A stretch of 64,000 nucleotides of DNA from Isoetes taiwanensis (taxonomy: Eukaryota > Streptophyta > Lycopodiopsida > Isoetales > Isoetaceae): contig JAJEKV010000028.1 in NCBI GenBank assembly GCA_021234155.1, forward strand, positions 12,166,134 through 12,230,133, given 5' to 3'. The notes beneath the pieces were generated by a model, which was given only the letters and a program-made list of their open reading frames with translations, had not been told where the DNA came from and did not search any database. Below, one piece after another: positions 1 to 64,000 of this stretch. A program made the translations under genes and the position numbers. The first letter of the stretch is position 1. Each line of letters begins with the position of its first letter.

Positions 1-2860
1 CTTAGGCGATTCATACATGTGATACAACATTCAAACCAATGAATTTTTAGATTGGATGCACTTGACATATTGAATATAATCTAGTCCAACAGTTTCCAAA
101 ATTACCAATGGATTTGCTCTTTCCATAGTAGAGAGAAAGTACAGAAATGTAGCAAGTAGAGAATGCAAACAAAGTGGAAAATCGATGCCTACACATAATG
201 TAACAAAAAATTGAAAAGGGAAAATTACTCGGTCTATCAAGTTGAATCTCGGATAGATGTGTAGGCTACAAATATACAACTTGTTGAACTCAGAAGTTGT
301 TAGTTCATTTGCGATGATTTTGCGGTGTATTGCATCAATATAATCCGTCACCAACTACCAATACAAAACTATAGTGAATTAATAATCAAATGCATTGAGA
401 ACATGCTCAAGATCATGAAACAAGAAAGAGACAAAATATGCACAAAGAATATGGGAAATGTGCAAAGAAATGAGACTCTCCAAATATGAGATCAAACCGA
501 ATACATCCGAAGAGGCTCAGGTCTAATATAGTATAGACCTTAAAATATATGAGCCCTACATCTAGCTAAATATAAACCCCACACTTATGCTATCCTAAAC
601 ATGCCAAGTATCGTCACACCTGCGACATGCCAAGTGTGTGCACCACCAATTAATGACACCTAGTATGCACAATGTTAACCACTAGGTGGTTAACATCAAC
701 TGCCCCGCCTTCGAAAAATCTATGTTCTAGGAGCTATAGATGTCCAACTGCTAATTTAATGTGCTAATCTATCTAAAATATTGTTGAAGCATTTTTGGTC
801 AAATTTGGATCAAACATGGTCAAACCGAAGTTACTCATAAAAGGATTTTTGAGACCATCGGAAAAGACGTTTACGTGAATGATCTGAATGGGTCTCTTTT
901 GGCCAATTTTTAACCTTTTGAGTGATATAAAGTGCTACAATGCAAGTTTGCTTTCGATTCGAGCCTATTTACCAAGTTATTTCATGTTAATTTGACACTT
1001 TGAATCAAAATGAGCAAAACGGGTTACTCTAGCAGTAAAAGGGTTTAGAGACTCTCGGAAAGGCATTTGGCGAGTGACGTCGATTTTTCTGACCTACTTT
1101 TACTTTCTTTTCAAAGGAAATTTGAACTCATTACACTAAGTAAGAGATTTTAGTACATCCTTAGTAAAAATTTATACGTAAAGCTCTAATTTTTATCCCT
1201 TTAATTCTTCATGCGTCCTTGACATGACCTAACTCTTTCGTGTGAATAATTGTGCATGGGTTGCCCCCTCAAAGAGCGGCACCAGCTCGCCTCCACCAGC
1301 CCGCAAGGGATCGACCATGGATGTAATCGATAGTCTCGTTATAAACTCTTGATGATCTCTGAGAGAGCCGCCTAAGGGCGCCTTCCTAATCAAGAGGATT
1401 AGTGCTAATTGTTAGGAAGTGCCCTAATCTCTCGAAGACCCTTTGGCATGGAGTTGGGCCCTTGGACCCTTTTTATGCCCTAAGCCGAGGTAGAGGGGCT
1501 TTGGTGATTCTTTGGCCTGCCACCCTTCACCGAACTTCGGACGTTCTCGCCAAAGTACGAATGTCGTTATACCGGCCCCGTCGGGCCGGAAGTAGACCTC
1601 AAAAGTCGCCTTCTTCCTTTCAAACTCAAGATCGTGCTTGAGCTTGAAGGGTCTCTCTCCATATACGCTTCTTGATTGCAGCCGATTGGCTTGTGCCACT
1701 TTGAATAAGAGCGGTCGGCATTGGGGTCGATGTCTCCCCACTTCTTCTTCTTGCTCTTCTTCTCCATCTCCTCCCTCGACCTCCTCTTCATCTTGCCCTC
1801 GTCCTCCTCCTCTTTGTTGGGTGATGTGGGGAGGGGTTCTTTGATATGGGCGATCCCACGCATTCATCCTCCCTATCCTTAGTTCTCTCAGAGTGGCCTC
1901 TCCCTTCTTTCTCTCTCCTCTCTTTCCTCCTCCCCATTCTCTTATCTTCTGTTCCCTTCCTCTCGCCAAGAAGGCCCCTCCATCCAGATGATGTTGTTGG
2001 TCTTCTTATTGCTTCTTCTTCTTGTTATTTGCAGCTCTTGGGGCCTCCCTCACTCCCTGAGAACATACCCGGTCGGCCCGGCCTTCCAGTGCATTCCTTT
2101 TAATTGGTACGCGAGGCTTCCTTTCGTCCAGAGTGGTATGAGTACATCTTGTCCGTAAAGTTTGAGGTGCTGGCCTCATCGCCCTCGCCAATGCCTCGGC
2201 CTTAGATGCTCGGGGATCTTTCTTGCACTCCCCACGGCTTAGCTCTCACATGTCGGGCCTCTTCAGTCTTAAATTTCCTTGCGGTGCACTCGATGTTTGC
2301 CATATCTTACTGATTCAGAAACCGATTAACTTAAAGTCGGAGATTAAGAGAGAGAGAGGGTTTAGGACAAAATTAGGAAAAGAGGCTAAAATGGTGTTTA
2401 AAAAGGAAAGATGGTCTCATGCCACCTAAATATTAAAGATTTACATATTATTACTCCTATTAATTAGCCACCCTTATTAATGGTTATTCCCTTTTATTAC
2501 TATTATTTCAAATTTCACTTTTTCTAATGGTTTGGGGTTTCACTATGAGTTTGGCGCTTATTTTTCACCCTGATCTGGTTTGGATGATTCTTCGACCCAT
2601 TTTGGCGTGAAATTCAAATGCCATTGCATAATTTCCACTTCACATTTATTAGAATCCTCATTTGACTCATTCTTTTCCCTTGAATCTATAACTTAGCCAA
2701 AATCTATAAATCCACCGCTACTTGGGGAAAAATATTCTACCAATTCGAGGGTTCGATGTTGGAATTCTCATTCCATACTCTACTAGGCGGTTAATCTAAT
2801 TAATCAGGGTTATGGCGATTTGCTAGCTCTTGGTCAACCAAGAACATTGCTCGATACCAT
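1..2860 (-). mobile_element. Retrotransposon Z, 5' internal region (copy A)
   Basis: Internal part of an LTR retrotransposon read on the minus strand, lying just downstream of its primer site at 2849-2860. The minus strand between about 1400 and 2200 carries broken, highly charged reading frames: Lys/Glu/Arg-rich, and acidic where it covers the EEEVEGGDGEEEQEEE run. These resemble a disordered Gag N-terminal region. No protease or RT motif is visible before the window edge, so the superfamily of Z cannot be fixed from this copy. About 780-1100 holds two related segments that recur at 27.1-27.4 kb. Confidence 0.55.
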
Positions 2861-4894
2861 TGTGTCAGCTCTCCCAAAGTTATCACGATGCCTTGTCATC
2901 GTATACTCTTACGAAATTCCCCCATCCAAATCATGTACGCTACATGGGCCCTTCATATGCCCCGTTCTTGGGATGGCGGGATGCGGTAGGGAAACACGGA
3001 GGTGTCTTTTGCACCCATCTTCCTATGGGCTCCTATAACAGCGTAAGCATACTACAATATTAGCACTGGCAACAATATAACATAATCGACTACCACGAAG
3101 GGTAAAGCATATCTATCCATCCATAGGTACATCAATGATAACAACATAGTGTAAGGCTCGGACTTCGTGGAAAAGTAGACCGGGACGGGCCTCAAGATAG
3201 AGCGGTCGAGATATAACAATGGCCGTGGGGCTGGTTATAGGCAATGGCTAGGGTTGACCCTCCTTGACCCCTCACATTGCATATTTTGTAGATGGGCTAA
3301 ATCAGGCTCGATGACTATAACCCTCACGGAGATGTAGCCTCATAGTATTATCACCCATTAGGGCTAGTTTGGGTTGCATCTCCCCAACAGATGAGGTAGG
3401 AAGTGGCCTATCTCCTTCCTGGAGGAATAATGTCTCCGTGGGCATCACTAGAGATGATCATTGATGACACATGTATGCGTGCGCCAAGGGGTTCACCCTG
3501 AAACCATTATGAACCATCGAGAATTATAAAAATGGGTTATTTTTGGAGAGCTTTAAATGCGAAAAATATATGGAAAGGGGTGGTTTTATCACATTTTGCA
3601 ATATTTTAAGCCCGTACATTTCGATATGGTATTTTTTCTAGTTCTTTTGGACCGTATACTATGGGTTTTCTTGCTACCCTAGTAACACGTATGCATATCG
3701 ATATTGTATATAGGTGAATCCCGGTAGAGCGGTGCCGAGCTGCAACTCTTGAGAGTTAGGGACTGACACCAATCGACGCAGAAGTGTCGATCCCATAAAA
3801 TTACACCAAGTGATCGGACTATAGGCCTAGGCCACTATGGTCCCGATGGCAGGTGCCAGCCCAGGGACCTCCCTCCACTTTGCCACTAACTCCATTATGT
3901 GGTGCTTGTCCTCCAGCTCCCCGTGGTACGGGTGGCTCCTATGCAAAGCATAACTAACCAATAGGAACTACGGGATCTAAACCTTGGTTGGGAAATTTTT
4001 TAAGCATAAAAGGTCAAATTTCCCCCACCTCATGCTCCCCACAATTCACGCCAAAGAAATACTATTTTTAGCGTAAAATTTTCCCCGCTATCTCAAAACC
4101 GTAGTGTGAATTTTCCATCTTACACTAGAAGCACAAAGGGTTAGGGGAATTTCGAACCAAGGATCTATGTGGGGTGTGGAGTCATAAAGAACCCAAATAT
4201 ACTAGCATATGCCCCTCGAAAGTTGGTAGCGTACATGAAGTTAACGTGGCGGCACCTAAGTCCAAAAGAAAACCAAGGAAGGCACCCGAGGCTGATCAAG
4301 GGGAAGAACATCGGGCGGGGAGCTAATCTCACGCTGACACACTTCGACGAGAGCACCCACAAACCAAACAATGCAAGCACCGCATTGCAGAGGAACGTCG
4401 GGCGCCATGCGGTAATCCACGCGAACACACCATGTGCAAAGACCAAACTGGGAGTGGGAGAGGGAACCGACTCACGGAAAACTTCGGGAGAGGGTTACAA
4501 GATAAAGCCATACAACACGACTCTCCCCCCAAAGGATCCATCTGACCTAAGAAATCATAACCAAACTTCGGACTTCGAAACCAGACTAAACCGGGACTGA
4601 CTACTCGGGATGCTAGATGGGCCAAAGATGTAATCATTCTCTAACCAATATTTCCGGACCCTAATGGTCCCAAACTTTCCCCAACAGGAGGTCAAAGTGG
4701 GACCTTCTCCCTGTCGCTAAGAAGCCACACTCTAGACCAGCATGCCAATATGCCTCCCTTTCTCTGAGAGGGAAGGGGCGACTATGTTAAGGTGACCGAT
4801 CGCGTCACCAAACCATATGACCTAAGGCCGTCACTTTGCCCCCTCCTCCCTTAAAAGATGAGGGGCTACCGTGTTAAGGCACTTGAAGCTTGTA

Positions 4895-4935
<41 letters not shown>

Positions 4936-5179
4936 CCTTACCCCTAATGCCCTTGCCCTCTAATGCCATGCACGACACATGTACGGAAAGGAAAAGGACA
5001 CAAGGCACAAAGGGAGGTGGGGATTCACCTCCGCAAAGACCCCAAATACATCGATGGACCCACACAAAGCATGGGCCAATAGTGGGAAAAATCTTGAAAA
5101 TATACCCCATATGGGGTGACAATGGGAAACACCCTTCCCAAGGGAGGTACAAAAAATACTAGTCCACCAAATAATTTTT

Positions 5180-5212
<33 letters not shown>

Positions 5213-7869
5213 CGGCCCACCTCACCAATGCGCCCTGCCTCTGGACCTATACGTGTCCCCATAAGCTCAAGATAGGTGGGGCCAACAATTCAGCAGCACA
5301 CACGTGGCACCATTGAACCACACATGTGGTAACCACCCCACATGTGGCTTTGACCAAAGGTCTTATCAAATGAGAACACAAATGGGGGTTTGAACCGCCC
5401 CCATTATGACAACAACTCTTTATCATTAGTACCTTAAAATTGACAAGGGTGCACCCTTTCGAAAAATCCCCAATCTTGGTTGTTGCCATATATTGTAGCT
5501 GCATCCCCAAGTTCTTCAATGTTTCCCAAATTTGAGGATCATCCCTATTGATTCCATCTTCAATTTTTCCATGACCGATCAGCCATGAATTAGAGATTGT
5601 TCCCCCCAAAAGCCCCGTCAAAATGAGCTTCTAGTGGGGCTCAATTAGCATTTCGGACAAAGTAGCTTAAAACCAAATAAACTGCAAATCTTCTAATTGA
5701 TCCCTTTAATCTTCAATTTACTTTCAATTTTTCTTCCACATGGTCTTAGGATCGGTGTTGCAATCACGCCCATGAGGAAAGCCCCCATCAAATTGTTCAT
5801 TGTCCGAAGCTAGATTGAAGATTTTTGCCGCATTTTACCGAGAACACCAAGAACCCAGCCATGTTTTCTAATTGACCCCTTTGGCCTTGGAATTAGCTTC
5901 CAATTCTTCTCCCACATGAGTGGATTAATTGCTACAATCTGCCCATGGAAAGCCCCATCGATTTCACATAGTTTTGCCGACTCTTGAAGAATTATCCCTG
6001 ATTTCTATCAAGAACACCAAGAACCTTATTCTGCACTGCTTATTCCTTGATTTGGGTCTTCCTTAGAATTATACCCCTATTATTTGCCTCCTATGCCTGT
6101 TTGATGCCCACACACATACAATTCAATTCTTCAATTTGTCACTTAATTGGGCTTGATTAGACAAATGGGCTTTCTTTGCCCCAAGCCCAAGAGCCCGAAT
6201 CTGCCATATCTCCTTAATACCCCCTTTTTGTGATTTCTTCCAAGATGGGCTGCTTGAACTTGGTTATTTTGATCCGACCTAAGCATCCCTCGCACTAAAA
6301 GCCCCTTCAAATTTGGCTAGATATGGGCTCAATCAAGGTCTCCACCACGATTTCTCCAAAACTCCTTGCCCCTTTCCCCGATTTTACGTAAATGGGCAGC
6401 CCCAACCTGCTCCAATCTCGATTTTTGGTACTTCTTTCCATGAATCCCAGCTGCTACCTACCTCCAAATCGACCCCATGGTTCCATTTTTTTTTGCCACC
6501 TTAAGTCTCTAGATCCACGAAAAATCTCTCCAAAGGAAACAATATTACGGGTAAAACCAACCTTGAGAGGAGAGACTCTAGGACCAAATTTCAGGCAAGA
6601 ATAGAGAGGAAACTTGAAGCTATGTCATCATCTATTCATCAAGGAAGTCCATACCTTACAATGTGGCTCGAAAATCCTTCAAAGCAGCTCCAATCATTTG
6701 GAATCCACTCATTCTTTGGGTGAATATGCTTTTGGGCTGTTCTAAGCTCCAACCGACCTCTTCCTTGCCAATACCAGCCCCAATCCCCAAAAATCTTCAA
6801 ACAAGGGGTCTTAGGATGGATTAAGGATGGCCCATACTTGGAGGTGGCTTGATCAATGAAAAATCACCTTCAAACCGCTCCAATCGGGCTGGAAAGCGGC
6901 CAAGAAGCTCAATAACGCCTCCCCCTCATGTCCTAATCTCAAAACTCCAATAACTTCTGAGAAATACTTCTGTCAAATCCATCCAAAAAATGGCTCTCCG
7001 TCGGTATTGAGATGGTGCATCCTTTGGTATTGCTTGCAGCCCAAGATCCGGACTTGAAATGAGCATGGATCACGAAGAATGGGCTGGAAAAAGCACAAAA
7101 CGTGTTTCTCCCAAAGCCAAGATGGGCTTCAAGGAGGAAGCCCTTGGGAATGGGGAATTCGAACCAAGGATCTAAACTAGGGCATCATCCTAAAATAATG
7201 GCTACTAGGTCTTTATCCCTTCCCAATACAAAAGGAGTAAACATGATCAACGACATCATGTACATCCACATAACATGCAAAATAATGAGAATAACATCTA
7301 ATCCTAATCACATGCATCTAACATAGTTAGGGTTCATTGATTAGGGTTTTGAATCGAACTAGGGTTCTAGAATAGCTCTACTAGAATGCAATGCTAACTC
7401 ATGCGGAATAATAACTTCGGGTGATCTACAAGGACTCTACTCAAATACACGCTCGCGGGAACTCCCTCCGCTCAGAAGCGTCTCCATGGCTGCCAAATGG
7501 TTCAGTAGCTCTCTCGCCGATGTTTTTGCAGCTCACGGGGGCTGATTTGCTATGCTATGCCACAATAGATGATTCGAGAAGCAGTATAGGCGTGAACAAT
7601 GTTCGAAGGCTGGAGCCAAAAATGGCCTAGAGGTTGCCATGTCATGCCATGTGGCTCCAATTGTAGATTGCATGCGATGGCGAAGCCCAATAGGATGAGA
7701 CCCGTAATGGAAATAGTCCCATCCCTAAAGGTTGGCTAAATTATGTAAGCAGTTTAGCCACGCTCCTTATCACACTCTCGATTATACAAGGCTACTAAGG
7801 GTGGGCACATATGGTGATGTGGCCTAGAAATATGCATATTTATCTTGTATATTTTTAGGGAGCGTCCGC
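2861..7869 (-). repeat. Z LTR with 3.2-kb insertion (copy A)
   Basis: LTR read on the minus strand. Its inner end starts TGTG right after the antisense primer site at 2849-2860. Its outer end is at about 7869, where copy B reads GTCACA. Without the nested 3186-bp element and one target-site copy, the LTR is about 1.8 kb. The matching copy is 29175-34222, and a partial plus-strand copy lies at 10733-12950. Confidence 0.75.
3983..7168. mobile_element. TIR element with 9-bp TSD (copy A), Mutator-like by TSD length
   Basis: A 3186-bp insertion in the Z LTR. It starts CTTGGTTGGGAAATTT and ends GGGGAATTCGAACCAAG, an imperfect terminal inverted repeat. Both sides carry the 9-bp direct repeat GATCTAAAC (3974-3982 and 7169-7177). 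The related LTR near 11009 has the target undivided. A 9-bp TSD is typical of Mutator-like elements, but the short TIR is not, and I see no transposase, so it is probably non-autonomous. It contains two poly-T tracts (about 4898-4935 and 5181-5211). A TIR-like sequence also lies inside it at about 4146-4168, suggesting a small element merged at its left end. Confidence 0.75.
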
Positions 7870-8235
7870 GAAACAACTATATCTTCTTAGACTTGTTCCT
7901 GGTTTGGTGACATGGATTTATGGTCATATGAGCTAACAATCTATCAACATATGGGAATCAACTAACCGTTGATTTTGTTACTAAACAAGGTAGTGTTTAC
8001 TAGGGCAGTCTAAGCAATTATCTTTGGATTACTTGAGCAAACTCTTCCCCATCCTCCTCCCCAAATTAATTCCAATTTACCACTTGTAAACTAGTATTAT
8101 AATTGAGCAACAATCCCCTCGTAGCCCCAAATGATCCCATTTCGACTTGATGCTCCGAGAATGTCATGCAAAAAGGAAATTGTTTGCCTTAAATTGCCCT
8201 CGTATGATCCCAAATCCCCACAGTATGTGTGGCAA
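7870..8235. repeat. Sequence beyond the Z LTR, shared with 34223-34585
   Basis: About 365 bp just outside the Z LTR in copy A, repeated beyond the LTR in copy B. It is AT-rich and has no open frame that I recognise. Its presence in both copies means the repeat unit is larger than the Z element end. The copies diverge after the AAATCCCC at about 8213-8220. Confidence 0.8.
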
Positions 8236-8640
8236 GTCACACCTTTGGCTTCACCTTTCGTGCTTCTTCCATAATTCATCCTAACTCAAAGATTATTCTA
8301 CTTGCTGCTCTAAAGATTGGAATTTTTTTTTCCCACCTTCGGCAGGTTCATGCTTGGGGGCCATTCCCAAGACCGAGGTCTACCGTTAGTCCTAATCAGT
8401 GGAATGGTTGTCGCTGCGATCTGGTCTGCCAAGATCATGCTCGATATCACTGCGGACGTCCCCCTTCTCTACGATGCTCCCATCGTATCGGCGAGTTCAT
8501 CCCCCGAAACTAAACCGGCAAATAATCCACTTGACGCCAATCCCAAGAACCGAAGTCAAGAAGAAGAGTGGATAATATTTGCCCTGCCTTCCTTCGATCT
8601 AATCTAGCTGTGGAAGGGCTTAATAAACATGAGCACATGA
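8236..8640 (+). other. Low-information stretch with a short unrecognised ORF
   Basis: Contains an open frame at 8317-8607 (96 codons from an ATG) with a hydrophobic stretch near residues 25-42 and a polar C-terminal half. I do not recognise a family, and no splice or promoter signal makes it convincing as a gene. It lies between the end of copy A and a degenerate LTR, so it may be repeat remnant. Confidence 0.2.
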
Positions 8641-9830
8641 CATCAATACATCAATAAAGTCACCCTGCTGGTTGAATACATCATAACATAACATGAGTAA
8701 CAACATCAACATAAATAATAGCTTACAAAAGGGAATCCTACCCGTATCGCATCATGGGGAATCAACCCATCATTTGGTCTCCGTAAGTCAATGCACTCTA
8801 ATTCATGGCAAATGGATTGTGGCCGCATAAGAACATGGTTGTTGGGTAGTCCACTCCATCCGCCTCCCCGCACACTTTGCAGTAGGTTGAAAAGTATTGA
8901 ACCGACCGTGAGCCTCGCCGCATAGCCTAGAGGGCTATTACAGTTGCATCTCCCCGCCCCGATGAGAGGCAGAGGAGAGTCACCTCCTCCGCAGGCATGC
9001 ATGCCCATCACAAAGGGCTAGAGGGCCACCGTATCCGACTTGAACCCCATTGAAGGTGACGATCACCCAAAGGTGTCGAGCTCATGCCTTGCCCACATGC
9101 AAAGGCAAACCATTAAGCCTAGCCCACTAAGATCCCCCTGCAGGCTTTACACACCGGAGGAATCAATCGATGGGAAAGTCCCCCTTATTCCACCGGGTCT
9201 AGCCCTCACACACGGGCCGCATTAATTGGGAATTAATGATGCTTTTTAGGATCATCTGTTATTGAAGGTTTCAGGGTCTCTAAACCCCTTCCCACATATA
9301 CAGGAGAGCATAGAATGGAACATCATCAACATCAAAGAACTGAAATAATCGAATAAGATCTAATCCATCTTACCTAAACACACAAGGTTAGGTTCTTTAC
9401 CACTTTTTGATCTTAGGACCCACAAGGCTGATAAGACCGATCTAACATGTTATTCTAACTCATTGCCTAAGCTAAGAGCCCTTGCACATCGTAATTCCAG
9501 TTACCGATCCTGGCTAGCTCCAAATTCGCTCGTTTGATCACCGCACCTCGATCAATCTATCGTGCAAAGGCTGCCCGGCGCCGCAATGTGAAATGGTAGC
9601 TTGCCTTAGCCAAAATGGCTCCGGGAAGCCCTAAATGCGAAAGAAGAAAAGGTTTGGGTTTTCCTTTGGTTCCTTATATGTGAACTTTTAGGGTTAGGTT
9701 AGAAGGAACCAAATGGGGTATTGCCACTTGGCAAGGGGTTTTAGTTGTATATCTTTAATATACATGCATTAACATGCGAGGTTGCCCCCAGGGTGCAACC
9801 CTTTACGCCTCGCTACTTGTCGATGATACG
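8640..9830 (-). repeat. Degenerate LTR related to the E1/E2 LTRs
   Basis: The block at about 8725-9200 follows, in the same order, the minus-strand E2 LTR. It shares the run through GGCATAAGAACATGG-like bases, the phrase GTAGTCCACTCCATCCGCC, the segment ending GTAGGTTGAAAAGT, and the later GTGTCGAGC segment. It is clearly diverged from E1 and E2, so it represents an older or sister family. Its right part (about 9640-9760) has the AGGGTT-rich region found at the matching place in the E1 LTR. Exact LTR ends were not located. Confidence 0.6.
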
Positions 9831-9879
9831 TAATGCGCAGACGGGCAAGATAATATAATGATTCGATCGTGATGTTATA

Positions 9880-10710
9880 ATCGAACGCCACAAGAAGCTT
9901 CGCGGAGATTGATGAATCCATATCTTCGAAAATTTTCGATGAATTCATCATCTTCTTCTTCGACGATATTTTAATCTACAAACAAGTCAATGGAAGAGCA
10001 TGTAGCGCACTTAAAGAAAGTCTTGGAGAAGCTAAGACAACACTATTTGTTTGGCAAGCTTTCTAAGTGCCATTTCACTACAACAAAAGTTGAATACCTA
10101 GGCCATGTGGTATTAGCCGAGGATATCGCCATTGATCCATTAAAGATCAAGGCAATAAGCAATTGGCCAAAATGTAGCTGAAGTGAGAAGCTTCCCTACC
10201 AAGATATTATAGGAAGTTTGTGAAGGACTTTTCCAAGTATTCGGGGCCCTCTCGTATCTCACCAATCATCACAAAGTTAAAGATTGAGTGGATCATTAGG
10301 TCAAGAATATTCGTGCCTCTTTCGACAAGCTTCAAGGAAGCCTTTTAACAACTCGTTCACATTGCCGATCCGATAAAGATAAACTTGTGGCAACTGATGC
10401 AAGTAAAATAGCCACCGGGAAGTACTCATGTAGGAGGGCGAAGCCAGGGCATACCACTCCAAAAGTTGAACGACGCCAAGCAATGCTATCCGCTCATGAT
10501 CGAGTTTCTAGCCTTCGTCGTGGCACTACGTGATTTAGAGGCAATCGCCAGCGGTGAAAGAAAAAATTTCAGTTAGATACCGATCACTAAGCTCTCCAAG
10601 ACATCTTCACGCTAAACCACTCCTCAACTTAAGGCAAAGACATTGATGGTTCCTAGAAGAATATAATTTTGAGATCATACAAAACCCCTTACGTGCCATG
10701 GAGATACCAG
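9880..10710 (+). pseudogene. Ty3/gypsy pol fragment: RT thumb and RNase H
   Basis: The RT catalytic motif reads FFFDDIL at about 9955-9975. An open stretch from 9990 to 10181 then encodes the RT connection region, with KLSKCHF and VEYLGHVV, both typical of Ty3/gypsy RT. After a frame change, RNase H-like sequence follows to about 10700 (KFVKDFSK, then LEEYNFEII). Frameshifts and stops interrupt it, and it has no integrase, because a partial Z LTR starts at about 10733. It is a truncated copy, related to but separate from E1 and E2. Confidence 0.75.
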
Positions 10711-10732
10711 AGCTGGATACGCTTCTTCAGAG

Positions 10733-12950
10733 TAGGTATTTGGAGTAGAATCCTTGTAGATCATCCGAAGTTAGATTCCGTGTAAGTTAGCATTTTGTAT
10801 CTATAGTAGAGCTATTCTAGAACCCTCACCGATTCTCAACCCTAATCAATGAACCTTAACCGTAGTTAGATGCATGTGATTAGGATTAGATGTTATTCTC
10901 ATTATTTCTCATGTTATGTGGATATATGATGTTGGTTGATCATGTTTGCTCCTCTTGTATTGGGAAGGGGGTAGAGACCTAGTAGCCATTATTTAGATGA
11001 TGCTCCTAGTTTAGACCCCTTTGTTCCTATTAGTTGTGGCTGGGCATGGAGCCCCACTGCTACGGGGCTATGGAGTGACTAAGCACCACATAACGGGCTA
11101 GTGGCAAGTGGGAGGGAGGTCCCCACGAGCCCAGCTACCGGGGACCCACAAACAGCTAGCCTATAGCCTGGCCACTTCGTGTCCAACACTTCCTCGGGTC
11201 AATGGTGTCGCCTCGACTCTCAAGAATTGCGTGATATTTTGGGGAGTTCAAGGCAAGTACCTAACATGTGTCGCCACGATCCTCTAGCCACCGTGAAGCC
11301 ACTAGTCCTCAATCCTCATAATCGCCAATCCTCATAATCCCCTAATCCCGCCATTGAACCAAGGCATATAATGTAGAATATGCCAAACCCTCAAGCTATG
11401 GCCGGCCCATCCAAAAATAAGATGGGGTCAAACCCCATTTTCCACGCCATCCAAAGGTAAGCTAGAACGTATTCCAATGAAGTCAACCAAGTACATACTC
11501 AAGAATGAAGAACAAGCAAAGAGGCACTCCAAAGAGATTCAAGAACCCATTGTTTAGCAGCGCGTATTCAAGAGAAGTCCGATAATTTGCAAAACGATTA
11601 ACAAGAGGAAGTCTTCAAGCATGGCCGAAGCCGCATGCTCCCCATACGTAGTATTTGGCACCAACTACACATGCATTGTTCAGATTAAAGGATCCAAAGA
11701 AATACCGCAACACCCAAAGATATCATGAATCTATTTCATTGTATAAGGCATCCACACCAGCTATCCGCCAACGATCGGCAGCCAAAGAAAACAATTGGGG
11801 ATTTGAACCCCTCGCTAAGAAACGGCAAGCATTAATGCCTTTGCCATGAAGAGGTTCTCACAAGAACAAAATAAAACCTACCAATCGCTAACTAGAACTA
11901 CTATGGTAAACTAAAAATAAAACCTACTACCGTGGTATACTAGAAATACCGGTGGTAAACTAAATAAAACCTACTACCGCGGCTATGAAACAATGCAAAA
12001 TGATGGGGGTTTCATGTGACCCGCATCACATTCCTCTTGCAAATCCCGAAATCGCCACCGCAAAAACTACAACCGCCCACAGATCCTCAACGCTTTACAT
12101 GCCGAACAACTCCGCTTAGAACAACTCCGCAGCAAATGTTCCCTCGGCCGGAAGTAAGCCGCCATGGCCGATAGTCGGCATGATATCCGCCGTAAGAAGG
12201 CCACCATGGCCACGCCGCCGCGCGTCTCATGCACCTAGTTTCCACAAAAGATAGAGCTATAAGAAGAAAAAAAAATTCAAACACATTAGGAAACTCAAAA
12301 CCCATTTATCGACATCAGCAAAATACTATTTTGCCATACCTAATACCCCCTAAACCATGCAAAACCATATGTAATACCTTCTCCACTTCACAATTGCGTA
12401 ATATAAAGCCACTATTCCTCCGTGAAGAGATGCAACCCTTTCTACCTCATCGGACTGGAGATGCAACCCGAGTAGCCCCAATGGTGATACTATAAGGCTA
12501 CGCCCTACGTTATAGTCAATGGAGAGAGCCCGATTCAGCCCATATGCAAAGTATGCGCAGGATGGGTGGATGGAGTGGTCAACCCTAGCCTTTGTCTATA
12601 GCCAGCCCCGCCATTGTTATATCTCTGGCGCCGATCTTGAGGTCCGCCACTCTACTTTTCCCTTACGAAGTCCGAAGCCCGGTAGGAGCTTATGTGTTTT
12701 ACGCTATGTTGTTATCCTTGATGTACCTATGGATGGATGGATGTGCTACCTTTTACAGCTGACATTGTAGTATGTTTCTATCATATAGGAGCCCATGGGG
12801 AGATGGGGCACGAAAGACACCTTCATGTTTCCCTACCCATCCGCCATCCCGTGAATGGGGCGCACGGAGGGCCCATGTAGCGTATGATACCGATGGGGAT
12901 TTCCGTGAGAGTATAAGGCGGGCGTCAGATACTTTCTGGGAGCCATAGTT
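10733..12950 (+). repeat. Partial plus-strand Z LTR with empty insertion site
   Basis: 10733-11235 is the reverse complement of copy B around 33797 down to 33503 and then of the LTR left of the insertion. It runs straight across the site where copies A and B carry the 3.2-kb element (empty site about 11009-11017). 12420-12950 is the reverse complement of the inner LTR end (B about 29175-29730). The first ~425 bp of the LTR are missing. Between 11235 and 12420 the expected LTR bases are replaced by unrelated sequence. No primer site follows the LTR end, so it is a 3' LTR or a solo remnant. Confidence 0.7.
11235..12420. other. Unrelated segment replacing the middle of a Z LTR
   Basis: About 1.2 kb without a counterpart in the other Z LTRs. 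Around 11870-11985 it has three imperfect repeats built on AAATAAAACCTAC followed by a GGTAAACTA-like phrase. About 12130-12225 is GC-rich with GGCCATGG-type palindromes. No gene is recognisable. Confidence 0.4.
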
Positions 12951-13755
12951 TCCATGAAAAACTCATCGTAAACTCTGATCCTCAAGCATATTGGGTTGTT
13001 GGCATACTATATATATGAGCTCCAACAACTCAGTAAGCTACTCAAGTAGAGCCATTGTCGCTACTTCATTTAAGGGCTAGCAAACCCGACTTTCAAATTC
13101 AATAAGGTTGATCCTCTAGATCTTAGTACTACAATCAACTTCGCTAACATCATCAATCGGTCGAGGGTGCGTGGCAAAGCATGGCCGATGAGGAATTGGA
13201 TTTGGAACATGAGGAATTTCTCATAAAAGAAGAAAAAAAATGCTTGGCGCACTAAGGGTTGCCCTTACATCTATTCCAACAAATAAATCAATGGGAACTC
13301 CATTGTGGAACATATGAGTCAAGCATCTTACCAGCCTTTCCATCTTTTCGACCAGAGCGCACTTGCAAAAGTAAATATGCATCATTTATTAACAAGAGGT
13401 ACCACACGCTGCTTTCCCAAATCCAACGCCTCTTCAATCTCCATTCCTATTACTTAAACAACTATTTAAATAACAATAAACCAACCAGCCTGTAGAAGAA
13501 CCGAACCCCGAAAAATAGTAAGAATAAAATTACAGACCTAAATTGACGAAATTGGTCCCCATGTCCTGTAAAGTGCGCTGTTGGATCCAAAAGAGGCACT
13601 GCCATAACTGAAGGTGGTTATGGAGAAATCTGGTATAAAAAATAGCGATGGAAAGAACAGCCCTAGTTTAAGGGGTTCATGGACGCTATAACTAGACCCA
13701 AAAACAACGACAAGAAGAAGCATGGCTTGGGATGTTTAGGCAAGATGAAAGATAT
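12951..13755. other. No recognisable gene
   Basis: I see no convincing coding sequence, RNA gene or terminal repeat here. Short open frames exist on both strands but lack recognisable motifs. A KE-rich stretch near 13185-13240 could be an old exon but cannot be assigned. Confidence 0.3.
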
Positions 13756-13943
13756 ACTAATCGGCAGTATACGGGCATGGATCTCGCGAGCGCCATGCTA
13801 CCATAGATCAAGACAAGGGGGCTGCAGAAGAGCAAACTTTTCCAACTCGGTATGTGGCCATTCATGCTGCTGCCACTGCTGCCAGAGTTGGAATGCCTTA
13901 TGACTCAATGGAGGAGGAGCAAGATGAGATCCGCCATAACTAA
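13756..13943 (+). pseudogene. Exon-like fragment, function unknown
   Basis: One frame stays open for about 62 codons and ends at TAA (13941-13943). It has a compositionally ordinary sequence that includes AIHAAATAARVGMPYDSMEE and ends EEEQDEIRHN. It lacks an upstream ATG in frame; a GCAG just upstream of TATACGGG could be a splice acceptor. The protein reads more like a real C-terminal exon than a random frame, but I do not recognise the family. Confidence 0.3.
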
Positions 13944-15414
13944 AACTTCTTCCTATCTACTTACTTAAAATGTTTTTGGGGTGGGTGTCCTTTTTTTTCG
14001 GTCATTTAGACATTAAAATCCGCAAAAAAGCTTAAATTTTGAATCGTAAAAATTTGTAACTTCCAAAATCCAAATGATAAGTGATTTTCGTGGACCAGAA
14101 ACGTTTCTTTCAAATTTTAAAGCAATTATTCTACCTATAGTTAGATTAGGGTTTCAGCCATTTTAGAAATTATTTTGGACGACGACAGTAATGCTCTGCC
14201 TAGATCAACTACCGACACCAAAATGGAAAGGCTACCGGGAGCCGAGAGCCGATTGCACTGAGGAATTGTTCTCAATAAAACATCTCGGAAGCGTGATTTG
14301 AAGTTTCTTTGCTCTCAAAATTCTTCTCATCCGCCTTCCATGGTTTCTTTTAGAGCTTGAAAATGAAGAGTCTTTGAGGGTAACGACATCACCAAAGAAA
14401 TTAGAAAATATTTGTTGATGATGGTGGGATGGTTGGTGCAAGATCCATTGATGCAAAATAAATACTAGGTAGAAACACTTCTGCATCCTATTTTTGTCTG
14501 GTTTTTTCTTAACATAGCTCTTTATTTTTCCCTTGCATAAACGGGATGCTTTATGTCTTTCATTCTGATTCTATTATTTTAAAGAACACAGCCATTGCAA
14601 TGCAATGATCAACATTTTCTTTGAGTCAAGGCAGTCTTGCAAATTTCATGATAGGCATTATAAGTAGACTGGTACTTAATTCTTTCATGCAATCCAAGAT
14701 TCAGGCACTCAGTACATGTGTTTTTCTTGCTATTTTGATTTCTACAAAATAGGAGGGAAGCATCGATTTCTATTCTATTTGATTAACTTATCTTCAGTTG
14801 ATTGTGGAATTTCCTTATCAGTTATATATATAAAGGTATATCATAAACTTTGGTATATAATGTGTTTGATTTTACATGCCCTGATGCCGGCCCATTTAAA
14901 GTGGGGCGTGAAGTGGCGCGATCGGGCCATCCATTCTTATGGGCATGCATGGAGGCATGCATGGGTCATGCATGGGGGCATGCATTACATCTCGTGACCT
15001 GATCGAAGGGGAGGATAAATCCTAGCCCTTGATTTTTGTAAGGAAGGTGCAAGGAAGGTCCCTTTTAAAGTAGATTTGGTGTAGCAGATCTTAGCCGCTT
15101 GGATAAAAAAGTGAGCATAAATCCTAGCCATTAACTTTTAATATTAAATTGATTTTTTTTATTTAAAAGAGGTGAGGTGGCACCCTCATTAATAAAAAAA
15201 AGGTAATGAGGTGGCAAAACATTTATGATTAGACTTTCTAGGAAGCTTCCTTTGTTTAATCGCCTTCAAAGGCACGAAGCTTCAAGTGAGAGGAGCTCTG
15301 ATAAATGTGGGACCCACGCCATTGGATTCCTCCTCGCTCGGGAGCTTTCCAATGAGTGGTGCTTTGGCACTATTTCGTCGCTAGCTTGTACCAACGGATC
15401 GAACACCGAGAATC
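13944..15414. other. Intergenic, with a short RY-type repeat cluster
   Basis: No gene is recognised. At about 14939-14990 four GCATGCAT-containing units follow one another (GGGCATGCATGG, AGGCATGCATGG, GTCATGCATGG, GGGCATGCATT). At 15170-15222 there is a small inverted pair, GAGGTGGCACCCTCATTA and TAATGAGGTGGC, the kind of structure left by short MITEs. Confidence 0.4.
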
Positions 15415-16192
15415 TTTTTGAATCTTAGAATTTTACTAATTCATGGTAATTTATAGGAATCGGGGAATCATCGAGATCTTAGAGAATCTAGAGGAATTCC
15501 AAGAGAATCTTAGAGAATCTAAAGGAATCCATAGGAATCGAGGGAATCTAAAGGAATCTTCTTAAATACGTGGAGAATCTAGAGGAATCTTGATGCAATC
15601 TTGGAGAATCTAGAGGAATCTTTATAGAATCTATGGGAATCTTAAGAGAATATTTGAGAATCAAGGGAATCTCAAGAGAATCTTTGGAAAATCGAAGGGA
15701 ATCTATGGGAATCACGAGAATCTTTTGAGAAATTAAGGAATCTAAGGAATCTTTCTAAAAGCTTTGAGAATCTAGTGAAATCATGATAGAATCATGGAGA
15801 ATTTCCTATAATCTAAAGGAATCTAGGAGAATCTTCATCAAATCTTGGAGAATTCAATAGAACTACATAAAATCTTGGAGAATCTAGAGGGAATCTTGGG
15901 GAATCTTGGAGAATCTTCGAAAATCTTGGGGAGTCTATGAGAATATCAAGAGAACTTCTCCGAATCTAGGGAAATATAAGGAAATTTAGAGGAATCTTCA
16001 TAAAATCTTGGAGAATCTACATAGAATCTTGAGGAATTTTGGCATAATATTTGGAAATCTAGAGAATCTAAAAAAAGAATCTTTGTGAACATAGGAGACC
16101 TAAGGAATCTTCATAAAATCTTTGAGAATCTAGGAAAATCTTCATAGAAACATAAAGAATCTAGGGGAATGCTTATAGAATCTTCATTGAAT
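15415..16192. repeat. Degenerate GAATCT minisatellite
   Basis: Nearly 780 bp made of imperfect short units such as GGAGAATCTAGAGGAATCTT, with GAATCT or AATCTT recurring about every 10-25 bases. The units vary by substitution and small indels, so this is an old tandem array. It begins just after an open frame ends at 15428 and stops at the ATTGAATGACTTTG border. No coding potential. Confidence 0.85.
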
Positions 16193-18160
16193 GACTTTGC
16201 ATTGGTTTCTGGTCGAATTTGTGCAGTCCCTCATAGTAGAACCACTTGTATATATATACGTTTGTCCATTATGCTTGAGTTTTGAATCATATAACAAGAA
16301 AGTAAGGCTTAGTGCAATGCGTATCTCCTTCTTTCTATGTTTGCTATATCTAAGTGGGGATTGTTCATTATGAGAAGCTAAAGCATCTGGATTAAAGAAA
16401 TAGGTGCGGTAGAGAATATGTTTATAAGAAATCATGCATTTTCTTAGCTTTGTGAGCTATTTCTTGCATTAAAAAATTTAGAAACAATGCTACTGATCCT
16501 CGAATATTACTTGATTTTTACTTTCCTCGATCATATTATTGTATATCATATTAAAGGTAATGAACAATTTATTTGGCCCAGGCTTTTGCCAATTACAGAT
16601 TCCTTGATGGAGGAATGATCCAATCCACATGAAATATAGGGGAGTCTTTATGAAGTATACAAAAATTCTCGACCGAGAGAACATCTTATGCTCCTTGAAT
16701 GGAGTTTTGTGATTAAGTTGAGGTCATATTTTTTGTGACTCAGAATAAGTAAATATCCTTTGACATGTGCTGCATTTGATGTACTTTTGGATAATATGTC
16801 CTTGATCGAGATGTACTTTGATGAGATGTACTATGATATACAAGTTCTAAGTTTATGGAGACACAGTGTTTCAAGAGTCTATTTCATGTATTTGATAGTT
16901 TTGCTTATTAGAAATATGTTGTTTCCTTTTATGAAGTTTAACATCTTCGGAATAAAGATGGTAAAACATCTATTCCTTTTATGAGCCTGTAATCAATAAC
17001 TGAAGGTTATATTTTGCTATTTGATAAAGATGGTGTTGCTCAGATATCATTTGCCAAGACTGCCTTTTTGCTAAGTTTTCACCCTTGTAGGTTTGACCCG
17101 AGTTTAGATGAACCATTATTGTAGGATCTCTACATCTTTATAGGGGCAAGCAGAACATCGCATATCAACATGTCTTCAGTACTGACATGTTTATTGCCTC
17201 TGTCTTGAATATAGACAACTGTCCTACATTAAGGTTAAAAGGCATTCCAATATTGACATATACCCTTGCATATGCTGCATCTATAGGATGTCATTTGCTA
17301 ACATTGTCAATGTCTTGAAGGCATGAAGGTGCTATGCCCTACATATCATGGCATTGGCTAAGATTGTCTAGCATGGACACATGGCCCTATGAATTTTGGC
17401 TCTATGAATTTTGAAAACCCATACATGCCCCTACGTAGGTCAATACCATCGGGCATCATTTTCAAGAAATAGCATCATTTCCAAGAAATACGAAATATGA
17501 TTTAAAATTGTCTATATTGGGGAGGGTTGGGGGTGTAATTTTGGTTGCCATGCACCACTTAGTCACAAATATATTGATCTACTGTATAACACTTGGTTGC
17601 ACATGTAACATTTTCTTTTGCATGAGATTGGGTTATAGGAGCATTTGAGATAGGATAAAGTAGTTATAGAGAGGCCAATCTCAATGACTAGCCGGCATTC
17701 CTTGCACCACTTTTTAAGGATTTCAACTGCTTACCATTGAGGCGCTTTTCAAAACTAGCATCCATATACGAGCCTAGTCAGATGAATTGTCTCACGGCTT
17801 TGATAGTCGCGGAGATGTTGTGGGCAATTCAATCAATGACTCACCAAGATTTCACTTTTTACCCCGACTAAGATATTAGTCGCCTGAGAAATAAAAATAT
17901 CACCGAGCATCCAAAAAGTATAGAATTAGGCCTTGTGATGTGCATCATGTGGAGATGCCTATTTAAAGTTCTATCGTGAATTACACCAATGAGCTAGACA
18001 AAATTTTGTGTCTTGCATTTTCAGACTATTTTTTATTGATGTACTTAAGTACGCCTAAGGGTGACATTATGTGCATAAGTTTTGATCCGTTTTTTCAAAA
18101 TTTCGCCTTTAAAGATAGATTTAATTGGGACTCTCCTCCACTCCCATATTCCTTATAAAA
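16193..18160. other. AT-rich stretch without recognisable genes
   Basis: Almost 2 kb of AT-rich sequence with only short frames on either strand. A small direct duplication is visible at about 17450-17495 (GCATCATTTTCAAGAAATA beside GCATCATTTCCAAGAAATA). I see no splice-joined coding series, RNA gene or terminal repeats. Confidence 0.4.
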
Positions 18161-18426
18161 CATTGTTTTCTCTTTCTCGAAATCTATAAACAAATTTCAA
18201 TAACAAAAATAATTACAATAGCAAATAATGTCTATTCTGCAAATATCAACTCCGCTGTTATCGGTTGCACATATGGACATTAAAAGTTGAGTAAAAGACA
18301 TGCCCTGACATTAGCTCGGCAACGTCGCACACGCTTATTTTTGTGTTTTGAGCATTATTTTCTCTATCGAAATCCATGAACGCAAAGTTAATGCTTAATA
18401 ACAAAAATAATTACAAAAAGCGTAAA

Positions 18427-18596
18427 GTTAGGGGAGGATATTTCATATTACAAGCGATCTTAAAACAGATAATGTGTCATACCGCTTCCTCTCCTCCGAT
18501 GTCGGGCTTCATCTCCTCCCGGTCGGGCCGATAACGAGTAATCAAAGTTGTGTGTGGCTACGATGGCGCACGCGGCGTGAAATATCCTCCCCTTAT
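18427..18596. repeat. Inverted repeat (fold-back), about 170 bp
   Basis: AGGGGAGGATATTTCA near 18429-18444 is answered by TGAAATATCCTCCCCTT near 18579-18595 in inverted orientation. The loop is GC-rich (CTCCGATGTCGGGC and similar). It sits next to the palindromic MITE and may be part of the same composite element. Confidence 0.5.
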
Positions 18597-18601
18597 CTTT
18601 A

Positions 18602-18695
18602 TTGTTAGATAATGTTCGCCCCGCAGTTCTTTACATCGGGCTCGCTGTCCTTACCCCAAGGTAAGGGCTCCGCGGGCGAACATTATCTCTAACAA
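18602..18695. mobile_element. Palindromic MITE or fold-back element
   Basis: Left arm TTGTTAGATAATGTTCGCC and right arm GGCGAACATTATCTCTAACAA-like (its last 20 bases are GCGAACATTATCTCTAACAA) are inverted complements, apart from a two-base difference. The 94-bp segment also has an inner complementary pair (CCTTACC and GGTAAGG), so nearly the whole element can fold into one hairpin. I see no clear target-site duplication. It lies within a Helitron-end-like region. Confidence 0.65.
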
Positions 18696-18817
18696 ATAAT
18701 GCCATTCTTCCCAAATAACATGTTGTCGTCGAAAGTTGCACTTTATGGATGTTAAAGGCTGAGCAAAAACACATGCCAGGACATTAGCCCGGCAATGCCG
18801 GGCACACATTTACTAGT
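18695..18817 (+). mobile_element. Helitron 3' terminus (plus strand)
   Basis: A 17-nt hairpin GCCCGGCAATGCCGGGC (18787-18803) is followed after nine bases by CTAG and then T (18813-18817). That is the standard Helitron end: a hairpin, a short spacer, CTRR, and insertion before T. A degenerate relative of the last ~110 bp lies at 18230-18345, so two related ends are arranged in tandem. The body would lie to the left; I see no Rep/helicase gene, so it is non-autonomous or truncated. Confidence 0.65.
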
Positions 18818-19284
18818 CCCATATTATTTCCAAACTACTACTTCGATGGCAAGATGCTGCCCTGACGCACCCTAACGAGCATCAATGGTAACCAAGACGA
18901 GAAAGAACTTCACATAACGTTGCAGGAGAATGTAGCCAGCGGTGCAAATAGTATATTCCATCGCCTCACCTCCCAAGGGTTTGCCCTTTAGGCGCCACAC
19001 CTCCCACAGGGGGCAGCCCAAAAAGCAATTTTTATGCCAGAGTTATAAAAATGCCGTAGACACGTATTACAAACGTCAAGGTGATAATATTGTCGTGGAC
19101 GCATCTTGACCGTCTGGAGATTACGAATCGGATGCTTAATAGCGCTTGGACGCAAAAAAGGGTTTAAATCCGGTGTATTGTTTAAGCCCTTCCAGATCGT
19201 TCGGTTGCATTTGTTTATTACAGTGAATTTGCCTGGGCGTCTGTCTTTAGGCTGTTTTGTTCTCTCGATTGCAATTCTGACGCA
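18818..19284. other. Upstream region of the SR45a-like gene
   Basis: About 470 bp between the Helitron terminus and the presumed start codon. It should hold the promoter and 5' UTR. I cannot pick out a confident TATA box. The CACCTCCCA phrase occurs twice within 18966-19010. Confidence 0.35.
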
Positions 19285-21799
19285 ATGGTAAGACCGTCTT
19301 ACGCTTCATTCTTTACAAGTCGCATCGTTTACCAATTTATTTTCTTTCCCGGAAAATTTCCGTTTCCATGGATTTACTTGCTGCATTGTTTGCTCGATTC
19401 TTTCCTGTTAACCTTTTCAATCTATTACCTTAAATTTCTACCGTTCATTGGGTCTGTTTCGTTCGTTAGCTCGCATACCCCATGCTCAGTCATTGATCTT
19501 CGACCAGCAGCTTTAAAACCTTCAAGCATCAACATATAAACTCAATATTATATATGGAGCATGTTTGGAAAATCCTTGAAAAGGATGTGAGGATTTCATA
19601 AAAACTCGAGTAGTTTTTGAATAGTCTTATCAATTTATTTTACTTTTGCATGTTTCTGATTTTTTTCTGTTCAATTTTTTCTCTGATTTCTAACATTATT
19701 GTTGTGCCGCTTCCAGAGCAATCCGACGAGTCGAAGGTGAGTTCAACGTTATAATACCTTTTATTCTATCTTTTCAATGTATGGGCTTTCCTCTGTTCTC
19801 ACATGGGTTTGAAAAACTTTTAGGTATGTTTCGCCCTCTCCTCACCTCGACGATACAGGTCTCGTTCTAGATCATACAGTGGTGGTGACAGGTATAGCCA
19901 AAGTGCTAGGTAGATGTTGCTTATTTATTCCCGATATAGATTGCAAAAGGATATAGATATGTACTGCCAAAGTATTCATTAACTACTTTCTAGTTTTCTT
20001 GGAATGCGTTTCATGTGTTCCTGAGCCATGTTCAACCTGGATGCAGGAAAGAAGATGATTCGACCAACCCTGGTAACAATCTTTATGTTACGGGTTTGTC
20101 AACAAGAGTAACAGAAAGGGAGTTGGAAGACTATTTTTCAAAAGAAGGGAAGGTAATGGATCATTTAATTCCTTTTTGATAAGTATGAAACTAATGTAAT
20201 GCTTGAAGTGTGCAGGTTATTGATTGTCGGTTAGTGCTTGACCCCCGGACTCGCGAATCCCGTGGTTTTGGGTTTGTAACTATGGAGACAATTGAAGATG
20301 CGAACAATGCAGTGAAATATTTGAACCGTTCAATACTAGAAGGACGTGTGATAACTGTGGAAAAGGTAAGATAAATATGGGAAAACTAGGCGTTCTTGCT
20401 TTGGTTGAGTCGAAAGCTTTGTTTGAATGGACAGTAAGTTCTACCAAGTGTCTTGGATGTGTACATTTTTGCAATTAAGAAGTAGGATTTCTGACTGATT
20501 ATTCTTATGGACGTGTTTTTCCTCATTCAGAAGGCTCAAGTATTCGAGTTTCAAACCATATTTAAAATCTTCATCAGCTATTATTCAGTTGATCAGTTTG
20601 ACTTATTTCATCAATGCCAAATTATTATTTGAAAGCTGTCAGCATGAACACAACTCTGATATGCCTTTTTCTTGGGCGGGCACTGCGGCATCAACTTAGT
20701 ATAGCTAAATATTTACCCGAGCATACAGGTCAAGTGATTAACATCGGAAGTAGCTTCAGATTTTAGACGATTTTAAAGTTTTGGAGTGTTCTGACATTTG
20801 GGTTTTCTGGAAAGAACTGTCTTACTTTTTGTAACCTAATTTGATTGCAATGGCTCACCTTCACAACATTGCAATCCTGCTTTCTTGTTTGTCTGTCATA
20901 TTGCTCCTATAATGACGTTCTTTTCGAATATGTAACTTAATCCAGGAAAATGTTGGCCATATCATCCCTGGTTGTTTCATTGTGCGTATCTGAGTAATAA
21001 ATCTTACAGTGAGGTTAAAATGAGCTCGTATAAGGAAGTTGGGTAAGAGTTAATATTTGAAAGGGCCCTGGTTAATCTATATATATAGCAGCAGGGATCT
21101 TACTGTAGCTGCAGGTTTGTTTGAATGCGTCATTGGTAAATTTTGTTCTGCGATGCATTCGAGATTGGTTGTTTACTTCCTTCGCAGCCTGTTTTGGATT
21201 TTCAAGTGTATATCTCCAAGCTTGCAGTGGGTCTTTCTCTCATCCTAGACAACTGAAGCTTGCCCTTATGTTGACTTATGCAGAAAGTGCTTTTAGTATT
21301 AGTCTTGTCAATGTATAGTTCATTTATAGGTTTTCTGTTAACGCCAGTGCTTTATTTTGTGGATCCTCAGGCGAAGAGAAAACGAGCAAGGACCCCAACA
21401 CCTGGGAAGTATCTTGGTGCCAAGATCGTTGATATATGTGAGTTCATAATGGATATTTGGTTTTGTTTTACCTTGAATCTGTTACCTTAAGTTTTTTTCC
21501 GCAGCTTCATATCGGGTCATAGTAGGCTTAATGCGGCAGTGATGGATATAGTTTGAGGCGTTCTCCTACTTATTCTCCTTACCGAGTGGCTATGATAGAT
21601 CACCTTCTTTATTCTCCTTACAGGTCAAGATATCGGAGATCCTACAGTCGCATCTCCTAGTCCAAGTCGCAGTCGCTCTCCTTACTACAGTTCAAGGCAC
21701 TATCGGCGTAGAAGCAGAAGCTATTCACCACATCGACGCCGTTTTATCGGTCATGCTCGAGGTCATATTCGAGATAGAGATCTCCATGCTAGTGTATGA
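19285..21799 (+). CDS. SR45A: Serine/arginine-rich splicing factor SR45a-like (spliced)
   Basis: Nuclear RNA-binding protein of the SR45a (transformer-2-like) family, which acts in splice-site selection. Proposed exons are 19285-19287 (ATG only), 19717-19736, 19824-19909, 20047-20152, 20216-20365, 21371-21437 and about 21505-21799, with GT-AG borders. The peptide starts MSNPTSRRYVSPSP. The RRM follows in exons 4-5, with RNP2 NLYVTGL and RNP1 SRGFGFVTM, then AKRKRARTPTPGKYLG and an RS-rich tail (SRSRSPYYSSRHYRRRSRS) ending at TGA 21797-21799. The last full intron is about 1 kb. One-base frame breaks occur in exon 3 (near 19845) and in the RS tail (about 21520-21660). They may be sequencing errors; if real, the copy is a pseudogene. 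Confidence 0.85.
20047..20365 (+). other. RRM-coding exons 4 and 5 of the SR45a-like gene
   Basis: These two exons are fully open and carry the whole RNA-recognition motif except its edges. Exon 4 (20047-20152) has NPGNNLYVTGLSTRV, and exon 5 (20216-20365) has TRESRGFGFVTMETIEDA and ends at GRVITVEK. The intron between (20153-20215) is 63 bp. The family match is secure here whatever the state of the RS domains. Confidence 0.92.
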
Positions 21800-22822
21800 C
21801 CAACCTCATGGAGCAGTAGTGAAAAGTGTTTTGTTCGTGTATCGTCAACCCTCATGGAGCAGCAGTGAAGTGTTCTGTTCTGTTGGAGCACATCAAAATT
21901 GTGTAAAGTGGTTAAATTCCTGAGATTAAAATGTTTCAGTAGTGTAAGTATTTAGTTGGCTCCATGTACTCAAGCAATTTAAGATGTTACAATGTTTGCC
22001 TTAGTGAATGAATAGTTCTGCCTCTGCTGTTGCATCTGGCATAATTGTGTGGATCAGGTTGGGGATCTTATCCAGTGAGAGAATAAGTATGTGAACCCTT
22101 GATCACAATTATTGTCCTGGAATGCACATCGTGCTATAATAAACCAGAACAAGATTGGGAGCCTGGCACAAATGAAAAGAGGATGCACATTATGAGTCAT
22201 CTGCCTCAAATTTTTGTCTGTAAGTAAATGTCTCCATTCCAGAAATGCTTTTTAGCATGGGGTTAACAGTGTTCTGCCATTATAACACTCTAGAATGGAA
22301 ATGGGCTTGCCCATCCTGCTGTAGCAGGCAGCTCCGCTCTTTGTTGCAGCTAATATTGCTCTTGTTGCAGCTCAACTTAGGCCAAGATCCAAGATTTTGC
22401 GTTTAGATCCAATTTTATGCTCGTTTAATCTAATTAGTTGGATCCTATTCTGATTATCCTAATTATCTCGAATTTCCATTCAATTGTATTTCGTTATCCA
22501 CGAATGTCTCATGATGAAGTTGAATGTGCACGAGTTGTGGCGGCTTGTTGGCCCCCAGTTTACCCTCGTTAGTTGCTACTGCTGCCTGGGAAGATATAGA
22601 GATAATGTCAGTTATTACACGCACGATGAGACAGACATAAGACTGCGTAGCTCCAATAACTAATAAGTCACAAACAAAAGATTGTGTAGCCGAACATCTT
22701 ATAGTAGTAATTATTCAACAGCGATCTTGTCACGTCATAGGACAATTTCTGTTAAAATACACTTACATCTCAATTCCTATAACCAATGTCAAGTGTTTCT
22801 AAACTTTAGCAATGTTGGTCGT
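21800..22822. other. 3' UTR and intergenic
   Basis: The first ~200 bp after the stop are the presumed 3' UTR. It includes a short duplicated phrase (CAACCTCATGGAGCAGTAGTGAA-like) at about 21800 and 21848, and an AATGAATA near 22006 that could act in polyadenylation. The rest to the gag fragment has no recognisable gene. Confidence 0.4.
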
Positions 22823-23938
22823 TCATAGATGTGGACGGTAGTTTACGGAAGGAGATGGTGAATTTTCGCCATGAGCAGCTTTTGAAGTCTCAGCTATATC
22901 CTCCATGGGCTTGGGAGCGCCAATAGCTATATCCTCCATGGGCTTGGGAGCGCCAATAGCATGCATTTGCTCAACCTTTTGGGACTTAGATGGTTCAACT
23001 CTTGTGATCCCCCCTTCTCCAAACGGACAATCCCTTATGTAATGATTTCCTCCGCATCTATAACAACCTCCCTTTGGTTCTTTAGATTCCTTCCGTTGTT
23101 TATTTTGACTTCCCTCTTCTCGCTTCCTTTCGAAACCATTACTATTGCCATTGTATCTCTTCTTCTTGAAATCTCTAGAAGATTCCTTATTTCCATTTTT
23201 CTCCTTACTGTTCCTTTTATCCTCTTGATCCGAGGTTTCCGAGGTTTCCTCATCCCAAAAATCGAGTTTCCTAGATTTTGGATCTATTTTCCGCTCTACT
23301 GCAGATGCTATTTTTATAGCCTCATCCAGATCCTTAGGGTGCAATATTTCCATCCCCGCATAGATATCATCTCTACATCCGCTAACATATTTTCTCAAAA
23401 GTTCATTCCCATCCAAATTCCTTATTAGTGCCGCTAAATGAGTGAATTTGGAAGTGTAGGACTGACTACTCTCTGTTTCCCCCTGTTTCAGACGATCCCA
23501 TTCCCTTCGTAGTTCACTCTGATAATTAGAGGGTAAATGATGTGCTTCAAATGCCGTTTTGAAACTTCTCCAATTGTTAATCTGTGGATCGCATTACCGT
23601 CTACCTTGCCACCATGTTTGGGCTTGATCTTTTAAATAAGTATCCATGGCTTGCAGTCTTTCCACGTCCGTTACCTGCACACGTTCGAAGAACTTTTTCC
23701 ACTGGCTGATGAAACTGACGACCTTAACTGGCTTCGTCTTTCCCCCTTTGAAAGACGTCATGTTTGCTTTCTCTAACCATTTTCTCAACTTAGGTGGTGA
23801 CGGAGAGATAACTGGTGGAGGACCATTAGGCAGAGGGCGTTGTGAAGGTTGCAGATAAATATCTGGAAGGAAGCGGTATAGAATAGACAGCAACTCCACT
23901 TGCCTGTCATACTCTTGCTGATTACGAGGCGTAGGCAA
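22823..23938 (-). pseudogene. Retrotransposon Gag with CCHC zinc knuckle
   Basis: Gag polyprotein of a plant LTR retrotransposon, most likely Ty3/gypsy; Gag packages the element RNA. It begins at MPTPRNQQEYDRQ (23938, minus) and reads through a region with WWQGR, where one stop or frame change interrupts it near 23593. It continues with EWDRLKQGE and NLDGNELLRKYVSGC, a retrotransposon-gag-domain pattern. A basic linker leads to the zinc knuckle CYRCGGNHYIRDC (C-x2-C-x4-H-x4-C) near 23042-23080. The C-terminal tail has a direct duplication of 11 residues (AIGAPKPMEDI twice). No protease or RT follows to the left, so the element is truncated after gag. Confidence 0.8.
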
Positions 23939-24042
23939 TGCTAACTGGGATGCATTATAGCTGGCGTTAGATAAAGCTTGCTGATACTGTCCTTCAGTAA
24001 CATTGAAGCGTTGGACCGTCGATTAGGTGTTTGGATAGATAG

Positions 24043-24056
24043 GATCTGATACCAAT
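24043..24056 (-). other. Primer-binding site of the antisense gag element
   Basis: The bases GATCTGATACCA are the complement of TGGTATCAGATC, close to the tRNA-iMet primer complement TGGTATCAGAGC. They stand between the gag leader (left) and an LTR that starts TGATACAAC at 24057 (right), the order expected for a minus-strand retrotransposon. Confidence 0.7.
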
Positions 24057-24440
24057 TGATACAACTTAAAGGGTTTTTACTACTCCAAGTATAAATTGAA
24101 GATCTCTTGCTTCTTTTAAGAACAATCCACACAAGAACTAGATGGCGGGCAAACTGTTAATCAAGGATTATTTCCCGGAAGCCACAAAACCAAGATGTAA
24201 TAATGGAGAATATATATTAGCTCTTCTCCATAGCAAGGAATTATTGTTTCCACAACACAATATGGAGCATCCAGTTTCCGCCCAACCGGATCCAAAGCTA
24301 AGGCAATTTCCAAGGTATTTAGTATGAAAGGAATTGATCAAGGCCTATTTTCCCTTCAACTCATGATCATCCGTTCTTACAGCAGTTATAGGCTAAGATA
24401 TGCTTAAAAGCCATCAAAGACTGAAAATCAGGCTCAATTT
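24057..24440 (-). repeat. LTR (5', partial) of the antisense gag element
   Basis: Starts TGATACAAC directly beside the primer site and extends right. The outer end was not found, as no second copy lies in this window. The stretch is AT-rich with no likely gene. Confidence 0.45.
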
Positions 24441-24448
24441 CTGGCTTC

Positions 24449-24718
24449 AACAAAGGGGTAGCCGATGCTGACAAAGAAGCTTTCATGCAAAGTCTTAATC
24501 CAGGTCAGATCCTTGCCGGTCGAAATGGAAGCGACAACCAAGAGCTGGAATTTGCTGGGGCCGAAATCAATCGCAGAGAGCTTTTGAATCCCGGAACTGA
24601 GCTGACAGTTCCTATTAGTATCTGTTCTACTCCTTTTTATCTGAAAAAGGCATCTGTTATAAAAAGAACAGCTAATTTGATCTTGGCCCGACCCGATCTC
24701 TTTTGTGTAGATAAATAG
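24449..24718 (+). pseudogene. Exon-like ORF, function unknown
   Basis: One frame is open to the stop at 24716-24718. From the ATG at 24485 it gives 77 codons, including NPGQILAGRNGSDNQELEF and NPGTELTVPISICSTPFYL. Upstream codons in the same frame (VADADKEAF) continue the ordinary protein composition, so this may be an exon or gene fragment rather than a chance frame. It ends about 70 bp before a Helitron terminus. I do not recognise the family. Confidence 0.3.
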
Positions 24719-24786
24719 TTGAGCGTGGAACGATTTTGGTGCTGCCCTTTTTCTTGAAAATAGCCGTATCTTCCATTTTAACTTTA

Positions 24787-24816
24787 ATTAGTAACGGGAG
24801 CCCGGCGTTGCCGGGC
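24787..24816 (-). mobile_element. Helitron 3' terminus (minus strand)
   Basis: On the minus strand the hairpin GCCCGGCAACGCCGGGC (24816-24800) is followed by TCCCGTTA and CTAAT (24791-24787), fitting hairpin-CTRR-T. It shares its hairpin stem with the plus-strand terminus at 18787. The body would extend to the right, through about 24.8-26.3 kb, where I see no Rep/helicase gene. Confidence 0.6.
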
Positions 24817-26305
24817 ATAAGTGCGACCTATTGTAGGCAATGATGAAGTTGTAGACAAACTTACAATACATATAGAAAAAATCATGATGCTAGGTGTATT
24901 TAATTGTTCTAAATAGGGCAATAAGTTATATTGTATTCAAATTATGGCAACTACTTTGGTGGTTGGTAGGTGTAGAGAACATTGCCTGGATTGAAAATGA
25001 CACTTGGTAGAGATTTCAAATGACAATGTCATTGCAACATGCTACAAAAGTGGCATTTAGATTTTTACGGAAATTTAAAGACCCCCATTGGTATTTGGAC
25101 AATATTTTTGACTATTCAATGGTCAAATATGACTTTGTATCATACATGTTTTTGTTGTATGTGGGTTGAGTTCCATATTAAAACTCTTGAAAAACATATG
25201 TATGGCTTGGTTGCATATTGAATAGAATCTTGAAAGACAAAGAGAATAACTATCGCATATTTCCAATTTAGTGACTTTTAAATGGTTATATATGTGTTGT
25301 TTTCCCCTGTGTTTGTGAGCTAAGCTAGTTGCTAGTCAATCAATAGAAGGCTTGCCTTCATCTGGGTTCTAGGATTCTGCAATACTGAACAACAAACAAC
25401 AAACGCCTATGGGCAAGTCCTTATGGGCATGTAAGGAGCTACTCCTATTCACGCATTTTGATTCTAAAGTGCTAGGGTGCAAGTTTAAACAAATGTTAAC
25501 ATAGTAGTATAGAATTAATAATTCTTGGAAGGTAGGTATTATGGGCAAAACGTACATAAATGATTACATCATTAAGTGTTATGGGCAAAACATCCATTCC
25601 AAAATACAAAGAAGCTCGACATTACCACTTCATTAACTTTCATGGGCCAAGCATCCACATTCTCCCCTTTGTTCTTGTGGCCTTTTTTTTTTTTACCAAA
25701 ACAAAACTACATATGCAGTTATAGATCATACTTTAGGCACAAAAAATCAACATGCAGACAATGTTTGTACCTAAATAAATAAATAGTTTTGTGCCCTTTA
25801 ACGTTAGATTTCCATTGCATCTTCAACCTCCTCTCTCTTTAGTTGGGCATAGATGGAAAAGGAAAAATGCAACAAAAGAGTATAAGGTAGGATTTATTGA
25901 AGTTAAAGGACCAACAAAGATCAGAATACATTATTCTGTAAGCAGTGATGCACGGACCAAATATTGAAAAGACATTGACAACAAATATGGGGGAGAAGCT
26001 TTGATGTTACATCCAAATGATGAGCACCAAAGAAATAATTAATCGTGTACCATACTCTAACAATCTGTTGCTTCTATGCATGCTCGTTAGCGCTATCGTT
26101 ATACCAAATGTTTTGTTCAGGTAGCATAAGAAACTTTTCGGTGCATGCGAAACGGATGATAGGCAATATGTTAGTGCAATGCATGGAGGAACTCAATATT
26201 AACTGAGAACCTGAGTTCCTTAGAAAATAATATCTTGCATTCTAAAACATGGTAGTAAGCTTATAATTTGAAATTGTAAAGTGTATACATGTATTGTTGC
26301 TGATT
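24817..26305. other. Presumed Helitron body or intergenic, no gene seen
   Basis: About 1.5 kb, AT-rich, with no convincing gene. It lies on the body side of the minus-strand Helitron terminus, so it may be a non-autonomous Helitron. The 5' TC end was not located. Confidence 0.35.
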
Positions 26306-29173
26306 CTTAGGCGATTCATACATGTGATACAACATTCAAACCAATGAATTTTTAGATTGGATGCACTTGACATATTGAATATAATCTAGTCCAACAGTTT
26401 CCAAAATTACCAATGGATTTGCTCTTTCCATAGTAGAGAGAAAGTACAGAAATGTAGCAAGTAGAGAATGCAACCAGTGGAAAATCGATGCCTACATAAT
26501 GTAACAAAAATTGAAAAGGGAAAATTACTTCTGGTCTATCAAGTTGAATCTGGATAGATGTGTAGGCTACAAATATACAACTTGTTGAACTGTAGTTGCT
26601 AGTTCATTTGCAGTAGATTTGCAGGTATTGCATCAATATAATCCGTCTGCAATCCACGAATACAAAACTATAGTGAATTAATAATCAAATGCATTGAGAA
26701 CATGCTCAAGATCATGAAACAAGAAAGAGACAAAATATGCACAAAGAATATGGGAAATGTGCAGCAAATGAGACTCTCCAAATATGAGATCAAACCTGAA
26801 TACATCTGAAGAGGCTCTGGTCTAATATAGTATAGACCGCAAATATGAGCCCTACATCTAGCTAAATATAAACCCGACACTTATGCTATCCTAAACATGC
26901 CAAGTATCGTCTGCCACCACTGACATGCCAAGTGTCGTCTGCCACCACTGACACCTAGCATGTGCACAATGTTAACCACTAGGTGGTTAACATCAGAACT
27001 GTCTGCTCGGAAAAATCTATGTTCTAGGAGCTATAGATGTCCAATCTGGCTAATTTAATGTGCTAATCTATCTAAAATATTGTTGGGCGATTTTTGGTCA
27101 AATTTGGATCAAACATGGTCAAACCGAGTTACTCTACGCAAAAGGATTTTTTGAGACCATCGGAAAGACGTTTGGCGTGAATGATCTGGATGGGTCTCTT
27201 TTGGCCAATTTTTAACCTTTTTGAGTGATATAAAGTGCTACAATGCAAGTTTGCTCGATTCGAGCCTATTTACCAAGTTATTTCATGTTAATTTGACACT
27301 TTGAATCCAAAAATGAGCAAACCGGGTTACTCTGCGCAAAAGGGTTTCCGAGACTCTCAGAAAGGCATTTGGCGCGGAGTGACTCGGGTCACTTTTTCTG
27401 ACCTACTTTTACTTTCTTTTCAAGGAAATTTGAACTCATTACACTAAGTAAGAGATTTTAGTACATCCAGAGTAAAAAATTTATACAGAAAGCTCTAATT
27501 TTTATCCCTTTTAATTCTTCATGCAGGTCCTTGGACATGACCGTAACTCTTTTGGTGTGAATTGTGCATAGGTTGCCCCCCTCAAAGAGCAGCACCAGCT
27601 GCCTTCACCGCTTCCCGCATGATCGACCGTCATGGATGTAATCGATAGTCTCAAGATAAACTCTTGCATGATCTCTGAGGAGCCGCCTAAGGGCGCTCTT
27701 CCGAATCAAGAGGTTAGTGCACCGCTGGAAGTGCCTAATCTCTCGGCGACCCTTTGACATGGAGTTGGGCCCTTGGTGGACCCTTTTTTATGCTACTGGC
27801 CGAGGTAGAGGGGGCTTTGGTTGATTCTTTGGCCCCGCCACCCTTCACGAACCGGACGCTCTCGCTTAAAGTACCTAATCGCTGTACCGACCGTCCCGTC
27901 AGCTGGAAAGTAGACCTCAAAAGTCAGCCTTTCTTCCTTTCAAACTCAAGATCGTGGCTTGAGCTTGAAGGGTCTCTCTCCCACCTTCTTGATTTGATTA
28001 CCTTCTGGCTTGTGCCACTTTGAATAAGGTACCGGCATTGGGGTCCGATGTCTCCCCACTTCTTCTTCTTGCTCTTCTTCTCCATCTCCTCCCTCGACCT
28101 CCTCTTCATCTTGCTCCTCGTCCTCCTCCTCTTTGTTGGGTGATGTGCTCATGAGGTTCTTTGATATGGACAAATTCCCGTGATTACGTCGCCCTATCCT
28201 TAGTTCTCTCCCGTGGCCTCTCCCTTCTTTCTCTCTCCTCTCTTTCCTCCTCCCATTCTCTTATCTTCTCGTTCCCCTTCCTCTCCTTGAAGGCCCCTCC
28301 ATCCGATGATGTTGTTGGTCTTCTTGTTACTGCTCTTCTTGTTGTTGCAACATCATCCTCCTCCCTCACTCCCTCGAGAACATACCCAACCGACGGTCAC
28401 AAGGGTGCATTGAGTCCTTTCGGGTGAGCTGCTTGAGGCTCGCTCGTCCGTGGTATGGTCTGTCTTGTCCGTAAAGTTTGAGGTGCTGGCCTCATCGCCC
28501 TCGCCATGCCTCGGCCTTAGATGCTCAGGGATCTTCTTGCCACTCCCCACGGCTAGCTCTGCCATGCTGGGCCTCTTCTGGGGGCTCCTAAATTTCCTTG
28601 CGGTGCACTCGATGTTTGCCATATCTTACAGTTCAGGAAACTGATTAACTTAAGCTGGAGATTAAGAGAGAGAGAGGGTTTAGGACAAAATTAGGAAAAG
28701 AGGCTAAAATGGTGTTTAAAAAAGGAAAGATGGTCTCATGCCACGAAATATTCCGTTGCTATTATTACTCCTATTAATTAGCCACCCTTATTAATGGTTA
28801 TTCCCTTTTTATTACTATTATTTCAAATTTTCAATTTTTCTAATGGTTTGGGGTTTCAATTATGAGTTTGCGCTATTTTTCACCCGGATCTCGGATTTGG
28901 ATGATTCTTCGACCCATTTTGCGTGAAATTCAATGCCATTGCATAATTTCCACTTCACATTTATTAGAATCCTCATTTGACTCATTCTTTTCCCTTGAAT
29001 CTATAACTTAGCCAAAATCTATAATCCTGCTACTTGGGGGAAAAATATTCTACCACTTTCGAGGTTCGATGTTGGAATTCTCATTCCATACTCTACTAGG
29101 CCGGTTAATCTAATTAATCAGGGTTATGGCCAGTGCTAGCTCTTGGTCAACCAAGAACATTGCTCTGATACCA
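26306..29173 (-). mobile_element. Retrotransposon Z, 5' internal region (copy B)
   Basis: Read on the minus strand after the primer site at 29161-29173. An ATG at 28622 opens a Gag-like disordered protein (MAELAVGSGKKIPEHLRPRH). It continues through basic and acidic low-complexity segments (FKERKGNEKIREWEEEREER; DEEEVEGGDGEEEQEEE) with frame changes to about 27.7 kb. No zinc knuckle, protease or RT is seen. A 27-bp tandem duplication (GTCTGCCACCACTGACA twice) lies at about 26911-26955, and a pair of related ~100-bp segments at 27098-27205 and 27296-27405. Confidence 0.55.
29161..29173 (-). other. Primer-binding site of Z (tRNA-iMet type)
   Basis: The plus strand TGCTCTGATACCA is the exact complement of TGGTATCAGAGCA, the usual plant tRNA-iMet primer site. 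It borders the LTR that starts TGTG at 29175. The same site in copy A (about 2848-2859) reads TGCTCGATACC, altered at the CTG. Confidence 0.85.
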
Positions 29174-29174
29174 T

Positions 29175-32100
29175 TGTGCCGCTCCCCGAAAGTATACGAT
29201 GCCTTGTCGTATACTCTACGAGAAATTCCCCATCCAGCATCATCTGCTACATGGGCCCTTCATATGCCCCGTTCTTGGGATGGCCAGGATGCGAGTAGGG
29301 AAACACGGAGGTGTCTTTTGCACCCATCTTCCTATGGGCTCCTATAACAGCAGAAGCATACTACAATATTAGCACTGGCAACAATATAACATAATCGACT
29401 ACCACGAAGGGTAGCATATCTATCCATCCATAGGTACATCAATGATAACAACATAGTGTAAGGCTCAGACTCGTAAGGGGAAAGTAGACTGACGGCTGGG
29501 CCTCAAGATAGAGCAGACCGAGATATAACAATGGCAGGGCTGGTTATAGGCAATGGCTAGGGTTGACCACTCCTTCAGCCCCTCCTGTGCATATTTTGTA
29601 GATGGGCTAAATCAGGCTCTCGCATGACTATAACCTGCCGGAGATGTAGCCTCATAGTATCACCCATTGGGGCTAGTTTGGGTTGCATCTCCCCAGTCCG
29701 ATGAGGTAGGAAGGGCTGCATCTCCCCTTCCGGAGGAATAATGTCTCCGTGGGCGACTAGAGGATCGTGATGACACATGTACGTACCCGAGAGCCAAGGG
29801 GGGTTCACCCTGAAATCCCGTATGAACCATCTGAATTATAAGAAATGGGTTATTTTTGGAGAGCTTTCGTACGAAAATATATGGAAAGGGGTGGTTTTTA
29901 TCACATTTTGCAATATTTTAAGCCTGTACATTTTCGATATGGGTATTTTTCTAGTTCTTTTGGACCGTATACTATGGGTTTTCTTGCTACCCTAGTAACA
30001 CAGATGGCATATCGATATTGTATATAGGTGAATCCCCCGGGCCGAGAGCCAGGCCGGCGCCTGCAACTCTTGAGAGTTAGGACGACACCACTGACGCAGG
30101 AAGTGTCGATCCCATACCCGGCCCACACCAAGTGACGGACTATAGGCCTAGGCCACTATGGGTCCCCAGTAGCCGTGCCCAGCAGGGACCTCCCTCCACT
30201 TTGCCACTAACTCCATTATGTGGTGCTTAGTCACTCCATAGCCCCCGTAGCTGGGTGGGCTCCTATGCAAAAGCCGCAACTAACTAATAGGAACTACGGG
30301 ATCTAAACCTTGGTTCGGGAAATTTTTTAAGCATAAAGGTCAAATTTCCTGCCACCTCCATGCTCCCACTCAATTCCTGCCAAAGAAATCACTATTTTTA
30401 GCAGAAAATTTTCCTGCTATCTCAAAACTGTAGTGTGAATTTTCAGACTTACACGGTAGCTTACAAGGGTTCCGGGGAATTTCCCGAACCAAGGATCTAT
30501 GTGGGGTGTGGAGTCATAAAGAACCCAAAATATACTAGCATATGCCCCGAAGTTGATCGACAGTATACATGAAGATCGTGCAAGCACACCTAAGTCAAAA
30601 ACCAAGGAAGGCACTCCAGGCAGTCAAGGGAAGAACATCAGACGCGGGGAGCTAATCTACGCGACACACTCGACCAGGAGCACCCACAAACCAAACAATG
30701 CAAGCACACGCATTGAGAGGAACGCCGACGCCATGCAAAATAATCCACGAACACACCATGTGCAAGCACCAAACGGGAGTGGGAGAGGGAACCGACTCAC
30801 GGAAAACTCGAGAGGGTTACAAGATAAAGCCATACAACACGCACTCACCCCCAAAAGGATCCATCACAGCCTAAGAAATCATAACCAAACTCGACTCGCA
30901 AAACCAAGACTAAACCGACCCGACTACTGTGATGATGCTAGATGGGCCAAAGATGTAATCATTCTCTAACCACATCGGACCCTAATGGTCCCAAACTTTC
31001 CCCCCGAACCGGGAGGTCAAAGGAAGTGGGACCTTCTCCCTTTGATCGCTAAGAAGCCACACTCTGCACCAAAGGGCCAATATGCCTCCCTTTCTCCCGA
31101 TGAGGGAAGGGCGATTATGTTAAGGTGACAGACGTCACCAAACTATATGACCTAAGGCATCGTCACTTTGCCCTCCTCCCTTAAAGATGAGGGGCTACCA
31201 TGTTAAGGCACTTGAAGCTTGTACTACCCTTTTTTTTTTTTTTTTTTTTCCTTACCCCCCCTAATGCCCTTGCCCTCTAATGCCATGCACGACACATGTA
31301 CGGGAAAGGAAAAGGACATTAAGGCACAAAAGGGAGGTGCGGGATTCATACCTCCAAAGACCCCAAATACATCGATGGACCCACACAAAGCATGGGCCAA
31401 TAGTGGGAAAAATGCGAAAATATACCCCATATGGGGTGACAATGGGAAACACCCTTCCCAAGGGAGGCAAGGAAAATACTAGTCCACCAAATAATTTTTC
31501 ATTTTTTTTTTTTTTTTTTTTTCGCCACCTCACCTGATAGGCACCTGCCACGTGCCTCTGGACCCCTGCCACGTGTCCCCATAAGCTCAAGATAGGTGGG
31601 GCCAACAATTCCAGCACACACGTGGCACCAATAAAACCACACATGTGGTAACCACCCCACATGTGGCTTTGACCAAAGGTCTTATCAAATGAGAACACAA
31701 ATGGGGGTTTGAACCGCCCCCATTATGACAACAACTCTTTATCATTAGTACCTTATGCCAAATTGACAAGGGTACCTTTTCGAAAAATCCCCCCAATCTT
31801 GGTTGTTGCCATATATTGTAGCTGCATCCCCAAGTTCTTCAATGTTTCCCCAAATTTGGAGGATCATCCCTATTGATTCCATCTTCAATTTTCCATGACC
31901 GGATCAGCCATGAATTCCGAGATTGTTCCCCCCAAAAGCCCCGTCAAAATGAGCTTCTAGTGGGCTCGATTAGCATTTCTGATCAAGGCCGAAAAACAGT
32001 CCCAAATCCGAGCCAAATCTTCTAATTGATCCCCTTAATCTTCGAATTTACTTTCAATTTTTCTTCCACATGGTCGGATCAGTGTTGCAATACTGCCCAT

Positions 32101-34222
32101 GAGGAAAGCCCCATCAAATTGTTCATTGTCTGAGCTAGATTGAAGATTTTGCCCTGTTTTCTGCCAAGAACACCAAGAACCGACCCATGTTTTCTAATTG
32201 ACCCACTTGGCCTTTGAATTAGCTTCCAATTCTTCTCCCACATGGTCGGATTAGTACTACAATACTGCCCACATGGAAAGCCCCATCAGATTTCACATAG
32301 TTTGGGCTGACTTGAAGAATTATCCCTGATTTCTATCAAGAACACCAAGAACCTGTTACAGACCTGTTTATTCACTTGATTTGGGTCTTCCTTCCGGAAT
32401 TGTACCCCTATTGTTGCCTCCTATGCTCGGATTTGATGCCCACACACATACAATTCGAAAGCCCCTTCAATTTGTCACTTAATTGGGCTTGATTAGACAA
32501 ATGGGCCTGCTGCCCCAAGCCCAAGAGCCCGAACTGCCATATCTCCCTAATACCCCCTTTTTTTGTGATTTCTTCAAGATGGGCTGCTTGAACTTGGTTA
32601 TTTGATCAGTCTAAGCATCCCTGCACCAAAAGCCCCTTCAAATTTGGCTAGATATGGGCTCAATCAAGGTCTGAACCCTGATTTCTCCAAGAACTCCTTG
32701 CCCCTTCTGATTTTCTGTAAATGGGCAGCCCCAACCTGCTCCAATCTCGATTTTGGTACTTCTTTCCATGAATCCCAGCTGCTACCTACCTCCAAATCGA
32801 CCCCATGGTTCCATTTTTGCCACCTTAAGTCTCTAGATCCACGAAAATCTCTCCAAAGGAAACAATATTACGGGGTAAAACCAACCTTTGAGAGGAGAGA
32901 CTCTAGGACCAAATTTCAGCAAGAATAGAGAGGAAACTTGAAGCTATGTCATCATCTATTCATCAAGGAAGTCCATACCTTACAATGTGGCTCGAAAATC
33001 CTTCAAAGCAGGCCCAATCCCACCTGAATCCACTCATTTGTCGGGTGAATATGCTCTGGGCTGTTCCTAGCTCCACCGACCTCTTCCTTTGCCAATACCA
33101 GCCCCAATCCCCCCAAAATCTTCAAACAAGGGGTCCTTAGGATGGATTAAGGATGGCCCATACTTGGAGGTGGCTTGATCACGAAAAATCACCTTCAAAC
33201 TGCTCCAAATCGGGCTGGAAACAGCCCCAAGAAGCTCAATAACAGTCCCCTTCATGTCCGAATCTCAAAACTCCAATAACTTGAGAAATACTTCGTCAAA
33301 TCCATCAAAAAATGGCTCTCCAGATCGGTATTGAGATGGTGCATCCTTTGGTGGCTGCTGCAGCCCAAGATCAGACTTGAAATGAGCATGGATCGACCAA
33401 GAATGGGCTGGAAAAAGCACAAAACGTGTTTCTCCCCCAAGGCGCCCAAGATGGGCGCCCAAGGGGAGGCGCCCTTGGGAATTGGGGAATTCCCGAACCA
33501 AGGATCTAAACTAGGAGCATCATCTAAATAATGGCTACTAGGTCTTTATCCCCCTTCCCAATACAAAAGGAGTAAACATGATCAACCAACATCATACATC
33601 CACATAACATGCAAAATAATGAGAATAACATCTAATCCTAATCACATGCATCTAACTTATAGTTAGGGTTCATTGATTAGGGTTTCAGATCCAGACTAGG
33701 GGTTCTAGAATAGCTCTACTAGAGATACGAAATGCTAACTCATCTGGAATAATAACTTCCAGGTGATCTACAAAGGACTCTACTCCAAATACCTGCTCAT
33801 GAGGAACTCCCTCCCGCTCCCGACGTCTCCATGGCCTGCAAATGGTTCGAAGTAGCTCCTACTCCTTCTGATGTGCACACGCTCTGGGGGCTGATTTGCT
33901 ATGCTATGCCACAATAGATGATTCTCGAAACAGAGTATAGAGCGTGAACAATGTTCCAAGACTGTTGGAGCCAAAAAAATGGCCTAGGGTTGCCATGTCA
34001 TGCCATGTGGCTCCAATTGGGTGCATCGATGTGGCGGGCGCCCAATAGGATGGGGCCATGTGGAAATGGTCCCATCCCTAAGGTTGGCTAAATTATGTAA
34101 ACAGTTTAGCCACGCTCCCTTATCCACACTCTACAGTATACAAGGCTACTAAGGTGGGCCTGTATGGTGATGTGGCCTAGAAATATGCATATTTATACTG
34201 TATATTTTAGGGGAACGTCACA
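29175..34222 (-). repeat. Z LTR with 3.2-kb insertion (copy B)
   Basis: Bounded on the left by TGTG next to the primer site and on the right by AACGTCACA (34214-34222), giving TG...CA ends on the minus strand. Subtracting the nested element (30309-33502) and one 9-bp target copy leaves about 1.84 kb. The flank beyond (34223-34585) matches that beyond copy A. Confidence 0.8.
30309..33502. mobile_element. TIR element with 9-bp TSD (copy B)
   Basis: Counterpart of the 3983-7168 insertion, 3194 bp long. The ends are cleaner here: CTTGGTTCGGGAAATT on the left and GAATTCCCGAACCAAG on the right. They are flanked by GATCTAAAC at 30300-30308 and 33503-33511. An inner copy of the right terminus, TTTCCCGAACCAAGG, lies at about 30479-30493. 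Thus 30309-30493 alone looks like a 185-bp inverted-repeat MITE at the left end of the larger element. No open frame here looks like a transposase. Confidence 0.78.
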
Positions 34223-34585
34223 GAAACAACTATATCTTCTTAGACTTGTTCCTCGTTTAGTGACATGGATTTATGGTCCATATGAGCTAACAATCTATCA
34301 ACATATGGGAATCAACTAACCAGTTGATTTTGTTACTAAGCAAGGTAGTGTTTACTAGAGCCCGAGTCTAAGCAATTGTACTGGATTACTTGAGCAAACT
34401 CTTCCCCATCCTCCTCCCAAATTAATTCCAATTTACCACTTGTAAACTAGTATTATAATTGAGCAACAATCCCCTCCGCCGCCCCAAATGATCGAAGCTC
34501 GACTTCGATATCAGAATGTCATGCAAAAGGAAATTGTTTGCCTTAAATTGCCTCTGTATGATCCCAAATCCCCCCCTGGTATGAC

Positions 34586-34978
34586 AAGCAATTGATATCA
34601 AATTTTTTTTGATTTAAGTTGCCTCAATATCACTAATATAATTTAGGGGGGTTTGATACGCTCTAATAGTAACGCTTTAAAACTTTGAAACGCAAAGTTA
34701 GTTGTAGCGCGTAACAAAGAACAAAATCCATTTCTTGAAATGCGTTAAAATTTAGCATTTGTAACGCTAAGCTAAATAAGTTTGAAATGCTGCTAAATCA
34801 AATGTCGTTTAACTCTTAAACGCCGCTTCAAAGTAGAAGTTTGAAATGCTGCGTTTCCTCAAACGCTGCATAAAGTAAATGCTTATAACTTTGAAACGCC
34901 AAGCCAAGTTAGAGGTTGAAATGCTATAACCTGACCCTTACGCTACAAAAGCTAACGCTCTAAAAACTTTGAATTATT
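34586..34978. repeat. AACGC/AAATGC-rich sub-repeat region
   Basis: Between about 34650 and 34975 short units such as TTTGAAACGC, TTTGAAATGCTGC and AAACGCTGC recur irregularly, with AACGCT at both ends in direct orientation. It looks like a small AT-rich non-autonomous element or decayed tandem array. No terminal inverted repeat is clear. Confidence 0.4.
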
Positions 34979-35227
34979 CTATTTCTTCGCTTTCTCAAAG
35001 ATCATCCGCCTTCCTCTCGTTGAACTCCGGATTTCTTTCTTCTTAGAATCAGCTCCAACATGCAAAGCGATCCCCTGGTGGGTTATCCGCTTCACGAGGA
35101 AGACAAGGGCTCGTGGAGCTACGTAAAACAAGGAATAGAACAACCAATTCTTCCAAGGGAGAGTTATGCGACCAATTCTCACCTTGTTGGTGTAGAGATT
35201 GTTGCGATCGACATGAACTAATACCAA
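34979..35227 (-). pseudogene. Exon-like ORF, function unknown
   Basis: An 82-codon minus-strand frame with protein-like composition. It has a hydrophobic middle (WLFYSLFYVAPRALVFLV) and a basic C-terminal end (RSSTRGRRMIFEKAKK). I do not recognise it. The opposite strand also has a 61-codon frame (35113-35298), so coding strand and reality are uncertain. Confidence 0.25.
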
Positions 35228-35557
35228 TGGTTATAGCAGATCATCTACAAAAAGCCGGGTCCATCTTGGTGTGCTCCAGAGAGTTTTTGAAAAGATAACC
35301 TGCCCTATCATTCCACTTCGGACAAAGTTAGTATATAGTTAGATGTTAGTATATTCCACTTTCATATTTTTATTCCCTTTAAGTTCTATGTAATGGTGTT
35401 TGACATAACACATCACATCGCAGAGTGTAACTCAATTATGTTACACTAGTTTTTCAAAAGGAGTTTGGAGAAATATCCCTGAGGAAGATGATGAGGTGGA
35501 CTCAGCACAATGTCAGTCTAGATGTCGTACTCGCATGCATACATTGTGTGCCTCTCA
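35228..35557. other. Left flank of element E1
   Basis: About 330 bp before the E1 5' LTR. The last ~100 bp read, in one frame, NIPEEDDEVDSAQCQS up to the LTR junction. The five bases before the LTR are TCTCA, and those after the 3' LTR are TCTGT, so only three match. Confidence 0.4.
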
Positions 35558-37095
35558 TGTGACGCTTCCAAAGACAAGATACGCCCCGTGACGCATATTG
35601 TAATCGCCACGCCACGCCACACGCCACCCCATTGACGGTACGCCAACGGATAGCCAGGTAAGTAGCCCTAGGGGGCAACTTACTAGGAGTGTTCATATAT
35701 TATTAATGTGCACATGTGCACATTAATGAGGGCACACCTTTCCATGTTGGCATATTTTGCCACCTAGCCACTAAAGGCAAGTGGGGCCTTTCCAATTATC
35801 CCACATGCCAAATTGGGTAATTGGAAACCCTAGCCTAAACCCCCATGTCTATTTAGGGTAGGAAAACCCTAGCTTGCTAGTTTTCGCCCTTAGGGTTTTA
35901 GAGCTCGCTTTGGCTGCCCCAGAGCCAAAACCGCCTCCCGTGACGCCGCCTGCGAATTGGCGCCATCGGGCCCTCGAATTCGATCAGCTCAAAGATGGTT
36001 GAACTCAGTCGAGGAGCCACTCAAGGATCAGATTTGGTCAATTTAATAGCTTAAACCGCCTTCTAGTCATAGAATCAGTAGGTTTAGACTATTAAATTGC
36101 CCATAGTAGCTATCTAGATCTTAGATCTCGACACTAACTAAAGAACCTAACTCTATGATTAGATCTAGTTCTTTAGCTCTTCCGTGATATATTTGGATGA
36201 TGTATTTCGCGGAACTCCTTGTATTGGGAAGGGGGGTAGAGGCCCCAAAGCTTGTAGTTGATGCTCCTAGAGTAGCCTCCCCAGCACACCGTGATTCGCC
36301 CTGTACAAGAGCCACACCCGGGTTGTGGGTGAAGGGGCCGACCGGGCTAAGAAGGAGATTCATGTCCTCGATTCTTGAACCATCCCCGGTGTGTAAAGCC
36401 TACCGGGATCATTGTGACTAGGTCTGATGGCTTACCACCGAAAGTGGGTAAGGCATGGGCTCGACACCGCGGAAGTGGTGTACACTTTCCAAAGGTTCAA
36501 CACGGGCAAAGGGGCCCTCTAGTCACCTTTGAGTTAGCATGTAGATCTCTCGGAGGGAGTGATCCCTACCTGCCCCATCGGAACCGGGAGGATGAGACCT
36601 GTGAATAGCCCCTTCGCCATGCATCCGGGCTGGCTACGCCGTCCCGACACTTTTCAACCTACTCGCAAAGTGTGCACAGAGGGGCGGATGGAGTGGACAA
36701 CCCTATGCCATGTTCTTATGCCAGCCAAATCCATTGCCATGAATTCTGTCCCCAAGAACGAACTGAGACCCAAGCCGCCACCATCCTTGAGTCCGAGCCT
36801 TGGGTAGGATCCCCTATGTGATGTGCTGATCTTTGTCTATGCAGATATGAGGGGACCATCCTTCGAGATGGTCACAGATGTTGATGTATGTGCTAATCGA
36901 CATGTATGTTTACGCCCGCGCAGCTAGGTAGGCCCCGAGGGAGACGGGTAGAATGACACCTTCACTCTTCCCAATCGGTGACTCGCACGGGTGCAAAGGA
37001 TATGTGGAGGGCCTCAGACGCGATGGAGCTGGTGTGGGGAAGAACTCCTGTTTGTATACCTGTGAGTGCAACCGTGATACGAGTAGGGGACGCCA
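35558..37095 (+). repeat. E1 5' LTR
   Basis: Begins TGTGACGC, ends at about ACGCCA just before the primer site, 1538 bp. It pairs with 47098-48630 almost base for base apart from short indels. Near the start is TGTGCACATTAATG with an inverted partner (ATGTGCACATGTGCACAT, about 35707-35724). Confidence 0.9.
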
Positions 37096-37098
37096 CGC

Positions 37099-37112
37099 TG
37101 GTATCGTGAGCA
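37099..37112 (+). other. E1 primer-binding site
   Basis: TGGTATCGTGAGC follows the LTR. It equals the tRNA-iMet complement TGGTATCAGAGC if CAG has been read as CGTG, the same replacement seen between the two copies of the F sequence (50.2 and 61.8 kb). Confidence 0.75.
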
Positions 37113-37301
37113 ATGTTCTTGGAGACCAAGAGCAAAGCACCTACCATGTTCCCAAAGAGTACTAACTTGATAGGATCCTCAAGCCTCTAAAAGTGGGAAA
37201 AATTTTTTTTCTCACCTTTGTAGTTATGCTAAGCTAGTAACAATTAAGGAATTGGAATTTAACAAGATTAAAAAGAATGAGCCAAAATTTTCCAGTGAGG
37301 T

Positions 37302-37558
37302 GGTCTTCATACCGCCCGGTCGCGAAAACTAACTTTTTGTTTTGAAGCGAGGCTAAGTCGTGAGACATCGAGTCAAGAACACCAAAACATGATGAATTTG
37401 AGATAAATAATGTGGTAAGGCTAATTCTAAGGTAGGAATTAGTTAGAATAGCATGTTTTAATTACCTAAAACCCTAGAATGGGAGATGAGATTCACATTT
37501 CGCTACCGGGTCGCAAAACTAAACATTAGTATTGGAACGAGGCTAAGCCGTGGAGACC
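37302..37558 (+). promoter_or_regulatory. Tandem pair of ~190-bp segments upstream of the H3-like gene
   Basis: Two related units. Core GCGAGGCTAAGTCGTGAGAC lies at 37347-37366 and CGAGGCTAAGCCGTGGAGAC at 37538-37557. Each is preceded by TTCA(C)A and then CCGGTCGC-AAAACTA. The cores are about 190 bp apart. The second is followed after about 100 bp by TATAAATAG. The same pair precedes ORF-B. They may be upstream promoter repeats; function is inferred from position. Confidence 0.6.
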
Positions 37559-37660
37559 AATAGGTAGAAAAAAGTCTGAAATAAGTATAAGTTTTAGATA
37601 AATTGGTGCCTTAGCATGTTAAACAGAGCAACTTGAGTTTTGACCTAAAATTCCCCAAGC

Positions 37661-37669
37661 TATAAATAG
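37661..37669 (+). promoter_or_regulatory. TATA box of the H3-like gene
   Basis: TATAAATAG, the strong plant TATA consensus, stands 105 bp before the ATG at 37774. The spacing suits a start site around 37690-37700 and a 75-85 base leader. It lies inside the element, 565 bp past the 5' LTR, so it points to an LTR-independent transcript. An identical box serves ORF-B. Confidence 0.65.
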
Positions 37670-37773
37670 ATGTAGAACCCCCTCATTTTTTCGGCCCAAG
37701 CCCTAGAAATCCGCTTCCCCCAATTTAGGCGATCTTTCGGGCGCTTTTATCCGATTGACGATCCGGTGAAAAC

Positions 37774-39023
37774 ATGGCCCGAACCAAACAGATCGCAGGA
37801 AGCGCCGCCTGTGCGAAACCACCAAATACCACCGAGACAGAGATCATTCGAAGATGCTTCGCGAGAGGCTCGCAAGAGGGGGATCGCTCACTTCGGACGA
37901 AGAGCAAGACACCTCCTCGATTTGATCGATGTCTTCAACCAGCCAGGTGGAGGACGAGGCCACATCACCAAACCCATGGACGAATTTAGACGAGGGAGGT
38001 GTATGAAGAAATAGAGAGGGAGATCCGCAGCAGAACAAGCGCATTATTCATGAGCAAGGAAATCCTCGGTTTGGAGCCGCCGGAGGTAGCGCGCATCTTA
38101 GAAGATTCATCAGAAGTACGAAATGCCGCGTAAGAGAAGGGAGGACAAAAAGAGGAAAAGGAAGGAGGAGGAACAAAAGACAGCAGAAGAAAAGAAGGAA
38201 GCAAAAGGGAAGTTCGTGGCTGGCATAAGGAGAACAAAGGACTGCCCGGCCAAGGAAGAGGCCAACCCCAACATTATCATCAAGGAGCCGCAACCCGACG
38301 AACCCCAAACCCTTCCGACGACTCTTCCGATGGGGACTTCAACCCTAACGCCGCAGGTGGAAGCTCTTCCAAGAATCCGTGACGAAAGCAAGAAGTACCC
38401 GAAAGCAGCCGGCACCGAAAGCAACCCCAAAGAAGACCAAGTGCGTAAGCCCCCGAAAATACCTAAGCATGGGATAGAAAGAAGCAACCACGACCACCGA
38501 AGCCTACGCCACCGATTGTGGTGAAGATTTATGAGAGAAAGATGAGGGAGCACGAGGCCTACATGAAGAAATGGGAGGCCTATAACAAATATTATGAAGA
38601 AAACAGAGTTAAGTTCATCGAGGGAGGGCTTACCAACGGCAAAGAAACCTTAAGGCCGCCACCACCGAAGCCCAAGGTTCCCAAGCCGCCACCCGTGAAG
38701 AAAGCGGATAGGAAGGAGGTAGAGAGAAGAGCGCTAAGGAGATTAGACACTTCCAAATAAGCAGCTTCGGGTCTCCTAATCCCCCGCGCCCCCCTTCGCC
38801 GGGTTGGTGCGGTGGAAGTTATGCGTGCCTATAGAACGACTTTAGAGTCACAGACGAGGCGCTGCTAGCAATGCAAGAGGCGGCTGAGGCAAAGATAGTA
38901 CAACATTTTGAAGATTCAACAGCCTGCACTATCCACGCCAAGCGGGTAACCTTGATGCGACAAGACATGAGTCTTATGACCGCATTAAGGGAGAACGCCC
39001 TTAGAAACTTTTGTTGTAAATAA
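37774..39023 (+). CDS. Histone H3-like protein encoded inside retrotransposon E1
   Basis: Begins MARTKQIAGSAACAKPP; the first six residues equal canonical H3. It ends in an H3 fold. The bases near 38715-38760 read IRHFQ after one frame change (H3 has EIRKYQ), then PFAGLVR near 38808 (H3 PFQRLVR). An unbroken 60-codon stretch follows at 38841-39023: FRVTDEALLAMQEAAEA, KIVQHFEDSTAC, TIHAKRVTLMRQDMSL, stop TAA. Between tail and fold are about 300 charged and Pro-rich residues (KRREDKKRKRKEEEQK; EHEAYMKKWEAYNKYYEEN; RPPPPKPKVPKPPPVKK). Canonical H3 has 135 residues, so this would be about 410. Loop-1 spacing looks canonical rather than CENH3-like. At least three frame breaks. Being an H3 homologue is clear; nucleosome incorporation is inference. 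Confidence 0.85.
38841..39023 (+). other. Histone-fold segment (alpha2-alpha3) of the E1 H3-like gene
   Basis: Sixty open codons with no ATG at the start. Compared with plant H3 from memory of the family, MQEAAEA matches LQEAAEA or LQEASEA, FED is identical, TIHAKRVTLM matches AIHAKRVTIM, and the D of RQDM aligns with PKDI. The end departs from H3: ALRENALRNFCCK replaces ARRIRGERA. A CENH3-like RVTLMR is present, but the loop length is that of ordinary H3. Confidence 0.88.
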
Positions 39024-39147
39024 TTAAAAATTTTGTAATATAGAGCAATTTTGTCTACTTTGATGACATAAACTTGACTAATTAGAGCAAATTAATAAGT
39101 TTTAGCTTTTATTTCAGTAAAATAGGACATTTGGGAGCCGAGACATG

Positions 39148-39409
39148 ATGTTCACAACACTGGCCGCTCGTCAAAAAAAAGTTAGGATTGAAGCGAGGCT
39201 AAGCCGTGGAGACCTCGCCCAAACTTGACCAAAACAGCTCCAAATCGACCAAATAAGGGGTCGATTCTCGCCTAATTTGATGAGCCCATCACCCTTACAC
39301 CATTAGTTTACCCAAATTGGACACCTTTAATCGAAATGGGACTGATGTTCACAGCTCAAAACCGTCAAAAACAAAAAGTTAGGATTGAAGCGAGGCAAGC
39401 CGTGAGACC
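39148..39409 (+). promoter_or_regulatory. Tandem pair of ~197-bp segments upstream of ORF-B
   Basis: Units with the core GCGAGGCTAAGCCGTGGAG (39193-39211) and GCGAGGCAAGCCGTGAGACC (about 39390-39409), each preceded by GATGTTCACA and GTTAGGATT. The spacing is about 197 bp. They match the pair before the H3-like gene, and diverged versions lie at the same place in E2 (about 59720-59790 and 59925-60000). Confidence 0.6.
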
Positions 39410-39596
39410 TCTTACCAATTCTTCACCAGACTTGTTAAAGTCACCTTCAACCCATCGTGATAGCATCTTTTAGGTAACCTAGCCTTGTTCAAGCATCTCC
39501 TATAGTCCTCAAACTCCTATTTTGACCTCGATAGGCTAGAATTACCCAACCCTAGGAAATTTTCAAGTCATCCAAAAATTAGGGTTTTCCCTTTTC

Positions 39597-39605
39597 TATA
39601 AATAG
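39597..39605 (+). promoter_or_regulatory. TATA box of ORF-B (E1)
   Basis: TATAAATAG preceded by TTAGGGTTTTCCCTTTTC, 121 bp before the ATG at 39718. The same box and preceding phrase are kept in E2 on the minus strand (59548-59540). Confidence 0.7.
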
Positions 39606-39717
39606 ACCCCTCACTTCTCGTAAAGCACCCTACAAATCTGCCCTGCCCTTTCTAGCCGATTTCCCAACTCCCCGAGGCTTTTGCAACCGCTTTGTTACCC
39701 TCTTCCGCAATTAATCA

Positions 39718-41258
39718 ATGGCAACTTCTGATTTCCAGAGATGGTGGTACAAATAGCCATGCCGCCGAGGCCGACGCCGACCAAATCTTCCAGATCTTCG
39801 TGAAGGAGGTAGACGCCCAAGCAACCTTGCACGCCGACCCCCAATATAGTAGAGTCCCGACCGAAGTTTCAAGCTAGGGTAGAACCAGCGCTAGTGCAAC
39901 TCCCCTTGTGTAGGATATTTTGTTCCTAGACAGCCCCTCTAGTAGGGCAAAGATTAGACGATGTCCCGAACATCGCCAAATACCTCACAAACAAAGCGCA
40001 CCGCGACACCGGTGCCAATGGTCCTAACCGGGCAACAGACCAAGTACTTCTTTCAACACTGCCGGGCAATCTTTTCTCACCCACCGCGTCGAACATCGTG
40101 GGGAAACCTCCATTCCCCCCATGGACGATCCATTAGCCGAAGAAGCAGTAACAACGCTCCCTCACACAAGACGCAATGGAGCAGAAGGGAAGGAAGAAGA
40201 CTCTGATGAACAGAACTGAGGAGGAGGAAGAAGATGTTGAGCTCGACCTAGCAGAGGAGCAAAATGGCAAGCCGGAGCGAGAGTGGCAAGACTTCGAAGA
40301 AGCCGGGCAGACTCTCGAGTCGCTACACCCCCAAGTTAGGCATCACAAGCCTAGCTCCCATTATAATCGGCGGTGAGGAGTTTCTGCCCTAAGCTTACAT
40401 TCAAAACCTCCCTGAGTGCAGTGGGAAAGGGAATACCGACCAAGAGTTGCCGCACCAACTCCGAAGAATGTACTTGGACGACTTCATCGTCCGAGGAGAG
40501 TCCGACTTCCCTCCAAGTAAGGGAAGCCGACACTTACACGGGAGAGTTTACCTCCGACATCCAAGCCTACAAAGAACATCAAAGCATCATGGAGGCGCAT
40601 AAGGCCGAGAACAAGCTACCGACGGAGGAAGAGTTCCTTGCTCTCCAGAACAGATGGGGATCCGCTATGCTACCTCAAACATCCTAACGGCAAGCTCGTC
40701 CGCAAAGACCTCCCCTGATAGGACAGCGACCGACCTCGAGGGGGCTTCAAAGAACAGCCAATGACTACAGTGGAGCTCACCACGTGGAGGTTGATGATTT
40801 CGAAGCGCATAATCGAAGCTGGATACCGAGTAGCCGAGGACCCATCTCGCAACGACAAAGTCATTACGCTTATTACCCGCCATTGCCGATGGATGGAAGA
40901 ATAGCGTTTATCCACCGCAAATTCACCCCCGTGAGGCGGTGGAAGGAGTATCGCCGCTGATTGCACTCTCGTGATTCGGGCAGCATGCACGGTTACCCCT
41001 TAACACCGAAAGTATGCAATCCCGGTGAAAAGAGCGGTAGCACTCGACGCCTTCGACTTCGCCATACCTTACAAAAGGCAAAGCAAGACGCCGGTGACAA
41101 AGCCTTATACCTCCCAATCGCAGAATAGAAGATTTAGCAAGAGCATTACAGGTGGATCTCCAGCCAATGTTCTAGGAACTTGGGCCATTCAAAGGGGAAC
41201 AGCCCAAGTGAAAAAGTTCCCCGAGGATAATCCATCTTACCGCATCAACAGTAAATGA
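39718..41258 (+). CDS. ORF-B, conserved protein of unknown function (E1)
   Basis: Starts MATSDFQRWWY and ends at TGA 41256-41258 after GTAQVKKFPEDNPSYRINSK. Several frame breaks. Segments that agree with the E2 copy: YLTNKA near the N-terminal third; an acidic run (EEEEDVELDLAEEQNG); IITSLAPIII-type sequence near 40345; LRRMYLDDFIVRGESDFP near 40460-40510; VREADTY; DAFDFAIPYKRQ near 41050; and the C-terminal GTAQVKKF. Agreement in protein but not exact DNA suggests past selection on coding. I recognise no known domain. It has its own TATA box and upstream repeat pair, and sits between the H3-like gene and gag. Confidence 0.6.
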
Positions 41259-41430
41259 TTAGCAAGAGTTGCAAGTTCTTGTATTAGTGTAATATAAAAT
41301 ATAAATATAACATTCTCTTGCACTATAAATGTTTTTGTGATATATTTTGTGTCCCCTCAACCATGCCAACAAACATAAATAAAGCAAGAAAGCAAGGAAA
41401 ACTAACCATGTAGATATGAACCACTTGTGT
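41259..41430 (+). other. Spacer between ORF-B and gag (E1)
   Basis: AT-rich stretch (ATATAAAATATAAATATAAC) that probably holds the 3' end of the ORF-B transcript and the gag leader. It is reduced but present in E2 (57764-57932). Confidence 0.4.
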
Positions 41431-42740
41431 ATGCAAAATAGAGGCCTCGAGCGCCAGAGAACGCATTAACCGCTGAACTTACAGGGGAACAGAGTCCGCC
41501 CAAGCCACGCCCCGCAAGAAACCCGCTTGAAGAATTTGGACAAATGACCCCGTAAGAAGAAATATCGCAAAATGAGGACGGACCTCGAAAGCGATAAAGG
41601 CTTTGCTAGCCGCACGCTGTGAGCAGTGTTCGGTGGTAACGCCAACCGCCGCAAGCATCAGCGGAGAACGTAGAGACAAGAAGAGGAGCAAGAGAGGAAG
41701 GTCCCCAGCCTTTGACTCCTCCGACTCAAGCTCGATTCGACCCGATTCGAGGAAGAAGAAGAGCGTAACCAAGTCCGAAAGCGCATCGAAAGGCGAGGAA
41801 CCACCCCGGAGGGACGACAAAGGGACACAAGAACCTCCGACTACCGTAAGAAAGTAGACTCGTGATTGGGAAATGTTTGAAGGCCAGAAGCTCGAAAGCA
41901 ATTCTCAGCGAGTAACAAAGTCGCATGGAAGCAGAGGCTTGGCTTGACGAGATGAGCCGAATACGGCAATGCCTATGGTATGAAGGATAAGGATAAAGGC
42001 AGGGTGGCAACAAATAACCCGGGAGCAAAGACGATTTGGTGGAAGGGCTATGCCAAGGCTCATGGCTTAAGCAGGATGCTTGCGTGTTCAAGAAGTTTGC
42101 TAAAGCCTTCAAGCCCATTATGTCCCAAGAGAGCACAAGTCCAAGATGATGCAAAGCAGCTTCTACAAAGTTGCAAAGAAGGCAACAAGTCAAGACAGAA
42201 ATACACAGAGGAATTTATGAGGCTAAGGTCAGATGTGCCAAAGTTAGGAGAGAAGCACGCAAAGGGAAAGCTACATTGAAGGTCCGAATGAGGAGATCCG
42301 CAAGCTTGTAAGGGCAATAAACCCAAGAACAAGATCGGGTTTGAGTCCAAGGCAATAAGTTTGCAAGGAAACAGACCTCGTATAGTGGGCGAGGCAAAGA
42401 AAGATTACCAAGATAAAGGCAAGGCAAAGAAGCGCTTCAGCCCGAGAACAGCCAAATTTCAGATCAGCCAGAGCCCCATATAGTGGCAATCAAGGGAAGC
42501 AGCAGGAGAAGAAGCAGTATCTTTCAAAGACAAACAGAAGGGTCAAACTACTCCAAAGCAAAGGCGATCCTTTCTCACAGCCATGCCCAAGGAGAAGAGA
42601 CAGAGTGCATAGAAAAGCAGCTTTTGCTTCGTGTGTTTCCAGCCAAAGCCATAGAACAAATGAACCCCCCCATATGTCATGAGTGCAAATAAGCTAGCAG
42701 AGTTGGGAGATTGGGACACTTTGATCGACGACGACGGGCG
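41431..42740 (+). pseudogene. Gag of E1
   Basis: Nucleocapsid/capsid polyprotein of the chromovirus. The start is set by comparison with E2, where it opens MYAARGLGLGEQQ. A basic, Ser-rich region (KKRSKRGRSPAFDSSDSSS, near 41680) is shared with E2 (KKRSKRRRSPSSDSSDSSSD). Later segments include KYTEEFMRLRSDVPKLGEKH (42200-42260) and a Cys/His cluster near 42620-42690 that could be a degraded zinc knuckle. Many frame changes and stops, most of them at CAG, CTG or homopolymer sites. Confidence 0.65.
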
Positions 42741-45700
42741 AGGAGGCCCGCTGACTACATTCAGGGGTGAGTGTCATATCTTTGCCGCAATAGATACAGA
42801 GCAAAGCAGAGAGCCAAGATAAAGTAATTTCCACAGTGGGGAAAGGCCAAGGCCAAGTCATTTATAGTCCTAATAGATTCAGGAAGTAGCCATAACTTTG
42901 CATCTCCCGCAATGGTTCAAATGTTGAAGTTGAAACCATTAAAGTCAAAGCCAAGGCCCGCTTGTCTTAGCAAGTGGAGCAAAGAAGGCGACGGCAGTAA
43001 AAGAATCAACTTTGACATCGACTTTGCCGGGATTAAGATCCGTGATGGGGGCGAGGTAATGGGCATCGGCAAGTACGACTTGATAATAGGTATGGAGTAC
43101 CTTGACCAGCAGGGCCATTATTGATTGTGGAAAGCGGAAGGTGACCTTCCCAACACCCGACGGCAAGATCATTGAGATAACAGTAAAGAAGTTGTTCCCA
43201 TCATGCAAAGCAGTATGTCTTCTAAACGGCCGTTCAAGTGCATCAAGAGTGAGCAGGTAGCATACATCTTCAAGCTTGAGATTAGCGAGCCGGAATTGGA
43301 AGGAAGCAAAGAAGACAAGATGCTCGCCAAGTTGCCGAGGCAAATAGCTAAGTTGATCACGAGTTCCACGATCTCTTTCCGTGATGAGATCAAGCAGCCC
43401 TCCTTATAGGGGAGTCGAAAGTGCGAGATAGCACTCGAACCGGAACAAAGCCCACAAGCAAGGCTCCATATAGAATGACAACGCAGAATTGTCTGAGCTA
43501 AAGAAGCAAGCTGCAGAGCTGCCGACCTAGGTTTCATTAGACCTAGTGTCTCGCCGCTCGAGCCTCCATTCTTTTGTCAAGAAGAAGGATGGATCTTTGA
43601 GGATGTGCATAGACTATAGACAGCTTGAATAAGCACACCATTAAGAACAAGTATGCGCCCCAAGATCGATGACTTGATGGATCAGCTTCAAGGAGCAAAG
43701 ATCTTCTCCAAAATTGACTTAAGGTCGCTATCATCATAATAAGGATAAAGGAGGAGGATATCCACAAGACCGCCTTCAGACGCCGGTATGGGCATTACGA
43801 AGTTCACAAAGGATGCCTTTCGCTTATCAAATGCCCCCGCAACGCTCATGAGGCTCATGAACGATATCTTCGTGGAGTTCCCCGACACCTTTGTGATTGT
43901 TTTCTTTGATGACATTTTGGGTGTATAGCAGATCCCTTTGAAGGGCACGCGGCAACACTTGAGAAGGGTGCTAGAGAAGTTGAGAAGACACCAGTTGTAC
44001 GCCAAGTTGTCGGCGCCACTTCGCAACAGAGAAGGTGGAATACCTTGGTCATGTGATCTCGGCAGTAGGCATCTCGACGGACCCCGCCAAGATTGAAGCA
44101 AAGTTGATTCAAAGGGTCGGGCGCCAAGAATGTGCACGAGGTCAGAAGTTTTCTGGCCTAGCAGTGGTACTACAGAAGTTCGTGAAAGAACTTTGTTAAG
44201 ATAGCAGCCCCGCTAATGCACCTAACGAGGGGCGTAGAAGGTGAAAGATTGGGTAGAGCATTGGCACAAGAAAGCCCAAAAGGGGTTTGAATTGTTGAAG
44301 GAAGCTTTAACAACAGCCCCAGCCTTTAACCCCTCGCCGGACCCGAGAAGGATAAGCTTGTAGCAACAGATGCAGTAAGATAGCTACAAAAGCGCGGCTT
44401 ATGCAAGAAGAACGGTGGTAGCCGTGATGATTCCGTGAAGATGAACGACGCCGGTGACGCCGCCACCCAACGCACGATCGTGAGTTGCTTGCAGCTTGTC
44501 GTGGCATTAAGAATATGGAGGCACTATCTCTTGGGAAGGAAGTTCCAATTGATACCCACCATCGAGCCTCCAATATGTATTCACGCAACCACACCTCAAC
44601 TGAGGCAGCGGAGATGGATGGAGTTCCTCAAGAATATGACTTTGATATAGTCTACAAGCCGGAAGCTCAATGTGGTAGCAGATGCGCTTTCAAGGCACCC
44701 CCGACAACTAGAGTGCATTGCAACGCAATTTCAACGCCTCCAAAATGACTTTGGTAAGAAGATTGAAGAGTCCTTGCCAATGGATGTGGATTTCGGGGAA
44801 GTATGGGTAAGCCTCTCTAAGGAGGCTAGAAAGCATAAAGAACGGAGGCCTTCAAGCATTATAAGAAGGAAGGCAACCCGTTATACCATAAGAACAAGTT
44901 GTGCGCACCAATCATCGGTGTAAGGAAGTTGATCCTCCATGACACGCACAACAGCCCAATAGCTGGCCATGCGGGATTCATGAAAACATATTTCAAAGCG
45001 CAGCAGCCTATTATTGGCCAGAATGAAGAAGCAAATAGCTCGCTACATCAAGGAATGTCACTATGCCGCCAGACGGCGGCGAGCAGCTTCAATTCCGTGG
45101 GCATTAGAGCCATTAGCAGTGCCAAACGCTAAGTGGGAGGTAATCAAAGATGGATTTCATCACAGACTCCCAAGAACAAATGAGAGGCAAGGATGCCTTG
45201 ATGGTAGTGGTCTACAAGTTGTCAAAGATGGCACATTTTGTGCCTTGCGTGACCACGATACACCTATGGATACAAAGAAAGCTCTTCACCAAAGAGATCT
45301 TCGTGCTTCATGGCATGCCAAGGGAGATTATCTCCCACAGATCCGGTTCATGAGTGCCTTTTGGCAAGACCTCTTTGGCGACGATCTCGACCAAGCTATC
45401 CATGAGCACGGCGTATCATCCTCGACGGATGGCCAAACGGAGCGACCAACAGATCTTAGAAGACATGCTACTAAACTATGTCCGAATAAGCAAAGTATGT
45501 GGAAGAATTCATTCACTTGGTGGAGTTTGCATACAATAGCACCAAGCAGAATCGGCCCCAAATGTCGCCATTTATGATCAATTATGGCTATCGCTGTTTA
45601 ACTCCGCATTACTTTGGCACAACCCCGTCAAAAGTAGAAGTTTCGCAGCCAGATGTTGGCCGATATGCAGCAGCTCGTGGAAGAAGTTCGAGGTTATCCG

Positions 45701-46250
45701 CTAGCAGCAAGAAGTCGCCGAAGAGCATCGCCGACAAGCATCGAACAAATGAGAGTTCAAAGTTGGAGATGATGTTTGGCTCAAGATCAAGGTAAAGCAG
45801 CGGCTCGTCAGATTGGGAATTGCAAGAAGCTTGCTCCAAGGTGGGCTGGACCCTTCTTAATAATCAAGAGAGTAGGTAATCAATCCTACAAGTTGGAATT
45901 GCCAAACACCTAAAGATTCATAAGGTCTTCCACGGAGTTTGTTGAAGAAGCATACTCCAAACCCGCACGGTCTTTGGACACTCCAACGTTGTTGGAAATG
46001 ACTCGAGGAGCAGCCGGAAATAGTTCCGTAAATGATTCTTGATAGAGCTTTTAAGAAGACAAGGAGGTCCGAATTCCTCCAAAGATTTGGTCAAGTGGAA
46101 ACACTTACCGCTGGAAGACGCCACGCGGGTACTTAAGAAAGATTTAGTAAAGCAAGACCCACAATTTATGGAGCAATGGGACGGCAAGGTCATCTCCGGA
46201 AAGAAATCGGCTCAGCATGTCGATTTGTGTAGGTTAATTCTTGTATAGAT
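42741..46250 (+). pseudogene. Pol of E1: protease, RT, RNase H, integrase, chromodomain
   Basis: Polyprotein for reverse transcription and integration. Aspartic protease with LIDSGSSHNFASP near 42870-42910 and YDLIIGMEYL near 43075-43105. RT with MCIDYRQLNKH-type sequence near 43600 (frame-broken), [19 protein letters not shown] at 43660-43720 and VFFDDIL near 43900. RNase H region 44280-44720. Integrase zinc-finger part HDTHNSPIAGHAGF near 44940-44985, core MDFITD near 45150 and DALMVVVYKLSKMAHFVP near 45193-45245. Chromodomain LVKWKHLPLEDAT near 46087-46125. The frame shifts repeatedly, so it cannot be translated as written; the indel pattern suggests this may partly be sequence error. Confidence 0.82.
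46030..46250 (+). other. C-terminal chromodomain of E1 integrase
   Basis: ILDRAFKK-type start at about 46035, then LVKWKHLPLEDAT and a C-terminal helix-like stretch DLVKQDPQFMEQWDG, with a stop after VDLCRLILV. Chromodomains on Ty3/gypsy integrases can bind modified histone H3 tails and steer integration to heterochromatin (family knowledge). The first aromatic position cannot be judged because the frame is broken there. Confidence 0.72.
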
Positions 46251-47084
46251 TAATCTACGCGATGCAACCCATGCTTGGTATGGATCGCATGCGCCGTTAT
46301 CGATGATGAGACCACTACGGTGATCTCTAGGGCGTGGTGTAATGTCAATGTAGGCATGACCGCGTTTCCGCTTGGGCGAGTGGAAGGTAGATTAGAAAGT
46401 CTACTTCTGTCCCACGGAAGTAGACGACCTCGAGAGAAAAGAGGTCATTAAGGAATGCATTGATAGGGAAAGCACCTTTAGCCCCATATATGTTTTGATA
46501 GGAGGAATCCATCCTTCACGCCCCACGCCGAAAGGATATCCTCCACGCTGGGCAACTAGAGGTGTAGGCATGAGTGGCATATAGGCATATAGGCGCTATC
46601 TCCACGGCCATTATGGAAGATTCATCCTCTTCCTACGCCGGGAGATTAGCCATGCATTCATGTAGATAGGTGGGTTGGTCACCATATAACCAAAATTTAT
46701 TAAAAAATTAAAACGGGTACTAACGTAGTGTCGACCGCAGCCGCGAGAGCCCCCGGAGGGCAAGGAGGTCGAGCTACGAAGACTTGCAACACAAGTTTTG
46801 TTGGAATGTGTTGCAAGGAATGAAGAGTACCTCGGACAATAATTATAGATATGAAATGTTGAAATTTTGTCTAACTTAAGATAGTGAATAACTTGTTAAT
46901 GGTGTTATGAATTGATAAGTATTTCATAATATAATGACGTAATAATGTTCTAAAAAAATAATTACCTTAGAGTAATCGCGATAAATGTATAAAGATTATA
47001 TTGTAGGCATCACGCTGATTGCGTGTTGCAGGTTAGAAGATCCCAAGGTGGAGATCTAACGATGCCGCTGACAAAGATCATTTC
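46251..47084 (+). other. 3' untranslated region of E1
   Basis: About 830 bp between the chromodomain stop and the polypurine tract. It contains a purine/pyrimidine inverted pair around AGTCTACTTCTG / CGGAAGTAGAC (46398-46425). No gene. The equivalent E2 region is 52128-52950. Confidence 0.5.
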
Positions 47085-47097
47085 AAGGTGGGGAGAA
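47085..47097 (+). other. Polypurine tract of E1
   Basis: AAGGTGGGGAGAA directly before the TGTGACG start of the 3' LTR; this is where plus-strand synthesis is primed. E2 has AAGGGGAGAA at the same place. Confidence 0.8.
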
Positions 47098-48630
47098 TGT
47101 GACGCTCCAAAGACAAGATACGCCCCCGTGACGCACATTGTATCGCCACGCCACGCCATACACGCCACCCCGATTGACGGTACGCCAACGGATAGCCGTG
47201 TAAGTAGCCCTAGGGGGCAACTTACTAGGAGTGTTCATATATTATTAATGTGCACATGTGCACATTAATGAGGGCACACCTTCCATGTTGGCATATTTTG
47301 CCACCTAGCCACTAAAGGCAAGTGGGGCCTTTCCAATTATCCCACATGCCAAATTGGGTAATTGGAAACCCTAGCCTAAACCCCATGTCTATTTAGGGTA
47401 GGAAAACCCTAGCTTGCTAGTTTTGGCCCTTAGGGTTTTAGAGCTCGGCTTTGGCTGCCCTGAGCCAAAACCGCCCCCGACGCCGCCTGCTTAATTATGC
47501 CATCGGGCTCCGGACTTCGACACCAAAGGATGGTTGAACTCAGTCGAGGAGCCACTCAAGGATCAGGGTTTTGGTCAATTTAATAGCTTAAACCGCCTTC
47601 TAGTCATAGAATCAAGAGGTTTAGACTATTAAATTGCCCATAGTAGCTATCTAGATCTTAGATCTCGACACTAACTAAAGAACCTAACTCTATGATTAGA
47701 TCTAGTTCTTTAGCTCTTCTCGATATATTTGGATGATGTATTTCGGAACTCCTTGTATTGGGAAGGGGGTAGAGGCCCTAAAGCTTGTAGTTGATGCTCC
47801 TAGAGTAGCCTCCCTAGCACACCGTGAGATTCGGCCTGGTACAAGAGCCACACCCGGTTTGTGGGTGAAGGGGCGACCGGCTAAGAAGGAGATTCATGTC
47901 CTCGATTCTTGAACGATCCCCCGGTGTGTAAAGCCTACCGGGATCATTGTGACTAGGTCTAATGGCTTACCACTGAAAGTGCGTGGGTAAGGCATGGGCT
48001 CGACACCCTGAAGTGGTGTACACTTTCCAAAGGGGTTCAATACGGCAAAGGGCCCCTCTAGTCACCTTGAGTTAGCATGTAGATCTCTCGAGGGAGTGAT
48101 CCCTACCGCCCCCATCTGAATCCGGGAGGATGAGACCCCAGAATAGCCCCTTCGGCCATGCATCCGGGCCTGGCTACAAAGTCCCAACACTTTTCAACCT
48201 ACTCGCAGTGTGCAATGTGGAGGGGCGGATGGAGTGGACAACCCTATGCCATGTTCTTATGCCAGCCAAATCCATTGCCATGAATTCGCCCGCAACGAAT
48301 CCGAGACCCAAGCCGCCGGGCCATCCTTTGAGTCCGAGCCTGGGTAGGATCCCCATGTGATGTGCCGATCTTTGTCTATGCAGATATGAGGGACCATCCT
48401 TCGAGATGGTCACAGATGTTGATGTATGTGCTACCGACATGTATGTTTACGCTTCCAGCCTAGGTAGGCCCCGAGGGAGACGGGTAGAATGACACCTTCA
48501 CTCTCCCCACCGAGACTCGCTACGGGTGCAAAGATATGTGGAGGGCCTCAGACGCGCATGGAGCTGGTGTGGGGGAAGAACTCCTGTTTGTATACGGTGA
48601 GTGCACCGTATACGAGTAGGGGACGTCACA
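47098..48630 (+). repeat. E1 3' LTR
   Basis: TGTGACGC to GACGTCACA, 1533 bp, matching 35558-37095. It is cleaner than the 5' copy at its 3' end (ACGTCACA). The five bases after it are TCTGT. Confidence 0.9.
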
Positions 48631-49720
48631 TCTGTGATGGGGGGAAGTACGAATTCATCTTTAGCTTGTTCTGTGCCTAATTTATCTATGCCTTTAGATG
48701 TTGAAAAGATGCTAAAGCAAGTTGATCGAAGGCGTCTTGGATTATATGAAGGGCCATTGCCATCTATAGGTCAAATATTCTCTTATTGGGGTAATAGATA
48801 CATGATTAAAGATTCTACAATTTCGGGTGGGTAGAGGCTTATTCATTATAAATGATGTAAAAGTTCCTTACAATGGGGGGGTGTCACCGATGATATATGG
48901 AGGTCCTATTTACAAGTCACCGAGTGGGAGAAATTGACACAATACTCATTCCGTATGATGGTGTATGGGTGTAATAACAATGCAGCTTCCATGGAGATGA
49001 GTGAGTACAAGAGGACAATTTAAGGACCTATATTGATGGTCGCATTTAAGAACATGGAAATATAGCAGATTAATCAATAGTTGAGGGAATAAAACTCTAG
49101 TGAATTGTGTGTTTGAAGAAAAGAAATAATGACCAAGAACCTTATATGGCGGTGAAAATGTCATAGTTTTGTCATGGTCATGGCTATAAGAAGTCTTTTC
49201 AAAGGTGAAGAGTTGATTCTAGACTATCCAATACGAACAGATGTTCCTCCACAATTTGTTAGTGATTGAAAAACCAAGATTATCAATTGTGAACTAAACT
49301 TGATTCTAAAGCTTTAGTGTAATGAAGGACTTGTTGTCTTACATCTTGTCATGTCTTTTAAATCTTTAATACTTTGAGTTTTAGAATAATGTGTATTATG
49401 CTTGATATGTATGTTAGCTTTCATATCGCTATGCAACGTCTTAATTATCCACTATAAATTGAAAAACTTATTGGTCTTTGGGTTTCATATTAGTATTATG
49501 TACTAACAGTCTTATTATTTTAAGAGAGAGGATGGGCATCGAATGTCTGCAAAACAACTTGCATCGAAAGATAAGATCATAAAGGAAAATCCGGTGATTA
49601 TTCGAAGCCAAAGACCTAATCCTAGTTTCAACTAGTTCCAAATCAACTAGAGAGTTACTTCACAATTATTAAGTACTCTGCACAGTGATGAACCTTCTAG
49701 ACTGATCCAGCAGCCCTGCC
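48631..49720 (+). other. Right flank of E1 with an exon-like ORF
   Basis: Just after the LTR a frame is open from about 48636 to TAG at 48832-48834, with MPLDVEKMLKQVDRRRLGLY and PLPSIGQIFSYWGNRYMIK. The composition is clearly protein-like. Another fragment near 49190-49265 reads GEELILDYPIRTDVPPQF. I do not recognise the family. The rest is AT-rich with no gene. E1 may have inserted into an older coding element. Confidence 0.35.
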
Positions 49721-50450
49721 ATCGTAAATTAATCCTAGCTCAATATGGCTAGGACACACATTGAAAAGCTTATCGAACATAGAAGAAAACACTAGAAAAC
49801 AATTTCACTCCAATTAAAAGCCAGTTGTTATGATTAAATAGTTGTGGAAGCCAAATGCTCCATTCACCATAAATCTTATATCAAATTCATAACATATAGA
49901 TGAATGGTACATCCAATTGCTAATCATCTATGCCACAACCAAAAAGCTATATACCAATTGTAATAGTGTAGTTTCAATAAAGATTGGTTCTCTGGTGGAG
50001 GATAATCCAAACATGGTTAGTATGCGATGTTAATGGTACTCATTGTTCAAATACATAATGTAAAAAGGTATGAAAATGTTTTTTACAGATGTTTTTAAAA
50101 GTTTTGATAAAAGAAAGGAAAAGTTTTTGAATGCCCCATTGGTTTTTGGGCAATATTTTCTTTCCCTTACAAAAGGGCATGGGATATTATTATAACATAT
50201 TAACAGAGGAGAATTCGACGAACATCCAGAGGCCGCTACATCCAGAGCAAAGGATAGCTGTTGGAGAAGCTTTATAAAAAAAAGTCCAATTGGGCAAGAC
50301 CTTTCAAGCGGGCTGGTAAGCAATATTTAGTGCACAGAGATTCAGTGATTGGTTTGGCTGGCCAGATTGCAGACACATGATGTCTGCTTTGATTCAACTA
50401 GAGCCATGAAGAATTCACCTGGATTTGGAGAGGTGTAATGAGGAGCATTT
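49721..50450. repeat. F1: flank of E2, duplicated at 61349-62080
   Basis: 730 bp ending in GGAGCATTT right before the left LTR of E2. The same 730 bp appear again inside E2 just before the right LTR. Both begin ATCGTAAATTAATCC. F1 is the genuine left flank, because its last five bases CATTT match those right of the element (63756-63760). Confidence 0.9.
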
Positions 50451-52114
50451 TGTGACGTCCCCTACTCGTATACGGTGCACCCACCGTATACAAACAGGAG
50501 TTCTCCCCCCATACCAGCGCCATGCCGATACAGGGCCCTCCACATGACACTGCAACCGAGACGGGTTCCAGTGGGAAGAGTGAAGGGGTCATTTACCCCG
50601 TCTCCCTCAGGGCCTACCTAGTCGGGAAGCCGCAAACATACATGTCAAGATACAAAGCATCACATACCCACCCCTAGGGTGGTACATCACATCGGCATAG
50701 ACAATGATCAGCACAATGCATATAGGGAATTCTACCCAAGGCTCGCATTACGTGGATGGACCGGACAAGCTTGGGTCTCCGTGAGTTCATTGCGCATGTA
50801 ATTCATGGCAATGGATTTGGCTGGCATAAGAACATGGCACTGGGTAGTCCACTCCATCCGCCCCTCCCCGCGGCACACTTTGCGAGTAGGTTGAAAAGTG
50901 TTGGGACTTGACCAGAAGCTCGGGCCGGATGCATAGCCGAAAGGGCTATTCTCCTCGGGTTACATCTCCCCAGTCCGATGGGGCGGCGTGGATCACTCCC
51001 TCCGCGAGATCTACATGCCGACTAAGGAGACTAGAGAGCCACTGCTCTTATTCGACTTGAACCCAATGGAAAGTGAACCCCACTTCACGGGTGTCGAGCC
51101 CATGCCCTGCCCACACTCAGTGGCAAGCCATTAGACCTAGTCACAATGATCCCCGGTAGACTTTACACGCCAGAGGGATCGTTCAAGAGTCAGACACGAA
51201 ACTCCTTATGAGCCGCCTAGCCCCTTCACCCACAACCCGGTGTGGCTCTTGTACAAAGCCGAATCTATATGGTGCTAGAGAGGCTAATCTAGAGCATCTA
51301 CTACCAAGCTTTTAGGTCTCTACCCCCTTCCCAATACAAGGAGTTCATAGAGATACATCATCCACATACATCATAAGAGAACTAAAGAACAAGATCTAAT
51401 CTATATCATAGAGTTAGGTTCTTTAGTTAGAGTCTGGTATCTAGAGATCTAGAAGGCTGCTATGGGCAATTAAATAGGCTAAACCTACTAATTTTATGAC
51501 TAAAAGAGGGTTTAAGCTATTAAATTGCCTAAATACCTGATCCTTGAGGGACTCCTCCCCGACCGAGCTCCCACCATCCCGGGCCAAACACCTCAATCAA
51601 TGGAAACTAAGGGTACGATCACTCAGCAGAAGTTCGGAGGCGGTTTTGGCTCTTGAGGCAGCCAAAAACAGAGTTCTAAAGCCCTAGAAACGAAAATGGG
51701 CAAGTTAGGGTTTCCCTCCCAAATAGACATGGGGGTGGTTAGGGTTTCCAATTATCCCCTTTGGCATGTGGGATAATTGGGAATGGGCCCACTTGCCATT
51801 AATGGCTAGGTGGCAAAATGTGCCCACATGGGAATGTGTGCACATTAATGAAGGTGCACATTAGGGGATTGTGCACATTAATTGCACCTATGGGTATGGC
51901 CCACTTGGCATAAGGTGTCCATATGGAAATGTGTGCCCACATTAATGTGTACATTAGTAAATGTGCACATTAATGCCAATGCACATTTCTAGCAAGTTGC
52001 CCCCCTAGGGCTACCCACTTGGCTAAATGTCGGCGACGCGCCGGGATGGCGTACGCTGATGGATTCGGCAAAGATAAGAGGCGCCTGGGCCGATAATCGC
52101 GGCCGAACGCCACA
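50451..52114 (-). repeat. E2 3' LTR (left)
   Basis: TGTGACGTCC on the left to CGCCACA on the right, 1664 bp; read on the minus strand it starts TGTGGCG. Its inner half matches the E1 LTR closely (run through GGCATAAGAACATGG). It is nearly identical to 62081-63755. Confidence 0.88.
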
Positions 52115-52127
52115 TTCTCCCCTTGAA
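52115..52127 (-). other. Polypurine tract of E2
   Basis: TTCTCCCCTTGAA on the plus strand, that is TTCAAGGGGAGAA on the minus strand directly before the LTR start. Confidence 0.8.
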
Positions 52128-52959
52128 ATGATGTCGTCCGGCAAAGATCGGGGTCTCCCCACCTTGGGAACTTCCTAACCCGCAATCACCCCGATACATA
52201 CAATATACTACTATCACATTTACACAATTATTAACATTACCTTAAGGTAATATTTTTAGAACATTATTACGTGATTATATTATGAAATAACTTATCAATT
52301 CACAACATCATTAAAACAAAGTTATTCAATAATTCACTTATCATGGCAATTAAGTTTATCAAAATTAAAATTAACGTCCGAGGTACTTCCTCATTCCTTG
52401 CAACACATTCCAACAAAATTTGTGTTGTAAGTCTTTTAGAGTCTCGACCTCCTTGCCCTCCCGAGCTTCTATTGGCCCATGCCTATCGACACTCACGCTA
52501 GTACCATTTTAATTATTAAAAAAATTTTGGTTATATGGTGACCACCCCCACCTATCTACATGGATGCATGGCTAATCTCCCCGGCGTAGGAAGAGGGTGA
52601 ATCTTCCATAATGGCCGAGGAGACAGCCAAATGCCTATATGCCTCTCATGCCTACACCCTAGTTGCCCAACAGGGAGGATAGGTCCTTCCCGTATGGGGC
52701 GTGAAGGCCGATTCCTCCTATCAAAGCATATATGGGGCTAGAGGTGCTTTTCCCTATGAATGCATCCTTCCATGACCTCCTTCTTTCGAGGTCGCCTACT
52801 TCGGGGACGTAAGTAGACTTTCTAATCTACCTTCCACTCTTCCAAGCTGAAACGCCGGCCATGCCTACATCGACATTGCACCACGCCCTAGAGATCACCG
52901 TAGCGTCTCATCATCGGGTTACAACGCATGCAAACCATACCTAGCATAGGTTGCATGCG

Positions 52960-55900
52960 TAGATTAATCTTAACTACACATAGAATTAATCTACACAATC
53001 GATATGCCTGAGCCGATTTCTTCGGTGATGACCTTGCCGCCCCATTGCTCCATGAACTGTGGGATACTTTACTACTAGATCTTTCGAGTACCCACGCATG
53101 CTCTTCCATCGCGCAAGTGTTTCCACTTGACCAAATAATCAAGAAACTCGATCTCCTTTGTTTTCTTGAAAGCTTTATCAAGGATCAATTTCGAACTATT
53201 TCCAGCTCCTCCTCCGGCATTTCCAACAACGTTGAGTGTCCAAGACTTCGCCCTGATTTGGAGTGTGCTTCTTCAATAGACTCACGCGGAAGACCTTATG
53301 AATCTTTAGGTGCGGCAAAGAATTCTAGCTTGTAGGATTGGCTACCTACCTGACTATTTTGAAAGGTCCCGCCCACTTTGGAGCAAGCTTACAATTCCCG
53401 ATCCCGAAGCCACCGCTTCACCTTGATCTTGAGCCACACATTGTCGCCAACTTCAACTCTCTCGACTGCTTCGATGCTTGTCGGCATGCTCTTCCGCCAC
53501 TTTTGCCGCTAGGAGATACCCTCACACTTCTTCCACGAAGCCGCCGCGATATCGCCAACATCCGGCCGAGATTTCTACTTTGACACGTGATTGTGCCAAG
53601 TGTCCGAGTTAGGCATTGATAGCCGTAATTGATCATAAACGCTTACATTTGGGATGATTCCCCGCTGGTGCTATTGTATGCAAACCCACCAAGTGAATAA
53701 ATTCTTCCCACATACCTTTGCTTATTTCGCATATAGTTTCATAGCATGTCCTCCAAAATTCTGTTGGTCCTCTCCGCTTGGCCATCCGTCTGGAGGATGA
53801 TACGCCGCGGCTCATGGATAATTTCGTCTCAATGGTCACAAAGAGGTCTTGCCAAAAGGCGCCATGAACTTCGATCCCCGCCGGAGATAATCTCCCTTGG
53901 CATACCATGAAGTCTCAAGATCTCTTTGGTGAAGAGCTTTGTCGTATCCATAGTCAGACTGTGGTCCCCGCAAGGCACAAAATGTGCCATCTTCGACAAC
54001 TTGTCGACTACTACCATCAAAGCATCCTTCCTCTTACCGCCCTTGGAAGCCCCTGATGAAATCCATGCCGATGACCTCCCACTTAGCGCTTGGCACCGCT
54101 TAAGGGCTCCAAAGCTCCCTCGAATTCGCCGTTCTACCTTCGCTTGTCGACAAAGCCGACATTCCTTGATGTAGCGAAGCTACCCGCTTCTTCATTCCTC
54201 GCCAATAATAGCTGCCGCACTTTGAAATATGTTTTCATGAATCCCGCATGGCCAGTTATTGGACCGCTGTGTGTGTCATGGAGGATCAACTTCCTTACTC
54301 CCAAGATTCTCGCACACACAACTTGTTCTTATGATATAATAGGTTACCTTCCTTCTTAAAATGTTTGAAGGCTTCCCGCCCTTATCTCGTTTTGCTTCCC
54401 CGCATAAGCTTGCCCATACTTCCTTGAAGTCGACATCTCTGGCAAGGATTCTTCGATCTTCTTCCGGTCGCCGGAAAGCGCCGAAATTTCATTGCAATGC
54501 ACTCGCTGTCGATGCCTTGAAAGCGATCCGCTACCACATTGAGCTTCCCCGCTTGTAGACTATATCAAAGTCATACTCTTCAAGGAACTCCATCCATCTT
54601 CTACCTCAGTTGAGGTGTGGTTACAGAAATACATACCGGAGGCTCGATGATCTCAGATCCAATTGGAACTTTCTCCCCAAAAGGTAATGCCTCCAAATTT
54701 TAATGCCCCGACGACCGCGAAGCAGCTCCTGATCATGCGTGGGGTAGCGCCGCTTTTAGCGCCGCTCATCTTCCTCGAATCGTGACGCTACTACACGCTT
54801 TTTCTTGCATGAGCACCGCACTGTAGCTATCTTACTCAGACTGCTGCCACAAGCTTATCTTTCTCTCGATCCGGCAGAGTTAAGACGGGGCGGCCGTTAA
54901 AGCTTCCTTCAACAATTCAAACCCCTTTTGGGCTTTCTTGTGCCAATGATCTACCCAGTCTTTCACTTTCTCCGCCCTCGTCAAGTCTCAATTAGCTGGG
55001 CCGCTATCTTAGCAAAGTTCTTCACGAACTTCCTGTAGTACCGCTAAGCCGAGGAAACTTCCCGGACCTTATGCACATTCTTCGGTGCCGCCAATCAATG
55101 ACGGCTTCAATTTTGAAGGATCCGCCAAAATTCTTCCGCAGATCACATGACCAAGATATTCCACCTTTTTTCGCTATGGCGGGCACTTCGACAACTTAGC
55201 GCATAACCAGTGCCTCTTCAACTTTTCTAGCACCTCCTTAAGTGTTGTACGCGTTCCTCAAGGGATCCGCTATACACCAAAATGTCATCAAAGAACACAA
55301 TCACAAAGGTGTCTAAGAACTCCTCGAAGATATCGCTCATGAGCCTCATGAACGCTACCGAGCGCTCGATAAGCCGAAAGGCATTACCGTGGAACTCATA
55401 ATGTCCATACCGCGGTCCCGAAAGCGTTTTTATGAATATCTTCTTCCTTTATCCCGATCTGATGATATCCTCACCTTAAGTCGATTTTGAGAAGACCTTT
55501 TGCTCCTTGAAGTTGATCCATCAAGTCATCCGACACCGGGGAAGCGATACTTTGTTTTTGATGGTGTGCTTGTTCATTTGCCTATAGTCTATGCACATCC
55601 TCAAACCGCCATCCTTCTTCTTGACAAAAAAGAATGGGCGCCCCAAATGGCGGTAGACGCTAGGTCTAATAAAGCCTAGGGTCGAAAGCAACTCCCCGCA
55701 ATTGCTTCTTTAGTCTGGCCAATTCCTCGGCCGCCATTCTCGTATGGAGCCTTACTTGTCGGCTTCTGCCCTGCTCGAAAAGCTATCTCACACTCGACTC
55801 CCCTATAAGGAGGGAGATGCTCGATCTCATCGTGAAAGAGATCATGGAATTCGCGGATCAAGTTAGCTATCCGCTTCGCAACTTATCGAAAGCACCTTGT

Positions 55901-56400
55901 CTTTTTGCTTTCTTCGACTCCGCTCTTCGATCTCAAGCTTGAAGATGTAAGCTACTTGCTCGCTTCTTGATGCACTTGAACAGCCGCTTAGAAGACATAC
56001 ACCGCATGATGGGAACGACTTTTTACCTGCGGATCTCAATGATCTTGCCGCCGGCCGCCGGAAGGTAACTTTCCCGCTTCCACAATCAATGATGGCCCCC
56101 GCCGTCCCAAGATATTCCATTCCTATGATCAAGTCATACTTGCCAATGCCCATTACTTCCCCCCCCCGGTCAATGTTTATTCCTCGGTAAATCGATGTCG
56201 GTTGATCCTTTTGCCCGCCGGCCGCCTTTACCGCCCCACTTGCTAGAACAACGGGTTCTCGCTTCGACTTCAACGGTTTAACTTCAACATTTGCACCATT
56301 CTCGGATGCAAAATTATGGCTACTTCCTCAATCTATCGACTATGAAAGACTTGGCCTTGGCCTTCCCAACCGTGGAAATTACCTTTATACCGCTCTCTCT
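52960..56400 (-). pseudogene. Pol of E2: protease to chromodomain
   Basis: Same domain order as E1. Minus-strand landmarks: protease region 55960-56370, with YDLIIGMEYL near 56110-56145; RT about 55060-55700, with frame-broken active site near 55290; RNase H about 54530-54950; integrase zinc-finger part HDTHSGPITGHAGF near 54235-54285; core MMVVVDKLSKMAHFVP near 53975-54020; LTP-like HGMPREIIS near 53905; chromodomain and tail SAQAYRLCRLIL-type end near 52980-53240. Frames are broken by many small indels, as in E1. Confidence 0.78.
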
Positions 56401-57763
56401 TTGCTCAGATCTATTGGCGCAAAGATATGACACTCACCCCAAATGTAGTCGCTGGTCGCCGCCGCCGCATTGTGATGTCCCAATCTCCCAACCCGCCAGT
56501 GCTGCACTCATGACGAGGGGCAGTTCGGTCAGTTTCCATGGCCTGGCTGAAGCACCAAGCAAAGCCGCTTCTCCATGCACTTTGCTCTTTCTCCTTGGGC
56601 ATAGCCTGCAAAAAGGATCATACCGCTTTGGAGTAGTTTGACCTCCTCCCGCTTGTCCTTGAAGGACACCTGCTTCTTCTCCGCCGCCCCGTTGCCACCA
56701 TATACCCGGGCCGACCTCGACCGCTGCCCTAGGGCTATAGCTTCCTCGTTGCCTTTGCCTTTCTCCCGAAATACCGGCCGCCTCGCCATTCTGAGGTCCC
56801 GCTCCTGCAAGCTTATAGCCTTGCATTCCAGCCTCGACATCGCGTCTTAGGGTTTATTGCCTCACCACCAGCCATATCTCATCATTCAGCCTCAATATAG
56901 CTTTCACCGCATGCTTTCTCCTAACTTTGGCACATACAAAATTTTTAGCCTCATGAATTCCTCTCAGATACTGACTGATTTGTTTCCCTCGCTGTAACCT
57001 ATAGAACCGGCCGTGCATCATGCCGACTTATGCTCTCTTGGGATGTAGTGGCGCTTTGAAGGCTTTAGCAAACTTCTTGAACCTCGCAAGCGCCCCCTCG
57101 CCAAGCCATGGGCCTTTGCATACCCCTTCCACCAAATGCGAGCCGCCCTTTCAGTTGGCTGCTGCTACTGCCTTTATCCTTGTCCTTCATACCATAAGCG
57201 CTTTGCCGATTCACTCATCTCATCGCCAAGCCTCGCCTCCATTCCCCGACCTGTTCTCGCCGAATTGCTCGAAGTTTTCTCGCTTTCCAAACATTTCCCA
57301 AAGCCGAAGCCTACCTTCTTTCCCCGTAGTCGAGACTCTTGTGTCCCTTTGTCGCCCATCCGGGTGTTCCTCCGCCTTCCATCTTCGTTTCTTTGCCTTC
57401 CATCCGGCCGGTCCCGGCCCGCTTCTTCTTCTTCCTCTGAGTCGGAACGAAGTCCGAGCTTGAGTCGGAGGAATCTGAGCTAGGGGATCTCCTTCTCTTG
57501 CTCCTCTTCTTGTCCCTTCCTGCTTTCCGAGCTGATGCTTGTGGCAATTGAGCTGCCCACCAACCTCGTTCTCGCCAGGCGCGGGCTAGCGCAGCCTTTA
57601 TCCGCCAAGGTCCGGCCCTCATCCGATATATCTCCTCCTCTGGGGTCATGGGTTCCATTTCTTCAAATAGGTTCCTTGCCGGAGGTGGTCTGGGTGGGGT
57701 TTGTTCTTCCATGATGTCTCGGCGTTGTTGTTCTCCTAAGCCTAGGCCTCTAGCTGCATACAC
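56401..57763 (-). pseudogene. Gag of E2
   Basis: Opens at MYAARGLGLGEQQRRDIMEE (57763, minus), with PPRPPPARNLFEEMEPMTPE and KKRSKRRRSPSSDSSDSSSD, open for 150 codons. It is broken near 57311 and continues to a Cys/His-containing segment near 56540. This copy sets the gag start used for E1. Confidence 0.72.
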
Positions 57764-57932
57764 AAGTAATTCATGGCTATATGGTTAGATTTACTTGTTC
57801 TCTTGCATTGTTTATGTTTGTTGGTATAGTTGTGGGGCAAGCATATCAACAAAACATTTAAAGTGCAAAAGAAATTATATTTATATTATATAGTAGTTCA
57901 GTACAAAAAATTCTCCGGGATCAAGAGTCTAA

Positions 57933-59427
57933 CTAGTCTTGAAATCGCCGGTAAGACGGGTTGTCCTCAAGGAACTTCTTAACTTGGGCCGTTCCTACCG
58001 AATGACCCAAGTTCCTGATGACGCTTGCTGACGAGCCGCCATGCAAGGCTCTCGCCAGGTCTTCCACTCTGCGGTCGGTTGTAAGGGCCGCGGTCACCGC
58101 CAATCTCGCCTGACGTCGATGGGGTATGGCGAAATCAAGAGGTCAAGCGCCATTGCTCTTCGACCAGACAAAGATATCGACGCTTGGCGCTATGCGAGCA
58201 TGCCCGCCAAAGCCCGAGTGCAATCAGCATGAACACTCCTTCTTCACCTCTGGGCTGAACTTCTGCGTGGATTACCGCTATTCTCCCATATAGCAAGAAG
58301 CGCGTGTAGTACCGTGGACCTGGTTGCTGGGCGGCCGCTTTCTCCACTTGCTTGGCCTCCTGCCTATGCCGCCCGGCGATTTCCGTTTAATCCTCCTCTA
58401 TCTTGGTGAGCTCCCCGGAGTCTTCGACAGGGATGTCATCTTCGTCCCGAGGTCGCATTCCTCCCCCTCTTGTTGGAGGTGGTGTCAAGGCCTTGGCATT
58501 AGAATGCTCGTGGGTCTTCCCACGGATCCCCATCCGCTCTTGGAGGGCGCTTAGGGAACCCTCCTCCGCTGGTGGCAGCTCTTGCCCTCCATCATTTGGC
58601 CCGACACCGCCAGAGGGCCCCAGCATGTCCGAGTCCACTCTCCCCAGGTATGTGTCGGCTTCCCTCACTTGGAGCGGAAAGTCCGAGGCTCCCCCCACGA
58701 TGAAGTCGCCCAAGTCCGACCGCCAGAGGCGGTGGAGTAATTCATCCACCTGAGCTCCCTCTCCCTGCACTCGAAGGTTCTCGATGTCGCCGAGGAGCAA
58801 ATACCCTCTCCGCTGATGATGATTGGGGCTAGGCTTGTGATGCCTAGCCCGAGGGGGAGCAACTCGATATTCTCGCCGCCTCGCCGGGTTCATCATCTCC
58901 CCTCTGCTTGTTGCCGCTCCTCCTCCGAGTCGAAAGCCTGCGGTAATTTATCGCCGCTCCTCTCTTCTTCTTCGCCTTCGCTCCTCGCTTTGCCGATACG
59001 CAAAAGCATCCGCTTTTTTTTTAGAATCGCTATGGGGTCCACCTCCATCGGAGGGATAAAGGTTGCCCCCATTGGGTTTTCGCACGGGATAAGAAAATGG
59101 CTAAGGCAGCGTGTAGGAGAAGTACTTGGTCCTGCTAGCCGTCAGACCATGTAGCCGGGTAGCCTCCGCTTTGTTGGTTAAGTACTTGGCATGTTGGGGA
59201 CATCACCCAAGGTCGCTTGAAGGGATTACGGGGAACAAAGTATCCTATGCGGAACCTGGACAAGGGAGGGTTCTACCCCAGCTTGGAACTCTAATACCGC
59301 CTATATGCCGGGTTGTATTCAAATAGAAGCTTGATATCAATTTCTTCCGAAGACGCTGAAGATGTCATTGACATCCGCCTCCATGGCACCGGGCGCCGCA
59401 CCATCACCGGGGTCGTCAAGCGGCCAT
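57933..59427 (-). CDS. ORF-B of E2, conserved protein of unknown function
   Basis: Counterpart of 39718-41258 with the same size and order. ATG 59427 stands 113 bp after a TATAAATAG (59548-59540). Shared pieces with E1: YLTNKA, LGITSLAPIII, DFIVGGASDFPLQVREADTY, ALQERMGIR, DFAIP near 58120, and the end GTAQVKKFLEDNPSYR before TAG 57935-57933. Frames are broken. Relative to E1 the residues differ often, while the reading of the blocks is kept. Function unknown. Confidence 0.58.
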
Positions 59428-59539
59428 TGATCTAGCAAGGAAGGGAGTATCAAACGAATGCGTAAGCGCCTCAAGGAGCCGGAAGATCGCCAAGCAAAGG
59501 AGAGCAAACTTGCGTGGTGCTAATTGGAAAATGATGGGC

Positions 59540-59548
59540 CTATTTATA
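59540..59548 (-). promoter_or_regulatory. TATA box of ORF-B (E2)
   Basis: TATAAATAG on the minus strand after TTAGGGTTTTCCCTTTTC, as in E1. Diverged copies of the paired upstream segments lie about 180 and 390-450 bp further upstream on the minus strand (plus coordinates about 59720-59790 and 59925-60000). Confidence 0.65.
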
Positions 59549-60127
59549 GAAAAGGGAAAACCCTAATTTTTTGGATGACCTAGAATTTGGTCGAGTTGGG
59601 CTTATTCTCGACCTATTAGAGGTGCAATTGAGGGTTTGAAGGCTGATTCTTGGTTTAAAGCATGCTAAGAACAACTAATGAATCCTATTGCAGCAACAGG
59701 AGATCATTTGGTGAAGGAAATGGTGAGGTTCACACGCTATGCCTGCACCGATTTTTGAGAAGTTCATTATCCGCCTCGGCGCCGACGTGTGAGACATGGG
59801 TCCTAAATGGCCTAAACTTAATCAATTTGGGTGATTTAAGGCTGTAATTCCACTAAACTCGCCGAAGTTAGGCGCAATTGACCCCTTTATTTGGTCGATT
59901 TGGAGCTGTTTTGGGCACTTTTGGCATGGTTCACGTTCGCTATGCTTCAGCCCGAAAATGAGAATCTCATTTTCTGCCCCCGGCGCGAGTGTGACATCGC
60001 CTCAATTTTGTGCAAAACTCCAATTTTATCAAAACAAAAGCTAGAATTCTTTAACTTAACTTAATTAAGCTAGATTAGACACATTATTTATTCACAAAAT
60101 TTTTTTATATTAACAAAAATTTTCTCG

Positions 60128-61348
60128 TTATTTACAAAAATCTCAAGGGCGTTTCTCCCTTGATGTGCCTCGGCAAGATACATATCCTCGCCTCATGAGG
60201 GTAACCCTCTTTCGCAAATCGTGCAGTCCGCCGAATCTTCAAAATGCCGCACTATTTTCGCCTCACGCCTCCCCGTAGCACGCCAAGAAGATTTCGGCTT
60301 GCTACTTCGATGTCCGCGGTTGTACTCTCGCATGACTTCACCACTGCTGCTTGAACGGTGCCCGAGGGATCAAGAGTCCATAACTCTTTCGAAGTGCCGG
60401 ATCTCCTTGAGAGCCCGGCCCTCCGACTTCTTCTTCTTGCTTCGGGCTTCTTCCCCGGTGCTCGGGAGGCTTGGGGCCTGGGTGGTGGCGGCTTCAAGGT
60501 TTGGCTTCTTGTTTGATGTCCGCTTCTATTGTTCTCACCCCTTTGGCTCCCCGTAATAGGCATTGTAGGCCTCCCACTTCGCCATGTAAGTGTTGTGTTC
60601 TTTGATCCTCTTCGATAGACCTTTATGGGGTCTATCACATAAGCTTCCCCGCGTCGCCGCGGGTTTGACTCGCCCCACGCCGGAATGGTGGGGCTTCTCC
60701 GCCTGCCCAGCCGCCGCCTATCAGCGCCACCTCGCCGTGCCTCCTTTCTCTGCGACCGGTTTCTCGAAGAGCTTGCCCCTCTCTCGGGTTGGGGACATAA
60801 TCGCCGTCCGAAGTCGCTTTGGCCGGTCGTCGGGGTCTCTTCACTGACGGCTCATTGATGACGGGCCCTCCGCCCGCTTACCAACCTTTTGACGACTCTT
60901 CCGCTTCTTTGATGCCCTTTGGCCTTCCTCTTCTTCGCCCACGGCTATGGTTGGGCCGTTTTCCCGTTCTTCGCCCTCCGCTCTCGGGCGGCGCCCTTGT
61001 TTTCATACTTACCGATGAAGGTCACAGGTTCCGCTTTTTCGCCAGGGTAAGCTTTGGCGTTGCTGCTCCTATCTCTCCTCCTCCTCTTGCGACGGCCCAA
61101 GCTTTGAGCTGTTGTTCACCGGGTTGTCCCCTCTGCCCCTTCTTCCTCGCTTCCCTTTCCTCCTCGGGCATCTCTTTCTGTGGATTTGCCGCATGATGTC
61201 TCACGCCCTCCTCTATGATCTCCGCCTGATTGCTCCGGGTCCGAAATCGGCCCTCGCTGATGAAGATTCCCCGATTGAGAAGGCGCTCGGGCGCCCCTTT
61301 GAATCGATCAGGGTCACCGCCGCATCGATCCAAAAAGAGTCTCCGCTT
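60128..61348 (-). CDS. Histone H3-like gene of E2 (N-terminus missing)
   Basis: Minus-strand landmarks: RALKEIRHFERVMDS (60418-60375; H3 ALREIRKYQKSTE), then a VREVMREYN-type alpha1 near 60310-60340, then EAKIVRHFEDSADCTI (60266-60219) and a frame-broken RVTLMR-type segment near 60185-60210. Upstream is a charged and Pro-rich linker like that of E1, with the H-TYMAKWEAYNAYY-type segment near 60555-60600 (E1 EAYMKKWEAYNKYY) and LKPPPPRPQ near 60480. The 5' part, including any MARTKQ start and TATA box, is cut off by the F2 junction at 61349. Confidence 0.75.
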
Positions 61349-62080
61349 ATCGTAAATTAATCCTAGCTCAATATGGCTAGGACACACATTGAAAAGCTTA
61401 TCGAACATAGAAGAAAACACTAGAAAACAATTTCACCCAATTAAAAGCCGCTTGTTATGATTAAATAGTTGTGGAAGTTTTTTTTTTGCTCCATTCACCA
61501 TATATCAAATTCATAACATATAGATGAATGGTACATCCAATTGCTAATCATCTATGCCACAACCAAAAAGCTATATACCAATTGTAATAGTGTAGTTTCA
61601 ATAAAGATTGGTTCTCTCGGTGGAGGATAATCCAAACATGGTTAGTATGCGATGTTAATGGTACTCATTGTTCAAATACATAATGTAAAAAGGTATGAAA
61701 AAATGTTTTTTACAGATGTTTTAAAAGTTTTGATAAAAGAAAGGAAAAGTTTTTGAATGCCCCATTGGTTTTGGGCAATATTTTCTTTCCCTTACAAAAA
61801 GGGCATGGGATATTATTATAACATATTAACGAGGAGAATTCGGACCTAACATCCGTGAGGCCGCTACATCCGTGAAAGCAAAGGATAGCCGTTGGAGAAG
61901 CTTTATAAAAAAGTCCAATTTTTAAATGACCTTCCAAGCTGGGCCGGTAAGCAATATTTAGTGCAAAAAGATTCCCATTGGTTTGGTTTAAGCCGACAAG
62001 TAATACATGATGTCTGCTTTGATTCAACTAGAGCCATGAAGAATTCACCTGGATTTGGAGAGGTGTAATGAGGAGCATTT
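61349..62080. repeat. F2: second copy of the E2 flank inside the element
   Basis: Matches F1 (49721-50450) along its whole length, with small indels such as CCGTGA for CCAGA and a T-run for GCCAAA. It joins the H3-like gene at ATCGTAAATTA and ends CATTT against the right LTR. It replaces the ~680 bp of leader and primer site found at this place in E1. Confidence 0.9.
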
Positions 62081-63755
62081 TGTGACGTCGCCTTTACTGT
62101 GATACCTGCACCCAATCGTGATACAAAACAGGAGTTCTCCCCCCATACCAGCGCCATGCCGATACAGGGCCCTCCACATGACACTGCAACCGAGACGGGT
62201 TCCAGTGGGAAGAGTGAAGGGGTCATTTACCCCGTCTCCCTCAGGGCCTACCTAGCTGCGGAAGCGTAAACATACATGTAAGTATACAAAGCATCACATA
62301 CCCACCCCTAGGGTGGTACATCACATCGGCATAGACAATGATCAGCACAATGCATATAGGGAATCCTACCCAAGGCTCGCATTACGTGGATGGACCGACA
62401 AGCTTGGGTCTCCCGTTCATTCAGCGCATTCATGGGCAATGGATTTGGCCGGCATAAGAACATGGCACCGGGTAGTCCACTCCATCCGCCTCCCCGCGCA
62501 CACTTTGCGAGTAGGTTGAAAAGTGTTGGGACTTGATCAGAGTTCACGGATGCATAGCCGAAAGGGCTATTCCCGGGTTACATCTCCCCAGTGTCCGATG
62601 GGGGCAGCAGGGATCACTCCCTCCGTAGATCTACATGCCGACTAAGGAGACTAGAGAGCCACCGCTTCTTATTCGACTTGAACCCAATGGAAAGTGAACC
62701 CCACTTCACGGGTGTCGAGCCCATGCCCCGCCCACACTCGGCAAGCCATTAGACCTAGTCACAATGATCCCTAGGTAGACTTTACACGCCAGAGGGATCG
62801 CTCAAGAGTCGACACCTAACCTCCTTATGAGCCAGCCTAGCCCCTTCACCCACAACCCTAAGTGGCTCTTTGTACACAAAGTCGAATCTATATGGTGCTA
62901 GAGAGGCTAATCTAGGAGCATCTACTACCAAGCTTTAGGTCTCTACCCCCCTTCCCAATACAAGGAGTTCATAGAGATACATCATCCACATACATCATAA
63001 GAGAACTAAAGAACAAGATCTAATCTATATCATAGAGTTAGGTTCTTTAGTTAGAGTCTGGTATCTAGAGATCTAGAAGGCTGCTATGGGCAATTAAATA
63101 GGCTAAACCTACTAATTTTATGACTAAAAGAGGGTTTAAGCTATTAAATTGCCTAAATACCTGATCCTTGAGGGGCTCCTCCCACCCGAGCCTCACACCA
63201 TCCCCAAAAACACTCCTAATCAATGGAAACTAAGGGTACGCATCACTCAAAGCAGAAGTTCTGGGAGGCGGTTTTGGCTCTTAAGGCAGCCAAAACAGAG
63301 TTCTAAAGCCCTAGAAACGAAAATGGGCAAGTTAGGGTTTCCCCTCCTAAATAGACATGGGGGGTGGTTAGGGTTTCCAATTATCCCCTTTTGGCATGTG
63401 GGATAATTGGGAATGGGCCCACTTGCCATTAATGGCTAGGTGGCAAAATGTGCCCACATGGGAATGTGTGCACATTAATGAAGGTGCACATTGGGGATTG
63501 TGCACATTAATTGCACCTATGGGTATGGCCCACTTGGCATAAGGTGTCCATATGGAAATGTGTGCCCACATTAATGCATTAATGTGTACATTGGTAAATG
63601 TGCACATTAATGCCAATGCACATTTCTAGCAAGTTGCCCCCTAGGGCTACCCACTTGGCTAAATGTCGGCGTACGCGTCAGTCGGGATGGCGTGTACGCG
63701 TGACGGGGCAGTACATTATGCGTCTTGGGGCCGTACACTGTGCTGGAACGTCACA
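62081..63755 (-). repeat. E2 5' LTR (right)
   Basis: TGTGACGTCG to ACGTCACA, 1675 bp, followed by CATTT (63756-63760). Nearly identical to the left LTR. Since F2 precedes it with CATTT, this LTR plus F2 also looks exactly like a solo-LTR allele of the same insertion. Confidence 0.88.
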
Positions 63756-63760
63756 CATTT

Positions 63761-64000
63761 GGTAAAGTATAGAGGAGGATTCGGGTGAGTTTCCTCTCTC
63801 GCCGGAGGATGTCGGGCGGTAGAGGAAAAACTTTTCTATATCTGTGACTTCCCAGAAAGTAGTATACAGCTTAAATTGATTGTGGCATAGAAGAGTTTCA
63901 TTGAAGAGCGGATGGACAGAGACGCTAAATTGTACCACGGGCAGTATCTTTAGAGACAGAGATAACCTGAGTCAAAAGCGAAACATGAGTGTTTTGCAGG
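63761..64000. other. Right flank of E2
   Basis: 240 bp of unique-looking sequence without a recognisable gene. Confidence 0.4.

Follow-up and report, generated by a model that had tools for sequence, protein, structure and literature searches.

Chromoviruses of Isoetes taiwanensis carry a histone H3 gene of their own between the 5' LTR and gag. Homology, layout and high copy number show the predicted product of this first open reading frame (ORF A) to be an element-encoded histone H3, and both its tail and its fold are under purifying selection. An ancient capture of H3 that was kept for use is the most likely explanation.

H3-like loci in the window

The window, i.e., the whole stretch of 64,000 nucleotides that was analysed, holds three H3-like loci. 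One of them lies within element 1, which is about 13 kb long and includes the following features:

35557-37096 (+): 5' LTR (blastn, 91.8% identical to 47097-48629; K2P 0.077 over 1509 aligned sites)
37774-37803 (+): ORF A start (MARTKQ...), derived by decay from the H3 tail MARTKQTARK (the degenerate tail pattern is reached with 2 edits; the relatives have MARTKQTARK)
37804-38729 (+, boundaries approximate): ORF A linker in broken frames, charged and proline-rich, with the segment KIYERKMREHEAYMKKWEAYNKYYEENR (alignment with L073)
38730-39020 (+, start approximate): H3 fold of ORF A, alphaN to alpha3 (PF00125; H3 in PDB; tblastn with host H3 and retro-H3)
39718-40491 (+, the end being that of the L063 match): ORF B (MATSDF...), broken (alignment with L063, 79% nucleotide identity over 37361-40491)
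41812-43442 (+): gag and protease, broken (tblastn with L018 gag; RVP_2 22.8 bits, cut-off 20.3; weak Retrotrans_gag)
43361-46245 (+): reverse transcriptase (RT), RNase H, integrase and chromodomain region, broken (tblastn with L041 pol and the integrase end of L043)
47097-48629 (+): 3' LTR (blastn pair of 35557-37096; K2P 0.077)

The 62-codon open stretch 38835-39020 (+) matches the histone profile PF00125 with 48.1 bits (E 1.7e-12, cut-off 26.4). Its translation also matches H3 chains of known structure, at best with E 7e-11 in an alignment that covers chain residues 82-132; nearly all of the best 60 PDB matches are H3, with one CENP-A homologue (cnp1) included. The initial annotation had placed an H3-like gene between the 5' LTR and gag, starting with MARTKQ and keeping the H3 order of helices, and had proposed a search against H3 profiles. 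The profile match at 38835-39020 bears out this H3 assignment, MARTKQ sits within a 76-codon frame (37759-37989) between the 5' LTR and gag, and IRHFQ and the later helices follow in H3 order in neighbouring frames. The proposed linker of about 300 residues between tail and fold agrees with the 304-336 residues found in 11 intact frames of relatives. Speaking of a gene is justified for the family, which has intact frames, but not for the window copy: its ORF A is disrupted by stops and frame changes, and therefore it is a remnant.

Over 37361-39080 element 1 is 89.8% identical to its relative L073. Its protease match is above the cut-off, while those of gag, RNase H, integrase and chromodomain are weak (RT_RNaseH, Integrase_H2C2 and Chromo in the pol region fall below their cut-offs, with 17.2 bits against 25.1 for the chromodomain profile PF00385). 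The open reading frame of ORF B in L063 covers 262 aa and is cut by the end of the locus. When the 62-aa fold piece was modelled alone, a single long helix was predicted (pTM 0.39; mean pLDDT between 82.7 and 43.0 across five models), and this uninformative result was set aside.

The two further H3-like loci were located by tblastn at 27745-27524 (-) and 60525-60148 (-). They correspond to a second ORF A remnant and to the ORF A of another element on the minus strand (element 3):

27450-28621 (-): second ORF A remnant (MANIECTARK..., REIRHFQ...LCTIHTKRVTVMSKD; host H3 tblastn E 7.9e-12 at 27745-27524)
49721-52052 (-): LTR of element 3 (K2P 0.076, 2295 aligned sites)
53006-57649 (-): gag-pol of element 3 (tblastn with L018 gag and L041/L043 pol)
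60032-61323 (-): ORF A of element 3, broken (83.7% identical to L064; host H3 tblastn E 4.2e-4)
61349-63693 (-): the other LTR of element 3, paired with 49721-52052

No LTR pair for the second remnant was found within 14000-35500, and no gag-pol was recognised beside it, as there was no pol match nearby. One further locus, L082, has a start similar to that of this remnant, placed after MARTKQTARK. ORF A of element 3 aligns with L064, an open frame of 467 codons, from position 393 onward, leaving the L064 tail codons unaligned. Global alignment of the two indel-rich LTR pairs of the window gave K2P values of 0.077 and 0.076 with gaps mostly of 1-3 bp, so ordinary decay suffices to explain them, and assembly errors were dropped as an explanation. 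A target-site repeat was established for neither pair. The pol of the window elements is 34-36% identical to lineage II pol (see below). Apart from elements 1 and 3, the window holds at 9881-10688 (+) a reverse transcriptase fragment that is related to both of them, with no H3 locus found near it, and two adjoining 172-bp direct repeats with 76% identity occupy 32001-32344.

Copies across the genome and structure of the elements

We searched the Isoetes taiwanensis assembly (1,658,258,908 bases in 1,110 contigs); all counts given here are pattern or profile matches, not elements. The PF00125 search, ranked by H3 score, yielded 8,705 first-look candidates, 150 of which were scored, all above the cut-off. 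Fifteen of these match from the profile start in the manner of host H3. The other 135 are not host-type; the median length of their open frames is 242 codons, with 36 reaching at least 400. The search with the last 62 residues of the window copy, ranked by likeness to them, yielded 6,950 first-look candidates, and again all of the 150 scored ones matched.

Tail-bearing loci were assembled from 20 loci of the 62-residue search and 14 picked for long frames. In each of these 34 loci (L044-L077, L044 being the window copy; no frame filter was applied) a tail start lies within 5 edits of the pattern; 17 have no edits, the other half being damaged. Sixteen frames of 390-476 codons were found, and 11 of them run in frame from tail to fold. 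In the remaining five, entry is from a different frame; three of these have 0 edits in the tail DNA and two have 3. The 11 intact ORFs start with MARTKQTARK exactly (nine), MAQTKQTARK (one) or MARTKQTARV (one) and have the same layout: the tail, a charged linker of 304-336 residues and the H3 fold, which is recognised by PF00125 in 11/11 (best E 1.4e-28). These samples lean towards intact, H3-like copies.

Tail residues 1-9 (ARTKQTARK) are thus kept in this group, but a linker stands in place of the direct junction of tail and fold in H3. The residue after K9 is never serine in the 11 intact ORFs, and no K14, K27 or K36 contexts of H3 were recognised by eye in the linkers. The fold (11 cores) is 49-58% identical to host H3 and carries R63P, F84V and K122Q; its loop 1 has the same length as in host H3 (ungapped alignments). 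For the L073 fold, each of the 60 top PDB hits bears the name H3, and the best 60 matches of another PDB search were likewise H3 chains.

A pattern allowing any coding of MARTKQTARK has 1,051 matches in the genome, host H3 genes included, and the reversed pattern has none. Among the first 100 listed of these matches, 55 distinct synonymous codings occur. The K9R version of the tail, just one transition away from K9, is found 10 times. Six further tail matches, picked for differing codings, all have H3-fold motifs downstream (1.4 kb each), four with a longer fold stretch and two with a short HAKRVT only. All three of those scanned score above the PF00125 cut-off (E 5.2e-21, 5.1e-24 and 1.7e-8). 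The linkers of these six look unlike those of the window group. L078 and L081 represent another tail-bearing lineage, the fold of which is identical to host H3 at 44 of 90 positions (loop 1 of L078 is DFDPNKRVTND). With L078/L081, the putative H3-bearing superfamily extends beyond the two groups described here. At G000 C217:120970-132589 (-), three identical H3-tail codings are spaced by about 5.8 kb and may be either tandem element genes or host H3 genes.

The second group, which we divide into lineages I-IV, has a fold much closer to that of the host. We fetched 30 of the 135 non-host rows of the PF00125 search and recovered 29 retro cores (none from L020), of which 28 were counted (L017 is incomplete). 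These 28 cores share 81-89% identity with host H3, and 60 of 97 positions do not vary; since the search was ranked by H3 score, they lean canonical. PF00125 matches the fold with E down to 1.2e-43. The fold is preceded by an N-terminal part of 303-362 residues starting with MARTKG, MANTK, MPRFK, MSRFK, METPK, METVK, MEPVK or MEEVK. As most of the tail has been lost in lineages I-IV, the exact tail is not essential for all members. No convincing Pfam or PDB match was obtained for the first 200 residues of this ORF A (best PDB E 1.3), and ORF A of L014 (lineage I) has no relative among viral contigs and plasmids. A K9-to-P reading of the tail remnant was dropped, as the TGGK motif aligns equally well with two H3 sites. 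No sign of a common origin of this N-terminal domain (A1) and ORF A of the other group (A5) was found: hhalign aligned only the first 7 residues, with a probability of 0.1%.

Across host H3, lineages I-IV and the tail-bearing group, 31 of 89 fold positions are unchanged, including R69, R72, R83, C110, H113, K115-T118 and D123. We take R69, R72, R83 and R116-T118 to contact DNA in nucleosome structures, and C110, H113 and D123 presumably lie at the H3-H3' interface.

The PF00125 score and the recurrence across the genome exclude a chance match. Misassembly with a host gene, raised in the initial annotation as a possible objection, is excluded as well, because related genes recur on many contigs. 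An assembly artefact or fusion with a host gene, for which we found no supporting evidence, has a negligible probability given that both searches and the pattern count place related loci on many contigs, and that these have linkers in common and gag adjoining.

A complete element of about 13.0 kb (L018/L039) has LTRs that are 98.3% identical (K2P 0.016) and is flanked at both ends by the 5-bp repeat GCCTC, a target-site duplication; its ORF A is interrupted. Gag, aspartyl protease, RT, RNase H and integrase were detected with Pfam in Ty3/gypsy order (L018, L041, L042, L043), and a chromodomain at the integrase C-terminus scores above the PF00385 cut-off of 25.1 in L043 (34.1 bits) and L039 (34.4 bits). 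Lineages I and IV have a chromodomain above the cut-off, II and IV have RT and RNase H domains, II and III integrase domains. The H3-bearing elements are Ty3/gypsy chromoviruses. Matches to the gag zinc knuckle are below the cut-off.

The plant chromoviruses as presented in PMC3605345 (Tekay, Reina, Galadriel, CRM) have the same LTRs, gag-PR-RT-RNase H-integrase order and C-terminal chromodomain. Unlike them, the elements described here accommodate two or three further ORFs after the 5' LTR and before gag, the H3 gene being the first; the main text of PMC3605345 does not contain the phrase "additional ORF". Read by eye against the definition given in that paper, the chromodomain of our elements lacks aromatic cage residues 1 and 3 and has a group II look. 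Without these two residues, classical recognition of K9me by the integrase chromodomain is not to be expected.

ORF B gave no convincing match in a Pfam scan and a PDB profile search (best PDB E 0.11). A third accessory ORF before gag, ORF C, codes for about 170 aa (DANDHLWQIFYALRRLFNLLIISPT) and gave no convincing Pfam or PDB match either (best PDB E 0.034). Among six copies, identity to the first one is 63-82%. ORF C copies include:

L013:2094-2591 (-): ORF C
L018:6749-7261 (+): ORF C
L043:1898-2407 (+): ORF C

Selection and origin of ORF A

Selection in the tail-bearing group was evaluated on the 11 of 16 frames of at least 390 codons that pass the tail filter (55 pairs). Pooled dN/dS is lowest in tail codons 1-10 (0.029; pS 0.559, pN 0.029), followed by the fold with 0.072 and the linker with 0.242, the synonymous differences amounting to 0.56-0.62 per site. 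In lineages I-IV, the fold has dN/dS of 0.007-0.159 (17 within-lineage pairs, 12 full-length ORFs), and the N-terminal part 0.066-0.225 in 16 pairs, being undefined in one. The tail and fold of ORF A are thus under purifying selection.

These values bear on the possibility that ORF A is passive cargo, a functionless H3 fragment amplified together with the element. Such a situation has a precedent in Dothideomycete fungi, where, according to the account in PMC6710886, hAT DNA transposons captured histone H3 and reached tens to hundreds of copies: many hAT-H3 copies of Pyrenophora tritici-repentis are described as potentially active, and those in six Mycosphaerellaceae genomes as cargo inactivated by RIP. 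Both cases concern mobile elements with a multicopy H3 coding sequence, but in contrast to the fungal case reported there, our elements are LTR retrotransposons with RT and integrase, their H3 is split by a linker, and it is under purifying selection. Many copies of ORF A are broken, the window copy included, as would be expected of cargo; nevertheless, dN/dS of tail and fold far below 1 at high synonymous divergence and the ratio of 1,051 K9 to 10 K9R matches make this explanation very improbable.

We propose that an ancestral chromovirus captured a host H3 gene. In the tail-bearing group ARTKQTARK would have stayed N-terminal and the fold C-terminal, with the linker of 304-336 residues coming between them, and in the sister group the N-terminal part of 303-362 residues would have come to precede the fold. 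ORF B is homologous between both groups (hhalign 96.7%, E 3.7e-10, 191 columns, in a single comparison and not as a database E-value), which favours a single ancestral ORF A-B cassette. An unrooted tree of the folds supports the tail-bearing group with 100/100 and lineages I-IV with 60/71 and cannot tell one capture from two; few fold changes are common to both groups.

Two separate captures, lineages I-IV deriving from canonical H3 and the tail-bearing group from another variant, perhaps CENH3, would be compatible with any function of ORF A. The separation of the groups in the tree and the small number of common fold changes agree with this scenario. So do the motifs REIRHFQ, LIPRAPF and VTLMRQD of the tail-bearing fold, which resemble plant CENH3. 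Loop 1 of CENH3 is longer than that of H3. In the tail-bearing folds its length is canonical instead, every one of the 60 top PDB hits of the L073 fold is an H3, and the homology of ORF B between the groups also speaks against independent captures. We consider two captures rather unlikely, though deserving attention, and a centromeric origin was not adopted in view of the loop 1 length.

In all six cross-lineage pairs of four elements (L014, L016, L033/L042, L036/L043) gag dS is 0.67-0.80, while fold dS in cross-lineage comparisons of the same elements is at least 1.9 or undefined and ORF B dS is undefined in every pair. In a blastn comparison of L016 (lineage II) with L018 (lineage I), the LTR, the H3 fold and the ORF C-gag side align but the rest of ORF A-B does not. 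ORF A-B of lineages I-IV appears to be at or near synonymous saturation, unlike gag of the same elements, which suggests either that cassettes were exchanged between elements or that the accessory genes change very rapidly. Contrary to a sharp contrast between ORF A-B and gag, some gag pairs have dS of 1.9, and 1.76 is reached within lineage I.

Possible role in host chromatin

The element-encoded H3 probably acts in chromatin. As the DNA-contact and H3-H3' residues, with the roles that we assume for them, are unchanged, the protein could plausibly pair with H4 and bind DNA; normal entry into nucleosomes is not certain, since the tail-bearing fold shares no more than 49-58% identity with that of the host and carries R63P, F84V and K122Q. 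We infer that the ORF A fold would pair with host H4 and reach chromatin via the H3 chaperone pathway, the long linker serving as a leash that would present the K4/K9 tail, devoid of S10, to host writers and readers. Element products could be anchored to chromatin in this way, or marks could be altered where the element sits or integrates. Phosphorylation of S10 normally ejects K9me readers, and the absence of S10 would remove this phosphorylation. Direct reading of K9me by the element's own integrase is an unlikely route, as its chromodomain lacks aromatic residues 1 and 3.

We tentatively suggest that the element H3 and host H4 are deposited together, with a preference for chromatin of the element or of its target, and that the leashed K4/K9 tail of this H3, which lacks S10, would take over the way in which the host reads H3. 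Incorporation into nucleosomes or H3-H4 tetramers, by which the element may escape or steer silencing, is ranked above a soluble decoy. A soluble mimic would act outside nucleosomes, its tail titrating or recruiting readers and writers of H3K4/K9 and its fold ensuring nuclear import and chaperone binding. It would account for the lowest dN/dS of the three regions in the tail (0.03), the retention of K9 (1,051 matches vs 10 of K9R) and the divergence of the tail-bearing fold (49-58% identity), but not for the strong constraint on the residues presumed to contact DNA and H3', nor for the near-canonical fold which lineages I-IV retain without the exact tail. We regard this possibility as unlikely.

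Still less probable is packaging, with the fold compacting element RNA or cDNA within element particles or holding the pre-integration complex on chromatin. The position of ORF A upstream of gag in the same element and the highly charged linker are suggestive of it; however, an exact ARTKQTARK tail would be unneeded for this purpose, and gag already has a zinc knuckle (matches below the cut-off).

Histones encoded by parasites are not without precedent. Bracoviruses encode an H4 with an extended tail, and giant viruses encode histones; these too are core histones of a parasite, and the extended tail of bracovirus H4 adds to the likeness. Their carriers are DNA viruses of animals and protists, not retroelements, and lack the split of tail and fold by a long linker. 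Ogre/Tat elements of the Ty3/gypsy type also have an ORF between the 5' LTR and gag; it is not known to encode a histone, and these elements are not known to have a chromodomain. Influenza NS1 is a histone-tail mimic with an ARTK/ARSK-like motif; in such mimics a tail is copied in a parasite protein that has no histone fold, whereas here nine exact residues are combined with a histone fold.

We know of no reverse-transcribing element with a maintained histone gene. The initial annotation knew of no described retrotransposon family with an H3 gene, and no retroelement encoding a histone was found in the open-access PMC literature, at the level of titles and abstract starts. The word "histone" is absent from the main text of the Isoetes taiwanensis genome paper (PMC8566536).

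Overall, our results suggest that the H3-encoding element may use its own histone to deal with host chromatin. Plants silence retrotransposons largely via marks on the H3 tail. Here the usual view is reversed: the parasite supplies its own histone, with tail and fold strongly selected. With this family one can ask directly whether histones are a means by which transposons fight or steer chromatin silencing; it is also a natural experiment on which parts of H3 are sufficient (K4 and K9 without S10), and perhaps a source of tools for placing chromatin marks. If the deposition reading is true, the element would write part of its own chromatin state, beyond obeying that of the host.
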